Assembly (NCBI RefSeq): GCF_030463565.1
Contig: NC_134643.1
Location: 8,726,657 to 8,790,656 of the forward strand
DNA: 64,000 bases
Origin: Pelecanus crispus
Lineage: Eukaryota > Chordata > Aves > Pelecaniformes > Pelecanidae
Direction of reading: 5' to 3'
Part shown: positions 1-64,000 of the stretch, in pieces
How positions within the stretch are numbered: the stretch's first letter is position 1
How the letters are laid out: each line of letters starts with the position of its first letter
The notes under the pieces: generated by a model
The model's input: the letters and a program-made list of their open reading frames with translations, nothing else
What the model was told of the DNA's origin: nothing
The model's database searches: none
Program-made: the position numbers and the translations under genes

Positions 1-1837
1 GGGTTGGTTCCTACAGTTGCCGAGTGAAGGGCTCATGTTCCTCAGTAGCAAGAAAAATAGTACCTAAAAAGGAATTTAATCTTTTGGCACCCAGCTACTG
101 TTTTCCATAATATGCCAAAGGACAGACACAAAATTTGTTACCAAACAGATCAATTAGATCTTTTTATCCATTCCCACCGTTACAATCTGAAATTGCAGAG
201 CAAGGAACATGTTTTACAGCATGTGGGTCTAAATGTTATTCAACAACTTTTACCCACTGAATTATTTGTTGGCTCTGTTACATACCTTTGCTTAGCTTCT
301 CTTCTTGGAGCCAGTACAACAGCAGGACTGCAGGCAGCTACGGATGTGTATAGGTGAAAAGACTATCCCCTCCCCAGAGAAGGCATCGTCTTGTTAGCCA
401 TAGCATATGTCTGCTTTGTGTCAGGGCAGGAAAGCTAAGAGTCCCTTCTGCTACTGCTGTGGCATTCTCCTGCTTAATTAAAGAGTTACAAAAAAGCAGT
501 AATTTAAAAAGAGCAGATGGAGAGCTGTGACTGCTGGTGTATGGAAAAGAGGGCAACAGAACAGGGCTACATTCAAAATGTATAGCTGGCCCCAAATTAC
601 AGGAACCTGCCATTATTCTTGGAGGGGTTTTAGTCTCTGTGTAGAGTCCTTAGCCAAAATAAAGCTCCATGTGCATGTTCTGAAGCCTGCAAAGCTCAAA
701 CAACAGCATTTTGTATCTGATGCTCAAGCACTGAAATCAATGACCACCTCTCTTGGGATGGACCCGCCACATCAAACACTTAGGTCTGGCTGTGCCCAGT
801 TGTTTCATTAGGGGAACTAATGGCCCAGATGATTTGTTTTTTGCCACTGTTGGCACACTTATTTGTGTTCTAAATGCTTCCATTAGCAATAATGAAGAAA
901 TAAGACCTTTCTTATGGTTTAGATACGACTTTTCTAAAGGTCTGTAATTAGGCATGCTGGTTGGAGAGAGACTGAATACACATACCATTGTATAGCTGGA
1001 TTATTGCCAAGCCATTGCCTTTCAGATATATATTTTGTGTTACCACCTAGCCCCAGTGTATTAGGTATTATATCTCTCGGTACAATAGTCCTCAACCTAC
1101 GGCTGTGGGACAAATAATAATAGCAGAAGCAAAGATGAACACTGTCATGCTAGAAGCATGTGATGCCACAGGGAATGGACTCTGAAGGTCCCAAAATAGC
1201 TGTATTACAATCTATTATATCTGAATATAATGATATATCTATAATTATATACATAGTGTGTATATATTTATATATATGATCTGTAAAGTTTTGGATTTCT
1301 TGAGCCCTGTGTCTCCAGGGCAATATGCAGTCATGTTCATGAAAGGCTTTGTATTGATTCACAGGAAGAGTCCCCAAGGTCCTACAGGCTGGAAAGTGAC
1401 TTTCTGGGGAGCCGATGAACGGTTTAGTGCTGGATCAGGCTCCTCATGTACAGGACTCTTCTTTAGCTCCTAAAGCGAATGCAAAACCAATACAGTGCAG
1501 AGGATCCTCAGTGAAAACTTTGGTGTCAAGAGGCAATCAAAACTGAGCCAGGATTTTGATAATCTTCTCATGCTCAGCTGCTGTAAGAACATGGAGCAGA
1601 GGGCTGCCACAGCTGATAGGGGAAAAATAGCCTTGTAGTTGGAGCTAGACTCCCTGGGCTCCTGTGCGAGCCGAGCATGTCATTAGTCTCTCTGGTTGGG
1701 TTTATCCTGCCTGAGCTCTTTGGTTGGGACAGCAGTCAAGACTTACATGGTTCCTAGGAAGACATGTGTCCTTTTAGGTATCCTGAGCTCAGCCCTTCAT
1801 CTTTATTAAGGAGCAATGCACAAAAAAGGAGAGCTGT
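1..1837. other. Intergenic stretch, no gene seen
   Basis: No open frame here has splice sites or a recognisable protein. An AT-rich patch with alternating TA steps lies around 1200-1280. The short open frames look like chance. Confidence 0.6.
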
Positions 1838-2560
1838 CATAGAATCACAGACTGGTTTGGGTTGGAAGGGTCCTTTAAAGATCATCTAGTCCAAGCCCCC
1901 TGCCACGGGCAGGGACATCTTTCACTAGATCAGGTTGCTCAAAGGCCCGTCCAATCTGACCTTGAACACTTCCAGTGATGGGGCATCCACAACTTCTCTG
2001 GGCAACCTATTTCAGTGTCTCACCACGCTCACCATAAAGAATTTATTTCCTATGTCCAATCTAAACCTACCCTCTTTCAGTCTAAAACCATTACCCGCTG
2101 TCCTGTCACTATAGGCCTACTAAAAAGTCTATCCAAATATCTCTTATAAGCCCCCTTTAAGTATTGAAAGGCTGAAATAAGGTCTCCCTGGAGCCTTCTT
2201 TTCTCCAGGCTTAACAACCCCAACTCTCCGAGCCTTTCTTCATAGGAGAGGTGCCCCATCCCTCTGACCATTTCCATGGCCCTCTTCTGGACCTGCTCCA
2301 ACAGGTCTTTCTTGTACTGAGGACTCCAGAGCTGGATGCAGTGCTACAGGTGGCGTCTCATGAGAGTGAAGTAGAGGGGCAGAATCACCTCCCTCGACCT
2401 GCTGGCCATGCTTCTCGTGATGCAGCCCATGGTATGGTTGGCTTTCTGGGCTGCAAGTGCACATTGTTGGCTCATGTCCAGCTTTTCATCCACCAGTACC
2501 CCCAAGTCCTTCTCGGCAGGGCTGCTCTCAATCCTTTCATCCCCCAGCTTTTATTGATTG
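1838..2560 (-). mobile_element. CR1 LINE, outer copy, 3' part
   Basis: This is the 3' end of a CR1 LINE read on the minus strand. It begins at 1838 with the reverse complement of the CR1 tail octamer and then the typical tail phrase with GGTTGGAAGG. On the minus strand it encodes the C-terminal end of the CR1 ORF2 protein, for example RGMGHLSYEERLGELGLFSL-like text around 2220-2290. It breaks off near 2560, where a plus-strand CR1 begins, and resumes near 5381 with the next part of the same element. The boundary is good to within a few bases. Confidence 0.9.
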
Positions 2561-5380
2561 CCTCTACACGAGCGCATGCAACGTGGGCAACAGGAGGAGC
2601 TGGAAGCTGCTGTGCTACTAGAAAGCTACGACCTGATTGCCATAACCGAAATCACACGAATCACACGACTGGAATGTGGCTATTGATGGCTACAGGCTCT
2701 TCAGAAGGGACAGGCAAGGAAGGAGGGGCAGAGGCGTTGCCCTCTACGTAAAGAAATCAATACAGTGTGAAGAGCTGTCCCTGAAGAATAGCCATGAGCA
2801 GGTCGAAAGCTTATGGGTAAGAGTCAGAGACAGAGGCAACAAAGGGAACCGTGTAGCTGGTGTCTACTACAGGCTGCCTGATCAAGGGGAGCCTGCTGAC
2901 GAAGCCTTCTTCCTCCAGCTCCGGGAGGCTTCGCGCTTGCAGACTCTTGTCCTGCTGGGGGACTTCAACCACCCTGACATTTGCTGGAAAAGCAACACAG
3001 TGAGCTGTAGGCAATCCAGGAGATTCCTAGAATGCATAGATGACAACTTCCTAAGCCAGGTAATAGACACACCTACCCGAGGGGATGCGATACTGGATCT
3101 CATGGTCACCAATGCAAGTGATGTCAAGACTGGAGGCAGCTTGGGCTGCAGTGATCACGCATTGGTGGAGTTCACGCTCCTGAGGGACATGGGAAAAGCG
3201 AGGAGTACAGTCAGGACCCTAAATTTTAGGAAAGCAAACTTCCAGCTCTTCAAGGAGTTAGTCAGGGAGATGGTCCTCAGGGACAGGGGAACAGAACAGA
3301 GTTAGCAGATCTTTAAGGACACCTTCCATAGAACACAACAGCTATGAGTCCCCAGGTGTAAAAAATCAGGCAAGGAAGGGAAGAGACCAGCATGGCTGAG
3401 TCGAGACATGCTGGTCAAACTAAAGAGTAAGAGGGAACTGCACAGGCGGTGGAAGCAGGGACAGGTGTCCTGGGAAGAGTACAGGGAAACGGCCCAGTTG
3501 TGTAGGGAGGAGGTCAGGAAGGCCAAGGCACAGCTGGAGCTGAATTTGGCAAGGGACATAAAGAATAACAAGAAGGGTGTCTACAGGTATGTCAACCAGA
3601 AAAGGAAGGTTAAAGAAAGCGTACCCCCCAATGAACAAGAAAGGCGAACTTGTATCAATGGACAAGGAGAAGCCTGAGGTACTCAACAACTTCTTTGCCT
3701 TGGTCTTCACCGGCAACCTCTCTCCTCACCCCTCCTGAATCGATGGACCGAAAGATGGGGACCAGGGGGGTAAAGCCCCTCCCACTGTAAGGGAAGATCA
3801 GGTTCGAGACCACCTGAAGAACCTCAATGTACACAAGTCTATGGGACCTGATGAGATGCATCCCAGAGTCCTGAGGGAATTGGCTGATGTAGTTGCAAAG
3901 CCACTCTCCGTGATATTTGAAAAGTCATGGCAGTCAGGTGAAGTCCCTGGTGACTGGAAGAAGGGGAATGTTGTGCCCATTTTTAAAAAGGGAAGAAAGG
4001 AGGACCCGGGGAACTACCGACCTGTCAGCCCCACCTCTGTGCCTGGGAAGATCATGGAACAGATCCTCCTAGAAGCTATGCTCAAGCACATGGAGGACAG
4101 GAAGGTGATTTGAGACAGCCAGCATGGCTTCACCAAGGGCAAGTCCTGCCTGACCAACCTAGTGGCTTTCTATGAAGGAGTAACTGCATCAGTGGACAAG
4201 GGAAAAGCGGTGGATGTCATCTATTTGGACTTCTGTAAAGCGTTCGACACAGTCCCCCACAACATCCTTCTCTCTAAATTGGAGAGATATGGGTTTCATG
4301 GGTGGATTGTTTGGTGGATGAGGAATTGTCTGGATGGTTGCATCCAGAGGGTCATGGTCAATGGCTCGATGTCCACATGGAGACCGGTGACAAGTGGAGT
4401 CCCTCAGGGGTCCGTACTGGGACTGCTGCTATTTAACATCTTCACCAATGACACAGTGGGATTGAGTGCACCCTCAGCAAGTTTGCAGATGACACCAAGC
4501 TGAGTGGTGCGGTTGACACACCAGGAGGATGACATGTCATCCAGAGGGACCTGGACAAGCTGGAGAGGTGGGCTTCTGTGAACCTCATGAGGTTCAACAA
4601 GGCCAAGTGCAAGGTCCTGCACCTGTGATGGGGTAACTCCCGATGTCAATACAGGCTGGGGGATGAAGGGATTGAGAGCAGCCCTGCCAAGAAGGACTTG
4701 GGGGTACTGGTAGATGAAAAGCTGGACATGAGCCAACAGTTTGTGCTTGCAGCCCAGAAAGCCAACCATATCCTGGGCTGCATCAAAAGAAGCGTGGCCA
4801 GCAGGTCGAGGGAGGTGATTCTGCCCCTCTACTCTGCTCTGGTGAGACCTCACCTGCAGCACTGCGTCCAGCTCTGGGGCCCTCAGCACAAGAAGGGCAT
4901 GAACCTGCTGGAGCGGGTCCAGAGGAGGCCACAAAAATGATCCGAGGGCTGGAGCACCTCTCCTGTGAGGCCAGGCTGAGAGAGTTGGGGTTGTTCAGCC
5001 TAGAGAAGAGAAGGCTGCGAGGAGACCTTATTGCGACCTTCCAATACTTAAAGGGGGCCTACAGGAAAGATGGGGAGAATCTTTTTAATAAGGCCTGTTG
5101 TGACAGGACAAGGAATAACGGATTTAAACTAAAGAAGAATAGATTTACACTAGACATTAGAAAGAAGTTTTTTACAATGAGGGTGGTGAAGCACTGGCAC
5201 AGGTTGCCCAGAGAGGTGGTAGAGGCCCCATCCCTGGAAACATTCAAGGTCAGGTTGGACGGGGCTCTGAGCAACCTGATCTGGTTAAAGCTGTCCCTGC
5301 TCACTGCAGGGGGGTTGGGCTGGATGACCTCTAAAGGTCCCTTCCAACCCAAAGCATTCCGTGATTCTATGATTCTATGA
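2561..5380 (+). mobile_element. CR1 LINE, inner copy, about 2.8 kb
   Basis: A long plus-strand CR1 LINE that is 5' truncated just ahead of the endonuclease domain and complete at the 3' end. It terminates in two tail octamers, GATTCTAT repeated, at about 5363-5380. It sits inside an older minus-strand CR1, whose two halves flank it. CR1 is the dominant non-LTR retrotransposon of birds. It is copied by target-primed reverse transcription starting from its 3' tail, which explains the 5' truncation. Confidence 0.93.
2584..5275 (+). pseudogene. CR1 ORF2 relic: endonuclease and reverse transcriptase
   Basis: The open frames of the inner CR1 add up to a degraded ORF2. The apurinic-type endonuclease domain is at 2676-3305. 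It shows LLGDFNHPDI, where D and N are catalytic-type residues, and the C-terminal SDH motif in GCSDHALVEF. The reverse transcriptase is at 3841-4503, with the KAFDTVPH and [10 protein letters not shown] motifs. The region that should hold the YADD-type catalytic box is broken by a frameshift after FNIFTND (about 4440-4500). The C-terminal portion continues in two other frames at 4698-4940 and 4937-5275. A stop after 3303, another near 4113 and several frame changes make it non-functional. Confidence 0.9.
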
Positions 5381-5937
5381 TACTGTGGGCTGCAGTGACC
5401 CAAGTGCAGGATGCTGCGCTTGGCCTTGTTGAACTTCATGAGATTCACATGGGCCCACTCCTCAAGCCTGTCAAGGTCCCTCTGGATGGCATCTCTTCCC
5501 TCTAGCCAATCAGCTGCAGCACTCAGCTTGGTGTCACCTTCAAACTTGCTGAGGGTGCACTCAATCATAGAATCATAGAATCAATCCCACTGTGTATGTC
5601 ATTAATCAAGATATTAAATAGTATTGATCCCAATATGGACCATTGAGGGACACCACTCATTACTGGTTTCCACTTGGACATTGAGCCGTTGACTGTAACT
5701 CTTTGGATGTGTCCATGCAGGCAATTCCTTATCCATTTAATAGTCCATCCATCAAATCCATATCTCTCCAATTTAGATGCAAGAATGTTGTGGGAGACCA
5801 TATCAAGGGCCTTTCAGAAGTCCAGGTAGATGATATCAGTAGTTCTTCCCTTGTCTACTGATGCAGTCACTCCATCATAGAAGGCCACTTATATGGCCAC
5901 TTAGTCAGGCATGATTTGCCCTTGGTGAAGCTGTATC
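5381..5937 (-). mobile_element. CR1 LINE, outer copy, 5' part
   Basis: This is the continuation of the minus-strand CR1 that was interrupted near 2560. The minus-strand frame at 5565-5801 encodes reverse transcriptase text such as [12 protein letters not shown] and [17 protein letters not shown], with Q-G changed to Q-W in the usual PQGSVLG motif. The upstream end fades out around 5937 after the sequence encoding the TKGKSC-like region. It is decayed and non-coding. Confidence 0.9.
5562..5586 (-). repeat. Minute CR1-tail insertion with 5-bp duplication
   Basis: Within the outer CR1, the expected phrase is split by two copies of the CR1 tail octamer in reverse orientation (ATAGAATC repeated, 5567-5581). 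The block is flanked by CAATC at 5562-5566 and again at 5582-5586. It reads like a CR1 insertion truncated to almost nothing, with a short target duplication. Slippage is a possible alternative. Confidence 0.5.
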
Positions 5938-5940
5938 AAC

Positions 5941-8900
5941 CTTTCCCTTCTGCTTTTTCTGCTGGGGAGGGGGTGGCCATGGCTGTATCATATGGGAAGA
6001 TGGCTTGGCAGCCAGGCCTGGATCGGTAAGAACACACAATATTGACAGAGTTTGCTTTATCCATGACATGAATGCTGCTGAGCCACAAAACAGCAGAGCC
6101 GCGATGTGTCAAGTCATAAATAACTCATCATGAGGAAAGTGTGCACCATCTGGGCATAGAGCCATAGCATTCATCCTTAGATACGCATTCAAATCAGCTC
6201 CATTAGTGTCATATTCTTCTGTAATTACTCCATTGATTCAAACTGCATCTTATCTCCCCGCCAAGAGCTGCAAACACCCTTTAATTTACTGAAAGGCAGA
6301 AGGAAGGAGAATGCTAATATAACATCCACGCTGTGTTCAGAGTAAGGCTATGGAGAACATGCAAATGGGGCATGAAAGCCTACAAAGGTTGAACAGTACC
6401 AATTCTGTAGGTGCTAAACTCAGCAAAAGCAAAAACCTGAAAGCTAATGGGATGCCAGTGTTTACTTACGTAGCAACATCCCAGGACCCTTGTGCTCACC
6501 ATAAGAGTAGAAGGGGTATGAACTCTTCAGTGACCCTGGTCTGTTCTGTGTTGGTGATGAAACCCAAAACCTGTCAAGTTTCATACGGTCTCCAATTTCC
6601 CAGCGGAGGTTTCAAAGTGCTCTTGTTACAATATCTTGTTTTCAGAAGTACCTTTCATGAAACTTTACAAATTCTCCTCCTTAATCCCCTTTAAATGAGG
6701 GTCTCGTGACTTCCAAGAACTCCCTGAAAGCCTTACTATTTATATTATTATTGTTGGCACGCAGGAAGTTCATTACTACCAAGAGCTGCTGGAATAGTTT
6801 TCAGGGTGAGAGAGGGCATGAAGGAAGCTCTTAGGCTGTCCCTCATCACTCTGCTATGCAGGAGCTGTTGCAGAACAGCAGCTGAAAGCTGCCTGACCCC
6901 TCTGAAAAAAATAACCCAGCTGATGCAAGCAGAGAAATGAACGGTTAGGAGCTAGATTTAGAACAAGAAGAACTTCTTGTCAAATAGAGGAAACTGCACC
7001 ATTTTGGTTGGGGTTGTATCTGGAGTAGTTATGTATCAACTAAAGCAATGCCATTGAAAGATGAAAGGGAAGGTGGCTGGATGGGGAATCCTGAAGGCAG
7101 GAGAGAGGTTGTGGTGCTCGTTGGTCTGTGCAGAGACACGCCAGCCCACTACTACCAACGCTGCTGTGCACCAGCCCTGGGCAGGACGCAGGGCAAACTC
7201 TTTGATAAGAGCTTGCTACTTCTACTAGTAGGATGGATTTTATTTTTCATATGTGCAGGCCATGGAAGTAAATGAGTTGTGCATTGGCCAGGATGAAAGG
7301 CTCTGCGCCGTGCCATGCCATTACCTCTGTGTTCATGTGGGAGTGGAAAGCAAAGAAAAAATATAATGAGAAAGTCTGGTTTCACTTAGGTGCTGTTTAT
7401 ATTGAGAGTCAAGAACTCCCAGCCCACACACACTCTCTCCAGACAGCTGCCAACTAGAGAGTCAAGATTAAGAAGAAGAGAAGAAGGGAAAACATTACAG
7501 TAGCGTAAACTACTAACAGAGGTTTTGGTGGTAAAGCACAAGGAAGTGGAGTCAAAAAAAATATGAATCCTGTCCAAGGATGCTCTCAGGCTTCTTGGAG
7601 AGCTCTGGCCAAGTCACCAAGGCCATGATCTCCCAGCTGAATTTTCCAAAGTGTTAAAATTTAAATGTCATTTAAATAAATGACAACAGGGATTTTTTTG
7701 AGGTGCTAAGCTCCTGCAAATTCTGGAGAAGGCAAGGGTGTTAATGTTTCTCTGGCAACCACAGTGCATAGTTGAGTGCCCAGTTTGAGCACTTTGAAGG
7801 GATGGGTTTAACCCTCTGGATTTAATTTGCTTAAAGTAAAGCAAATTTGCACCAAAGTAAGTTTGGAGAAAATAAAGGTAGCTTTTACTTGTTGCACTGG
7901 AGAAAAGACCGTCCCCATGCAATTTCCACAGTTGCACTGACAAAATGACCACAATCCTCTTCTGCTGAGGGGTGGAGGGAAACCTTTGCAAAGGTAAGCA
8001 AAGGAAACAGTTTAGTATCAACTAGCTGCTGTTCATCAAGTAATGCCGTTCATTTCCTGCTAATTTTTAGCTGCTAACTAGTCATCAAAATACTTAACAA
8101 CTCCCAAAGGATACTTGAAATGCATCCTTCAGCAGTCAGACACTCAGGCCTGCGGGGTCATCCAGCACCTGGGGAGAGTTGAACACAACAGCTCTTGGCT
8201 GTTTTCCCAGGAGAGCACGAGCACTGCCAGGAATCCTCCTGAGGATTGTGTCCCTAGGAGCTGGTACTACAAAACCATGAGTACGTGGGAGTTTGACCCT
8301 GAGAAGTCCCGTTATTTTCAATGGGCTGTTCATATTTTTCATGTATTTGTGGAGTTTCCCTATGGGGTATAACTTCAGCATAGGGCTTCACCTAGGCAGC
8401 TACTGGTACTTTTCCTCCATCTCAGCTATCCTTGTCTCTTGCAGTCCTGTATCTCCATGCAATGAGCACTTTCCCCGCCTGTAAATGTGTGACAAGTCGT
8501 GATCAGGCTCTGTTTTACACTTGATCTGCACGGGTATAAACAATGTTGCCAACTGTCAAGCAGGGAGGAATCAAGCTCTGAAGTCCTTGATGTAATGCAT
8601 TACTTGAACCCCTTAGGTATAAACCAAGCTACAAATTGTCCAGAGAAAGATCCATAGAACAAAATGTGGATGATAATAGAAATTTATCTTCTTTAGTGTG
8701 GGGTATTCATGAGGTTTCTTTTCAATTTCCCAGACTGCAATTATACCTTTGAATTTAGGAGTCTGTCATCATTATCTTGCCACTCAGATCAGTGCTGATC
8801 CAAAGCCTGATAAAATCATTGTGACGCAATATTGTACCAACCAGTGCCTGTTGACATCCAGAGACTTGAAAATTAGCTTCATTGGGTCAAATCCACTCTC

Positions 8901-11900
8901 TAGCTTCTTTAGCCAAACAACTAACCTAGGTATCAAAAAAATGCAGGTGAAAAAGAGACTTCAAGGTTTGAAAGTATCTATGAGGTCCTCTAAAAAGGTC
9001 TACGTACCCTAAAGGTATGACTGATGCTCTATATAGGAAATCATAGTGAGAGTGATTTCAGTGAGGCTCCCCAGCTTACTTCATCAGTCATATCATTCCC
9101 AGGATCTCTCATTTAAGGTCTCAGCTCCTGAGTTTCTGGTGTCCCAAACATCTTGAAAGGGAAGAAATGATTCCATGATGCATTAGATGATGTTTGGGGT
9201 TCTTTTGTTTCAGAAAAACCCCCAAGCTGAACTCAAAGATCAACAGCGTTCAAGTCAGGTGAGTGATATTGCTAGTTAGGAAGGGTCACTAATATGCTTT
9301 TGTCAACATGAAACTTTTATTGGAGTCATAGCACAGTTGTTGGTTCAGAACAATAAGGCTTTCTCCTAAGTTTCCACCCCAGATTTTATCAGTGGCTAAA
9401 ACTGAACTTGAAAATAAAAGGTGGGAAAAATTTTGATGTAGCTGAGGTTGAAAGACTAAGCAAGTTTCAGTGTGCAGCTCTGGCAGCTTTGATTTATGGC
9501 CTTGTAAAGTCTGATAAAGACCCTCCAGGCAGCATACAAAGTACAAAAGAATTAATTCTTTACATGTCAGAATCAGGATAAAGATGCTAGATGTGAAGAA
9601 CTTCATTGACATTTAATCATGCTTCATTACTAAGGCAATCTCTAAATATTAAAATGATGGTCAGTTATTTACAAGCACATTGCTGCCACGGTAATTTGTG
9701 ACCAAACGAGTCTAACTCAATCTCTTTGGTAATTATATTCAAATCTAATTTTTGTTGGGATCATGTTTATATCGGATTTAAGGGTGGCTCCATCTGGAGC
9801 AGATGCAGACTTCTCATAAAAGGAATAAGTGATCAAATTCTGGATTTGGTTACATGCATGCAACTCCATTGTAATCCGAAATGTGTGACTACATGTCCCA
9901 GTGGGGAGGGTCAGCTGGAAGATCTCGTTAATTAGTATATTATGTGCTCAAATTAGAATTTTATGCTGCTATTAGTTAAAAATGGACGGATCGTCTGCTT
10001 GAAAAGGATTATGCTGACAGGTAGACAGCAGGTCTCTTGGTGCTGGAAGTTCTCAGCATATTTGTTGTTAGCCCCCTGCTGATGTAATTTTGAAAATGAA
10101 AGAGACAAAAGAGTATGAGCATTTTTCCTGACATTACTTCAGCTTTTTTTAAAGAATTTGGTGCAAAACCATGAATTAAAAGTCTCCTGAATAGGACTGT
10201 GGGATTCCTGTGTTGACATAGCACGTTTGCCTTTTGCCGCTTAGCAGGTATATGTTATTTTAATTTATAGATTTCAGAATGCGCAGGAAAGAGGACAAAT
10301 TTTGTGGTTTTTAGCTGGAGAAACTGAGATACAAAGGGAAGTTCAGATATGCCAAGGAGGATGGAAATTTTTGTCTTCTCCATTGTGCCTCACTGGCTCC
10401 TTTAGCGATGTCTGGATATTATTTTAGGACAGGCGTGAGCTTTGCTTCGGGGACTGAAATGCCTCCAGTCCCTGTTCTCAGGCAGCCCTGTGCTTTCTCC
10501 TTGCTTTTCCTCTCCACCCTCCCACCAAGGCCACCCACACCCTGCTCACCGAGACCCTGTGCTCCTCTTTCTCTCGTCGTGGTCCATATTTTCCCTCAGC
10601 CCTGTGTTCCAGTCCCTTCCCTTAGATGTATACCAGATGTCCTGTGTGCCTCCCACCACCTTTTGTCTCCATCTTCTTCCTCCCTCTCACACCAGGAGCT
10701 ATGTGTGTGGTCCCCAGCCCATCACACACCATGACCATAACCTCCCTCTCTCTTCATTACAGGGCTCTTCCCCACTCTCTGCTGCAGTCCCATTGCTGGG
10801 ACCCTCTTCTTCCTCTCCGTATTTATCATGTTTCTTCTCCTGCTGTGGCAGAGCACCCAAATCCCCCTGTATCTCCATGTGCCACGCTTTCATTCTCATC
10901 CCATCAGTCAGTATGCACTCTGCATGCCTTCTTCCACCCACTGCACTTCTACTTCCAACCAGTGCATCACAGCGCCTCTCTGAATACCCCCATCTTCTTA
11001 CTTTGCTTCACTTATTTATTTTATTTTTGCCTGCGAAGGCAATCATTGAGGGTATTACCATTTTAAAGGCAGTTGTGCTGATGGGCAGAGCTGAGAGGGA
11101 GGACACTGTTATGCAGTAAGGCACAAAGAGCTGCCACTAAGCAAGCCTCTGATGCGCAGACCCTCATAGAAAAGCTGGATGTGGATACCTAGACTCTGAG
11201 ACTTCTGTGGGTCTCCCGTTTCTCTCCAACATGTCACCAAAATCAGCTCAGCTCAGCCCATTGGTAGCAGAGTGCTCTGACAGCCTGGGACTGATCAGAT
11301 GCAACATCTGGGCTGCGTGTGTCATGGAGAGAGAAGTGCTCCTCATGTGTGTGGGATGTCATGAGTGTCACCAACAGGACCCCATAGACCTTGGCAGGAA
11401 GGTCTCAAATGCTGAGGGGCAGCAGAAAGCCCAATTCCTAGCTGTGACAAGGAGTTTCCTTGCAGGTCTCCCCAGTGACAGGAAAACATCAAGGCACATA
11501 GAAGAAGATGTTCAGCAGGTACTTCAGGGCAGGACTATGCATCATCCTGATGGATGTTTTTGTAGCTTGTTCTCAAAAAAACCCCAAACAACAGTGATGG
11601 ATAATGTGATGTGGTGACTTGGATGACTGAATAACTTGAATCACCCAGATTGTCCAGAGCAGTGGGGCCCATTCCTGACTACTCCTCTGACTGGAAATTG
11701 CTATAAATTTGTACTCCTAAATTTGACCATGTGTACTCCTAGAGAAACCCCTGGCGCAGGTCAGTCAGCAGAATCCCTGCTCCACCACCGCAAAGGCATG
11801 GGAGCATCTTTGGATCGGTACGGTGTCAGCCCTTCAGCATTGCCTGTGCCAACACCACTGACCTGTGGAGTTAGAGATGTTTGTGCCCAATGTAGGGAAC

Positions 11901-12186
11901 CTGTTTTGCTACAACAGACACTCGCGGGATGAGGAAGATATTGGCAGTGGCTTTGGTAGCACAGAGAAGAGCAGCAGGTGAGCCAGAGGCAGAACGCAGT
12001 GGTTGGAAGGGAGCAGGTAGGAGCAGAAGGAGGGGAGAAATTGTCACAAAAGTGTCGTAAAGCCAAGAGCACCACCATCTGCATTGCTGTCTCGGTGACA
12101 GCAAGCAGATGCCTCAGTCCGATCCCATTTCCTCGTGCTTATAAGCAGCATACATGCAGCATACATGCATCAAAAAACATACGTCA
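5941..12186. other. Intergenic stretch, no gene seen
   Basis: No frame here has a recognisable product or convincing splice sites. Bases about 10490-10990 are strongly pyrimidine-rich on the plus strand, so several overlapping long open frames appear there (Ser-, Pro- and Leu-rich). I regard them as composition artefacts. Confidence 0.55.
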
Positions 12187-12432
12187 CACAACCACAGAAA
12201 CATTGACTGGAAGGAGCTTCTTGATGTCTCTTGTCCAACCATCTGCTTAAAGCAGGACTGCTGCCAGCACTACAGCAGGTCAGCTGTGGCTTTGTCCTGC
12301 CAAGTCTTGAAATCCTCCAAGCACAGCACCCCCATCACTCTTGGGTGACCTCTTCCCATGCTGCATTACCCTCTGGGTGAGAAAGCCTTTCCTAACATCC
12401 ACCCTGAGCCTCCCAAGCAAAAAAAAAAAAAC
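12187..12432 (-). mobile_element. CR1 LINE 3' fragment
   Basis: Read on the minus strand, this is the 3' tail of a diverged CR1. The plus strand shows the typical text ACTGGAAGGAGCTTCTTGAT, then CCAACC, AAAGCAGG and, further on, CCTAACATCCACCCTGAGCC. It ends at an A-rich run (12420-12432 on the plus strand). The sequence differs from the copies at 1.8 and 20.5 kb, so it belongs to another, older subfamily. Confidence 0.7.
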
Positions 12433-13593
12433 AAGTAAAACCACAGAAATGTATTAGTGAGGGAGACCTTGATAGCATCTGGTTTGGCTCCTTGAATGAC
12501 ACATAGAATAAATATACTTACTCCATCCCCAGATAATGGTCAGCTAACTCATCTTCAAAATCTCCCGTGAAAGAGAGATCCCAGCACCTCGATAGCCAGC
12601 CCTCCCTTTTACACCGAACCAAATTATTGCCCTCAGGCAGCTCCAGTTCTTTATATTCTATACAGGGACTGTGGTTGATGGCAACAGGACTGAAACAGCG
12701 GTCTACAGAGCCCCCAGGTCTGGTAATAGCAGGATAGCCCACCTGGAAACCCTGATTCTGATAATTTTCTTAATTCCAGCAGCTATATCTCATATTAAAC
12801 CTTTTTCTAACACTTTTACAAGGACACAAATCTTTGCCAAACAAAATATTACCTGACTGTGAAGGGGAAGCAAGGAAAGGCACTCTGAATATATGTGATT
12901 TGGCAGGGAAATTGTTAGAGGAATGGACTATTAAAATAAAAGCTGTGGTATAAAAAAGTTGAGTCACACATGTGGCTTCTATTCCTCAGTGTTTTATCAG
13001 GGGAAGAAAAAAGCATGTGATCTCCAGTTACCTAACCAAGAGAAAATGAGACAGCGCTATTTGCCCATTACTATTCTTTATTTTAGTAGTACCAATGGCA
13101 AAATACCCAATTTTGTGATCTTCTTATTCAGGCAAGAACAAATTTAATTCACCAAAATTGTACTTAAAACCTTACTGTTGCCTCCAAGCACACAAAAAAA
13201 AAATAAGATGGAAAAAGGATTCTGCAGTCACTGGTGCCGCAGCCTCAAGGCACCTGGATGAGGTGGAAAAAATGCAGTGTTCAGTCAAGTCAGTGGAAAA
13301 AAAATGCCTGTTCCTTTCAAGGGATTTTGGATCAGCTCCAAAATAAGTGAGGATCACCAGAAGATGGGAAGATGACTGAACAAAATGTACTGTAAAAGTG
13401 CCCGGTATTATTACAAACATCCCCTAAGTCTTGTGATAATAGTGCAGGAAAGCAATAGCTGTCATATTGCATTATTTTTGTAAGAATAGCCATTAGTCCT
13501 TTCTTGACTACATGCCAATCAATACAAGATAAATGCTCCTATGGATTTTTTCTCCCCTTTTTATACTTTGTTAAAGTGAGCCAATTCTCTTAC
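12433..13593. other. Presumed intron or flank, no gene seen
   Basis: If the minus-strand exon at 13594-14068 belongs to a gene running leftward, this stretch is the start of its following intron. The strong donor at 13588-13593 supports that. No further exon was recognised between here and the left edge. Confidence 0.4.
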
Positions 13594-14068
13594 CTTGTTG
13601 CATAGCAATTTCGAGAGCACTCACCTTTGGCACGTGCACGATGGATGGTCTAGGGATGTGAGTACAGAGTGCAATAACATCATGACTTAGCTCCTTAGCA
13701 GCAAACACTGATGACTCTGTGGTAGCAGACACTGACTGAGCAGCAATATGATTGCTAGAATTGCTGCTTGCGTGGCTGTGTTTTTCAGAGCATCTGCTGA
13801 GTTTGAACATCTCCTTGCTGTCCTCTCCCCCGTGCTTGATGCTGCTGGCTGCTACTGCAGATGGCTGCAGGCACACCGCTGAGGTCCCCTCGGTCTTCTC
13901 CTCCTCCATGTCTAGAGGGCTTGTATTGGGCTGGTCGAACGGAGTGTTTTCATGTGTGTTTCCAAAGCAGGTGAGCAGGGCTGAGCAAGGGAAAGGATGC
14001 ATCTTGGATGACAGGTTATCGGATCCGCTTAGCCTGCTTTCCACATCCGCATAATCAACAGGCTGCAT
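13594..14068 (-). CDS. Putative first coding exon, possibly long-isoform FAM107B
   Basis: A 475-base open exon on the minus strand: 158 codons plus one base, so a phase 1 splice. It starts at the ATG at 14068-14066, and an in-frame TGA lies immediately upstream, so the start is well defined. It ends at CAACAAG followed by GTAAGA, a near-perfect donor. The encoded N-terminus begins MQPVDYADVES and is Ser- and Thr-rich with acidic patches (MEEEKTEG), without membrane segments or known domains. It would be a disordered extension. In other vertebrates FAM107B lies next to CDNF on this strand and has a long isoform with an extra N-terminal region. Assignment to it is inferred from position, not from sequence I recognise. 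The remaining exons would be beyond the left edge. Confidence 0.5.
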
Positions 14069-17000
14069 TCACATCCAGAAGAGTGCCCAAAATGAAAGCC
14101 TGGGTGTAATGTCATTCCAGTCTTCCTAAGAGAGAGCACCCCCTTTTCTGCTGTCAGGAGCATTCAGAAGTGGGGTACCACTCCTCCCACTCTGTTCTCT
14201 GCCAAAGTCAGAAGTCAGCCCGTTACCTCCTCATGGCCGCCCACTCCTATTGTCTGCAAGCCAAAGAAGCACAAATACAATGAAAATGTTTGCAACCCTT
14301 GCATGCTCTTTCTCAGAGCTGTCAGCAGCTAAACAAAGCCCTCACAATAGCCCCATAACCCCGGCAGGCTATGGTTACAGGAGCGGAGGCTACAGCACCA
14401 GGCGGTCCTCAATCAGTAGTGCTGCAGCCTCAAGTTACCTGGCAAAAGAGGCAAAAAGATAGTGTAGCCCGAGCTCTTCAGCCATAACAGCATCAACACT
14501 TGTATCAGTGTCATCATAACAATAGTATAACTGGCTCCGATTGCGCCACTCAGATATTTATTAGCAGTAAAACCCCAAATTGGTCATCTATCACTGACTT
14601 AGATAAAAAATGTACTTTCAGGCTCTGGCTGGGCTGTTCAACGTTAAAAAGGAAGATGGTAGCTGCTTTGGTCAGGGAGGAGAAGATGGGGTTCTGTGTG
14701 GGCACCCCACGTCCCTTCCAGCACACACTCCTATGGCACGGGCAGGCAGGATCCAGCCCCGCAGCTCCTCCTCCGGCCGTGCAGCTTGCTCCCCACCACA
14801 CAGCATCACCTCTCCCAGCTCCTCTCAAAGGCAGCCGCTGCTCCTCCTGGCCCCCTCCACTCCCCAGGGAAAACTGGGGAAACATCCTGCTAAAACTCAT
14901 CAGCCGCCGGGCGGGCGTAAGGGGAGATGTTTCCTTTCTCAGTGTGCAGTGGCTTGATGCTGGCTGCTAAAACAAAAATATGTGGGAAGTAAGGGAAGGA
15001 GGGAGAGTTTGTGGTTAAAGCATCTGCCTCCAGAAAATCCCAGTTCCTTCTTTTTTGCGCTGCCACAGGCTTCCTGTACGATAGCAGAGATGTTATTTGA
15101 TCTCTATCTCCATCTGTAAAAAGGAGGATAGTAATCACTTCTTTTTTTCCACCCACTATACATACCCTGTCTCTTTATAAAAGGTTATAAACTCTTGAGA
15201 TGAAGGGCTTGCACTTATTTGCTTTTAAGCTGCTGATACAAAAGATCTCCAAATTCAAATGTGGTGCCTAACTGCTAAGAGTATCTAAAGAGTAATCTTG
15301 AGTTTCGGTCTTTCCCAACAAACCCAGACTCTTCCATTTACATTTCTAGCCTGGTTTGTTGTTAGATTTTGTTAGATGCTTGTCATACCCTCCCTGTAAC
15401 TGTGCCTTTCATCTTACTGTAAGGTTTGACATTGAGCAAAAATGTGATATATTAAGAGAAACTCATGTTTCCAGCAGCTCATCAGGAACCAAAGTACAGA
15501 AGGTTGAGGGTTAAATTCCCATTGTGTCAATTGTTAGCGCCCAAAGCAAAACAATCTCAGGTCCCTCATCCCCCATTAACCTAGCTATTCTCTTTGTACC
15601 CCTTCCTAATCCACATGTCTTGTACAACAGCTTGTCTCAATGGCTGGCGTTGGGTTTTAGAAAGGCCCAAAGTGGCCTCCAGCATGAGCAGCAATGCATC
15701 TTGAGCTGCTGGGGCTCTTGCTGTCCTGTATAACTCCCTGGTTTGTAAATATGACCAGCGTGGGGTGAAGATCATACAGCTCCTCTAGTGAGAAAGATGT
15801 ACCTGGTGACCAAAAAAAAACTTGAAAAATATTAGGACAGGATCTGATAGTGGGGAAAGCAAACTCAGAGGGAGGAAATGTGCTGAAAAACTGGAAATTC
15901 TTTAAGTGAAGTGTATTATCTGTATTATAGTCATGGAAGAGGATGATTTTGGCTCAGGGTCCATCTTGCTTCACTTGTGAGATGAAAGCAGCAGCACCGA
16001 TATCAGTATTCCCCTTCAGCAAGCACCAAGAGACAAAAGACTGGCTGTGCTGATATGCAGCAACTTTGTCTTGCTTTGCACCTATCGGGGTGGACATGGA
16101 GCCCTCTGGAAGTGGATCCATTGCAGATGAATCTGTTTTGCACCCACCTGGATGCCCTGCTTTTCTGCACAGCACTGTGGATGCCTGTCTGAAAGCTTTG
16201 GGCTCTTTGGGCAGCAGGTAGATAAAAGTTCAAGTGCTTTTTTTCCTCTTAACTTTTAAATTACTTCAGTTCTTTACTGTGTCTGACCTTGGATGCATCT
16301 TTCCCTCGATTTCCAATTTATCAAAGGTAGATAATAGTGCTTCTCTGTCTCATGGATGTTAAACATTGTGAATTGTTCCAGTATCACAGCACTGGAAGCC
16401 TGATAGGATAAATCTCTCATGTCAGGGAACTTCAGAAGCAGAGGAAGCACCCACAAGCCTGGGAATCTATTTGAGTTTTACAGACCCATTGAGGATGTGA
16501 GGCTGGACCTATGCACAGAACAAGCTTTCCCATGGGATTTCTGGTGCATCCATTCAGTCCTGGGCCTCAGCAGGACAACAGACACATGCAAAATGTTTTC
16601 AGGAAACTACTGAAATATTCAGGTCCTTGGAAGAGGATCAGTTTGAGTCTACACATAAACAAAAGTTTAGAGTCTATCTTATTTCTTGTAAAGCTAGTCC
16701 CCTCTAAGTACATTTCCCTTTACTAATCCTCAGGCTTCATAAAAATGCCTGAAAGAAACTAGTAAAATCCTCTGGGAGGTTTTTCTGTCTTATCCTCTAA
16801 ACTTTGCTCTACACTTTTGAGTGTTTATGTATTATCCCATGATTGGGCTAGATATGGTACTGCTTGGGTACTTGGTATCTTAGCACATGAGAATATTGAT
16901 AAAGTAATTTCACCATGACTGTATTAAACAAGGGATCTCAGGTGCTCTCAGCATGTCCAGAAAATCCTGGACATTGGTTGCAAAAAGGCTTTGTAGACCA

Positions 17001-18734
17001 CAGTGGCTGAGACATTGGTTGTGGATAGACACCAGGCTAGGTACAGACCCATGCATGGGGGCCAGCCGAGCAGTATAGGTGGCACTGGGCACACACCAGA
17101 CAGGTTTCATGGCTGTGAGAGGTCAGACCAAGAGGCAGGACTAGCCAACCAAAGAAATAACTGCTTTTATATGGGAACAACAATGCACAACTAAGACTTT
17201 GGGCAATCTGACACATCTTTAATTCCACAGTAAGGTGCCCTTGGAATTAAAATAACTATCTCAGCAAGTCAGTCAGCCAACAATCTACATTAAATTCTTT
17301 CCAGGCCTTCAGCTGACCATGCCAGCCTTTCTTCAGCCCTTTCTGAGATCCTTGTGAGTTTATAGGGACACTGGTCTACATGAAGACTAGCTGCACGAGT
17401 GAGTCATGATCACTTAAAGTCACCATGCAGGACAGATGCATGTCTGTGTGAAGAGGTGTTGTTCTAAAAATCAGGTGTCTGCTTGTATTACCTCTGAGGA
17501 GGGAGGACATTCAGTGCCTGCTTGCTGTGAGAGCCACAGAGACGCTTTTGGAGTCAACAAAAAGGGCTAAATGCTCTACTGTAACTGTAAGAGAAGTGAT
17601 CAGGACAAGGGTAATTAACCTGTGAGTCTTTTCCTGAGTTTAAAGACAACATGAGAAATCTTCACAAGCCAAGAACGTCCAAAATGAACTGCTGGTGACA
17701 TCTAAGAGGTGACATCCATGAGCCCCAGCAGTCAGACCCAGGCCCAATCTCCTCACAGCTTGGGGCTATTTGGTTTTGGCTTAAGCCTGTCACTCTCGCT
17801 AATGCTAAAGACACAATTTAAGGTTTACTTCATTCAAGCAGATCTCCTTGCACCAGTCAACCAAGTGTGCTAACCACAATTTTATGTGCGATGAGATATT
17901 ATTAGGACAAGTGACAAGACTCGCTTTATTCTTCCTGTATTTTCTCATAAATTAATGATGAGCTGAAATGTACTGGCTTAATGCCTCAGCAAGCTGGACA
18001 TGCCAAGTAAATGGAGAAGGTACATTTCAGCTGACTCTTGACCTGTCTTCAGTATTATTCCTTCAAGAGAAATTTTTCCTTCACGTGGTTGATATTATAC
18101 TCTCTTCTCAGCAGGAGACTTGGGGTCAAATTTAGCTCAGGTGCCCCACGTTTACAGCAGGGACTAAGCCTAGCTGGTTATCTTACTTTGCAGGAGCCAG
18201 TTTTACAGCATGTTATCCTGCTTTTGTGCTTCTATGTTGTTCCTTCTTTCCTCATCATTGTGCCCCTACAGTAGCACTGATTCTCTAAACATTTTCCAAA
18301 CCCATGTCTGTCTGGTGGGGGTTGGCCATAGCTCAGCATTCCCCAGAATCTCCTCTTCCTCATCCTGCCATAAGCCCCAGCCTGTGTCTGCTGCCTCTGT
18401 TCTGCCTGCAGAAGGAATATGTTCCTTGCACCAAAGTAAGTTTTAGATTAAGTCTGAGCTGGTGATGATCAGTAGAGTTCCACTGCCTTCAAATTATGGG
18501 GGTCTGAAAAGGTGATCGGAGGAATTAAATCCAGTCTCCTGCTATTTCCTCCACCTCCTTTCAGACTGCCCAAACTTTAGCTGAAAACCAGCTGAGCTTC
18601 TGGCTTCCCCTACTTCATATATGCTTTCTATATAGACACAATATATATGTTCTATAGAAAAAGATGCGTAGGATGCGAAGAGCGTGTACCTAAACCATGA
18701 AATACAGCTAGAAGTAACTTGGCACTACTTAGAT
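14069..18734. other. Flank of the 13.6-14.1 kb exon, no other gene seen
   Basis: Bases about 14700-14930 are moderately GC-rich and could hold a promoter or 5' UTR exon for the minus-strand transcript, but no start site can be fixed. The remainder has only short, unsupported open frames. Confidence 0.4.
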
Positions 18735-19060
18735 GGAGCTTAACAGAAGAGAGTTCAGAGAAGAGCAATGCGGATGGCAGAAGGACCAGCTCACAAGGGA
18801 AGGTTTAAAGAGCTCAGCTGGACATGCAACATAAAACCAATAAGATAAGCAATACGATAAGATGCTCTGTGTTTATCTGAGAAGCATAGGGATTGAGGTT
18901 AAAAAAGCAGTGGATTATGGTAGTCAAAATAGTCCCTAATAACTGCAGAGTTTCTTCCATCTTCTGTTGTACCTGCTGTTAGGCATCACTGAGGGTAGGT
19001 GACTGGGTTAGAGGAACCATTAGTCTCATCCAGTTACAGCAGAGCCTGTGTTTCTAGACA
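18735..19060 (+). mobile_element. Probable ancient CR1 relic
   Basis: The part at about 19005-19058 (GACTGGGTTAGAGGAACCAT, then TAGTCTCATCCAGTTACAGC) resembles the 3' end of old reptile-type CR1 elements. These carry a GGCTAGATGGACCATTGGTC-like phrase followed by TGACCCAGTATGGC. The upstream portion includes GTTCAGAGAAGAGCAATG, as seen in such elements. Divergence is high, so the call is weak and the boundaries are rough. Confidence 0.3.
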
Positions 19061-20523
19061 GGAAAAATTTAGACTGATTAGCAAAAGAATTTACTTAATA
19101 GTAAACCAGTTTTAAAAAATTCACAGGAAACTTTTTCAGGTTTTTTTTAACTAATTTTCCGAAATTTCTAAATGTTTTGACACTTCTATGGCTTAATCAT
19201 GACGTCTGATGGTTGAAGAATTCCAGATAACTCTACAGCTCAAGCATTCAACAAAAATGCCCCTTTTTCTCAAAAAAAAAAAAAAAAATCCATTGGAAAG
19301 CTGAATTCTGAAGGTCTTGAGTGGGCCTGTTCAGTGAGCTCTGAAATCTTGCTCCCCAGGAGCTGCAAAAACCTCCTGCCTTGGAACACCTAAAACCCAA
19401 CAGGACTAAATGATCAGCTGGAAGTAGACACTGAGTATGCCCCTCTCTGTCTTCCTAGGAAGGGTTATCATTTGGGGGGGGCTGTGAAAATGCTTATCCC
19501 CTTAAGGGATTCATGCTGGCCACTGAGTATCTGGGAATAAAACACAGGTAAAAAGTAAACCCAGCTGGTGAGATTACAGAAGGTTGGAAATGAAGGGCTA
19601 AACTAAAGTCCTTTTCAACAAATTGTACCATCCTGCTGCAGAATTAAACGAAGGATGATTCCCAAAGTTGGATGGATACGTGCATGCACTCTTAGAGAAA
19701 GTCATTGTTTGGGCTTTCTAGTTTTGGCCATGCAAATAATATTCATACCAAGCCAAATTCCTGGGCCTGGGAGCCAGAAGCTTTTGTAAACCAAGTCTTG
19801 ATTCTGCTGCTGAAATGGGTACAACAGAGATGATGACGTTTACTTAGCTATCTTCCAGCTGGGCTGGCTGCTTCCATCAGTGAAAGCTGGGAAAATCTGA
19901 AGGCTGCTTAATAAATTAGTTCTTTTATAACAAATACTAGTTTCTGAGATGGATTTAGAGCTTTATCCTTATAGCTGGCTTAACAGCAATTGAAATAAAA
20001 CTCCTGTCTGAGCACAAGTTGTCTTTGAGTAGACAGGAGTAGAATCTCTTCTGTTTGTAGTTTAAAGGATTCAAGATTAAAAACCATATGATTGTTCTAA
20101 AATGTCCTTTCATGCACTAACGAGACTTGAAGCTTCTGAGCCAGAAGAACATTTTAATGTAATTGACACTTTGTAACTGATCGGCTTCATTTACTTTCTG
20201 CTCTTTTCTCAATTACACAACCAGCCTTCACAACTTTATACATTTATAGCAATTTTCCATTTTTTACTCTCACCCACTGATACTAACATGACATGACTGC
20301 GAGCATTATGCAAAACAAATGAGTAATGACAAAATACTTCCTTAGCTTCAATGATTTTACTTCATAGACGGATTTCTTTTGAATTTACAAATAAGCACTC
20401 TAGCCTCTGTGCAGCCCTTTCAAAATAACATAGACCTGCCCAATGGCTGATTTTCAGCAATCATCCCAAAAGGCAGGTCACCCTCAAGGAATAAAAGAAA
20501 GGGGATTATCTTGTTTGTAACTT
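19061..20523. other. Intergenic stretch, no gene seen
   Basis: No supported gene. A run of 17 A lies at about 19272-19288 and a short G run at about 19474-19481. Confidence 0.55.
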
Positions 20524-21277
20524 AGAATCACAGAATGGTTTGGGTTGAAGGGACCATTAAAGGTCATCTAGCCCAACCCCCCTGCAGTGACAGGGACAGC
20601 TTTAACCAGATCAGGGTGCTCAGAGCCCCGTCCAACCTGACCTTGAAGGTTGCCAGGGATGGAGCATCTACCACCTCTCTGGGCAACCTGTTCCAGTGCT
20701 TCACCAACCTCATTGTAAAAAATTTCTTCCTTCTATCTAGTCTAAATCTACCCTCTCTTACTTTAAAACCATTACCCCTTGTCCTATCACAACAGGCCCT
20801 ACTAAAAAGTCTGTCCCCATCTGGAACAGGCTGCCCAGGGAAGTGGTTAAGTCCCCATCCCTGGAGGTATTTAAAAGACGTGTAGGTGTGGTGCTTAGGG
20901 ACACGGTTTAGTGGTGAACTTGGCAGTGTTAGGTTAACAGTTGGACTTGATGATCTTAAAGGTCTTTTCCAACCTAAATGATTTATGATTCTATGATCTT
21001 TCTTATAAGCCCCCTTTAAGTACTGAAAGGTCACAATAAGGTCTTCCCAGAGCCTTCTCTTCTCCAGGCTGAACAACCCCAACTCTCTCAGCCCTTCCTC
21101 ATGGAGAGGTGTTCCAGCCCTCTGACCATTTCCATGGCCCTCCTCTGCATCCACACCAACAGGTCCATGCCTTGCCTGTGCTGAGGACTCCAGAGCTGGA
21201 GGCAGTGCTCCAGGTGGGGTCTCACGAGAGCAGAGTAGAGGGGATGAATCACCTCCCTCGACTTGCTGGCCACACTT
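20524..21277 (-). mobile_element. CR1 LINE, minus strand, interrupted
   Basis: This is the 3' end of a CR1 on the minus strand. It begins with the reverse-complemented tail at 20524 and carries the C-terminal ORF2 text on the minus strand, for example [20 protein letters not shown] and [18 protein letters not shown]. Close similarity to the copies at 1.8-5.4 kb suggests a related subfamily. It is interrupted at 20821-20996 by a plus-strand CR1 tail and then continues exactly where it left off. Confidence 0.92.
20821..20996 (+). mobile_element. CR1 3' tail inserted in another CR1
   Basis: A roughly 176-base plus-strand CR1 tail of a different subfamily. It runs from CTGGAACAGGCTGCCCAGGG to the TTGGACTTGATGATCTTAAA phrase and ends in GATTCTATGAT. 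It splits the minus-strand CR1 cleanly. The host reads CCCCAT before it and CTTTCTTATAAG after it, and ATCT occurs at both junctions. Confidence 0.88.
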
Positions 21278-22911
21278 CTTCAGACTGGAAACATATCTTA
21301 GATGCAGCAGGTGCATCTCTGGACCCTCATGGCCTGATCAAGTGCCCCAGAGCCATCCTCCATCCTCCTGGCCAGTTGCAGGTCGACTGCTCTGCTTGCA
21401 CAGGTTGGCAGATGGATGCAGCAGATTGCCAGATGCCCTTTTGGAAATGGATGAGCCGAAGGCCACTTTCCCAGTGGGGATTTTCTCAAACAACTCTGAT
21501 TTTTCCAGCTTCTGCATAACTGGCATGGGAAAAGGGGGGTCCTCAGCCTTTCTTTCACTGGTCTGCAGCTGTGTTACTACTCCCCGCAGCAACAGGCAGG
21601 CTCCACTCTGGTGTAAGCAGAAATGCTGACTGAGCCTAGACTGAATCGTTCTCTGGCTGCCCCTTTCCTGCTCCGCTAGCTGAGCAAAGCGCCCTTCCAG
21701 TTGCACACCACAGATGGCTAATTAGGATCATGGCGAGAGGAAATCTGCTCTGTGGCCTTCTGTGATGGGAATGGGCTCTTCGTTATGCAGATGAGATCCA
21801 TTGCTGCATAATTCTGCCTTTACAACATGCAAATACAGGCAGACGGGGGGGCACAGGCCTGCCCTCGGGGAGCAGGAATCTGATTTTGGGGATGCATAAA
21901 GTGGAGAAATGGGGCATGCAAAAGAAGTGAGCAATGTGTGGGAGCAGGAAAAGTGGGCTTCCAGGTTCTTCTTATTCTCACTGATCTCTTCTTTGAACTC
22001 TCCCCATATCCACCTAAAAAATATCATTAGCACTATTTAACTTCAAGGCACTGTCACTACTTCTCACCCTTAAAATTGCCTTTTGCTGCTTGACTATGCT
22101 AATTACAATGTGACAACTACCTCTCAGTATAAATTCACCCACTTCCTTTGACTCTGTGAGTCCTTAACTGACCAAGACTCCAGGGCTAACAGAAGGATCT
22201 GCAGATCTGAGAGCCACGAGGAACCATGCCAGGTACCCTGGGTCACATACAGGCCATGAAATCTCACTCTGAAATTTCTGATGCAGGGAGAAGTACTTGT
22301 ATTTCCTTCTTCCCTCACAGAGGCTTGAAAATACATCATCATACAGGATTTCAGCCATATATTGTTATTTGCGTTCTGTCTGCTTGCTGAACAGAACCTG
22401 GTCTTCATCTCAGCACAGCAGTGATTTGTAAGTAATAAAACCAGAATCCATTTAAAAGCGCAACATAGTGAGGTATTTTAAAAATGTATAATTGCATTTT
22501 GGTTTGTATTTCCCCCACTTCAAAAATGTTAACATTTAATTTACATGAAGAAAAACTCCTCTTTTTTCTCTGTACAAAAAAGTAATCTTTCATGCTAAGA
22601 ACATTTTTATGGAAAAAAAGAACCTACCAAAGTAATTATCATCTCACAAAATGATTATTTTAGTAAATAATCTTTCTTTTTTGGGAGCCTATTTTTAAAA
22701 ACTCCAAATAAAACCTTCACTTGTGATGGCCTTGACCAGAGCTAGGTGATTAATCCAAACAGGGTCCTCAATCATTTTTCTACTTGCAATTTAATTTTGG
22801 CTATGACTGCACACCACTTGGCTTTATTTACATTGCAACATTCTTGCTTGATGCTTGGGAAAATGGATAGTTGTGCCTGTGGCCAAGATCCTGTGTTTAA
22901 TCAAGAAACAA
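21278..22911. other. Intergenic stretch, one unassigned open frame
   Basis: A minus-strand open frame of 122 codons at 21338-21706 encodes polar, Gln- and Ser-containing text without a domain I recognise. No donor or acceptor pair makes it a convincing exon. Nothing else was seen. Confidence 0.35.
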
Positions 22912-23764
22912 GATCACAGAAAGGTTGGGGTTGGAAGGGACCTCTGGAGGTCATCTGGTCCAAGCCTCCTGCTCAAGCAGGGCTGCCGAGAGCCAGTTGC
23001 CCAGGACTGTGTCCAGAGAGCTTTTGAATATCTCCAAGGATGGAGACTCCGCAACCTCCCTGGGCAACCTGTGCCAGTGCTCAGTCATCCTCACAGTTAA
23101 AAAGCATTTGCTGATGTTCAGAGGTTCCCTCCTGTGTTTCAGCTTGTGCCCATTGCCTCTAGTCCTGTCACTGTGCACAACTCAACAGAGCCTGGCTCCA
23201 TCCTCTTTGCTCCCTCCCTTCAGGTATTTATATACATTGATAACATCCACCCTGAGCCTTCTCTTCTCCAGGCTGAACAATCGCAGCATTCTCAGACTTT
23301 CCTCAGAGGAGAGATGCTCCAGACCCTTAATCACCTTGATGGTCTTTTGCTGGACTCTCTCCAGTATGTCCATGTCTCTCTTGTACTGGAGAGCCCAGAA
23401 CTGGACACAGTACTCCAGGTGGGGTCTCATGAGAGTGGAGTAGAGGGGAAGGATCACTTCCCTCAACCTGCTGATAATACTTTGTCTAATGCAGCCCAGG
23501 ATACCATTTGCCTTCTTTGCTGCAAGGGCACTGTGCTGGCTTATGTTCAACTTGGTGTCCACCAAGGTCCTTTTCTGCCAAGCTGTTTTCCAGCTGGGTG
23601 ACCCCCAGCATATACGGGTGCCTGGGCTTGTTCCTCCCTATGTGCAGGACTTTGCATTTCTCCTTGTTGAACTTCATGAGGTTCCTGTTGGCCCATTTCT
23701 CCAGCCTGTCGAGGCAGTATGATCCTTCAGCATGTCAGCCACTCCTCCCAGTTTGGTGTCATCC
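22912..23764 (-). mobile_element. CR1 LINE 3' portion, minus strand
   Basis: About 850 bases of CR1 read on the minus strand, with the 3' tail at 22912 (AGGTTGGGGTTGGAAGGGAC on the plus strand). The minus-strand frames encode the ORF2 C-terminus, for example [20 protein letters not shown] and [18 protein letters not shown]. Its text differs clearly from the copies at 1.8 and 20.5 kb (for example HLVQASCSSRA-type tail versus HLAQPPCS), so it is another subfamily. It fades out after the GTTTGGTGTCATCC phrase. Confidence 0.92.
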
Positions 23765-26700
23765 AGTTTATGACTGCATAAAATCCATCTCAAGTAGAAG
23801 TGGGTGACTTAACAAACTTCATTCATCAAGTCCAGGAACCACAGCAATCAACTGGCAGATTGACAGGCTCAGGACTGACAGCAAAAGTTGGGTACCAACT
23901 GCCTGACCCAAATCAGCGTGGGCAGCTGGTGGAGGGGGCTGCCCTTCAGCGTCATGCTGCCTGCCTGCCTGCATAAACAACACAGGCAGTTTCCAACCAA
24001 CAGGCTGAAATACGTGTGTGTAATGATGCAACGCACTTGTTTAATGTTTGCTTGCGCTGCCTGAGCTAAACACAGATGGTAGGGTTTGCTACTGCCTCTG
24101 CACCAGGGCTCTGCAGGCATTTCACTGCCTCAGCTCCTTGCTGAACCCTCACAGGCGACGATCCAAAGGCATCGCTGTAATATCCTTAGACCTAATTATC
24201 CAGAACTTCAGGCAGTGGGAACGGTAACCCAGCTACAGAAGTTTTAACAGAGGGTTGGGTTTTTTTACAGACATTCAGAAATTTTCCTAAGCACAGATGG
24301 TTCCTCACCACGACACACCGAGTCCTCTCTCAGCTGAGCCTGCAAGATGGTCCCTGATGGAGCTATTGCCATTTAACCTCCATACAGCTTCCACCCTTCA
24401 GGTTTTATTCTTTTGATCGAGTCTTTAAACTTTTTTTTTTCCTTCCCAACCCCACAACAGGCACACACACAGCTCACAGGTGCAGCTTTCCACCGCTTGA
24501 CTTTGCCGGGGTCGGTTTTGTTGGCTGCAGCTGGCTGCCTGATTGAACAGGCAGGAATTCCCATTTCAATGCCCACAATGCATCTAACAGCTGTCTTGCT
24601 CTCATAGACTGTTCTGATTTTGATGAAAATGGTTTTAAATAGCTGCTTTCCCCTCACACCCACCCTTTGACTTCACAGCGATATAATCAGGTCATGATAA
24701 ACCACAGCACGGGCGTGTTTCACTCTACCTTCAGGAACAAATATTTGGCAAGAACAAAAGTTGCAGGCGCATTTGAGGTGCTTCAGGCTTGGAAAATATT
24801 TAATATTTAATTCACATGCCTCAAATGTGAAATTAACAGCCAAATTTAAGGAGCAACTTTGAAAACCTTACTGCAGCAAAATATCTTCTGAAGATGGGAG
24901 GCAACGGCAATCCAGAATGTGTTTTAGGTGTGAAAGAGCTGAGTCAAGCTGTTGTAGCGTTGTTTAAAGCTGGATGAAGGCATAGCTATTGCTGTGGTTA
25001 AACCTCCTGGTTCCCAGAGGCACGTGAAAATGCCAGAATTGCACATTCCACTTTAAAAATATGTCTCTGAGCCCTTGGACTTGTAAAAGAGAGTCTGAAG
25101 ACTTACCCTGCAGGTAATCAGTAATGCACTGACATGTGCCTATGGCCCTGCGCAGCTTCTAACGGGGAGGAGACAGCGAGTGCCCTTTAGCAGGGAGGGA
25201 ACAGATCCTTCATCACTGCACAGCACTGTGCTATCAGGGCAGTGTCCCATGCTTCACCCCTCTTCTGCTTTGTGCCCCCCATAGCAGACGCAGAGGGTCA
25301 CCCCATCGGCGTCCCGCCGGATCTAGCTGCATCGAGCTCGGGTGACTGCGGGGGACAGGAGCAGCAGAGGCTGCTGGGCTCCGGAGGGGACCAATACAAC
25401 ACATTTTCTATGCCCAAAGGCACCTCATCCTGCTGCTCTGACACTCTGGAGCTGATGCTGCACAAAGAGAGAGGGCAGGCACAGGCAAGAACTATTAAGA
25501 AGGTAGATTTTAGCAAATAAAAAAGATGCCAAATTTGGCTAGCCTGAAAGCTGCTCAGTGCCACCCTCCTGCTCTTGCCCCTCCTCCTCCAGGATATTAT
25601 TTAATTTGGTATAGATACCAATTTCATAGCTGCATTTTGAGATCCATGGCAATTGCCCAAGTGGCAGAAATCCCTCAATGGAAAGACTGAGGGGAAGCAT
25701 TGTCCGTGTTTCTGACACGGATCCGGATGTCTGTCCCGGCACTAACAGTGCTGTTAACTTCCAAGGAGTTCTTGGCTCAGTTCAGCACGCAGCTTTCCTC
25801 CAGTGCTCCCTACAAGAGATGGCTGCACCTATACACACTAGCTATGAGCATAGAAAGGGAGGTCAGATCCCAGCCTGTGTCCTTTTGGCAGAATCCTCCT
25901 TTATGGCTCACTTGCCAGCAACAGTAACTAGTGTTTCACAACTTCCTTCTCTGCCACTAGCTCTATTGTAGGCGGACAAAAGGCTTTCTCCTGGCATGTG
26001 ATGCTGGGAGACAGAAGGCACCTCTTTTGCCAGAGTCTATGAAATGGTGGTCTCAGCAGTAGGGAAAAAATAGCTTTTCGGGCTGCTGAGTTTGCTGGCA
26101 TCAGCAAATATCGACTTGCAGAACAAGACAGCTCCAGAACGCTGTGGGCTGATGGCAGCTATTTCTGCATCAGTTAGTTGGGTGCGGGAGTCCCACCTGG
26201 TACACAAAACATTTCCACTCACATGTTTTGTCCAGAATATTTTCCATCCTAATCTTAAAACTGCTACTTAAGCATATATGTGACTTGAGTGCCTTTCCCT
26301 CTAAATAATATTGCATAGGAACCCCCACCAAGCCATGGGACAATGGAAATTGTTTGGGCTCTGCTGAGCTCATTTGACTCATGGCAACTGCAAGTCCGTC
26401 CTTACGTGCACACCTGCCTCCATGGTCACTCCCAGGCAAATGAAGTCATGGCTGAGCAGACAAGAGGTTCTGAACCAGGATCTAAATATTTACTCCCAAA
26501 TAAGTATATGTTCTTGGCCACAAGGAAAACTCTGGTACTTCGCAAACTTTAGGCACACAATTTAATCCATGCATTGAAATGCTTTGGCAATGAAATACAA
26601 ATTTGTGTATTTTGTACATAGTTTTATACCTCACTGCAAAATGTTATGGTAGTTTTGGATAGGAAATGCAGAATATGTTATCCAGATGTACCTCGGAGGG

Positions 26701-29700
26701 AAATGGAGGTAGATAGGAAGTTTTCAAGTAAGGTGTGTTTGGCCACATCACCAGAGTTAACACTCTACTCTTTTATGAAGTGCTAGAAAATCTTAACAAG
26801 GTGGAAGGGATGTGAGGAACATGGACGTAACATCTGCGACAGAGCACATCCAAAAGACAAGTAACATTAACACTGAAGCAGGTCCTTGGCTCATTACTGA
26901 TGCGGAAGGAGCAATTCCTCTCCCAAGTTATCTTTACCAGCATGAAGACTGAATTACATGGTTTGTTTGATAATGAATTTCTACCCCACCCCCTCCAAAA
27001 CATGACTATTACAAGTATTGTCAGGGGGTTGTGCTGCCATTTTCATGGAGGAGGTGAGCAGCAGAGCACTCACGTAGCATCTGGTTGAGCGCCATCTCAG
27101 TGCCTTCTTTGGCAAAACACCCCCAGAGCTGGCCTGGCCACCAGCATACGGCCTGCTGTGAAATGCAGATCTCAGCTCTGAGAGATGCAGCCACCTCATC
27201 TGAAGGTGGAGGAAGATCTCATCAGGAAGACAGCTGAATTAATAACTGATAATTAGTGAATAAAGAGAAGAAACCTGGTGCCTCTTGGTGGTTCTAGCTC
27301 TCACTTTATTTTTCTTGAGACTACCTAGAAATGAAAGTTTTGTGTTCCATGAAAGATTGCTTCCATAGTCCCGTTCTCGGAGAGGAGCAAGCTCAATTTT
27401 TATGTTCTTTTCAGCTCAATACGGTTGTGACCTTTTCTATGCCCAGGTCAGCTTGAGAGAGCTGAAAAGACTAGAAGACAGCAGAAGACCCCTAACTGGA
27501 GGAACAATCTTAAGGAGATTTCAATTGCTGGGCTACAAGTGAATTTGATGAAACCAACAGACAAATGAGTTGCTGCTGAAGTCATCAGAATTATGCCAAC
27601 AGAGACTATAGTTTCAAGGGTCTGGATTTTCTGATGGCCTGCGATAATGTAACTCCTGATGTCCGTGAACTTCCTCTCCCATTTGCAAGACCAGAGTATT
27701 GTCCCTAAGAATGCAACACTTCTCTCCCTTGTACAAGAAAAGCACCAGTGGGCAGATGGATTCAAGCCCTCCAATTAGCTAAGGATAAGCCAACTGGTTT
27801 GTAGTAAAAATATAGTGCATTAGTATAAAATCTATTGAAAGTCTTTACCTGGTCATCCGAGCATTTCAACCACATTGGACAGATTTTCATGTAGTTCTGC
27901 ACTTCCTTTTTTAAAGTAGATGTACCCAAACAATTTACAAATACATATATATACACCTATCCGTCCATCTATCTGTCTACCTATGTTTGTGACAGAAAAG
28001 ACTGAAAAGTCACTGCAAAACCAAACAAGACAGGCTTGATTCAGTGACCTCAACACATGTATCTAGAGCCATTTCAAACTTTCTTGTCTGAAGCACCTGG
28101 TGTGGGCAGATATGACACAGGACGTCCAGGAGATGCACATCCTTCCAGCCCAGCTGGAAGCCACACAGAGCATCCTAGGGCATCCCAAATGGCACTAGAG
28201 ATGTATGCCCAGTCAAATGATTCAAGTCCAGGTTTTCCAGACAAGACAAGGCTGCCAAGGCTCAGATGTGAACTTTTAGGCATTTATTAATTTGTAACAT
28301 ATTAGAAATTTGCTTTTTACCATTTTTACCATTGCATTCAACCAACTGTGATCTGAGTCCTTTTTCTACTGGCATTTGATGTGGCACTGAGCTACAGAAA
28401 TAACAGCATATTTCAAGGGCTTCCAATGCATGAACTAGCTTCTTTCCCAAGTACTGCGTCTTGTTTTATTTTGCTCCTCCAGCCAGTAGAAAGTAGGTCT
28501 CACTTTGTCCAGGATGGGTCAAGTTACCAGAGGAAGGTTTCTTCCTGCCATTAAGGGATCTGCTGCCAATCTCAGGCTTGGGACCAGCTGAGATCCTGCC
28601 CGTCAAGGCTGAAGCTGTTCATTCAGGACTCAGTATATCATAACCTGTCCTGCTGCCACCCACACCTTTCACAGTAGGAGGGTGCCTGGGCAGTGCAACC
28701 CAGGATGGGAGGTGGCACGTTCCTTTCTGGTGGGGTTGGAAGGGATTCTGCTCACTTCCACAGGGAGACAGGGGCTTCTTGAGGTAGAAACACAATGAAC
28801 AAGCCCTCTGCTTTCCTTTAATGAGTTGTACCATGGCCGCCTGCTATCTTCCTGCACCTTCATTTTCTGTACTTAAAATTAAGCTCACAGGCTCTACCTG
28901 TATACATGTCAGATAATTCCTTCAAACAAGTAGAATGTCCTGGAGTAGTGGAATTTTCTGGTTGTGTTGCCATCCATTGTATAAATCCCTGATTGCAAGG
29001 GATTTGAAGAATGCCAAAACAAGAATAAGAGAGTTGAGAGCTCAAATCCTATTGAAATCCTCTGAAAACTTCAGTTTAGCAGAGTAAAATGAGGTGGCAA
29101 AGCCTTTGGATATCTATAGATTTTGGCAAAGTATAATACACCAAGGTAGGAAGAGATGTATTTAGAGGAGGTCTAAAGAGCTTAAGTTATTATTTATAAT
29201 AGCTTCAAGTGCAGTAGACTGCATATTCATGGCCAACTGCTACAAAGACAACAAGCAAAGGAAAATGCAGGCTTATTCAAGAATTATTGCCAAACAGCAA
29301 AGATCTATGGATTATGGAATAATCCCCACAAGGGAACATGTACGTACATTTATGCTATACTGACTCTCCCATCCATTATAAGATTACAGATGCAAGATGA
29401 AACACTTGAATTTTGTCCTTTGTGCCCTACATTCAGATATTTGAAAACACTCTCTCAAACTGTTTTTTCCAGCATTCTGCCTTACTCAGTAATGTGTAAT
29501 GGACAGGGTTATCCGCAGGGACGCTGCCTCCTTCCTTCACTGCTAAGATGAAAGGCAAGAACCTTCCAGGAAAGCCAAGATGGATTTGTGGTCAAGGAGC
29601 TGCCTGTGGAAGTTGCAGCTGGTGCCAAGTACCTCTGTATGAGATTATAAGGTGATGTGATTTCTGGCTGCAGCTGATTAGTGTTAGCAGCTAGTGCTTA

Positions 29701-31250
29701 GACTGTGACTTCTGCTGGTCAGTGCTCTCCTTGCCCTGCCTGGACCAAGATTATGGCACTCCCATACTGCTGATGGCACTGCAGGCAGAGGCCCTTCCTA
29801 ACCCTGATAGCATAATGACATACTTTAAATAAACTCACCTGAAAACACACCAAAAAAAAGCCAAACCCATGATTCTTTCTAAACTTCAATTTTCTGATAG
29901 AACTGCATTGGGAAGCAGTCACATGTCGAGACCTCACGTACCAGCAACCATCAGCAGACTGGGAATACATCATTGGAAACCTACCTCCAACTCCCAGCCT
30001 AAATCCTAGCAGAGCTCGGCCGCAGCTTGTGCAACATGGCCAGACAGATTTAAAGCTGCCTCACATCAATATATCTTTTGCTTGTAAATTACAAACTCTA
30101 CTGGTGTCAGGCACACTTAAAATCAATAGAGAACCTAATCTCTGCTCCGGTTGGGTATTGATTTAACTACATTGACTTAAATTCAAATATAGTAAATCAA
30201 TAGAGCTCCCTAACATTGACATAAAAACACAGGTTAAAGGTACTTCTATCACCGTAGGAAAAATAATTTTAGCAGGATTAATTCTTTTTTGCCTGGGTTT
30301 CCCTCTGGATATGGTTGAATAGTCACAAGCAGGCAGGTTAGTTCCTTAAGACATATAAGAGGTAACAGCATGGCTGAAAGGAAGAAACCTCCAGGATAAG
30401 CTGGAAAACCAGAAGGCAGTACACGCCGCTATGTCCTGCAAAGCTCAGCTGTCCCTGTTTTCGTATGCCCATGTGCATAAATGGGCATGTGAATTCTGCC
30501 AGTTTTCTGCCAGACTAAAACGAAGTAACTGAAGCCACTTGCACCAGCAGCCTGAGGTTAAATTAAACCATTGTGGGACCTGGAGAGGACTGGATTCTGT
30601 GCCACCTTGTAGTGGAAATTTCTTACTGGGTCTGAGGCAAAGAATATTAATAAGAAAATCAGGAGAGTGGATGCATACAAATGGTAGCAATACATAGAAA
30701 GAGGCAGATTGTTTCCTAGCAACACAGGCTTTAGGCTGGTTAGTCTTGGTTAGCATTTTCTGACTAATAGCTGCAATTTTTATCTGTACCGCTGCTTGCT
30801 TGCCTACCTGTGCTGAAAGATAGAGAAAAAGCAATAGAGAACGTAGGATAGGATCCATCTGTGCTAGATGACATGTCTGAAAGTGAGATCTCTGTGTGAG
30901 GGACTTGCCAGTGCCCTGAAAAACGATGGGCTGAAAGCACTTCTAGGGACGCGCATTTCTGCCATGCGTGAACTAGCTCAGACCCAGACCTTGTGCTTCA
31001 GGTAGCTAAGCCAGGGCACATGAGTTTCACCTCCACTGTGTTTTGGCACTTTCCACCTTCCCTATCTCCATCCCACAGTACCATGTGCTCCAGGAATACC
31101 CCATGGCTAATTCTGCTCTCAGTGTCATCAGCGAGAGACCCTTGACTTCACTGGTAATAGGGCAGAGCCCTTACATTTTATTTATTTACGGATTTCTTCT
31201 GTGGCTTTATTTCTATCATGCCCTTTGAGAATAATGTAGGAAACCAGCTT

Positions 31251-31253
<3 letters not shown>
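23765..31253. other. Intergenic stretch, no gene seen
   Basis: About 7.5 kb with only short unsupported open frames. A small tetranucleotide-like patch (CCGTCCATCTATCTGTCTAC) lies near 27961-27980. In the ancestral layout this lies between the CDNF 3' end and FAM107B. Confidence 0.5.

Positions 31254-31284
<31 letters not shown>
31254..31284. repeat. (TG)n microsatellite
   Basis: About 15 uninterrupted TG dinucleotides, about 210 bases downstream of the CDNF exon 4 relic (which lies on the minus strand). Confidence 0.97.
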
Positions 31285-31286
<2 letters not shown>

Positions 31287-31493
31287 ATGCATGTGTACGT
31301 ACAGGTCTTGGCGTATTGGGACCTCTGCTCACCTATTGCAAGGTAAATAATGATTGTATGTCTGCTAGAATCCTTTTCTGAAGGTTGAAAAATGCCTCGC
31401 ACCGCTAGGTGCTACGAAAGCAATTTTAATAAACTCCCCAAGCACCCCTTTAGACAGTATCTGTGAGCAATATGGGCTTGATACTGGTGTCAG

Positions 31494-31672
31494 CTAAAGG
31501 TCTGATCCGAGGTTTCCGCACGTACACTTCAGGAGCAGATCCTTAATCAGGCACACAAGTTCTGCTTTCCGTATAGACCCTGCTCACTTCTCCCCAGCCT
31601 GTCAGTACTTCCTGAGCTCAGCCTCTCTCATCCTCCTGGAGAGCTCCACGGATTTTAAGTCCAGTTTCCTTT
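31494..31672 (-). pseudogene. CDNF: CDNF exon 4 relic (C-terminal SAP-like domain)
   Basis: An intact acceptor (TCTTGCAG) is followed by a frame reading RKLDLKSVELSRRMREAELR, which matches the family's KKLDLASVDL...MRVAELR. After two in-frame TGA codons comes LVCLIKDLLLK and finally GSDL followed by TAG, corresponding to the family's LIKELAPK and C-terminal KTEL or RTDL ER-retention signal. From the first K after the acceptor to the final L, the relic and the human exon as I recall it have the same number of codons. One inserted codon near SRRMR is balanced by one lost near the family Trp. One TGA falls on the first Cys of the CXXC motif and the second Cys has become Ser. Confidence 0.85.
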
Positions 31673-32725
31673 CTGCAAGAGGAAAGAATGTGAGAGATGC
31701 TTTAGAGAGCACGTAAGTTTTCATGTTGTCTTTAACTCTTCTGTGCTGCTGGAGAAGAAAAAATCACCCAGTTCAAGCAAACCCTGCAGAGTGATTGCTG
31801 TAACGCAGGGGGTGGCAGAGTCGGGGAGGGCAGCTGCTGCACCCCAAATAACATGGGCTTGCAGTCCTGTTCCCTCCAGTGATCTGTCTGCAGCTCCAAG
31901 TATTTACAGCCAAGGACCAGGGCCTTGCCAGTCCATGACATCTCTAGAGGTGGTGGCACCAGCTCCTCTGTCTCTTCCCCATAGTTCGGGATCTCCACAG
32001 CCTTCCCCTCCCCAAGTGGGAAGGCTGTGGAATAAATCTTACCAGACACCAGAGAAATCACAGAGGAGAATGAGTCACGAGAAGTGCCCAGCCATGAGAA
32101 AAGCTTATGCCAACACTTGTGCTTTACTAGGACAAAAGCAGCAGATTCACAAGATACAAAGACACTGGAAATTGAGGCTTCATTCAGTCCATGGGACTGG
32201 CTGTTTATATCCTACATTCAGTTTTTATCTGCCATGAAAAACTATCAGGGTAAGAGGAGAGCAAGCAGGTTTTTGATGTACAAAGAAAGCAAGGCCTGAT
32301 TAACTGAAGAGGGAGAAGAGATTTCATTTATTCGAGTTATTTAAAACTCTGCAGTCTTTGTTAACAGCTGCTCAACTTGAACAAGCAACGTCTCTCTGAA
32401 GGAGTCAGCACTGCTCCTCCTTCACAGCAGAGCTGGGAAAGTGCCCATCCGCACGCATGAGTCACCCGGACGGGCCTCCAGCAAAGACTGCTCTGGCTGG
32501 GACGAAAGCGTAAACCCCAAACCCTTTACTTTTCCTGGCCTAAGCTGTAAGTAAACGAGAAGAGGGAGGCGCGTAGTACAGAACTATTTATTTCCCTTTC
32601 TGCTTAGGTTTAGAAGGGCTAAGGAACAGAAAGAGTCTGCCGCAGGGACCCAGAGGGGTAAACGAATGCGAACAGACAATGAGACCCCAAAGGCCAGCAA
32701 TTTGCTTTAAAACCTCAACCTGCCT

Positions 32726-32865
32726 TATCTGAGCTCACCAAGATGAATATCTGCCATCTTAAACTTTTCACAGATCTTTGGCAGAGGCACGTGGGCACCC
32801 ACCGTGCAACTGACTTCCGCAACCATTTTTGTGGGTATGTTACCGGTGGCTCCACAGTAACAGCA
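32726..32865 (-). pseudogene. CDNF: CDNF exon 3 relic
   Basis: A canonical acceptor (TGTTTTTCAG) precedes a frame reading CCYCGATGNIPTK, MVAEVSCTVGAHVPLPK and ICEKFK, ending in GELR. The family has LCYYLGAT..ATKI, EVS...HVP..KICEKLKK and ends in CELKY. The match covers the whole exon. One codon is missing in the CYYLG motif, a second is lost near the end, the last family Cys is Gly, and a TAA replaces the terminal Tyr. No GT donor follows at the expected place (AGATAAGG is found). Confidence 0.85.
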
Positions 32866-35257
32866 CTGAAAAACACAGGACAGGGAGTTAATGCCCAGAC
32901 AGAAGAGGGGGTGCTGCAAAGTGGGGAATGCTTTCACACCCCCAGAAGTCCATGGGAGCAGAAGGCACCCAAGTGAGGGGTGTTGACTGCCACAAGCCAC
33001 TTGCTAAGATCACAGGACTCCTTCTTCCATGGGGTAAAACATATAGCAAAGTGGAGGGCACAGCAGTGCCAGACCAGCTCGTAAAGGATATTGATAAAGT
33101 GCAAATAATGGATTTTCAAGGTGATATTGAATGATGTTACTACTATTTGGCAACATTTTGTTTAATTTTGTACCTATAATAAATCCTGAAGGTAAGCCTT
33201 GGATTGTGTCCACCTGTCACATGAGTAAACATAATGAATGTGCAATTAAATGAATTAATGAGTAAGGTGATACACCAGTGAAGCACTCCTCTTCATAGTA
33301 GAATGCATCCCATTGAAAGCAGTGGGGTTTTCCTACTAGCTTTTACAGTATAGGGAAGGTAAACAGACCACCTGTGGTTTTAAATCAAGGGTGAGAGTCT
33401 TCCACCTCTACCCATCTAATCTGTCCTGCCAGAAGCCATGGTAGATAAGCACTCTTCAGCACAGGAGGAGAAGGCTGATCCGCTGAAATCTCTGCACATC
33501 TTCTGCCCACACTGATTCACTGTTTCTCTGCACCCCAAGGAATTCCTGTTGGTTTGGCTCGTTTCTTCACTTTTCACTTTTATTATGACTGTAAGTTCTT
33601 CGAGCAGATCTTGTCTTTTTGCTCTGTGGTTGAACAGCGCTCAGAGGAATAACCTCTCGGCATGAAAACAGGCCAGGAAAATCCCCGAATGATAACCTGG
33701 GAAAATCCAGAGCTGAAGATGCAGTGCATGCCTTTCTTCAAAGGGTATGTCCATGGGAGAGATTGGTGCTGCAGATGTGTCTGCTGAAGTTGGCCTAAAA
33801 CTGCTTCTCGGTGGAGCAGGACTTGTCCCTTGTGAGCTACCAGAAAGCAGCGCGTCCTCTGCAGCAGCGCTTCCGTGAAGACCTCAGGGATTCCCCTCCC
33901 ACTTCCAAAGCAGTGCAGAGGCCATGCAGCACGACTGATTAACATCAGAGCGTGGAGAGATTTTACAGCACAAACTGCCTGATTGCACAAAGCTCCTGTG
34001 GTAGGATCTGTCGACATAGTGTGTCCCAGCTGCCTGGACCCCAGGTCTCCCTGAGCGAGAAGTCCTTCCGTCTCCACAAACACGTGCAGCTTTCCACAAA
34101 AGTGACAGCTGTTCTTTTAGAGGCAGTTATCTGGACCCAGGTCATTAAAACCAGAACATCACACAGTAAAAAGTATTGGGTTCCTGAAATACCTCTGAAG
34201 CCCTGAAGTTGCCCCCAAGGGAGAAGAGTGCGGCTGTCTGCTCACCAGCAGCACAGCCTCCCTCCTCTGCACCCTGGGCCCTTCCCAGCTTCGGTCTGGA
34301 AAGGTGGAAGGGGATTTCAGTGTATCTATTCAGTCATCAGCTGATGAGCTGCCAACAACTATGTTAATTTTCCCCTCTTGTAATAGGCCGTTTAGGGCCC
34401 CAGCCAATGACCAGGGAAGCTGCTGGAAAGAGTCTCACTGATCTCAATGGCTATCCAACAATATGCAGCCATATACGCCAAAAATTAAACACAGATCCTC
34501 CAAATTCGCTTCATGCAGGCCACAGGACTGTCCTCTGCTCCTCGTAATTATCATTATTATTGTCATTACTGGATTTGAATTAATGCCCGTGAGTGCAGAT
34601 GGACAGAGATTTTTATCAAACACAACTTCTGTTATTTAACTAGGACTTTCTCAGAACTTAAAACAAAGGAGAACGGTTCCAGATGCTGCTCTTTTCCTTT
34701 TGCATCCCCACAGCTGCTGACCAGCTATGGTGTCCACAGCAAAATCTGAATTTCTTTTAAGTGAATTGTAAAATCTGTCCAAAAATTCTTTACATACTGC
34801 AACAATAAAATAAAAACCTTAAGCCGAACAGCAGAAACTGGTAAAGCTGCCAAAAGAATGTTAACAAGTTAGCGAAAGACAGGGATCATTAACACTTAAA
34901 AAAAAAAAAATTACTGCTCTGCAGTTTAAAAAAAGAATTCTAACTTCATCTTTTAGCTTTATAGATAACAGTGGGTTTGTGGGAAAGGAAATCGTTCTGT
35001 CAGCTCTGCATGGATCCCATTAACACTTTTTTAATAAAAGGAGCTCAGAATCTATCAGCACTTTGATCTCAGTTCAATAAAGCTAATCTTAGCTTTGGTT
35101 TTAACATGGACATTTAATTGTGTTTAATCACCTTCTGCAAAAATCAATTTAGTTGACATGATACTGACCAGGACTGGTCAGCAGAGATAAGGAAGAGCTA
35201 TGTTCTAGCTACTCCATCCTATTACACTCACCTCTAAGCAGGCAACTAATTAATGTG
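32866..35257. other. Former CDNF intron 2, no gene seen
   Basis: This stretch lies between the exon 3 and exon 2 relics. The longest open frame is on the minus strand at 33583-34083. It has no recognisable domain and no clear splice sites, and I treat it as chance. Confidence 0.5.
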
Positions 35258-35430
35258 GTTATCCTCATAACACCCTTGGGAGGAAGGGAAAATGCTACTT
35301 TTTTTTTTTTTTTTTCAGATGAAGAACTCAAGAAACAGTTAAATTAAATGACTTCCTCAAGGTCACATAGTAAATCTCTGACAGTGCACAGAATGAACTT
35401 CTTGTTTCACGCTGGCACCCTCAGTCCTAA
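35258..35430 (-). mobile_element. MIR-like ancient SINE relic
   Basis: The plus strand reads TTTCAGATGAAGAACTCAAG, then ATGACTTCCTCAAGGTCACA and TAGTAAATCTCTGACAG. This matches the reverse complement of MIR SINE text (cagatgaggaaactgagg, gacttgcccaaggtcaca, cagctagtaag). It is preceded by CCTCATAACACCCTTGGGAG, corresponding to the CTCACAACAACCCTATGAGG of MIR. A T17 run is inserted in the middle. Such relics predate birds. Confidence 0.6.
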
Positions 35431-35729
35431 ATCAGTTCTTTGCCTAAAACTAAGCCATCTGTCACTAACTAACCTGACACTGATTGCAGCCTATTTTGGT
35501 AGTCGGCTCTTCTTAAACTGCTAGTTTAAACGCCGCTCAGTTTTGTATTGAACTTGCCCTGCAGAGTATAAACTTCATGCCAGTGCTCAATGAACACAAG
35601 GTTTTCCACCCAGAGCACAAAAGTGAATTTCAAGCATATTGTACCGTGGAGCTTGCTTGGAAAGCTCTCAGATTGCCCCATAGCACCCGTTGTAATTCAT
35701 GTCATAACTTAGGTCTGCGTTATTAACCG

Positions 35730-35880
35730 TAACATTTTATATTTACAGAGCATCCTCCAGCCAAGGATCTCAGTACACTTCCTATCTATTACTAAAACCT
35801 TTCAACATTCCTGCAAAGTGAATTTGACATCATTTAGGAGATGGAAAAACTGGGACACAGAGAAGAAAAAGGCCAAAAAT
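35730..35880 (-). mobile_element. Second MIR-like or related ancient repeat relic
   Basis: The plus strand contains AAGGATCTCAGTACACTTCC, then ACATTCCTGCAAAGTGAATT and GGAGATGGAAAAACTGGGAC followed by ACAGAG. The end is the same 'gatggggaaactgaggcacagag' text found in MIR-like elements. The 'aaggatctcaaagcact' text is common in ancient reptile and bird repeats. It lies about 300 bases from the previous relic in the same orientation. Confidence 0.45.
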
Positions 35881-37014
35881 TTAAAAAGAAGTTATTTGAA
35901 GATTTTTCATTTATTTTCCTTGAAAAAAACCCATCATTTGTATGCATGTTTAAAAGTTCTCAGACTTGACAAGAGTAATAAAGTTGTTCAGGCAACCATG
36001 ACCATCATAGATGTGCCCAGGCATGATAGTGCCTAATACGGTCTACAGCAATGCTCAAAACAGCAATGAGAATATTACTAATTTCTTGTTTTATTAACAG
36101 AGACTATACGTGCAATTATCTGTGGCACATGCTTATTCTTACTCTAAAGAAAATCATACATATTTGATTTTCATAAAAGCCAACAAAGCCTTGTCAAAGG
36201 TGACTTGTGCTAGTTCTCAGTTCTAGCTATGAAGTATGTTTGCTGTGTTTAATTAGCCCTTAGTGCCTCCTTACTCCTGTCAAGAATAATCTGGGATTAG
36301 CTGAATGGTGGCGGAGAAGAACGGTAGCGGAGTAACTTGGAAGAGGTTTGGATCTTCAGGACAACGCTACTTTCAGACAAACTGCGTCAGCTGGAGTCAC
36401 TGGGGGATCCCCTCGGGGTACTTCAGCGTGGGTCAGCAGCTCATCCAGTGAACACTGATCAACGCCCCAGGTACAGGTTGGAAGTTTGCTTGTTTCAGGT
36501 TGTAAGAAAACCATTTTTTTTCTACTTTGTGACTCAAGTTTGTGATGTGGAGTACAATAAAGGATGGTTTATTTTGCAGGCACTCAAAACTTTTTCAAGA
36601 AAAGAGAGAAAGAAAGCTAACATTCTTGACTTACACGCAAAAACAAATAGATGTTTAAAATGCTTTATGTCATCTAAAATACAAAAAAATCTTGGCATAT
36701 TCTCTGATAAGCACTCCGGTGTAAGTAAAAAAAATAAATCTGGCTTCAACTTTACTGCAAACCTACTGAGCTGCCAGACTAAACGTTGCAGATGAGTTGT
36801 AGCATTGCAATTACATGCTGCATTTATGCCACCTACAGGCATTAATACCAGCTTTTCAACAGGTTTGCCTGCCAAACTTTCTATGTACTTCTTTTTCAGA
36901 CTGCCATGAGAAGACTCCGTAGAAGTCAGCCCTGACCTTCAACTCATAAAAACATTCTGTTCAGCTTATTAAAAATTAACACAAGTATTTAATTAATCTG
37001 ATCCACTAACTGAA

Positions 37015-37121
37015 CTTCCCTCTTCCCTATCACTTAGGTACTGTGACTATGAAGCAATGAGGATACTGAAATCAACTTTATCAAGTGCCTTTTGTAATAG
37101 GTGGCAAGTGTCACAGCAAAC
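37015..37121 (-). pseudogene. CDNF: CDNF exon 2 relic
   Basis: The frame starting at 37121 reads VCCDTCHLLQKALDKVDFSI, against the family pattern VCKEFLNRFYK(S/A)L..DFS(L/I). VC, KAL, DK and VDFSI are retained, with two codons missing. The frame then hits TAG. Further along, out of frame, a stretch resembles the FCSHTKGKEN region. The base pair before the exon is GG rather than AG, so the acceptor seems lost. It is weaker than exons 3 and 4 alone, but order, strand and distance support it. Confidence 0.6.
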
Positions 37122-39879
37122 CCAGAAATAGCCTACAGCCACTGAAAGCCAGCAACTTTGGGGGTGATATACAGACAGACCTCCCAACAGCATGTATTCC
37201 TGCGCCCAAAATAAGCAATGCAAAAAATAATGATGGTGCAATTACTTCGAGGGATTTAGGCAGTGAGTCTGAAGAGCCTCTTTTTACGCAAAAAAAAACC
37301 CTCGTGGATGCTTTTATGAAGGCAAGCCATGGGGACACCAGTTTTCCATCAGTAGGACGTCGGCATCTCCAGCAGTAGGACTGTACAGCCTCACGGCGCT
37401 GTCTTGGGGAAGAGGCTGTTTTCGAAGCCGGGGGCAAGGGCCACCTGCAGGACCACTGTCCCGGTCCCCCGCAGCCAGGCTGTCCCGCAGCTCTCCTGAG
37501 AATCGACTCCACTGGCTCTGTTCACATCCCCAGGCTGGAGATGATCACAGGCCACGGTCTTGCAGCTGCCATCTCTAGCCTCCTTGGAGCTTAATTTCCC
37601 AAGAATTAAGTCAGAACATGCACAAGATAATTAAAAGAAGATCTCTCATCCTTTTTTCCTCACCCCAAGGGACATTTTAGAGTATATACTATTTACCAGC
37701 CGCAAACCAGTGTTGTTCAATAGAGACACTTACTTCCACTTTAAATAACTCAGCAGATGTTACTGCCTTTTTGCCATAATCTCTGTGGTTTTCCTGTAGT
37801 CAGCCTGCTACGGACAGTGCCAGGGGGATCCCTTTTTTTGCATTCAAGCCTCTCAGGCTGCCTGCGAGCTCTCAGTACAGAAGCAGCTTGGGCAAGCTCA
37901 TGCTGTACTGTGCTAACAGCTGGTCTGACGGTGGCTTGCCTGGTTTTTGGATGGCTGAGACATGTGCCACAGACTGGGAGAGAAGGGGCAGCTCTGATGC
38001 TGTGAAGGTTTGTGCCACTGCTTTGTCAGCTGAGAAATAATACTAGGAGGTCTCAGCAGAGTACCTGGCTAAATCAGAGGTGAGTTTGTTGCAGGGGAAC
38101 ATTGTGGGCTTGTTTGTTTGATGTAGGTACCTGGAGATGTGCAGGACTCCAGTCAGACTGGGGCTAGGTTTTCCTCCTCCTTCTGACTCAGAGGGATAGC
38201 TCTCCTGGGGGTGTGAAAGATTAAATTCTCTTCCATCCTGAAACCAGACTGCTGCTCGGACCAGTGTTCACCTGCTCAACCCCGCCTTTACGCCTTTAAT
38301 GAAGAAGTGTATTAAGGCTTCCACTTACAGAACTGCCATAACAAGCAGGGCAGCCTATTCCACTTTTATTTAGAAGTGGGTTGTTCACCCCATCTCTCAG
38401 CTCACTCAAGCTCAGTGCAACCTCAGAGCTTCTCATTAGCTGAGGACACCACCTGAAAAAATAGGGAGGGCACAGGCAGATAAGGGCTTTTCACTTCTCA
38501 ACCAACACTACTGGCCACCACAAACCCCTGCCAAGGCATTTCTTGCCAGCTTCTGCACAGGTTTGCTTACACCTGAAAAGAGCATTAATTGCTTTAGTTA
38601 AGATAAGCAGAACTTCTGTGTGTCCATCCTGATATGTCCATGGCATAACAACTGGAAAATAACCGTGGATGAGCTTAGTTGCATGGGAGATGTTAGCATT
38701 GTGGCCACAAGCACTTTTTGAGGCACAGATTACACATACTGGCCTACTGTCATGAATGGTGCAACTAGTATTAGGATTTGGGGGAAAGCACAGGAAATTC
38801 ATTGTTGGATGGGTTTTGTATTAGGGGCTTCTGTTCTCCTTTACCCTCCTATCTTCAGTGTCTCTCCTCAGACTCCCTCCATCTCTACCTTTGACAAAAG
38901 CATCACTTCTATCAAAAGCATCACTTCTATCATTCCTTCCTCCAGTCCCCACAGGTCTCTCCTGCTCTCCTCTACCCTTCTTCTCTTTTCATTCCTCCAT
39001 TTACAAGAGGAGGCAGAAAGGAACCACAATTTGGACACACTTCAAAGGTATTGTTTTTAATTGCGCAAGTTTCGCCTTTCTTAACGCTGCGATCATCTCC
39101 TGAGCTCCAGCCTTTGGTCAGACTTGAGCAAGCTCCGTTACTGAAAGGAAGATAGTCCCATGACTTCGGAAACCTAGGATGAGTTTTGGGACACAAAATC
39201 CCTTTGTGATTCCCTATAACTCCTTTCATCTCTATGTGATCTTAATGCATTCCTTTAACCCTTCAGCATATCATATACAACGCAAGGCTAAGGACAATCT
39301 TCACTTGTGCATGACACAGTGAGACGGTACTGCACGGCACTCAGGCTCCCTATGGAAGAGCGGCAAACGTGCACCCAAACCCACAGAAGTGCCGTCACCT
39401 CTACAGCGAGGCCGCACGCCCGAGGTACCTGCTCCCCGCTACGGCAGAGAACTGTGCTGTGCCCCTTACAGGGCCACAGGAAATCCGAGGCGCCTCGGGC
39501 CGCCATGCAGTGAATTCCGTGCGAATGACGTTAAATTCCCCCAGGACTGATCAGAAATGGCTGCCTTTTTTTCCCCCTGTGGTAATGCCAAGACGGGTTT
39601 CTCCAATACAAGTGCAACGTAACGAGACACAGAGCTTTGCGTTCAGGCACTGGTTATGCCTGGTCGGATTATGCACAGTCAGCGCTTCAGGTTGACTGCT
39701 TCGCTAATAACTGCAGCACTTGGGTAAGAAAATATTTACAGCGTCTCCACGTGCCTCATTGCCTGCCATCAGACCATGAGAGAAGCCACTGACATAAACC
39801 ACACGCCCCAGCACACGCATGAAATAGCTTCGCTCGCCCTTCTCCATTTCAGCCTCCATTTCCCCAGTGCTCGGGGCCC
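37122..39879. other. Former CDNF intron 1 and flank, no gene seen
   Basis: No CDNF exon 1 (signal peptide plus the DCEVC start) was found on the minus strand. A short tandem duplication of AAAAGCATCACTTCTATC lies at about 38896-38931. Only unsupported short open frames are present. Confidence 0.5.
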
Positions 39880-40560
39880 TCTGGGCTTAGACAAACGGCA
39901 GCCGCGCGGGCCCCGCGCGCCGCCTGCCGAACTCCCCTCAGCGGCCGCTCGCCGCCAAGCCGCCCGCGCCGCGCGCACGCACTCTGCCCCGTTGCCATGC
40001 GTGATGACGCCCCTCTCTCGATTTTTCTCGTTGGCCGCTCCGCCGATGACGGCACCTCCAAGTGCGCCTCTCCGTGATTGGTTTGCGAGAGAGCGCGGCG
40101 CGGGCTTTGATTGGCGGCCGGGGAGAGGAGGGGAGCGGGATTGGTTGGGAGCGCGGTGCATTGTGGGGCGGCGGGCGCGCGTGGAGCTGATGGCGGCCAT
40201 CGGTGTTCACCTGGGCGCTACCTGTGCCTGCGCCGCCGTCTATAAGGTGAGGGGCGGAGGGGCTGCTGGGCCCGCTCCGCCCGCCCCGCCCGCCGTGCCC
40301 GCCGTGCCCGGGGCGGGACGAGGGCGGCGTGGCCGCTCGGGAGTCCTTGCCGGGAGGGAGGGCCGTGCCCTGCCGTGCCCTGCCGTGCTCTGCCGTGCCC
40401 TGCCGTGCCCTGCCGTGCCCATCTCTGTTCCCTCACGGCGCTGCGGGGGTCGCGCAGCGAGTAAAGCCCTGACGGGGCGCGGGGTGCCCTGAGGGGCGGC
40501 TCACGGGTGATGCCTCTGTCCGCAGGATGGCCGCGCCGACGTGGTCGCCAACGACGCCGG
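39880..40560 (+). promoter_or_regulatory. HSPA14: CpG-island promoter of HSPA14
   Basis: A GC-rich, CpG-dense block covers the 5' flank, exon 1, intron 1 and exon 2. There is no TATA box. Three inverted CCAAT boxes (ATTGG) start at 40077, 40110 and 40140, spaced 33 and 30 bases, which is typical of NF-Y arrays. Upstream lies GTTGCCATG (39991-39999), an RFX-type half site, closely followed by TGATGACG (40002-40009), a CRE-like motif. A second GATGACGG is at 40045. In other vertebrates this island also drives CDNF leftward, but no CDNF exon 1 is seen here. Confidence 0.8.
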
Positions 40561-43500
40561 GGACAGGGTCACTCCTGCGGTCGTTGCTTTCTCGGAAAGC
40601 GAGGAGGTGAGGCTTCCTTTCTGCGGAGGTGGTTTGGAAAGGAGGGGAGCTCTGCCTGTTGCTCACTTTTTTTTTTTCTTCTTTATTTTTCATTCAGGTT
40701 GTTGGCTTAGCTGCAAAGCAAAGTAGAATAAGAAATATCTCAAACACTGTAGTGAAAGTAAAGCAGATCCTTGGGCGAAGGTAAGAGAACAAGTGTGAAA
40801 GGGAAAGTGAGAAGTTCAGTTTTCCCCATTAAAGCTGGTCAGTGAAACATAGCCTCAGCACTGGTATCGAAGGTGTTTTAATCTAGTGTGATAGTAGTTA
40901 AGTTGACTTGGCGTTGACAGAAGAGTATGTCAGATCTTAAAAATTAATTACATTATGTACTTCTTATTCTACATTTCATTCCAGGAGTAAAGAGATGCGG
41001 AGTATTTTATATCAGAATTTGGGAAATCAAATTGTGAAATTTATTAGCAAGTCACGTGTATGTTTTTGATATATACTTAAGTTGCTTAACTAAAATGTCT
41101 TTTTGTTACCTGGATGTTTTCCTGTGGCTAAAATCCACTGTGGTTTTAGTTGCATGAAACTTTATATTGCCTTTTGTTGCAATCATGAAAGACGTTGACG
41201 TAATGCTCGTTGTGATTCTTCAGTTAGTGGAGCTGTGACGATTTGCACTGGCAGTTACAGTGATACTAGAACTAAGCTTGCTGGTTTAGGTCTGAAGTCA
41301 GAGATGTGACAAAACTTTTCAGTGGTAACCTAGCTGTGTGTTATTCCTCTGAAAGGAGCTGACAAGATGATGTCCATTCTGATGTATTTCTCAGCATATT
41401 TCATACACATAACTTGACATAGTTAGTAGAGGATTAAGGGTAGTCAGCTTATTGCTGCCACGTTATTTCAGTCAATACAACAAAAGTGCCACTATAAATC
41501 TTTTATAATGCTTATTGGGGTAGCACGTTAAAAAAATGTGTTGGTTTTTGTTTTCCCTTTTGACTAACTAGTAGGTATTTTTTTCTATCATTAGTTTGGG
41601 GAAAGGCGATTTAAGGCTACCAGCAGTCAGAACTTGGGTTTTCTTCTCCTGTATAAATATATCCATAGAGTGGAAACAGAAATTTTGGTTGAAGTATAGC
41701 TTCATATGCTGTAGTCATTATAAGGAATACCAGCAAGATGAATTTGTGCAATTATCCTTGAGCATGTGATTTATTTTGTTATTTTGAATTTGTCTGGACA
41801 GCTCTGGCGACCCACAGGCAGAGAAATATATCGCAGAAAGCAAATGTTCAGTGAGTATGATCTAGTTTTTCTGTTGTTCTCAGACTAACTTGTATCATTT
41901 TATACTGTTGTTCTTGGCATTGTTGGTGCCACACCATGCGTGTGTTCCGTAGTGATGAGCTCTCATTATATGAGGTCCATTTGCTGCTGTATAGAATGTT
42001 TATCTTTTTTATAAAGTAGAGAACTTCACTGTGTTCTGAGATCTGCCATCATAATATAGTCCAACAGAAAAATTATATGTATCTCTTGGCCAGTCTGATT
42101 TTTAATATATTTGGGTAATAGCGTTGTGGTGTTTCTTAGCACTGGTAGAAGATGCTCAGGTTCCAGCATCATGTGATAAAAAACGCTTCACCACCTGATT
42201 TAGTCTCAGTGTTTAATTTAAATAATACTGTGCTTGTTACTAGAAACCTTTTTGCAAAACAAGAGGAAAAATTATCCTGGGAAATACGTTCCTAAAGAAG
42301 GAATGAGCCTTTTCTGGTTTTTGACTGTTTGTATTAACAGGCTTATGTAGATTGTTGTTATTTTTCTTAAGGAATGTAAGCAGGCAAGTACTTTTGTTCT
42401 AAAAATTGCTTTTGTACTGAGGAAAACTGCTTAATAGAAAAAGAAAGTCTGGAGTCTTTAAGTCCATATCAATGTTACTGTCATGTCTGTTGGATAATAG
42501 AAGGGGGTTTTTGTGATCTTTGATAAGCATCTTGGAAGCATTTATTCTCTTGTAACTAATGCAGAAAGCATTTACACAGTCCCATGGTTTTTACTTGAGC
42601 AGAAGCCAAATTAACATTACTTCTTGTTAATAACCAAATTACGTATTTAACAAAAGTATGTTGGTTTTGCTTACAGATAATTGAGAAGAATGGAAAACTT
42701 CAATATGAAATAGATAATAAATTTATTAACCCAGAAGATGTGGCAAAACTAATTTTCAGTAAAATGAAAGGTATATAATAAGTAAAATCATAATATGTTT
42801 TAGTTTTTTAAGCTGTCCTCATCTTTTTAAGATGTGGTATATTGGTTTTTTTGCTTTTAATCAACATGTTCTGCCTATGTTTATAAACAGAAACTGCTCA
42901 GTCTGCATTGGGTTCAGATGTAAATGACGTTGTTATCACTGTACCGTTTGATTTTGGAGAGAATCAGAAAAATGCCCTTGGGTAAGAGGATTAAGATTTT
43001 TCTGTTATTTAACATGCCTAAAGCAGACTGGCTGGCAGATCAGCAATGGGAATTCTGCTGCTGGACTTCAGCTTGCGACTATCAGTCAAGACATTGGGAT
43101 GCTATTTGAATGGGGAAAATGTGAAAGTAGGAGGTAAAAAATCCTGACTTCAGAAACTTTTCATGGAATTTACTGTTGTAACCAAAATGAAATTCTGAAT
43201 GAACTGAAGTGAGAGGGAATTTTGGTATCATCAAGGATAGAATGTCATTTCAGATGTGTTTATTTGTAGTGGAACTTCAGTGTCTGCTTTGAAATGCAAA
43301 TAGCTTTGAAATGCAAATAGTTTCTCATCCCTCTTCCATAATTTCCCATCCCTTCATACAACAGTACTCACCAAACCAAATGGCATTTCATGACTTTACT
43401 GAGGACTTTTATCAGAGAGCAGGTCAGAATACACACCAATATTCTTCTTGGAAGTTCTGCTTTGAAGTGTGGCTGTAAAAGTTCTTTCATATGAAAACAT

Positions 43501-46500
43501 AAATAGGCTTAAAGCTGTGCGTAACTGGCAGCATCTGTTTCTGTTTTCTAGTATGTAGAAGCCATTATGTTGAACTGTCTTGAAATACTTAAAGCACACT
43601 TAAAGTTGGTCATAGAATATTAGTGAGCTGGGTAATTGCAGTATGTATAATGAAACATTCTATTGCTTTGCCATACAAGTTTCAAAATAACTTCAAAGTG
43701 GAGGAAACAACTTGTAGGGCAGTCCCAGGGTTACTGAAGTTTCAAGAAAACACATAAAGAAAATGTGAGAAGTGGGGTGCGGTAACTTGATTTGGAAGTA
43801 AAAGCAATTTTCCTAGCGTGGTATCTGTTGAAATAATGTACCAAGAACTTTTAATACCACACCTGAAGATAAGTTAGCCAGTTTGACTGAGGGTGGAGTT
43901 GCTGGTTTTTATGGGGCATGTAGACTGATACATCTGTGTTTTCTTTGATAATAAGCACACAGCAGATCCAATTACCTGAAGAACACAGTAGCGACTGAAC
44001 TTCTTGATACCTTTCTTTTCCAGTCACTTTGCTTTGTTAATACTATGTTGTAACCAAGTTTTGAGTTGGTGACACATGTAGTTCAGATGAAATCTTAATA
44101 GTGTGTGTGACTATAGTGAAATATTAAAGTAAAATGAAATGCTGTTATGCCTTATCACAGGGAAGCAGCTGCAGCTGCTGGATTTAATGTTATGAGATTA
44201 ATTCATGAACCATCTGCAGCTCTCCTGGCTTATGGAATTGGCCAAGATTCACCCACTGGGAAAAGGTAAAATCCTAATATTTTACTGCTTAAATTTAAGC
44301 TGCTGTACTTAAATCCTGAGAAATCTTAAACGAGGGAATGCTGTGTTGCCTTAGCAGTCAATACCAAATTAATGATTTGAGGCTTGTTCTTTTTTCTCTC
44401 AATAAAACCAATAACAATTTAGAAGTTGTAAATCCGTAGTGTTTTAAGTCCCTTCATTCTGGTTTTTATTTTTTTAGAATTGTCTTCAAAGATTTGTCCC
44501 CAGATTCTGTCTTGCTCCTTAATGAGCTGATTGGCTGGAAGAAAAATGCATCCCTTCTTAAACAGATTGTGGTATAGCTAGTTTTTAATTGCGGGAGATG
44601 GGGTTATTTTACATGTGGTAGAAGAACTAAAGTCAAGTTCCTGGGTTCAGTAGGTGCATTGGGTTTCCCTTATGACTATTCAAATAATTCACAAGATGGC
44701 ACATAGTAATTCACAAAATGGCAAAAACTGCTGTCAGTGCAAACATGTCTTTTTTCTTCTTGATTGATTTTTTTTTTACCCTTCTCATAGAATTCTTGAT
44801 TATAATCTTGAATGTAATGTTCAGTTCTGAATTGTGTTGTAGGAAAAACATTGGCTACTCTCACTGTGTGAAACAGACTAATTTTGTTCTTTAGGGAACA
44901 TTGCCAAGTAGTCAGTGGTACTAAGATGCATTAAATACAGACACCCCAAATCAAATTCTTTTGACAAAACTGATTAAAACCTGCAATACATTATATGGTG
45001 GTCATGTTTTTAGGAAGTGTGTCAAACATAACTTTAGGTGGCTTGTATTAATACTACTTTTTTTTTTAAACCATGGCAGCAATGTGTTGGTTTATAAACT
45101 TGGTGGAACATCGCTTTCTATCACAGTCATAGAAGTAAACAGTGGAATATATCGTGTGCTTGCTACGAACACAGATGACAGCATTGGTGGAGTTTGCTTC
45201 ACAGAAGCTCTAGCACAACACCTAGCTTCTGAATTTCAGAGGTGGGTTTTGAATTCCAAGCATGTTGCTGTTAGGACAGGAGCTTCATTATCTGATGCTT
45301 GCTTTAAAAAAAAAAAAAAAAATTATATTAGGTTGTCAGATCTAGTAGACTGACTGCGAGTGAAATGGCTCAAAGATATTAAAGGAGCATTCAGTTGTTG
45401 GGGGCCAAGGAGGAAGACTGGGAAATACTTGGTTTTGGGTAGGTGTTGCCTGAAGTTGGTGTTGAACTATAAGGGCTCAGCTATGAACTGTTCTGTGTTT
45501 TAAGTGATGTATGTGACTGCAGGCTGGTTACCTCCTTTCAGTCACCAGTTCTAGGGGTGGCAGGGAATTCACCTGTGTGAGTTTTGTTTGTTTTTCTTGT
45601 TGGCATGAAGGACTGTGGCAGGGCTTGGGTCATCAGACTGAAGTCTGTATGGCACGTCATCCTGTGATGAACAAAAATGAAAAAATGCATTACTGTTAGC
45701 TCTAGTGATTTTGAGATCGTCAGTTGTGTACTGTCACAGGAGGAGATGTTTTGGATGAAACATGCTATTCTGCTGACATGCCTAATGTTCAGTGTTCTAT
45801 TTCTTAATCTGTTGTTAAAATTACTTAACTAACTTAACTTAACTAAAGGCCTTTTCTTGCTGTTCCTTGCAGTCACTTACAGGATTTGTTCAGCTGAGAA
45901 ACTGTTCAGAAAGACTGAAATCTGTATGATAAACGCTAATGCCTGAGTTCAAGGTGCCTCTACGCAGTGTTCTGTAGTTGAAACTGAAATAGCCACTTCT
46001 ATTCTTTGCGAGCTTTTAATAGTGACATTGTAGATAATACTAAAATGTCTACAGAAAAGAAGTTCAATAGCTTTAACCTGTTTTTCCTTTCAGGAAGTTA
46101 GTGTTGTCACTCAAATGCCTGCCTTTCTAAACTGTGCTTTTTTTTTTTTTTTTAAATGTAGGTCTTGCAAACATGATATCAGAGGAAATCCCAGAGCCAT
46201 GATGAAGTTAATGAACAGCGCTGATGTTGCAAAGCACTCGTTATCAACCCTGGGAAGTGCAAACTGTTTTGTAGATTCATTGTATGATGGATTGGATTTT
46301 GATTGTAATGTGTCCAGGTAAAACAAATAGTGAAGCTACTGCTTTTGCATAAAACTGTGCTTGAAATATTTCTAGGGGGTATTTAGGATGTTCGGTAAGC
46401 TTTGATTTTTTTGTGGCATAAATTTTAGAAACAGAAGTCAGATAGAAGACAAAACTTGCTTGCTTGCAGCTTTGTTTCATATTGATGGTTCTGTTGTGAT

Positions 46501-49500
46501 GTGATCTGTAGTAGTTAGGGTGGTAATACTAGCAATGTTGCCCTCATGGTTAGAAAATGAAGTGTGAAATGGCACAGGGAGACCTCACCTTTGGAGTCTG
46601 GTTGTTGATGAGAGGGGCATAGATGCTGTAGTTACTCAAGGTGGGAGGGTGTTTCCCCCTATTATTGTTTTTGTTCTTGTTTTTTCCTTAAAGAAAAGAA
46701 GACTTTTGGACTCTTCCAATGAGCTCCAGAGTAATGTGATAGGAGTTGTGGAAGTCTTGATGTTGCCTCTATTTGACAGACGGAGTCAAAAGATGTTTTC
46801 TTTTTGTTCATACTGCTGTCCTACTCTAAGTCTTTTCTCTCTTGGAATGATATCTTAATGAGATGTTTAGCTAATTTTGATTGCTCTCCCAGTCAGCAGC
46901 AGCTCTAGCAAAATGAAACAGACTTTTCAATTCCAGAGCTGTGCATCCACTGCTGCAGCAGTTGGATCTGGTAAAATAAGGCACAGTATGTTTGCAAGCG
47001 TGAGCAGCAATGCTGTGTAATTTGTTTGTCTCAGTTTTGGATAAGGATGGTAGTCCTGTGGACTAGTGTTGCAGAATTTGACTTGCTGTATTCATACAGA
47101 GTAAAACTTCATCTTCAGGCTTGAAAGCCCAAAGCAAGCACAAGTTTGTTTTTCACTTTGCTTGAGTACCTACTCCTTGTGTGCAAATCGGGACACAGCT
47201 TGATTTACCTCTGAAAATTCAAGAGGCACATTTGAGTCTTTGTGTCTCCATTTTAAAGATGATGAAGCAGTTCCAGGATTTTTGCTTCTTTTTTTCACAT
47301 CTGAGTCAAGACAACAATGCTGTCTTTTGTCAAGACAACAATACTGTTTTTTCTCTAGAGTACGCTGAAGAAGAATGAATGTGTGTTCCATGTAGGTGTT
47401 AATGATGGAATCAATAGCACAGTTATTTTCACAACAGCAACAAAATCACTTCTGTGAGATTAATAATTGGGAAATAAGATTTAAAAAAAAAAATCCCTTA
47501 GTACTTGGTGTAGCTGGTATGTAGAGAACCAAGTATATTCTAAAAATGATTGTTCTTCCATTGCAGGTATTTGTCTCTAATGGATGAGATGACACTTCTT
47601 GAATTTTTTTTTTTTCTTCTAGGGCCAGGTTTGAACTTATCTGTTCTTCACTTTTTAGTAGATGTGTAGAAGCAATTAAAAAGCTCTTGCAGCAAGTTGG
47701 ATTTACAGCAGATGATATTAATAAGGTAATAATAGAAATTATTTGTGTGTAGCATGCTTTATAACTCCACGAGGAGAATATTTATGGGGCCTGGTTTCCT
47801 TGCAGACTGAGATTATTTCATGATGTGTTTAAGCATTTTTGGCTCAGATACAACGAAGTATGTAGACTCAAAACTTTTGAACTCCTATCTTTGCTTTGAT
47901 TTCAGTTTTGTGAAGTTAAGTATAAGGTAGAGTCAGAGTCAGTGATGTGTTTTTACTGCTGTATATTGAGTAAACGGTAGAGGATTTGTCTCTGGTGTGT
48001 TTGTGTAACTCTTGGTAGAGCTGAGGATTACCTCTAGGTTTAGTATATAGACTTCCTTCTGCCTTCACTGAGCTTTGGATGGGGTTTTCTGACACTTCTG
48101 AAGAAAGCCTGAGTTTCGACTCTTTTTCTTACGAGTTGAACACCAAGTGTCTACTTGGTGCCTGCGTTCTTCCTTGTAAGCTTAAACACAGGAACATATT
48201 AGATGCCAAACCATAGTGTGTTTTAATGCCAAAGATGGTGAGTAAAGTAGGAAACACTACTAGGTTCATTCAAATGTCTTTTTTGCTTTGATATAAGAGA
48301 GTAACTTCAATCTCAACCCCTCTGCACCTGTGTGTGGCAAATAGTGCTGCATTTATTCCTGGTGGAGTTGGCGCGTAACTTCTGCAGCAAAAGTTAGCTG
48401 GTGCTTTTAACGATACTTGATGCTGTTTCAGAATCTTCATTAATGTTTGCTGTGTCACATCTGAATTTCACTGGTAGGATAATGAAGTATCCTAGGCCAT
48501 TGTTCAGAGAAAGTCTTTTGTTTTCTGGTGGCAGTATTTTTTAAGTGGCCCAATGTGCTGTCCTCTCAGGCCTTAATGCTTTGGGGGGGGGGGGCGGGCA
48601 GGGGCACTTTAAATGTAAAAATAAATGAACCTAATTTACAACTCTTAAGTTATGTTTTACGTGAAGAGAAGTGGGAATTAGCTTTGTTTCCAGATCTGGT
48701 TTATCTCCACAAAGTTGCTGTAATAAGAGAATGTTTTTAAGTGTGTTTTTTTTCCTCTTGCGCAAGTTCAGTAAGTGGCAGCTGGTTGTCAGTGACATCC
48801 CTCAGGATTTGCTACTGGGGCTAATACCATTTAATGTCTGTATTAATAACACAGATGATGGGGTAGCGTGTGCTATCAGCAAGTTTGCAGGCAGTACCAA
48901 AATGAGGGGAGCAATCAGTATCACTGTAGGTCAAGGCTGCTATTCAGAGGGGTTGAAAAAGGCAAGAAAAATTTATATAATAGAATACTTCAGTTGGAAG
49001 GGACCTACAGTGATCATCTAGTCCTCTGGAGAACATCACAAAGATCAACAAAGACAAATGTAGAGTCTGGGATGGAATAATTCTGTGCAGCAGGACAGGC
49101 TAGCAGTTGCTAGAAAGCAGCTTTGCAGGAAAAGACTTGGGGGTAATTTCTATTCACTTGGGGGTTCTAACAGGCAGTAAGTTTAATAGCAGTCAGCAGC
49201 GTGCCTCTGCAGCAAAGGCGGCCAGCTGCGCGCTGGGCTGTAATAGCAAGGGTGTAGCCATGGGCATAGGAGAGCATTTCTTTCCCTGTTTGGCTTTTGA
49301 ACAGGGTGTCCAGATACAATCTCATAATTTTTGGGCTTCAGGAGGTGAAGGGTACTGACTGGAGCCAGTCTGGGTGTTTGCTCACCTGTAAGAAGACAAG
49401 GCTCAGGGAAGACTAGTGCTGCCTATAGTTACTTGATAGGAGGGCATACATGAGACAAAACCTGACTTACTCCTTACTGTGGGTGCATGATGGAAGGGTG

Positions 49501-52500
49501 AGTGGCAAGCAGCACAAGTTACAACATGGAGAAATTTTAGATACCAAGAAAAGAATTTGTAGTGTGAGGGTGATCATATGCTGAAACAAGGGCCCACAGA
49601 GTCTGTGGGATCTATATCCATGGAGATAAGGTCCAGAGCAGCCTGTTGTAACTGGACCTGTCCTGGGCAGGAGGTTGGACTAGACTTCTGGAGGTCCCTT
49701 CCAGTCTTGATGTTATTTTATGATGAATTCTTCAATTTTTAAAATGTTACTTAATCTAGCTGATGTTTACTATAAGAAACACATTTTCAAGGTATCGTTT
49801 CAAACTTACAAGCTATTTCCTTGAATTTCAAATACAAAAGTAACAGAAGTCGAGCAAAGATGGCATCAATTTTTACTTCAACAGCTACAGATGATAAAAT
49901 ATCCCAGAGCAGTTTGCGTTTCTGTATTGCAGATTGACACCTGCCTGTTTTATCTGTCAGAAGAAAGATTTGAAATCATTAAGGCATGTTTTCCAGGTAG
50001 TCCTGTGTGGTGGGTCTGCTCGAATCCCAAAGCTGCAGCAGCTGATCAAAGACATTTTCCCAACTGTGGAATTACTGAATTCAATTCCTCCAGATGAAGT
50101 TATTCCCATTGGTGCCGCCATAGAGGCAGGAATTCTGTTAGGGAAAGAGAATCCTTTGTTAGAAGAAGAAGCACTCTTTATTGAGTGTTCCGCCAAAGAT
50201 ATTCTTCTTAAGGTAAGGCTAAAATTATTTAACTTAGAAAATCTTACTGCTGCAATGAATATACAGCACTACTTATGCATGATTGATGTTAAAGAAACTG
50301 TATTGTTTTATTATTAGTTCTACAGATTGACTATTGATCAGCAGTAAGTGGTAACTTAGGTTTATTGATAAAAAAATTGACAGGAGAAACTCCTTGATTT
50401 TAAGGGGAGATAAATTGTGTCTCTGCTATGTTTTAATAGCTGGACTTCTTAATTTATTTATAGGAATGCCTTTTTTTTATACTTGATGGTATGGTACATG
50501 TGCCAGAGAGAATGAATCTATGAATCTTGGATTTCTTTTCTTATGGAGCTGTTATAACACTTCCAGCTCACTAACATACTTAGAGAAAGGCATGAACTTT
50601 CTTTTTTCTTTTTAAAGGGAGTAGACGAGTCAGGGGCTGACAAATTCACAGTGCTATTTCCATCAGGGACACCATTACCAGCTCGAAGGCAGCACACCCT
50701 GCATGCTCCTGGAAACATGTCTTCTGTGTGCCTTGAACTATATGAGTCATTGGGGAAAAGTCCCATGAATGAGGAAGGTAAATTTGCACAGGTGAGTATG
50801 TATATATGGTCATATGCACTTTTAATATCGATGACTGGGAAATCAAGTGCATCAGAGGAAAAAAAAAAATTAAAACTAAAACCAATCCCACCCCTACCAA
50901 AACTTCTTGTTACAAAATTAGAATGACGTGCATCTCTTCAGGAATGGCTTTTAAGCATTCTTCTAAAATGTGTTATGAAGTACTGAAGCACTTTAAGAAA
51001 TTGAAGTCTCCCTTTTGAATTTCTAAATGGCTGAGTTTGATATTTGGCACTACTGTAGTAAGCTCACCTGGCATGAGAGATCATAACCAGTCATTCCAGT
51101 AGTACGTGGATCTCCAAAATTTTAGAAATAAAACTGCTGGAGGTTATGATGTAGCTAGTGTATGTACTGTTGGTTACTTTCTGATCTTCCTACATTGGGC
51201 AGGTTCTTGGTATTAAATACCACATTTGATTTTTCACAGTGGTAAGATGATATGACTAAATCCTCACCCGATATAAAGATATGACTCAGGAGTCAACCTA
51301 CTGAGAGAACACAGCTTGTTTGAAACGGTGATGATGTGCTTACCTTGGCTTCGGTGCACTTACAGCATCAGGGAGGGGGCAGATGTGGCTGAAATGGATG
51401 GAATACTTGAGAAAATTGTTATTCCACCTTGGTTCCGGCCAAAGATCTTTAAGGGGATAGGGAAAAGATGTTACCTGATAATTACAGAACTGATCCTAAG
51501 TAAAGGAACATGCTTAGCTCTTACTGTAGTCTGTGGGAGTTGTAGGTACTACAGCTATCTTAGTGATAGACCTTGGAACAAAAGCACTGAAACAGTACTG
51601 CAAATAGCTAAAAATACATAGATTTGCACTACAGATGAATGAAGTCCACTAGGGCATGCTTTGGTGTTGAATTATTAGTATGAGATGCTAAACAGAATGA
51701 GTTGTGCACCTTAGCTATTGTGTCACTTCCATTAAACTGCTGTGCAAGGATTTAGAGAACTTTAACGTCTTTTTTTTTTTTAATAGATTGTACTCCAGGA
51801 TTTAGATAAAAAGGAGGATGGCCTACATGATATACTAACTGTACTCACAATGAAAAGGTACCCAAAATATTTGTTGTTCTGCTGTTTAACTTGCTATGTC
51901 ACACTTCTTACAAGCACTCTTTTCTCCTGTTACAGAATGTGTAATTTTGTGTTGTGAAATTTCAGCATTTCATTGCTTAGAGGGCTGTGTCCTAGCAGGG
52001 GTAAATTCTGTAGGAATGTGTTTTTTATGCAGTACCTTCTGTGCTGTCATTGTTTGATTCCTAAAGAAATGAAACTTAACACAGTTGTATAGATGATTTT
52101 TATCAACTTTTGAACTGCTGATCAGTTTAACCATGCTTGAGAGCAGTTGATCTCAAGTTTCCTGTGAAAGGGCTCGGGGAATTCTGTTGAATGCCCACAC
52201 TCTTAAGAAAGACTCAAGTACAATCGGTCGTTATTAGTTGCTAAGGAATCCATGAAGGACTTCTCCTGTGCAGCACTTGTGATGAAAACCTGTGGCTCTG
52301 TCTTTTCAGAGACAGGGTTGTTAAGCATGAGAAACAACACCACGGGAAATCAGGCTTCATAAATCTACTTTTTACAGAATTACCTGGTTATTATGGGAAG
52401 GTATGAAGTATCTTATAGCAGGGTGGGGAATGGGGATGACACTATATTGAAGAAACATCTCTTTCTTAGGTCTTAATAGAGGTGCTTGGGATCATTTGAA

Positions 52501-53520
52501 ACAGTCAAAATAGTTTATAAAGATATCAGAAGGTGGAATTCTAAGTAGTCAAAGTATGTTTGTCTTCTGAGGACTGTCCTGAAGTTCATACTGCTTTTCT
52601 AAATAATATGAAAGTTGTCTAGATGTTGCTGAAAAACGAAATCCCTACTTGCGATTTGAGTTCACAGTACTTTGTTTTCTTATGTTAACTATCAGGTGTA
52701 TTAATGCTCTGTTAATAGACTTCACCTAAAATACCTTGTTAGTCATACAGAGCACTTAGCACTGATAAGAAAAACATCTTGGGGGTTATATATGCAACTG
52801 TGTAGTGCAGAAAACCTGCGTTATTTTAAAGGGTTTTTTAGTAATATTTAGGTGAAAAAGATGAGGGAAGGTTCCCTAGAACACATCTATTTCTATCTAA
52901 ATATTACATGTGACTGTTGTATGTCTAGATGAAGTACAATTCAATATTGTCTCTAATCCGTGGATTTTGAAAATTAGGGGCTTCCTCCTTGAAGGAGATC
53001 CTTGGTATTTAAAGACTATTACTACTTTTAAAAAGTCAAGTTCTCATGCTTTGAGAAGACATGCTTATCTGTTGGTTGCTGTTACTCAGAGCTCTCAACA
53101 TGAGTATTTTGAATAATATTACTGTATATTCAATTTACTAAACCTGTACTAAATGAACTTAGTTACAATATTTAAACATGTTCCTGAATCTGTTCCACCA
53201 TATGTAGAGAAGATACATGCTTTAATGGAGAGCAAGAAGTGCCTATCTAAATACTCAATAAACTAAACTTAATTTCATAGATTAATTTTGTCTGTGTTGA
53301 AGCATTTTCTTCCCTGGATATTTTGATGCTCATCTTCTTTCCTTTTGTTTGCATGAAGACTTGCTTATCCTCTGGAACATGCTGTCACGTACCAAGTGTT
53401 GTGTTGCGATAGTCCTAAACTTACCTTTCTCTTTTATCTAGGGATGGGTCCTTGCATGTTACCTGCACAGATCAAGATACCGGAAAGTGTGAAATCATCA
53501 CTGTTGAAGTGGCGTCATAG
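40190..53520 (+). CDS. HSPA14: HSPA14, ribosome-associated Hsp70-like protein (506 aa)
   Basis: Coding exons are 40190-40246, 40526-40606, 40698-40780, 41802-41850, 42677-42770, 42891-42981, 44161-44265, 45080-45241, 46162-46317, 47623-47725, 49997-50212, 50618-50791, 51787-51857 and 53442-53520. Every intron is GT-AG, the phases agree, and the total is 1521 bases. HSPA14 (Hsp70L1) pairs with DNAJC2 (MPP11) as the cytosolic ribosome-associated complex that helps nascent chains fold. The N-terminus [19 protein letters not shown] gives the first phosphate loop, degenerate as is usual for this protein. [14 protein letters not shown] (exon 8) is the second. [16 protein letters not shown] (residues 328-343) is the adenosine and Hsp70 signature motif. 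The chain stops after a short substrate-binding part ([12 protein letters not shown] near the end), with no lid or EEVD, as expected for the family. Compared with human (509 aa) the loop after YEID is about four residues shorter. No disabling change is seen. Confidence 0.97.
40361..40420. repeat. 10-bp minisatellite in HSPA14 intron 1
   Basis: Six consecutive 10-base units of TGCCGTGCCC, the first and third with one substitution, lie inside intron 1 within the CpG island. They create a misleading Ala-, Pro- and Cys-rich open frame. Confidence 0.95.
43287..43321. repeat. Tandem duplication carrying two octamer motifs
   Basis: In HSPA14 intron 6, a 17-base unit containing TTGAAATGCAAATAG is repeated directly. 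Each copy holds a perfect ATGCAAAT, the POU-domain octamer. No evidence of function is visible beyond the motif. Confidence 0.8.
48583..48594. repeat. G12 homopolymer in HSPA14 intron 10
   Basis: Twelve G in a row followed by CGGGCAGGGGC form a potential G-quadruplex on the RNA-like strand. Homopolymer length may be uncertain in the assembly. Confidence 0.9.
48766..49735 (+). mobile_element. Old CR1 LINE in HSPA14 intron 10
   Basis: The plus-strand frame at 48671-49021 contains [20 protein letters not shown] and [16 protein letters not shown], matching the CR1 reverse transcriptase ([20 protein letters not shown], ...LSKFADDTK). The YADD region is degraded. The 3' end (TTGGACTAGACTTCTGGAGG, then TCCCTTCCAGTC, ending ATTTTATGATGA) is a clear CR1 tail in the same orientation. 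The middle portion is heavily diverged. Confidence 0.85.
48976..49027 (-). mobile_element. Short CR1 tail inside the intron 10 CR1
   Basis: TAATAGAATACTTCAGTTGG and AAGGGACCTACAGTGATCAT, then CTAGTCC, on the plus strand is a CR1 3' tail in reverse orientation. It interrupts the plus-strand copy. The copy is very short (about 50 bases). Confidence 0.75.
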
Positions 53521-53620
53521 TCCCTTTTGAAAGGCAACATTTTTCTAAGTTGATTTTTGCCTCTCTTTCTGCGAAAGTGGTGACTGTCTGAGATGTCTTT
53601 AATGATTCTTAGAGGACTGT

Positions 53621-53626
53621 AATAAA
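53621..53626 (+). terminator. HSPA14: HSPA14 proximal poly(A) signal
   Basis: A canonical AATAAA about 100 bases after the stop codon (TAG at 53518-53520) would give a very short 3' UTR. Confidence 0.75.
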
Positions 53627-54086
53627 CTGAAGTAAAACATTAATTTGCCACCAAGTCTGTTTGGAGTAGAAGGAGCGTGGTGTAAAATATTAATCAAGAC
53701 ATGCAGACAGCAGAGCATTGAATTATCAGCGCCTGATTTAAAAAATGCAAAGGGCAAATCCTCATGCCTGTGGTTCAGCAACAAGCGTGTTACATGGTCT
53801 GAAGTTTTTTTTTTCTGTGGACTGATTGGGTCATGTACCCATTCAGCCACATCATCTGCGGCTTCAGCAGCATAACATTGAACCAGCAAGAGCTAAACCG
53901 GTGCAAATCTGCTTTCTAAGTGTACCAAATTGTACTGAAGTCCTGCGTGGTCTTGATGTTGCCTGAAACCGTGGAGGTGATGCCCATTTGTGCTGGATTT
54001 TTTTTTTTTCTGGAGTTACTGTAAGATGGTTTTGTGATGTTACCTGAAAAATGTGTGTAAGGGTTATATCTGCTTATTTATGTGTT

Positions 54087-54092
54087 AATAAA
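54087..54092 (+). terminator. HSPA14: HSPA14 distal poly(A) signal
   Basis: AATAAA about 570 bases after the stop is followed by a T-rich and GT-rich stretch (ATGTTTTTTATG, later TTCTGTGTGGCACTGTTC), as expected downstream of a cleavage site. Together with the signal at 53621 it suggests alternative 3' ends. Confidence 0.75.
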
Positions 54093-54109
54093 ATATGTTT
54101 TTTATGCAG

Positions 54110-54719
54110 ATCCTGGCATCCTCCATTCTGTGTGGCACTGTTCTAATCTGTATGTCTCATATTTGTTTGGATATAAGCTGGTGGCTTTCATTTTAGGTAG
54201 GGGAGTAATAAGAAGGAGACAGAGCGGGCAAGTGTAGTTACAGGATTTAATGTGCAGCTAACGGGGGACAGTTCAGCCCTGGGGCCAGATCTTACCTGGT
54301 GAAGCATTCAAAGTGACACAGTAGAGCCTCAAAATCAGAGAGAAACTAGAGCAAGGATTTGAAGAGCACTGTGGTCAATTACCTGGTTTTAGACAGGCTT
54401 CCCTAATTGTCTTGCGTTTGCAGAATGTGTATTTCGGTATTATTCATACCTCACAAAAGCAACAGATACTGCTTAGCATAGGTAGAAATCTTACTGCGTT
54501 CCAAGGCACTGTCGGTACGGTGGGGTTACCAGCCTAGGCGCGGGCTGTGAGTGGAGGAAGGGCGGGGAAAGCTCTGCCTCCCTCACCCCGGCGCTTCGCA
54601 CCTCTGCAGAATAACTGAGCTGTTGCCCAGTTCCTGCGTGAAACTTCTACAAGGGGTCTTGGACCACGGAGCCCCATTGGTCTCAGCCGGTGCCATGAAA
54701 GAACAAGGAGAAACCGCTT
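54110..54719. other. HSPA14-SUV39H2 intergenic spacer
   Basis: About 0.8 kb separates the distal HSPA14 poly(A) signal from the SUV39H2 ATG. This part has no coding exon. An inverted CCAAT box (ATTGG, 54676-54680) lies at its right end. Confidence 0.6.
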
Positions 54720-55580
54720 CAAATCTTGCCTCGCTCTCCGCAGCCCGCCCGACGCCGGCCGCCCCGCAGCCGCCCCGCAGCCGCCCCGGCCCCCACCGCG
54801 CCGGCGCCGCGCGCCCCCCGCCGCCCACTTCCGGGGGCGGGGCGCAGCCGCGTGGGCCTGGAGCGGGGCTGGCGCCTGCGGCCCCGAGCGCGGCCCGCTC
54901 CAAGATGGAGGGCTGGCGAGGAGGTGAGGCGGCGGCGGCGGCGGCGGCGGCCGCTCGGGCGGTGGCGGGGGACGGGGCCGCCCGGGGCGCCCGGCTCGGG
55001 CTTCCCCTCCCTTCTCCTTGCGCCGGGTGGGCCGAGAGGGAGGGGCGCGGGGGGTGAGGGGGGGCTCCCGTCGGCGCCCCGCGGCGGGGCAGCCGCTGCC
55101 AGCCCCCCTCGCCCGGCTCCGCTCGCACCGCTGCCGCCGCTCGCAGCCGCCCGGCCGCGGCGGGGCCCGCCGGCGGGGCGGGGCGGGCCGGGGAGCCTGC
55201 CCGCTGCCCGGGAGGGGCTGGGGGGAGGGCGGGGAGGCGCCTGAGGTGAACACGGAGCGGGGTGGGGAGAGGCGCCGGGGGGCCCGGGGCGGCCGCGGGA
55301 AGCGAGTCCGCCGCCCCCTCCCCGCCTTTCCCAAACTTGTGGCGCTGCGCCGCGGAGGCGAACTCCTGCGGGGCGGCCCCTTCCCGGCCGGGGCGGGGGG
55401 GCCCGGGGCGCTGCCGACGGCTGCTGAGGCCGGGGAGCCCCGCCGAGCCCCGGCCGGCGCCCAGCGCGGCCCCCGCGGCGTTGCCGGGCTGCGGCGGGGA
55501 GCGGGCCCTCGCCGGCCGCTCGCCGGCCCTCGCCTGCCGCTCGCCGGCCCTCGCGGCCCCTGAGCGCTGCCGAGCTGGCC
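54720..55580 (+). promoter_or_regulatory. SUV39H2: CpG-island promoter of SUV39H2
   Basis: An extremely GC- and CpG-rich island covers the 5' flank, exon 1 and the start of intron 1. About 75 bases upstream of the ATG lies CACTTCCGG (54826-54834), an ETS/GABP site, directly abutting GGGCGGGGC, an Sp1-type GC box. There is no TATA box. Long open frames on both strands here come from base composition alone. Confidence 0.8.
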
Positions 55581-58500
55581 CGGCACCGCGATCCTTCTGG
55601 AAGAGCGCGGCGGATCTCTCTGTCCTCGTCCGGTCACCATGGTTGCATCGCAAGTGCTCGATTCCCCTTGGCTACCTACAGATACTTGGCGGTCTTGCGA
55701 AAGAATGGAGGTGTCCTTGTGGCCGTAGTGCAGTGACGGGATGCTGGACTTGTAGGAAAACTACTCGGTTCTTAGTGCAGCTTTCACCTGTGGAAGTCTC
55801 CGCCCCCCAAAATATTTGTTGCTGTTTATAAATGTACGTGCTGTGCAGAACAAAGGTGCAGGGAGGGAGTCGTTGACGTGCTTCGCTTTACCCCTTGGAG
55901 AGGGTTGAGTTTGAGACGCTGTAGTTGTACAAGAGACTCACGGAATGCTGTCACAAATGATCGTGTGGGGACTCTGGGATAAGGCGTAATGATTTCAATC
56001 TAGCCGAGACATTAAATAGGATTCTTTACCAATTTTCTTATTGTAGCTTGGTATGTGCCATGTCTAGCTTCACTTGAGACTCTCCAAGAATTATGTAGGA
56101 AGGAAAATCTCAGATGTAAATCCATTGGAATCTTCAACAGGAATCTAAAGAGTTATGAGGTGGAATATTTGTGTGACTACAAGGTAGAAGAGGTAAGAGA
56201 AACACAGACCAATTTGATCACTCTTTCAGCTGAAATTTGGAAGTGAGCCGAAGGAAGTTTTGCTCATAATATAAAGTAGCAGGCTGTGAGGACAAAGCTC
56301 TTGCTGATGTTGAACGAAACATCTTTTAAACTTTGACCTGTAAACAGAAAGCGGTATAAGTACTGCTTTCAGTATGTCAAAGGAAGGTCTTTTTCTGAAA
56401 TTACAGAGATGTCAGATTATGAAATGTTTCACCTTTGCGTATCTAGAAGTTAAGCAAAATGCTGATGCTTTTAGGTTGTAGCTTGGTATGTATTATGGTG
56501 CTTCTCCTTTATTTGCAGGTAACAGTCTATATTTCTCTCTTGACTGTTGTAGTCTGTTTGATGAAGAGTTAGGGCCATGTGCTGCAACTGGATTCCTACG
56601 GCTTGATCGTGCCAGTGAAATTCAGTCTCAGGATTTGGCCTTCTTAGAGTTATTTGGCCTTTTTAAAATAAGTACAAAATGTATGCTCCTTGATTATAAA
56701 TAAAATATTACGTGTGTTGAATGGATTACTTTGGGAGGATGGTTGATACGACAAATAGTGTTTTTTAGAGATTTTTTCAGTAAGCTTAGAACTTTTTTTT
56801 TTTGTTCTGTACGTGATACAGCTACATTCTGCCTGTACGTATGAGTCATGCAACTAGTTAGTATAACTTACCTAACAGCCCTTAAGAAACTAGCCTCCTC
56901 CAGGTATAATGTTAGTGATCAAGGTTCGTCCCGGCTGTTTATTTCTTTGCCCCTAGAGATGATATGTGAAGTATCCAAAGTTGTACTCTATGTTAATTTG
57001 CAAACAGAAAACTTGATTTTTCTCTTTTTCCCCAATTCTAATTGTTATGGGGACATCAAGACCTTCAGCACTGTATGCTGTTTCTTAACTCCAGAGCTCT
57101 TTTGTGTTTGTCTGTGTACTCTGTGATGCTGGATTTCGGCAAAAAGAAATGTGGCTGAATCTATATCTGTTTCTGTATTTCAAGGGCACAGAATACTATC
57201 TTGTGAAATGGAAAGGATGGCCAGAATCTTCAAATACTTGGGAGCCTCAGAAAAATCTGAAATGCCCATTGCTTCTTCAAAACTTTCTTAGTGACAAGAA
57301 TGAATACTTGTCTCGGGTGAGAGAAGGCAAAGCACTGAAAGTGAGAAACCATGTTAAAGCTTTGAAACCTGCGGTTGCAGATTACATTGTAAAGAAGGCT
57401 AAGCAAAGAATAGCTCTGCAGAGATGGAAAGAAGAACTCAACAGGAAAAAGAATCATAAAGCAATGATTCTGGTAGAAAACACTGTGGATCTTGAAGGCC
57501 CTCCTTTAGACTTCTACTACATTAATGAGTATAAACCTGCTCCGGGAATAAATGTAATAAATGGAATAACGACTGGCTGTGAGTGCGCTGACTGCCCCGC
57601 TGAGAAGTGCTGTCCAAAGGAGGCTGGTTTTATTTTGGCTTACAATAAACAAAAGAAGTTGAAAATCCAGCCCGGCTTGCCCATCTATGAATGCAATTCA
57701 TTTTGTAGGTGTGGGCCTGACTGCCCTAATAGGATAGTACAGAAAGGTACACCGTATTCTCTTTGCATCTTCAGAACTAACAATGGCCGTGGTTGGGGAG
57801 TAAAGACCCTCCAGAAAATTAAAACCAACAGTTTTGTGATGGAGTATGTTGGAGAGGTATGTATTTATCTCATGTAGATGAATTATTTACAGTATAGGAA
57901 ATGTTGGAGAAAAATCTTGATGAGCTTACTCTCAGTCTTAACACTTCTTGACTTCTACTATACAATAGATTAGTCTACTTTTGAGTAGAGGAATACAGAA
58001 AAAATGTATTGTCCAGAATGCCCTCTATTCCAGGGCAATTGTAAAAGGTTGAGTGTAAAGAGAATAATCCTGTGTGTTGCTAAATGATTATTTTAGATAT
58101 GTGCCCTAGTAGTATTTCTAAAGGCAAGTCCTTCTTTTCTTTCATGGCAGTCATATTGTTCCCTGATCATCTTTATTATTGTAGTTTTTGCTGTTTCCCA
58201 GGCACAGACGTTACCAGACTCCACACACCCAGTCTGTCAGTCCCTTTCCTGTTTTGTCTGAACTTCTAAGCTAGTATTTCCAAACATATTTATTACTTTT
58301 GATTAACATCAAGAATAAGACTTGTAGTATGGATGTTACCTGTTTACTTGATCTCTTACTATTTCAGACAGACGTTTCATGTTATAAAACACAGACCTTG
58401 AGTTAGTCTCGAGATTTTGTATTGCCCTGTGTTTATCTGGTTCGGCCTCTGCTCTGCTTCAGGGCTCTTCACGTCGGTAGCTCCTGGCAGCCTCTCTGAT

Positions 58501-61500
58501 CCCGTCTGTTGTATTTCTGCCACAAGTCTGCCTTGCTACTAAGTTGACTCAGAATAATTCCTGCCGGCCCTTCGTACAAATGTTTATGGTCTTTATTGTA
58601 TTTCCTCCATCCTTCCTGCCCCAAATCATCTAACGTCTCACGGTTGTACCTTTCTTGTAAAAGTACAAGAGATCAGTCATGCAAAATAGCTCTGTTGAGG
58701 GGTTAATGCAGAAAGGCGATTATGTAATTTGTTGCCTAAAGGAAAGAGTGTGTATTTACCCTTTCACCTGGATCTGCTTATTCCCTGCTGCTGAATAAGT
58801 TCTCAAATTGGGAAAGATTTTAGAGGGATTTTTTGTCCAGTTCCACATTTCATATCTGTCATGCTGACAAACTGTGATTGCTGAGTCAGCACAACAGAAT
58901 ACGTTCAACGCAAAGGGGTGTAGATGAAGTTGTTTAAGCTGTTGCTTCTGTCAAAAGTGACTGTAGTTCTTCTCTTCCTTTGGGGAGTTTATGGATTTCT
59001 ACCTTGTGCTGAAACATGCTAGCCTAATTCCGTAGATTCAGCTGAAGGGATGTATCTGTCTTAAGTTGTCATGAATAGGATCTTTCATTGCTGTCAAAAA
59101 TAGCAGGAAGAGGTGCTTCTAGGGAGGGAGGAGATGAATACTGGACTGTAAATATGACTGGGTTGTAAAGACTGATACCTGTTGATCTTTGCCTGTGCAA
59201 AGGGAGAAAGTTGAAATTTTATTTTATGTGAAGTAAACAAGGCTTTCTGGGTCTAATGAAAAAATTGTGTGTATAGAAACTTCAAGTAGAAACAGTTGAT
59301 TGTATCTGTCATCATCAAAACTTGTAATAGAAGGTGCTGATATTTATTTTCCTGAGATGAGGTAGCGCTGTGTATCAGCTGTAGACAAATTACATCCAGA
59401 GAAGCCTCAGTCGCTTATTAGTTTAGCTGTATGTATGTATGTATTCTTTATTCATTAGAGATGGAATGCTATTTCAACAACAAAAAGCAAATGTGATATT
59501 TACTAAGTAAAGTGGGTTTTTTTCCTAACTTGGTTGTGATTTTTGTTTTAATTTAGTAATAGTTAATAATATGATGCAGGTTTCTTTTTTCTCTCTTTTT
59601 AGGTGATTACAAGTGAGGAAGCAGAGAGACGAGGCCAGCTCTATGACAACCAGGGAAATACATACTTGTTTGATTTGGACTATGACTCAGATGAATTTAC
59701 AGTAGATGCAGCTCGATATGGAAATGTGTCCCACTTTGTGAATCACAGCGTAAGACCTTGTTTTGTATACTAAGAATTTGGAGAATTATCCTAATTGTGC
59801 CAGAAATATCTTCTATTGTAAATATTTTCTTACCATATTCACAGTTTTTCTTGAGTGGTTTGTTTCATGCCAGCACGGTCCAGTCAGTTAGATGACATAA
59901 TACATAGAACGGAATACTTAGCCTTACTCGGAGTAGGACTACCTACAAAAATCTGGGAGTGAGATGCTGCCTGCAGTGGGCAGCTGGTAGCACTGGGGTT
60001 GTCACTGACTCTGCTCATTCTAGACAACCAAAATAGGGTTGGTTTGGGTGTGGGTTTTTTCCAAGTAACTGAAAGACGCGATGCTCGAGAAGTACTTAAT
60101 AAAATTAGTGAATTAGTGAATGATAGGAATTGATGCATTATTTTGTAGCAGGGCAGGATGGGGGGTTATGCCGAATGTTGTCCTTCAAACACTGGTAGAG
60201 GAAAAAATTGAAAATTCCTATGCTTTCTTTGGTGTTTTTCCCTTGTAGATACCTTTTTCCCCCCTCATATCAAATCTAAACTTGTAAAAGCACTCAAAAG
60301 TAAATTTTAAATGGGAAATTTTTGTAGTGTTTTATTTCCTGTTCAACTGAAGTACCTAAAGCAAGCAGGCTGAACTGCATCTGGAAAGGAATTGTGTATC
60401 ATTCCCGAGCTAAAAATTACTGTTTCTTTCTGATGTAATATTTGTGAGGTATGCAGTCAGTGTTTACAAATACAGTAAATTCATGTCTTCAGCTTTGTGA
60501 GCTGATGGCGTTGGTATTTCATGTGGGCTTGACAGGGAGAAGGATGAAGAAGAGTTTTGGATACAGCCAGTTGCTCTTCACTTTTGGAAATCAGAGTGAA
60601 GTATTCTCACACTTCAGTGTGAAGTTAAACATCTGACTTCATTCCTGGTTCTTTAACATGGGATATATTTCACTCTTAAAGAGCAAAAAAGTGCACAGAG
60701 TTTTACAAACCATCCCAGTCACTACTGACTTCTGACACTTAATCCAGAAAAACCGATAAAGTGGTTTCTAGTTCCTGCTTAGTGTCCTTGATCCTCCCCC
60801 TGCCACCTAGCCCATAGTGGATAATTCAGAAGCCAAGCAGGTTAGCAGTTGAAAATAGAAATTTGTTCACAGTGTGAAGGTATTGTTTCTGGCCTGGAAG
60901 CAATGCTTAAACCTAAACACAGAATGCTGAGTGAGTGTGGCTTGGAATGCTAAGTTGGTTTTTTTTCTTTGAACTTTAATTATTTTTGTGGGTTTTGTAG
61001 GTAAATACTAACCTTAGTATTTACCTACAAACCTTTGTTTGTCATCTTTTGAAGGTACCATATTGTTTTTTTAATCGGCTGTTGCATATTAGTGTAGTCT
61101 ATGTACTCTGTAAAGGTTGCCTTCTTGAAAGGACTCAGCCCTAAGCTATGAATGTTCTCCTTTAACATTTAACGCTATTTCAAGAATGTAATTTGTTGTT
61201 CTCTTCTGAAATCCATTTCAGACTTCTGTCACTGAGAGAAGAACCAGTTCTTGCTTTCCTGTGACCTTGGTTCACTTAAACACTTCAGTGAAATTTATTG
61301 TGCAGTTTTCTTAACAGAGACTATGTAAATTTTTGCCTTACAGTGTGATCCAAATCTTCAAGTCTTCAATGTATTTATCGATAACCTCGACTTGCGTCTT
61401 CCTCGAATAGCGCTGTTTTCTACACGAACCATCAAGGCTGGAGAAGAGCTAACTTTTGACTATCAGATGAAAGGTCTGCAGATTTTAACACTGTTCTTGC

Positions 61501-63069
61501 AGGAGGTTTGGGGCACTGGCGAGTTCTGTTGCAGCCTGACTGATGTTAGCATTTCAGGTCAGGCACTGCATCTCCCTAACACAGCTCTGTGGATTCTAGA
61601 ACAGACGGCGCTCACTGAGGTGTAGCACCGACAGGGTGCACCCAGAAGCTTTTGTGGGCACCTCTGGTACATTACCTCCTTCAGTGTTCCTGGCTCACAC
61701 CAAGGGGTTGCGGTTGGAATGTCTGACGAGGCAAATTATTTTGAAGATTTGTCACAGGAATGCCCAAAGGAATGGTCAGGCTACCATTAAACAAAGCTTT
61801 CCTTTATTCAAAGGTATTTACATGGCATTTCACGTAAACTATTTTCAAAGTAATCTGCTAGTGATAGTTACAAAGACAGTTGTAACAGCTGAGCGGTCTA
61901 AGGCACCATACATTTGACTCCGGATTCTGGTGTCTGTAGGCCTCAGTTGTGGATGTAGGTCCACAGGATGTACAGATGTTTAGGACAGAAGAAGAACAGT
62001 CTGAAGTTTACTGCCGTTTTGCTAGGCTGGATGCTTTGATCATTATGTGGAGACTTCAGGAAACAAAGTTCTTGATGAAATACGATCAGCTCTTTGATAA
62101 TTAAGAAAGTAATTTTTTAGAGTGGGAACCATCATTCACTGGAACAACCTCTCCAGGGAGGTGGTGGAGTCCCCACCACCGGAGGTTTTTAAGATGGGAT
62201 TGGACAGGGTCCAGTTGCCCACGAAAGGTTGCACCAGTTGATCCTTTGAGGTCCCTTCCAACTTGGGCTGTTCGGTGATTCTTCGATCACTGATCTTTCA
62301 TTCAGTGTTCAAGGTCAGGTTGGATGGGGCTTTGAGCAACGTGATCTAGTGCAAGGTGTCCCTGTCTACAGCAGGGGGTTGGACGAGGTCGTCTTCAAAG
62401 GTCCCTTCCAACCCAAACCATTCTGTGACTTAATTTTTTTTTTTTTTTTTTTTCAGTATAATAAAAAATTCTTGAGGTTTGGTGGCAGGGGTGTGGTGCG
62501 TGTCCAACTTTGCGTGCAAACCATTTATCCACAACAGCGATGTATTGTTGGCCCCACTACTCAGTTTTCAGAGGAGCGCATCTGTACTCCAGAGCTGTAC
62601 TTCCTTGTAGAAGCTCTCTTTAAGTGCTGACAAATTGATCCTACTTAAATCCTTAAAACTCCTCTTTCTTGTGGTGTCTGCAACACTAACGTTCAAGGCA
62701 GGCTGCAGTCTCAGCCAGCCAGTGTGGATGCAGACCTGAGGGTACAAGGCTCGAGTTTGTCAGGCTTTGGATTCTGACACGTGCGCTAGGTCTGCTGTAA
62801 GTAGTCGTAATGTGTGTGTCGGTAGAACTGGAGTATAGCTTCACACACAATTCTTTTAAGAACTGGGGTGGTAGAAGGCTTTTTGAAGCCATTTGAATAC
62901 TTAGCACAGTTTCAGTCTGTCTTTTAAAACTTCTTTATTTGTGTTTATCTGTGTTACAGGTTCAATAGATCTGACGACAGACTCTGCTGATGGTCTTAGC
63001 CCATCCAGAAAGAGGATCAGAACTGTCTGTAAATGCGGAGCTGTGTGTTGCAGAGGCTATCTCAACTGA
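54905..63069 (+). CDS. SUV39H2: SUV39H2, histone H3K9 methyltransferase (407 aa)
   Basis: Coding exons are 54905-54923, 56047-56192, 57185-57856, 59603-59749, 61344-61473 and 62960-63069, in total 1224 bases with consistent phases and GT-AG introns. The product trimethylates lysine 9 of histone H3 using S-adenosylmethionine and builds pericentromeric heterochromatin in the nucleus. The chromodomain spans about residues 43-101 and includes W64 and W67 of the aromatic cage. The pre-SET domain holds nine zinc-binding cysteines (187, 189, 192, 197, 198, 225, 229, 231, 235). The SET core follows, with NHSCDPN at 326-332 and FDY at 366-368. The post-[11 protein letters not shown] (395-402) lies near the C-terminus. 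The short N-terminus MEGWRGAWYVPCL fits the bird form, and the length equals what I recall for chicken. Oddities: Pro at residue 245 where relatives have Gln or Arg, and a weak donor after exon 5. Confidence 0.97.
54927..54952. repeat. SUV39H2: GGC triplet repeat next to SUV39H2 exon 1 donor
   Basis: About eight GGC triplets begin three to five bases after the exon 1 donor (GTGAGG). If intron 1 is retained, the frame continues as [10 protein letters not shown], a poly-alanine tract, and stops at about 55055. Confidence 0.9.
60994..61031. repeat. Perfect 18-bp inverted repeat with 2-base loop
   Basis: In SUV39H2 intron 4, TTTGTAGGTAAATACTAA (60994-61011) is followed by CC and then by its exact reverse complement (61014-61031). 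A further GGT/ACC pairing is possible beyond a one-base bulge. It is not part of a repeat family I recognise. Confidence 0.97.
62115..62290 (+). mobile_element. CR1 3' tail, first of two in SUV39H2 intron 5
   Basis: A plus-strand CR1 tail runs from TGGAACAACCTCTCCAGGGA, through GGAGTCCCCACC and GATGGGATTGGACAGGGTCC, to GAGGTCCCTTCCAACTTGGG. It ends in GTGATTCTTCGAT, a decayed tail octamer. Confidence 0.85.
62305..62433 (+). mobile_element. CR1 3' tail, second in SUV39H2 intron 5
   Basis: A second plus-strand CR1 tail of a different subfamily starts right after the first. It runs from GTTCAAGGTCAGGTTGGATG, through GTGTCCCTGTCTACAGCAGG, to GGTCCCTTCCAACCCAAACC, and ends in ATTCTGTGAC followed by a T-rich run of about 20 bases. 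Confidence 0.85.
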
Positions 63070-64000
63070 GTTTGGGTATCCAAAGTCACAATTACTTTGT
63101 TCTCTTTGAAATGTGTTTTAAGAAGACTCTTCTTTCACACATGCATTCAAGTATTCTTACAGCTAATGTAAATAAGTACAGTGAAAACAAGGCATTACGT
63201 TTGTAATTGAAATGGCATTGGCCAAAGAAAGAGATGTAGTGTTTTGGGCAAATACAGAACTGATAATGGGGATTAAAAATTGATTTTTCTAGGACTGTTA
63301 TTTAGGAAGCAGTAAAATGTATGCTAAGAAAACTCTCTGAAATGTACCTTGATTTGAATATTTGAGTGAGAGCTTACAGCGGTAGGCTTTTTAGGAGCTG
63401 ATGTCAGTGGGACAGAGTGATGTTATGTACGTTCTGTACCTTGAAAAGTCTGGAGGCATTTGATTTGAATGCTAAATCATAGCTGACAGTTCTTTTGCTT
63501 TTTTGTTGTATAAAGAAAAACTTCAGGAGATTAGCAATAACATTTATGGCACCAGGGTGAAGGATTAAGGACAGCCATCAGACTGTGTCTAAATGAAGGT
63601 TCACAGGAATGCAAATTGTAGAATGTCCATTGAACTCCACACAAGTAAAGCAATTGGCTTTAGCAGGTTCCAGATGTAAGATCAAGGTCTCGAACATTTT
63701 TAGCTGATGTTATTTAGAAGTTTTACAAATAGATTTTTTTTTTTTTCCAGTTGTTACGATTTTTAGTTAGGATGCTATAGGAGGTCTGCAGTTCTACAGA
63801 GAATTTGTAAATACTGGATTATTGGTAGTAACATACGCTGTTTGTTTTCACTGCAGAAATTTGGCAGTCATTGCTGAAACAAATTACTGGCTACAGTTTG
63901 GAAGTAGATAAAAGAATAGGGAGAGCAGCCCGTTGTCTAACAAAGCTGACGCATTACGGAGATATGCTCAGTTATCTTTTAGGTGAAAAATACCCTGGGA
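63070..64000 (+). other. SUV39H2 3' UTR or flank, with open frame at the edge
   Basis: No strong AATAAA was seen in these 0.9 kb. ATTAAA at 63272-63277 is a possible weaker signal. After a good acceptor-like sequence (TTTGTTTTCACTGCAG, ending 63856), one plus-strand frame is open to the window edge and reads IWQSLLKQITGYSLEVDKRI and onward. I do not recognise it. An exon of a following gene, an alternative SUV39H2 exon or chance are all possible. Confidence 0.3.

Follow-up and report, generated by a model that had tools for sequence, protein, structure and literature searches.

A probable unitary pseudogene of the neurotrophic factor CDNF beside an intact HSPA14 in the pelican Pelecanus crispus

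Introduction

CDNF is a growth factor that protects dopamine neurons in other vertebrates; it is a candidate for the treatment of Parkinson's disease and its normal role is unclear. A vertebrate lineage that had long lived without it would represent a natural knockout, raising the questions of whether the paralogue MANF took over and whether the ER stress response of birds was altered. It would also raise the question of a tie to the unusual dopamine system of birds, which lacks the dopamine transporter according to PMC4894405. We asked whether the CDNF-like remains on the minus strand of a 64,000-nucleotide stretch of the Pelecanus crispus genome (NC_134643.1, positions 8,726,657 to 8,790,656; hereafter the window) are those of the original gene, and whether any other CDNF exists in this genome. 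The original prediction, made from the sequence alone, had proposed a unitary pseudogene of CDNF with exons 2, 3 and 4 recognisable in order.

Results

The locus and its neighbours

HSPA14 occupies 40190..53520 on the plus strand. Its 14 coding exons encode 506 residues in a frame uninterrupted from ATG to stop, with GT-AG borders at 13/13 junctions. A tblastn search with human HSPA14 gave 11 of 13 matches at 72-89% identity, the other two, which run into introns, being 50 and 60% identical. Beyond it, plus-strand exons at 57089..61622 carry open frames for a chromodomain, a pre-SET domain and parts of a SET domain; we take these to be SUV39H2 on the basis of domain make-up and expected gene order. 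A query with the short human isoform of FAM107B, presumably the gene on the other side of CDNF, had no match in the window (E up to 1). The CDNF remnant is thus arranged head-to-head with an intact HSPA14, followed by SUV39H2, and CDNF-HSPA14-SUV39H2 is the order in other vertebrates, in agreement with the predicted position of the remnant relative to HSPA14. On one BAC of a flatfish, too, cdnf and hspa14 are listed as adjacent (PMC6579814).

Exons 2, 3 and 4 of CDNF

Some letters of the human CDNF, MANF and HSPA14 queries may be approximate; those of CDNF and MANF match PDB chains across exon 3 and the greater part of exon 4. Searches by tblastn with human CDNF and frameshift-tolerant alignment located exon 2 at 34680..34796 (117 nt), exon 3 at 32724..32865 (142 nt) and exon 4 at 31494..31672, all collinear on the minus strand and in gene order. 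Exon 3 gave an E value of 3.7e-8 and exon 4 one of 0.003, while exon 2, found in two pieces, reached 2e-5 when these were combined; the frameshift-tolerant scores of exons 2, 3 and 4 (96, 103 and 78) stood well above the maxima of 40 shuffles each (38, 35 and 37). Exon 3 further matched Pfam ARMET_N with 32.6 bits in the genome search against a cut-off of 26.9, the borders of exon 2 agree with the intron phases of MANF, and the read-through of exon 4 can be aligned with the C-terminal domain of the human protein, with 24 of 47 residues identical when frameshifts are allowed.

The predicted order and strand were therefore borne out for exons 3 and 4 by tblastn and shuffles, and exon 2 is real, but it had been misplaced: the upper limit of the prediction, 37121, presumably marking its exon 2, lies about 2.3 kb away from the exon at 34796-34680. 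The candidate at 37.0-37.12 kb, a weak chance resemblance by eye, had no tblastn match to E 10 and was rejected; nor did human CDNF or mature human MANF match anywhere in 34.8-40.2 kb (E up to 10).

The interval 34797..40189 (minus strand) is expected to hold intron 1 and exon 1, the latter of which was not recognised in ungapped scans over 34.83-40.6 kb, where an exon this short and variable could be overlooked. These scans are a weak test for the same reason: the best score with human CDNF exon 1 was 28 (20 shuffles, mean 31.8, maximum 44) and that with this bird's MANF exon 1 was 35 (20 shuffles, mean 29.3, maximum 38). A pattern for the end of exon 1 plus donor matched 19 times across the window (14.7 expected) but never within 34.8-40.2 kb, and a second exon-1 pattern, uninformative because it was guessed, gave zero. 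An ATG at 38933 precedes a hydrophobic stretch that otherwise bears no likeness to exon 1.

CDNF rather than MANF, and an original gene rather than a copy

Across the remnant, 69/132 residues are identical to human CDNF and 57/132 to human MANF. Diagnostic sites were defined as positions where human CDNF departs from both human MANF and this bird's MANF; at the 32 such sites in exons 2-4, the remnant is CDNF-like at 9 and MANF-like at 2. Exon 3 by itself shows no preference (20 vs 21 identities of 46 for CDNF and MANF) and is indecisive at its diagnostic sites (CDNF-like at 0/9, MANF-like at 1/9). Identification as MANF was rejected, given that the residues favour CDNF and that MANF itself sits on C7.

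Two introns are retained, intron 2 at 32866..34679 (1814 bp, phase 0) and intron 3 at 31673..32723 (1051 bp, phase 1). A retrocopy was rejected on account of these introns and the ancestral locus, and because the intron phases of the remnant gene plan (1, 0, 1) are identical to those of MANF in this genome, the remnant is the original gene. The prediction of a dead original rather than a retrocopy is upheld by introns at their ancestral positions.

Disabling lesions

The peptide remnant of exon 2 reads VCKEFLDRFYNSL-KRNSDFAVDTI / LVSSCGDAKGKEQHL. At 117 nt, compared with 128 in MANF, the exon has lost its frame through an 8-nt net deletion and lacks one further codon; its donor at 34679-34678 has changed from GT to GA, and its acceptor AG at 34798-34797 is intact. 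Exon 3 has the same length as exon 3 of MANF (142 nt), with its last full codon changed from Tyr to a TAA stop, the conserved Cys of the QICEL motif gone and the donor at 32723-32722 changed from GT to GC, next to an intact acceptor AG. A GC donor is still able to splice, and exon 3 is open for its first 46 codons. In exon 4 the frame is broken twice, by deletions of about 1 and 2 nt; there is also one extra codon, and TGA interrupts the original frame at two internal places. The exon has lost the CXXC motif, while its acceptor AG and the terminal stop codon (..GSDL*) are still where expected. The in-frame stops and indels of the original prediction are hence present (frame breaks in exons 2 and 4, stops in exons 3 and 4), whereas its broken splice sites hold for both placeable donors and not for the acceptors, all three of which are intact. 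The partly open exon 3 and the three intact acceptors indicate that the ruin is incomplete.

Eight cysteines are conserved in CDNF, the eighth of which would fall in exon 1; counted over exons 2-4, 4/7 are kept and 3/7 lost, including both of CXXC. The remnant cannot be a working CDNF, and the loss of cysteines and CXXC is as expected for a dead orthologue.

Decay of conserved sites

At 90 sites common to human CDNF and MANF, 52 residues are kept in the remnant vs 82 in this genome's MANF; with four gap or frameshift columns removed, the counts are 52/86 vs 79/86 (Fisher p 1.7e-6). Errors of assembly or consensus in a living CDNF could be invoked for lesions read from assembled letters. We regard this as extremely improbable, since two changed donors, a nonsense substitution, lost cysteines and 38/90 conserved residues gone are not of the sequencing-error type, and the adjoining HSPA14 is open throughout.

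Family-invariant sites have decayed in all three exons (15/21 kept in exon 2, 20/34 in exon 3 and 14/27 in exon 4), and no constraint was seen. This argues against the idea that the dead gene is still transcribed, from a promoter shared with HSPA14, and has gained a new role as non-coding RNA, which we consider very unlikely. A CpG-rich stretch at the start of HSPA14 (about 39.75-40.75 kb, CpG o/e 0.83-1.14 in four 250-bp bins) and the intact acceptors would suit such a transcript; however, HSPA14 alone accounts for the CpG island, and no Rfam family passed its gathering threshold in the window.

Search for another CDNF

The 1.31-Gb assembly was searched with ARMET_C, ARMET_N, human CDNF and the remnant's own translation, and none of these four queries found a second CDNF, the intact copy elsewhere that would have contradicted a unitary loss. 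All four recovered MANF, and all but ARMET_C the remnant locus. Other matches were at chance level: one search gave a single match at E 2.96, another gave a pair with E 1.0 and 3.7. MANF (C7:31841877-31846734) is intact, with four open exons encoding 180 residues, and is the sole MANF/CDNF family member found in this genome; its neighbour on C7 is presumably RBM15B. Globin exons point to a bird as the source of the assembly, the top PDB entry for the beta chain being 2zfb, a parrot haemoglobin.

A duplicated pseudogene, with a working CDNF copy elsewhere, is nevertheless conceivable in that GC-rich genes can be missed by assemblies, hidden bird genes being the topic of PMC12954441 and PMC8449477. 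Such a copy is highly unlikely, because genome-wide searches turned up none yet detected MANF every time, at just 55-67% identity to human CDNF over its three found exons, and because the remnant occupies the ancestral locus, the expected seat of the working copy.

Discussion

Combining CDNF-type residues, synteny, lesions, retained introns, an intact MANF and the lack of another copy, all read from one assembly of one individual, we conclude that the locus is very probably a unitary (single-copy, intron-bearing) CDNF pseudogene in this bird, as originally predicted. CDNF, on this reading, once occupied its ancestral locus and was transcribed away from HSPA14; it would have been disabled by frameshifts, a nonsense codon and the destruction of splice donors, and its later decay was most likely neutral. 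MANF, as the only family member found in this genome, presumably takes the remaining ER-chaperone and neurotrophic role.

The decay, estimated at about 0.12-0.30 neutral changes per site, suggests by its extent that the loss is old, very roughly 36-158 My, and we infer that CDNF died tens of millions of years ago. This degree of decay would fit a loss close to the main radiation of modern birds or earlier, and also a younger one. More tentatively, CDNF may have died early in bird evolution, and it is possible that the dopamine neurons and ER stress response of most or all living birds depend on MANF alone, in addition to the dopamine transporter loss already reported. No report of CDNF loss was found in the literature searched on CDNF together with birds, chicken, zebra finch, HSPA14, MANF or bird gene loss; CDNF is not mentioned in the main text of PMC4290089, PMC12954441 or PMC8449477, and passages of PMC6358605 treat MANF in mammals only.

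Compared with CDNF (ARMETL1) of human and other vertebrates, the remnant is alike in its exon 2-4 residues and its divergent position beside HSPA14, likeness in intron phases being judged via the paralogue MANF; unlike a working CDNF, it has frameshifts, stops, changed donors, no CXXC and no recognisable exon 1. MANF, of the same family, has the four-exon plan, intron phases and ARMET_N and ARMET_C domains in common with the remnant, and differs in being intact, with 180 residues, on another contig. According to PMC4894405, the dopamine transporter gene (DAT, SLC6A3) was lost in birds, crocodiles and lizards. Without implying a causal link, both cases concern a dopamine-neuron-linked gene lost in a sauropsid lineage, in the case of DAT with a family member covering; DAT belongs to another pathway and is described as missing, whereas the ruins of CDNF are still visible here.

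Identity of the CDNF remnant

The CDNF remnant on the minus strand of the window (C1:8726657-8790656) is close to certain to be a pseudogene. A tblastn search with human CDNF matched exons 2, 3 and 4 in order on this strand, with E values of 2e-5 for exon 2 (34680-34796, spread over two frames), 3.7e-8 for exon 3 (32724-32865) and 0.003 for exon 4 (31494-31672), and frameshift-tolerant alignment scored 96, 103 and 78, respectively, above shuffle maxima of 38, 35 and 37 (40 shuffles each). Both analyses bear out the exon order and strand of the original prediction, but exon 2 does not lie near 37.1 kb, the upper limit given there. No exon 1 is recognisable in the remnant.

MANF, the other family member, is encoded in the same genome by four open exons (C7:31841877-31846734, 180 residues) with intron phases of 1, 0 and 1. 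The acceptors and expected donor points of the remnant have the same phases, and exon 3 is 142 nt long in both genes, indicating that the remnant is the original intron-bearing gene, as had been proposed, and not a retrocopy. Over 132 residues, the remnant shares 69 identities with CDNF versus 57 with MANF, and at 32 diagnostic sites it is CDNF-like at nine and MANF-like at two, so that its residues favour CDNF. Exon 3 by itself (46 residues) does not decide between the two, with 20 identities to CDNF versus 21 to MANF and, at nine diagnostic sites, none versus one. The MANF of this genome (locus L011, C7:31841400-31851399) ends in RADL versus RTDL in human, an altered ER-retention tail.

Disabling lesions

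In-frame stops and indels are present, as predicted. Exon 2 carries a net 8-nt deletion downstream of the DTI motif and lacks one more codon, which may be harmless. Exon 3 has a terminal TAA where human CDNF and human MANF both have Tyr. Exon 4 contains two deletions of about 1 and 2 nt (exact position ambiguous), which shift the frame mid-exon, so that TGA interrupts the original frame twice; one codon is inserted, CXXC is lost and the stop codon is still at its expected position. The splice sites are only partly broken: the donors of exons 2 and 3 are changed to GA and GC, the latter of which, alone, might still splice, but all three acceptors, including that of exon 4, are intact.

Search for a second copy

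No second CDNF copy was found in the assembly (1.314 Gb, 310 contigs) by searches with ARMET_C, ARMET_N, human CDNF or the remnant translation, among the best 5 to 27 candidates scored per search. ARMET_C found one place only, MANF exon 4, and missed remnant exon 4; ARMET_N found two MANF exons and remnant exon 3. Human CDNF without exon 1 matched three MANF exons, remnant exons 3 and 2 and one chance sequence (E 2.96). The remnant translation recovered its own locus in four rows, MANF again with three exons, and two further sequences put down to chance (E 1.0 and 3.7). An intact CDNF, if in the assembly, would be expected to outscore MANF.

Decay and age of the loss

Of 90 sites at which human CDNF and human MANF agree, 82 are unchanged in the MANF of this bird and 52 in the remnant; without four gap or frameshift columns (n = 86), the counts are 79 and 52 (Fisher p 1.7e-6). 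The remnant has thus drifted where the working member conserves, although MANF may be a slower yardstick than a living CDNF, and change before the loss may make up part of the gap. Simple neutral simulation gave 0.12-0.30 changes per site with 9% of sites changed before the loss (the MANF level), and 0.10-0.25 with 15%; with no earlier change, the fit began at 0.18 and extended to 0.35 or more, 0.35 being the top value simulated. Substitution rates in birds are 1.9e-9 and 3.3e-9 changes per site each year. At these rates, the first range would crudely place the loss ~36-158 million years ago, and all simulated values together ~30-184 million years ago, as estimated from one sequence without an outgroup.

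Neighbouring genes and other elements

HSPA14 (40190-53520, plus strand) is intact beside the remnant, as predicted, with 14 coding exons, 13 GT-AG junctions and a 506-residue frame unbroken from ATG to stop (whole frame read). Its exon at 42677-42770 (+), with [12 protein letters not shown], has four residues fewer than human HSPA14, the frame being intact. Intron 1 holds 5.9 tandem copies of a 10-base unit (40362-40420) within the CpG-rich promoter region. Downstream lies SUV39H2, with the chromodomain, pre-SET and SET start in one open frame and the SET end in another. Globin exons identified in the assembly were also translated, and one alpha and one beta exon were matched against the PDB: below six doubled alpha chains that headed the alpha list (95-98 bits per copy in the displayed alignments), the top alpha matches carry the label alpha-A or alpha (up to 134 bits), and the top beta match is 2zfb (154 bits), all of them bird haemoglobins.

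LINE pieces at 2646-5377 (+), presumably CR1 and rather young, have long open stretches with endonuclease and reverse-transcriptase domains (Pfam Exo_endo_phos and RVT_1; two pieces scanned), and open frames at 20567-21337 (-) and 22901-23637 (both strands) resemble their coding end by eye. A 165-codon open frame at 13574-14068 (-), with no Pfam match up to E 1, might be a 5' coding exon of a long isoform of FAM107B, the expected neighbour.

Comparison with known gene losses

Unitary pseudogenisation is a well-known route of gene loss, and the interest here lies in the age and spread of the CDNF loss. Searches of open-access literature, covering the main texts of bird gene-loss papers, turned up no description of an avian loss of CDNF. 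The dopamine transporter is reported absent in birds (PMC4894405), and one may speculate that loss of CDNF would suit a lineage whose dopamine system has changed.
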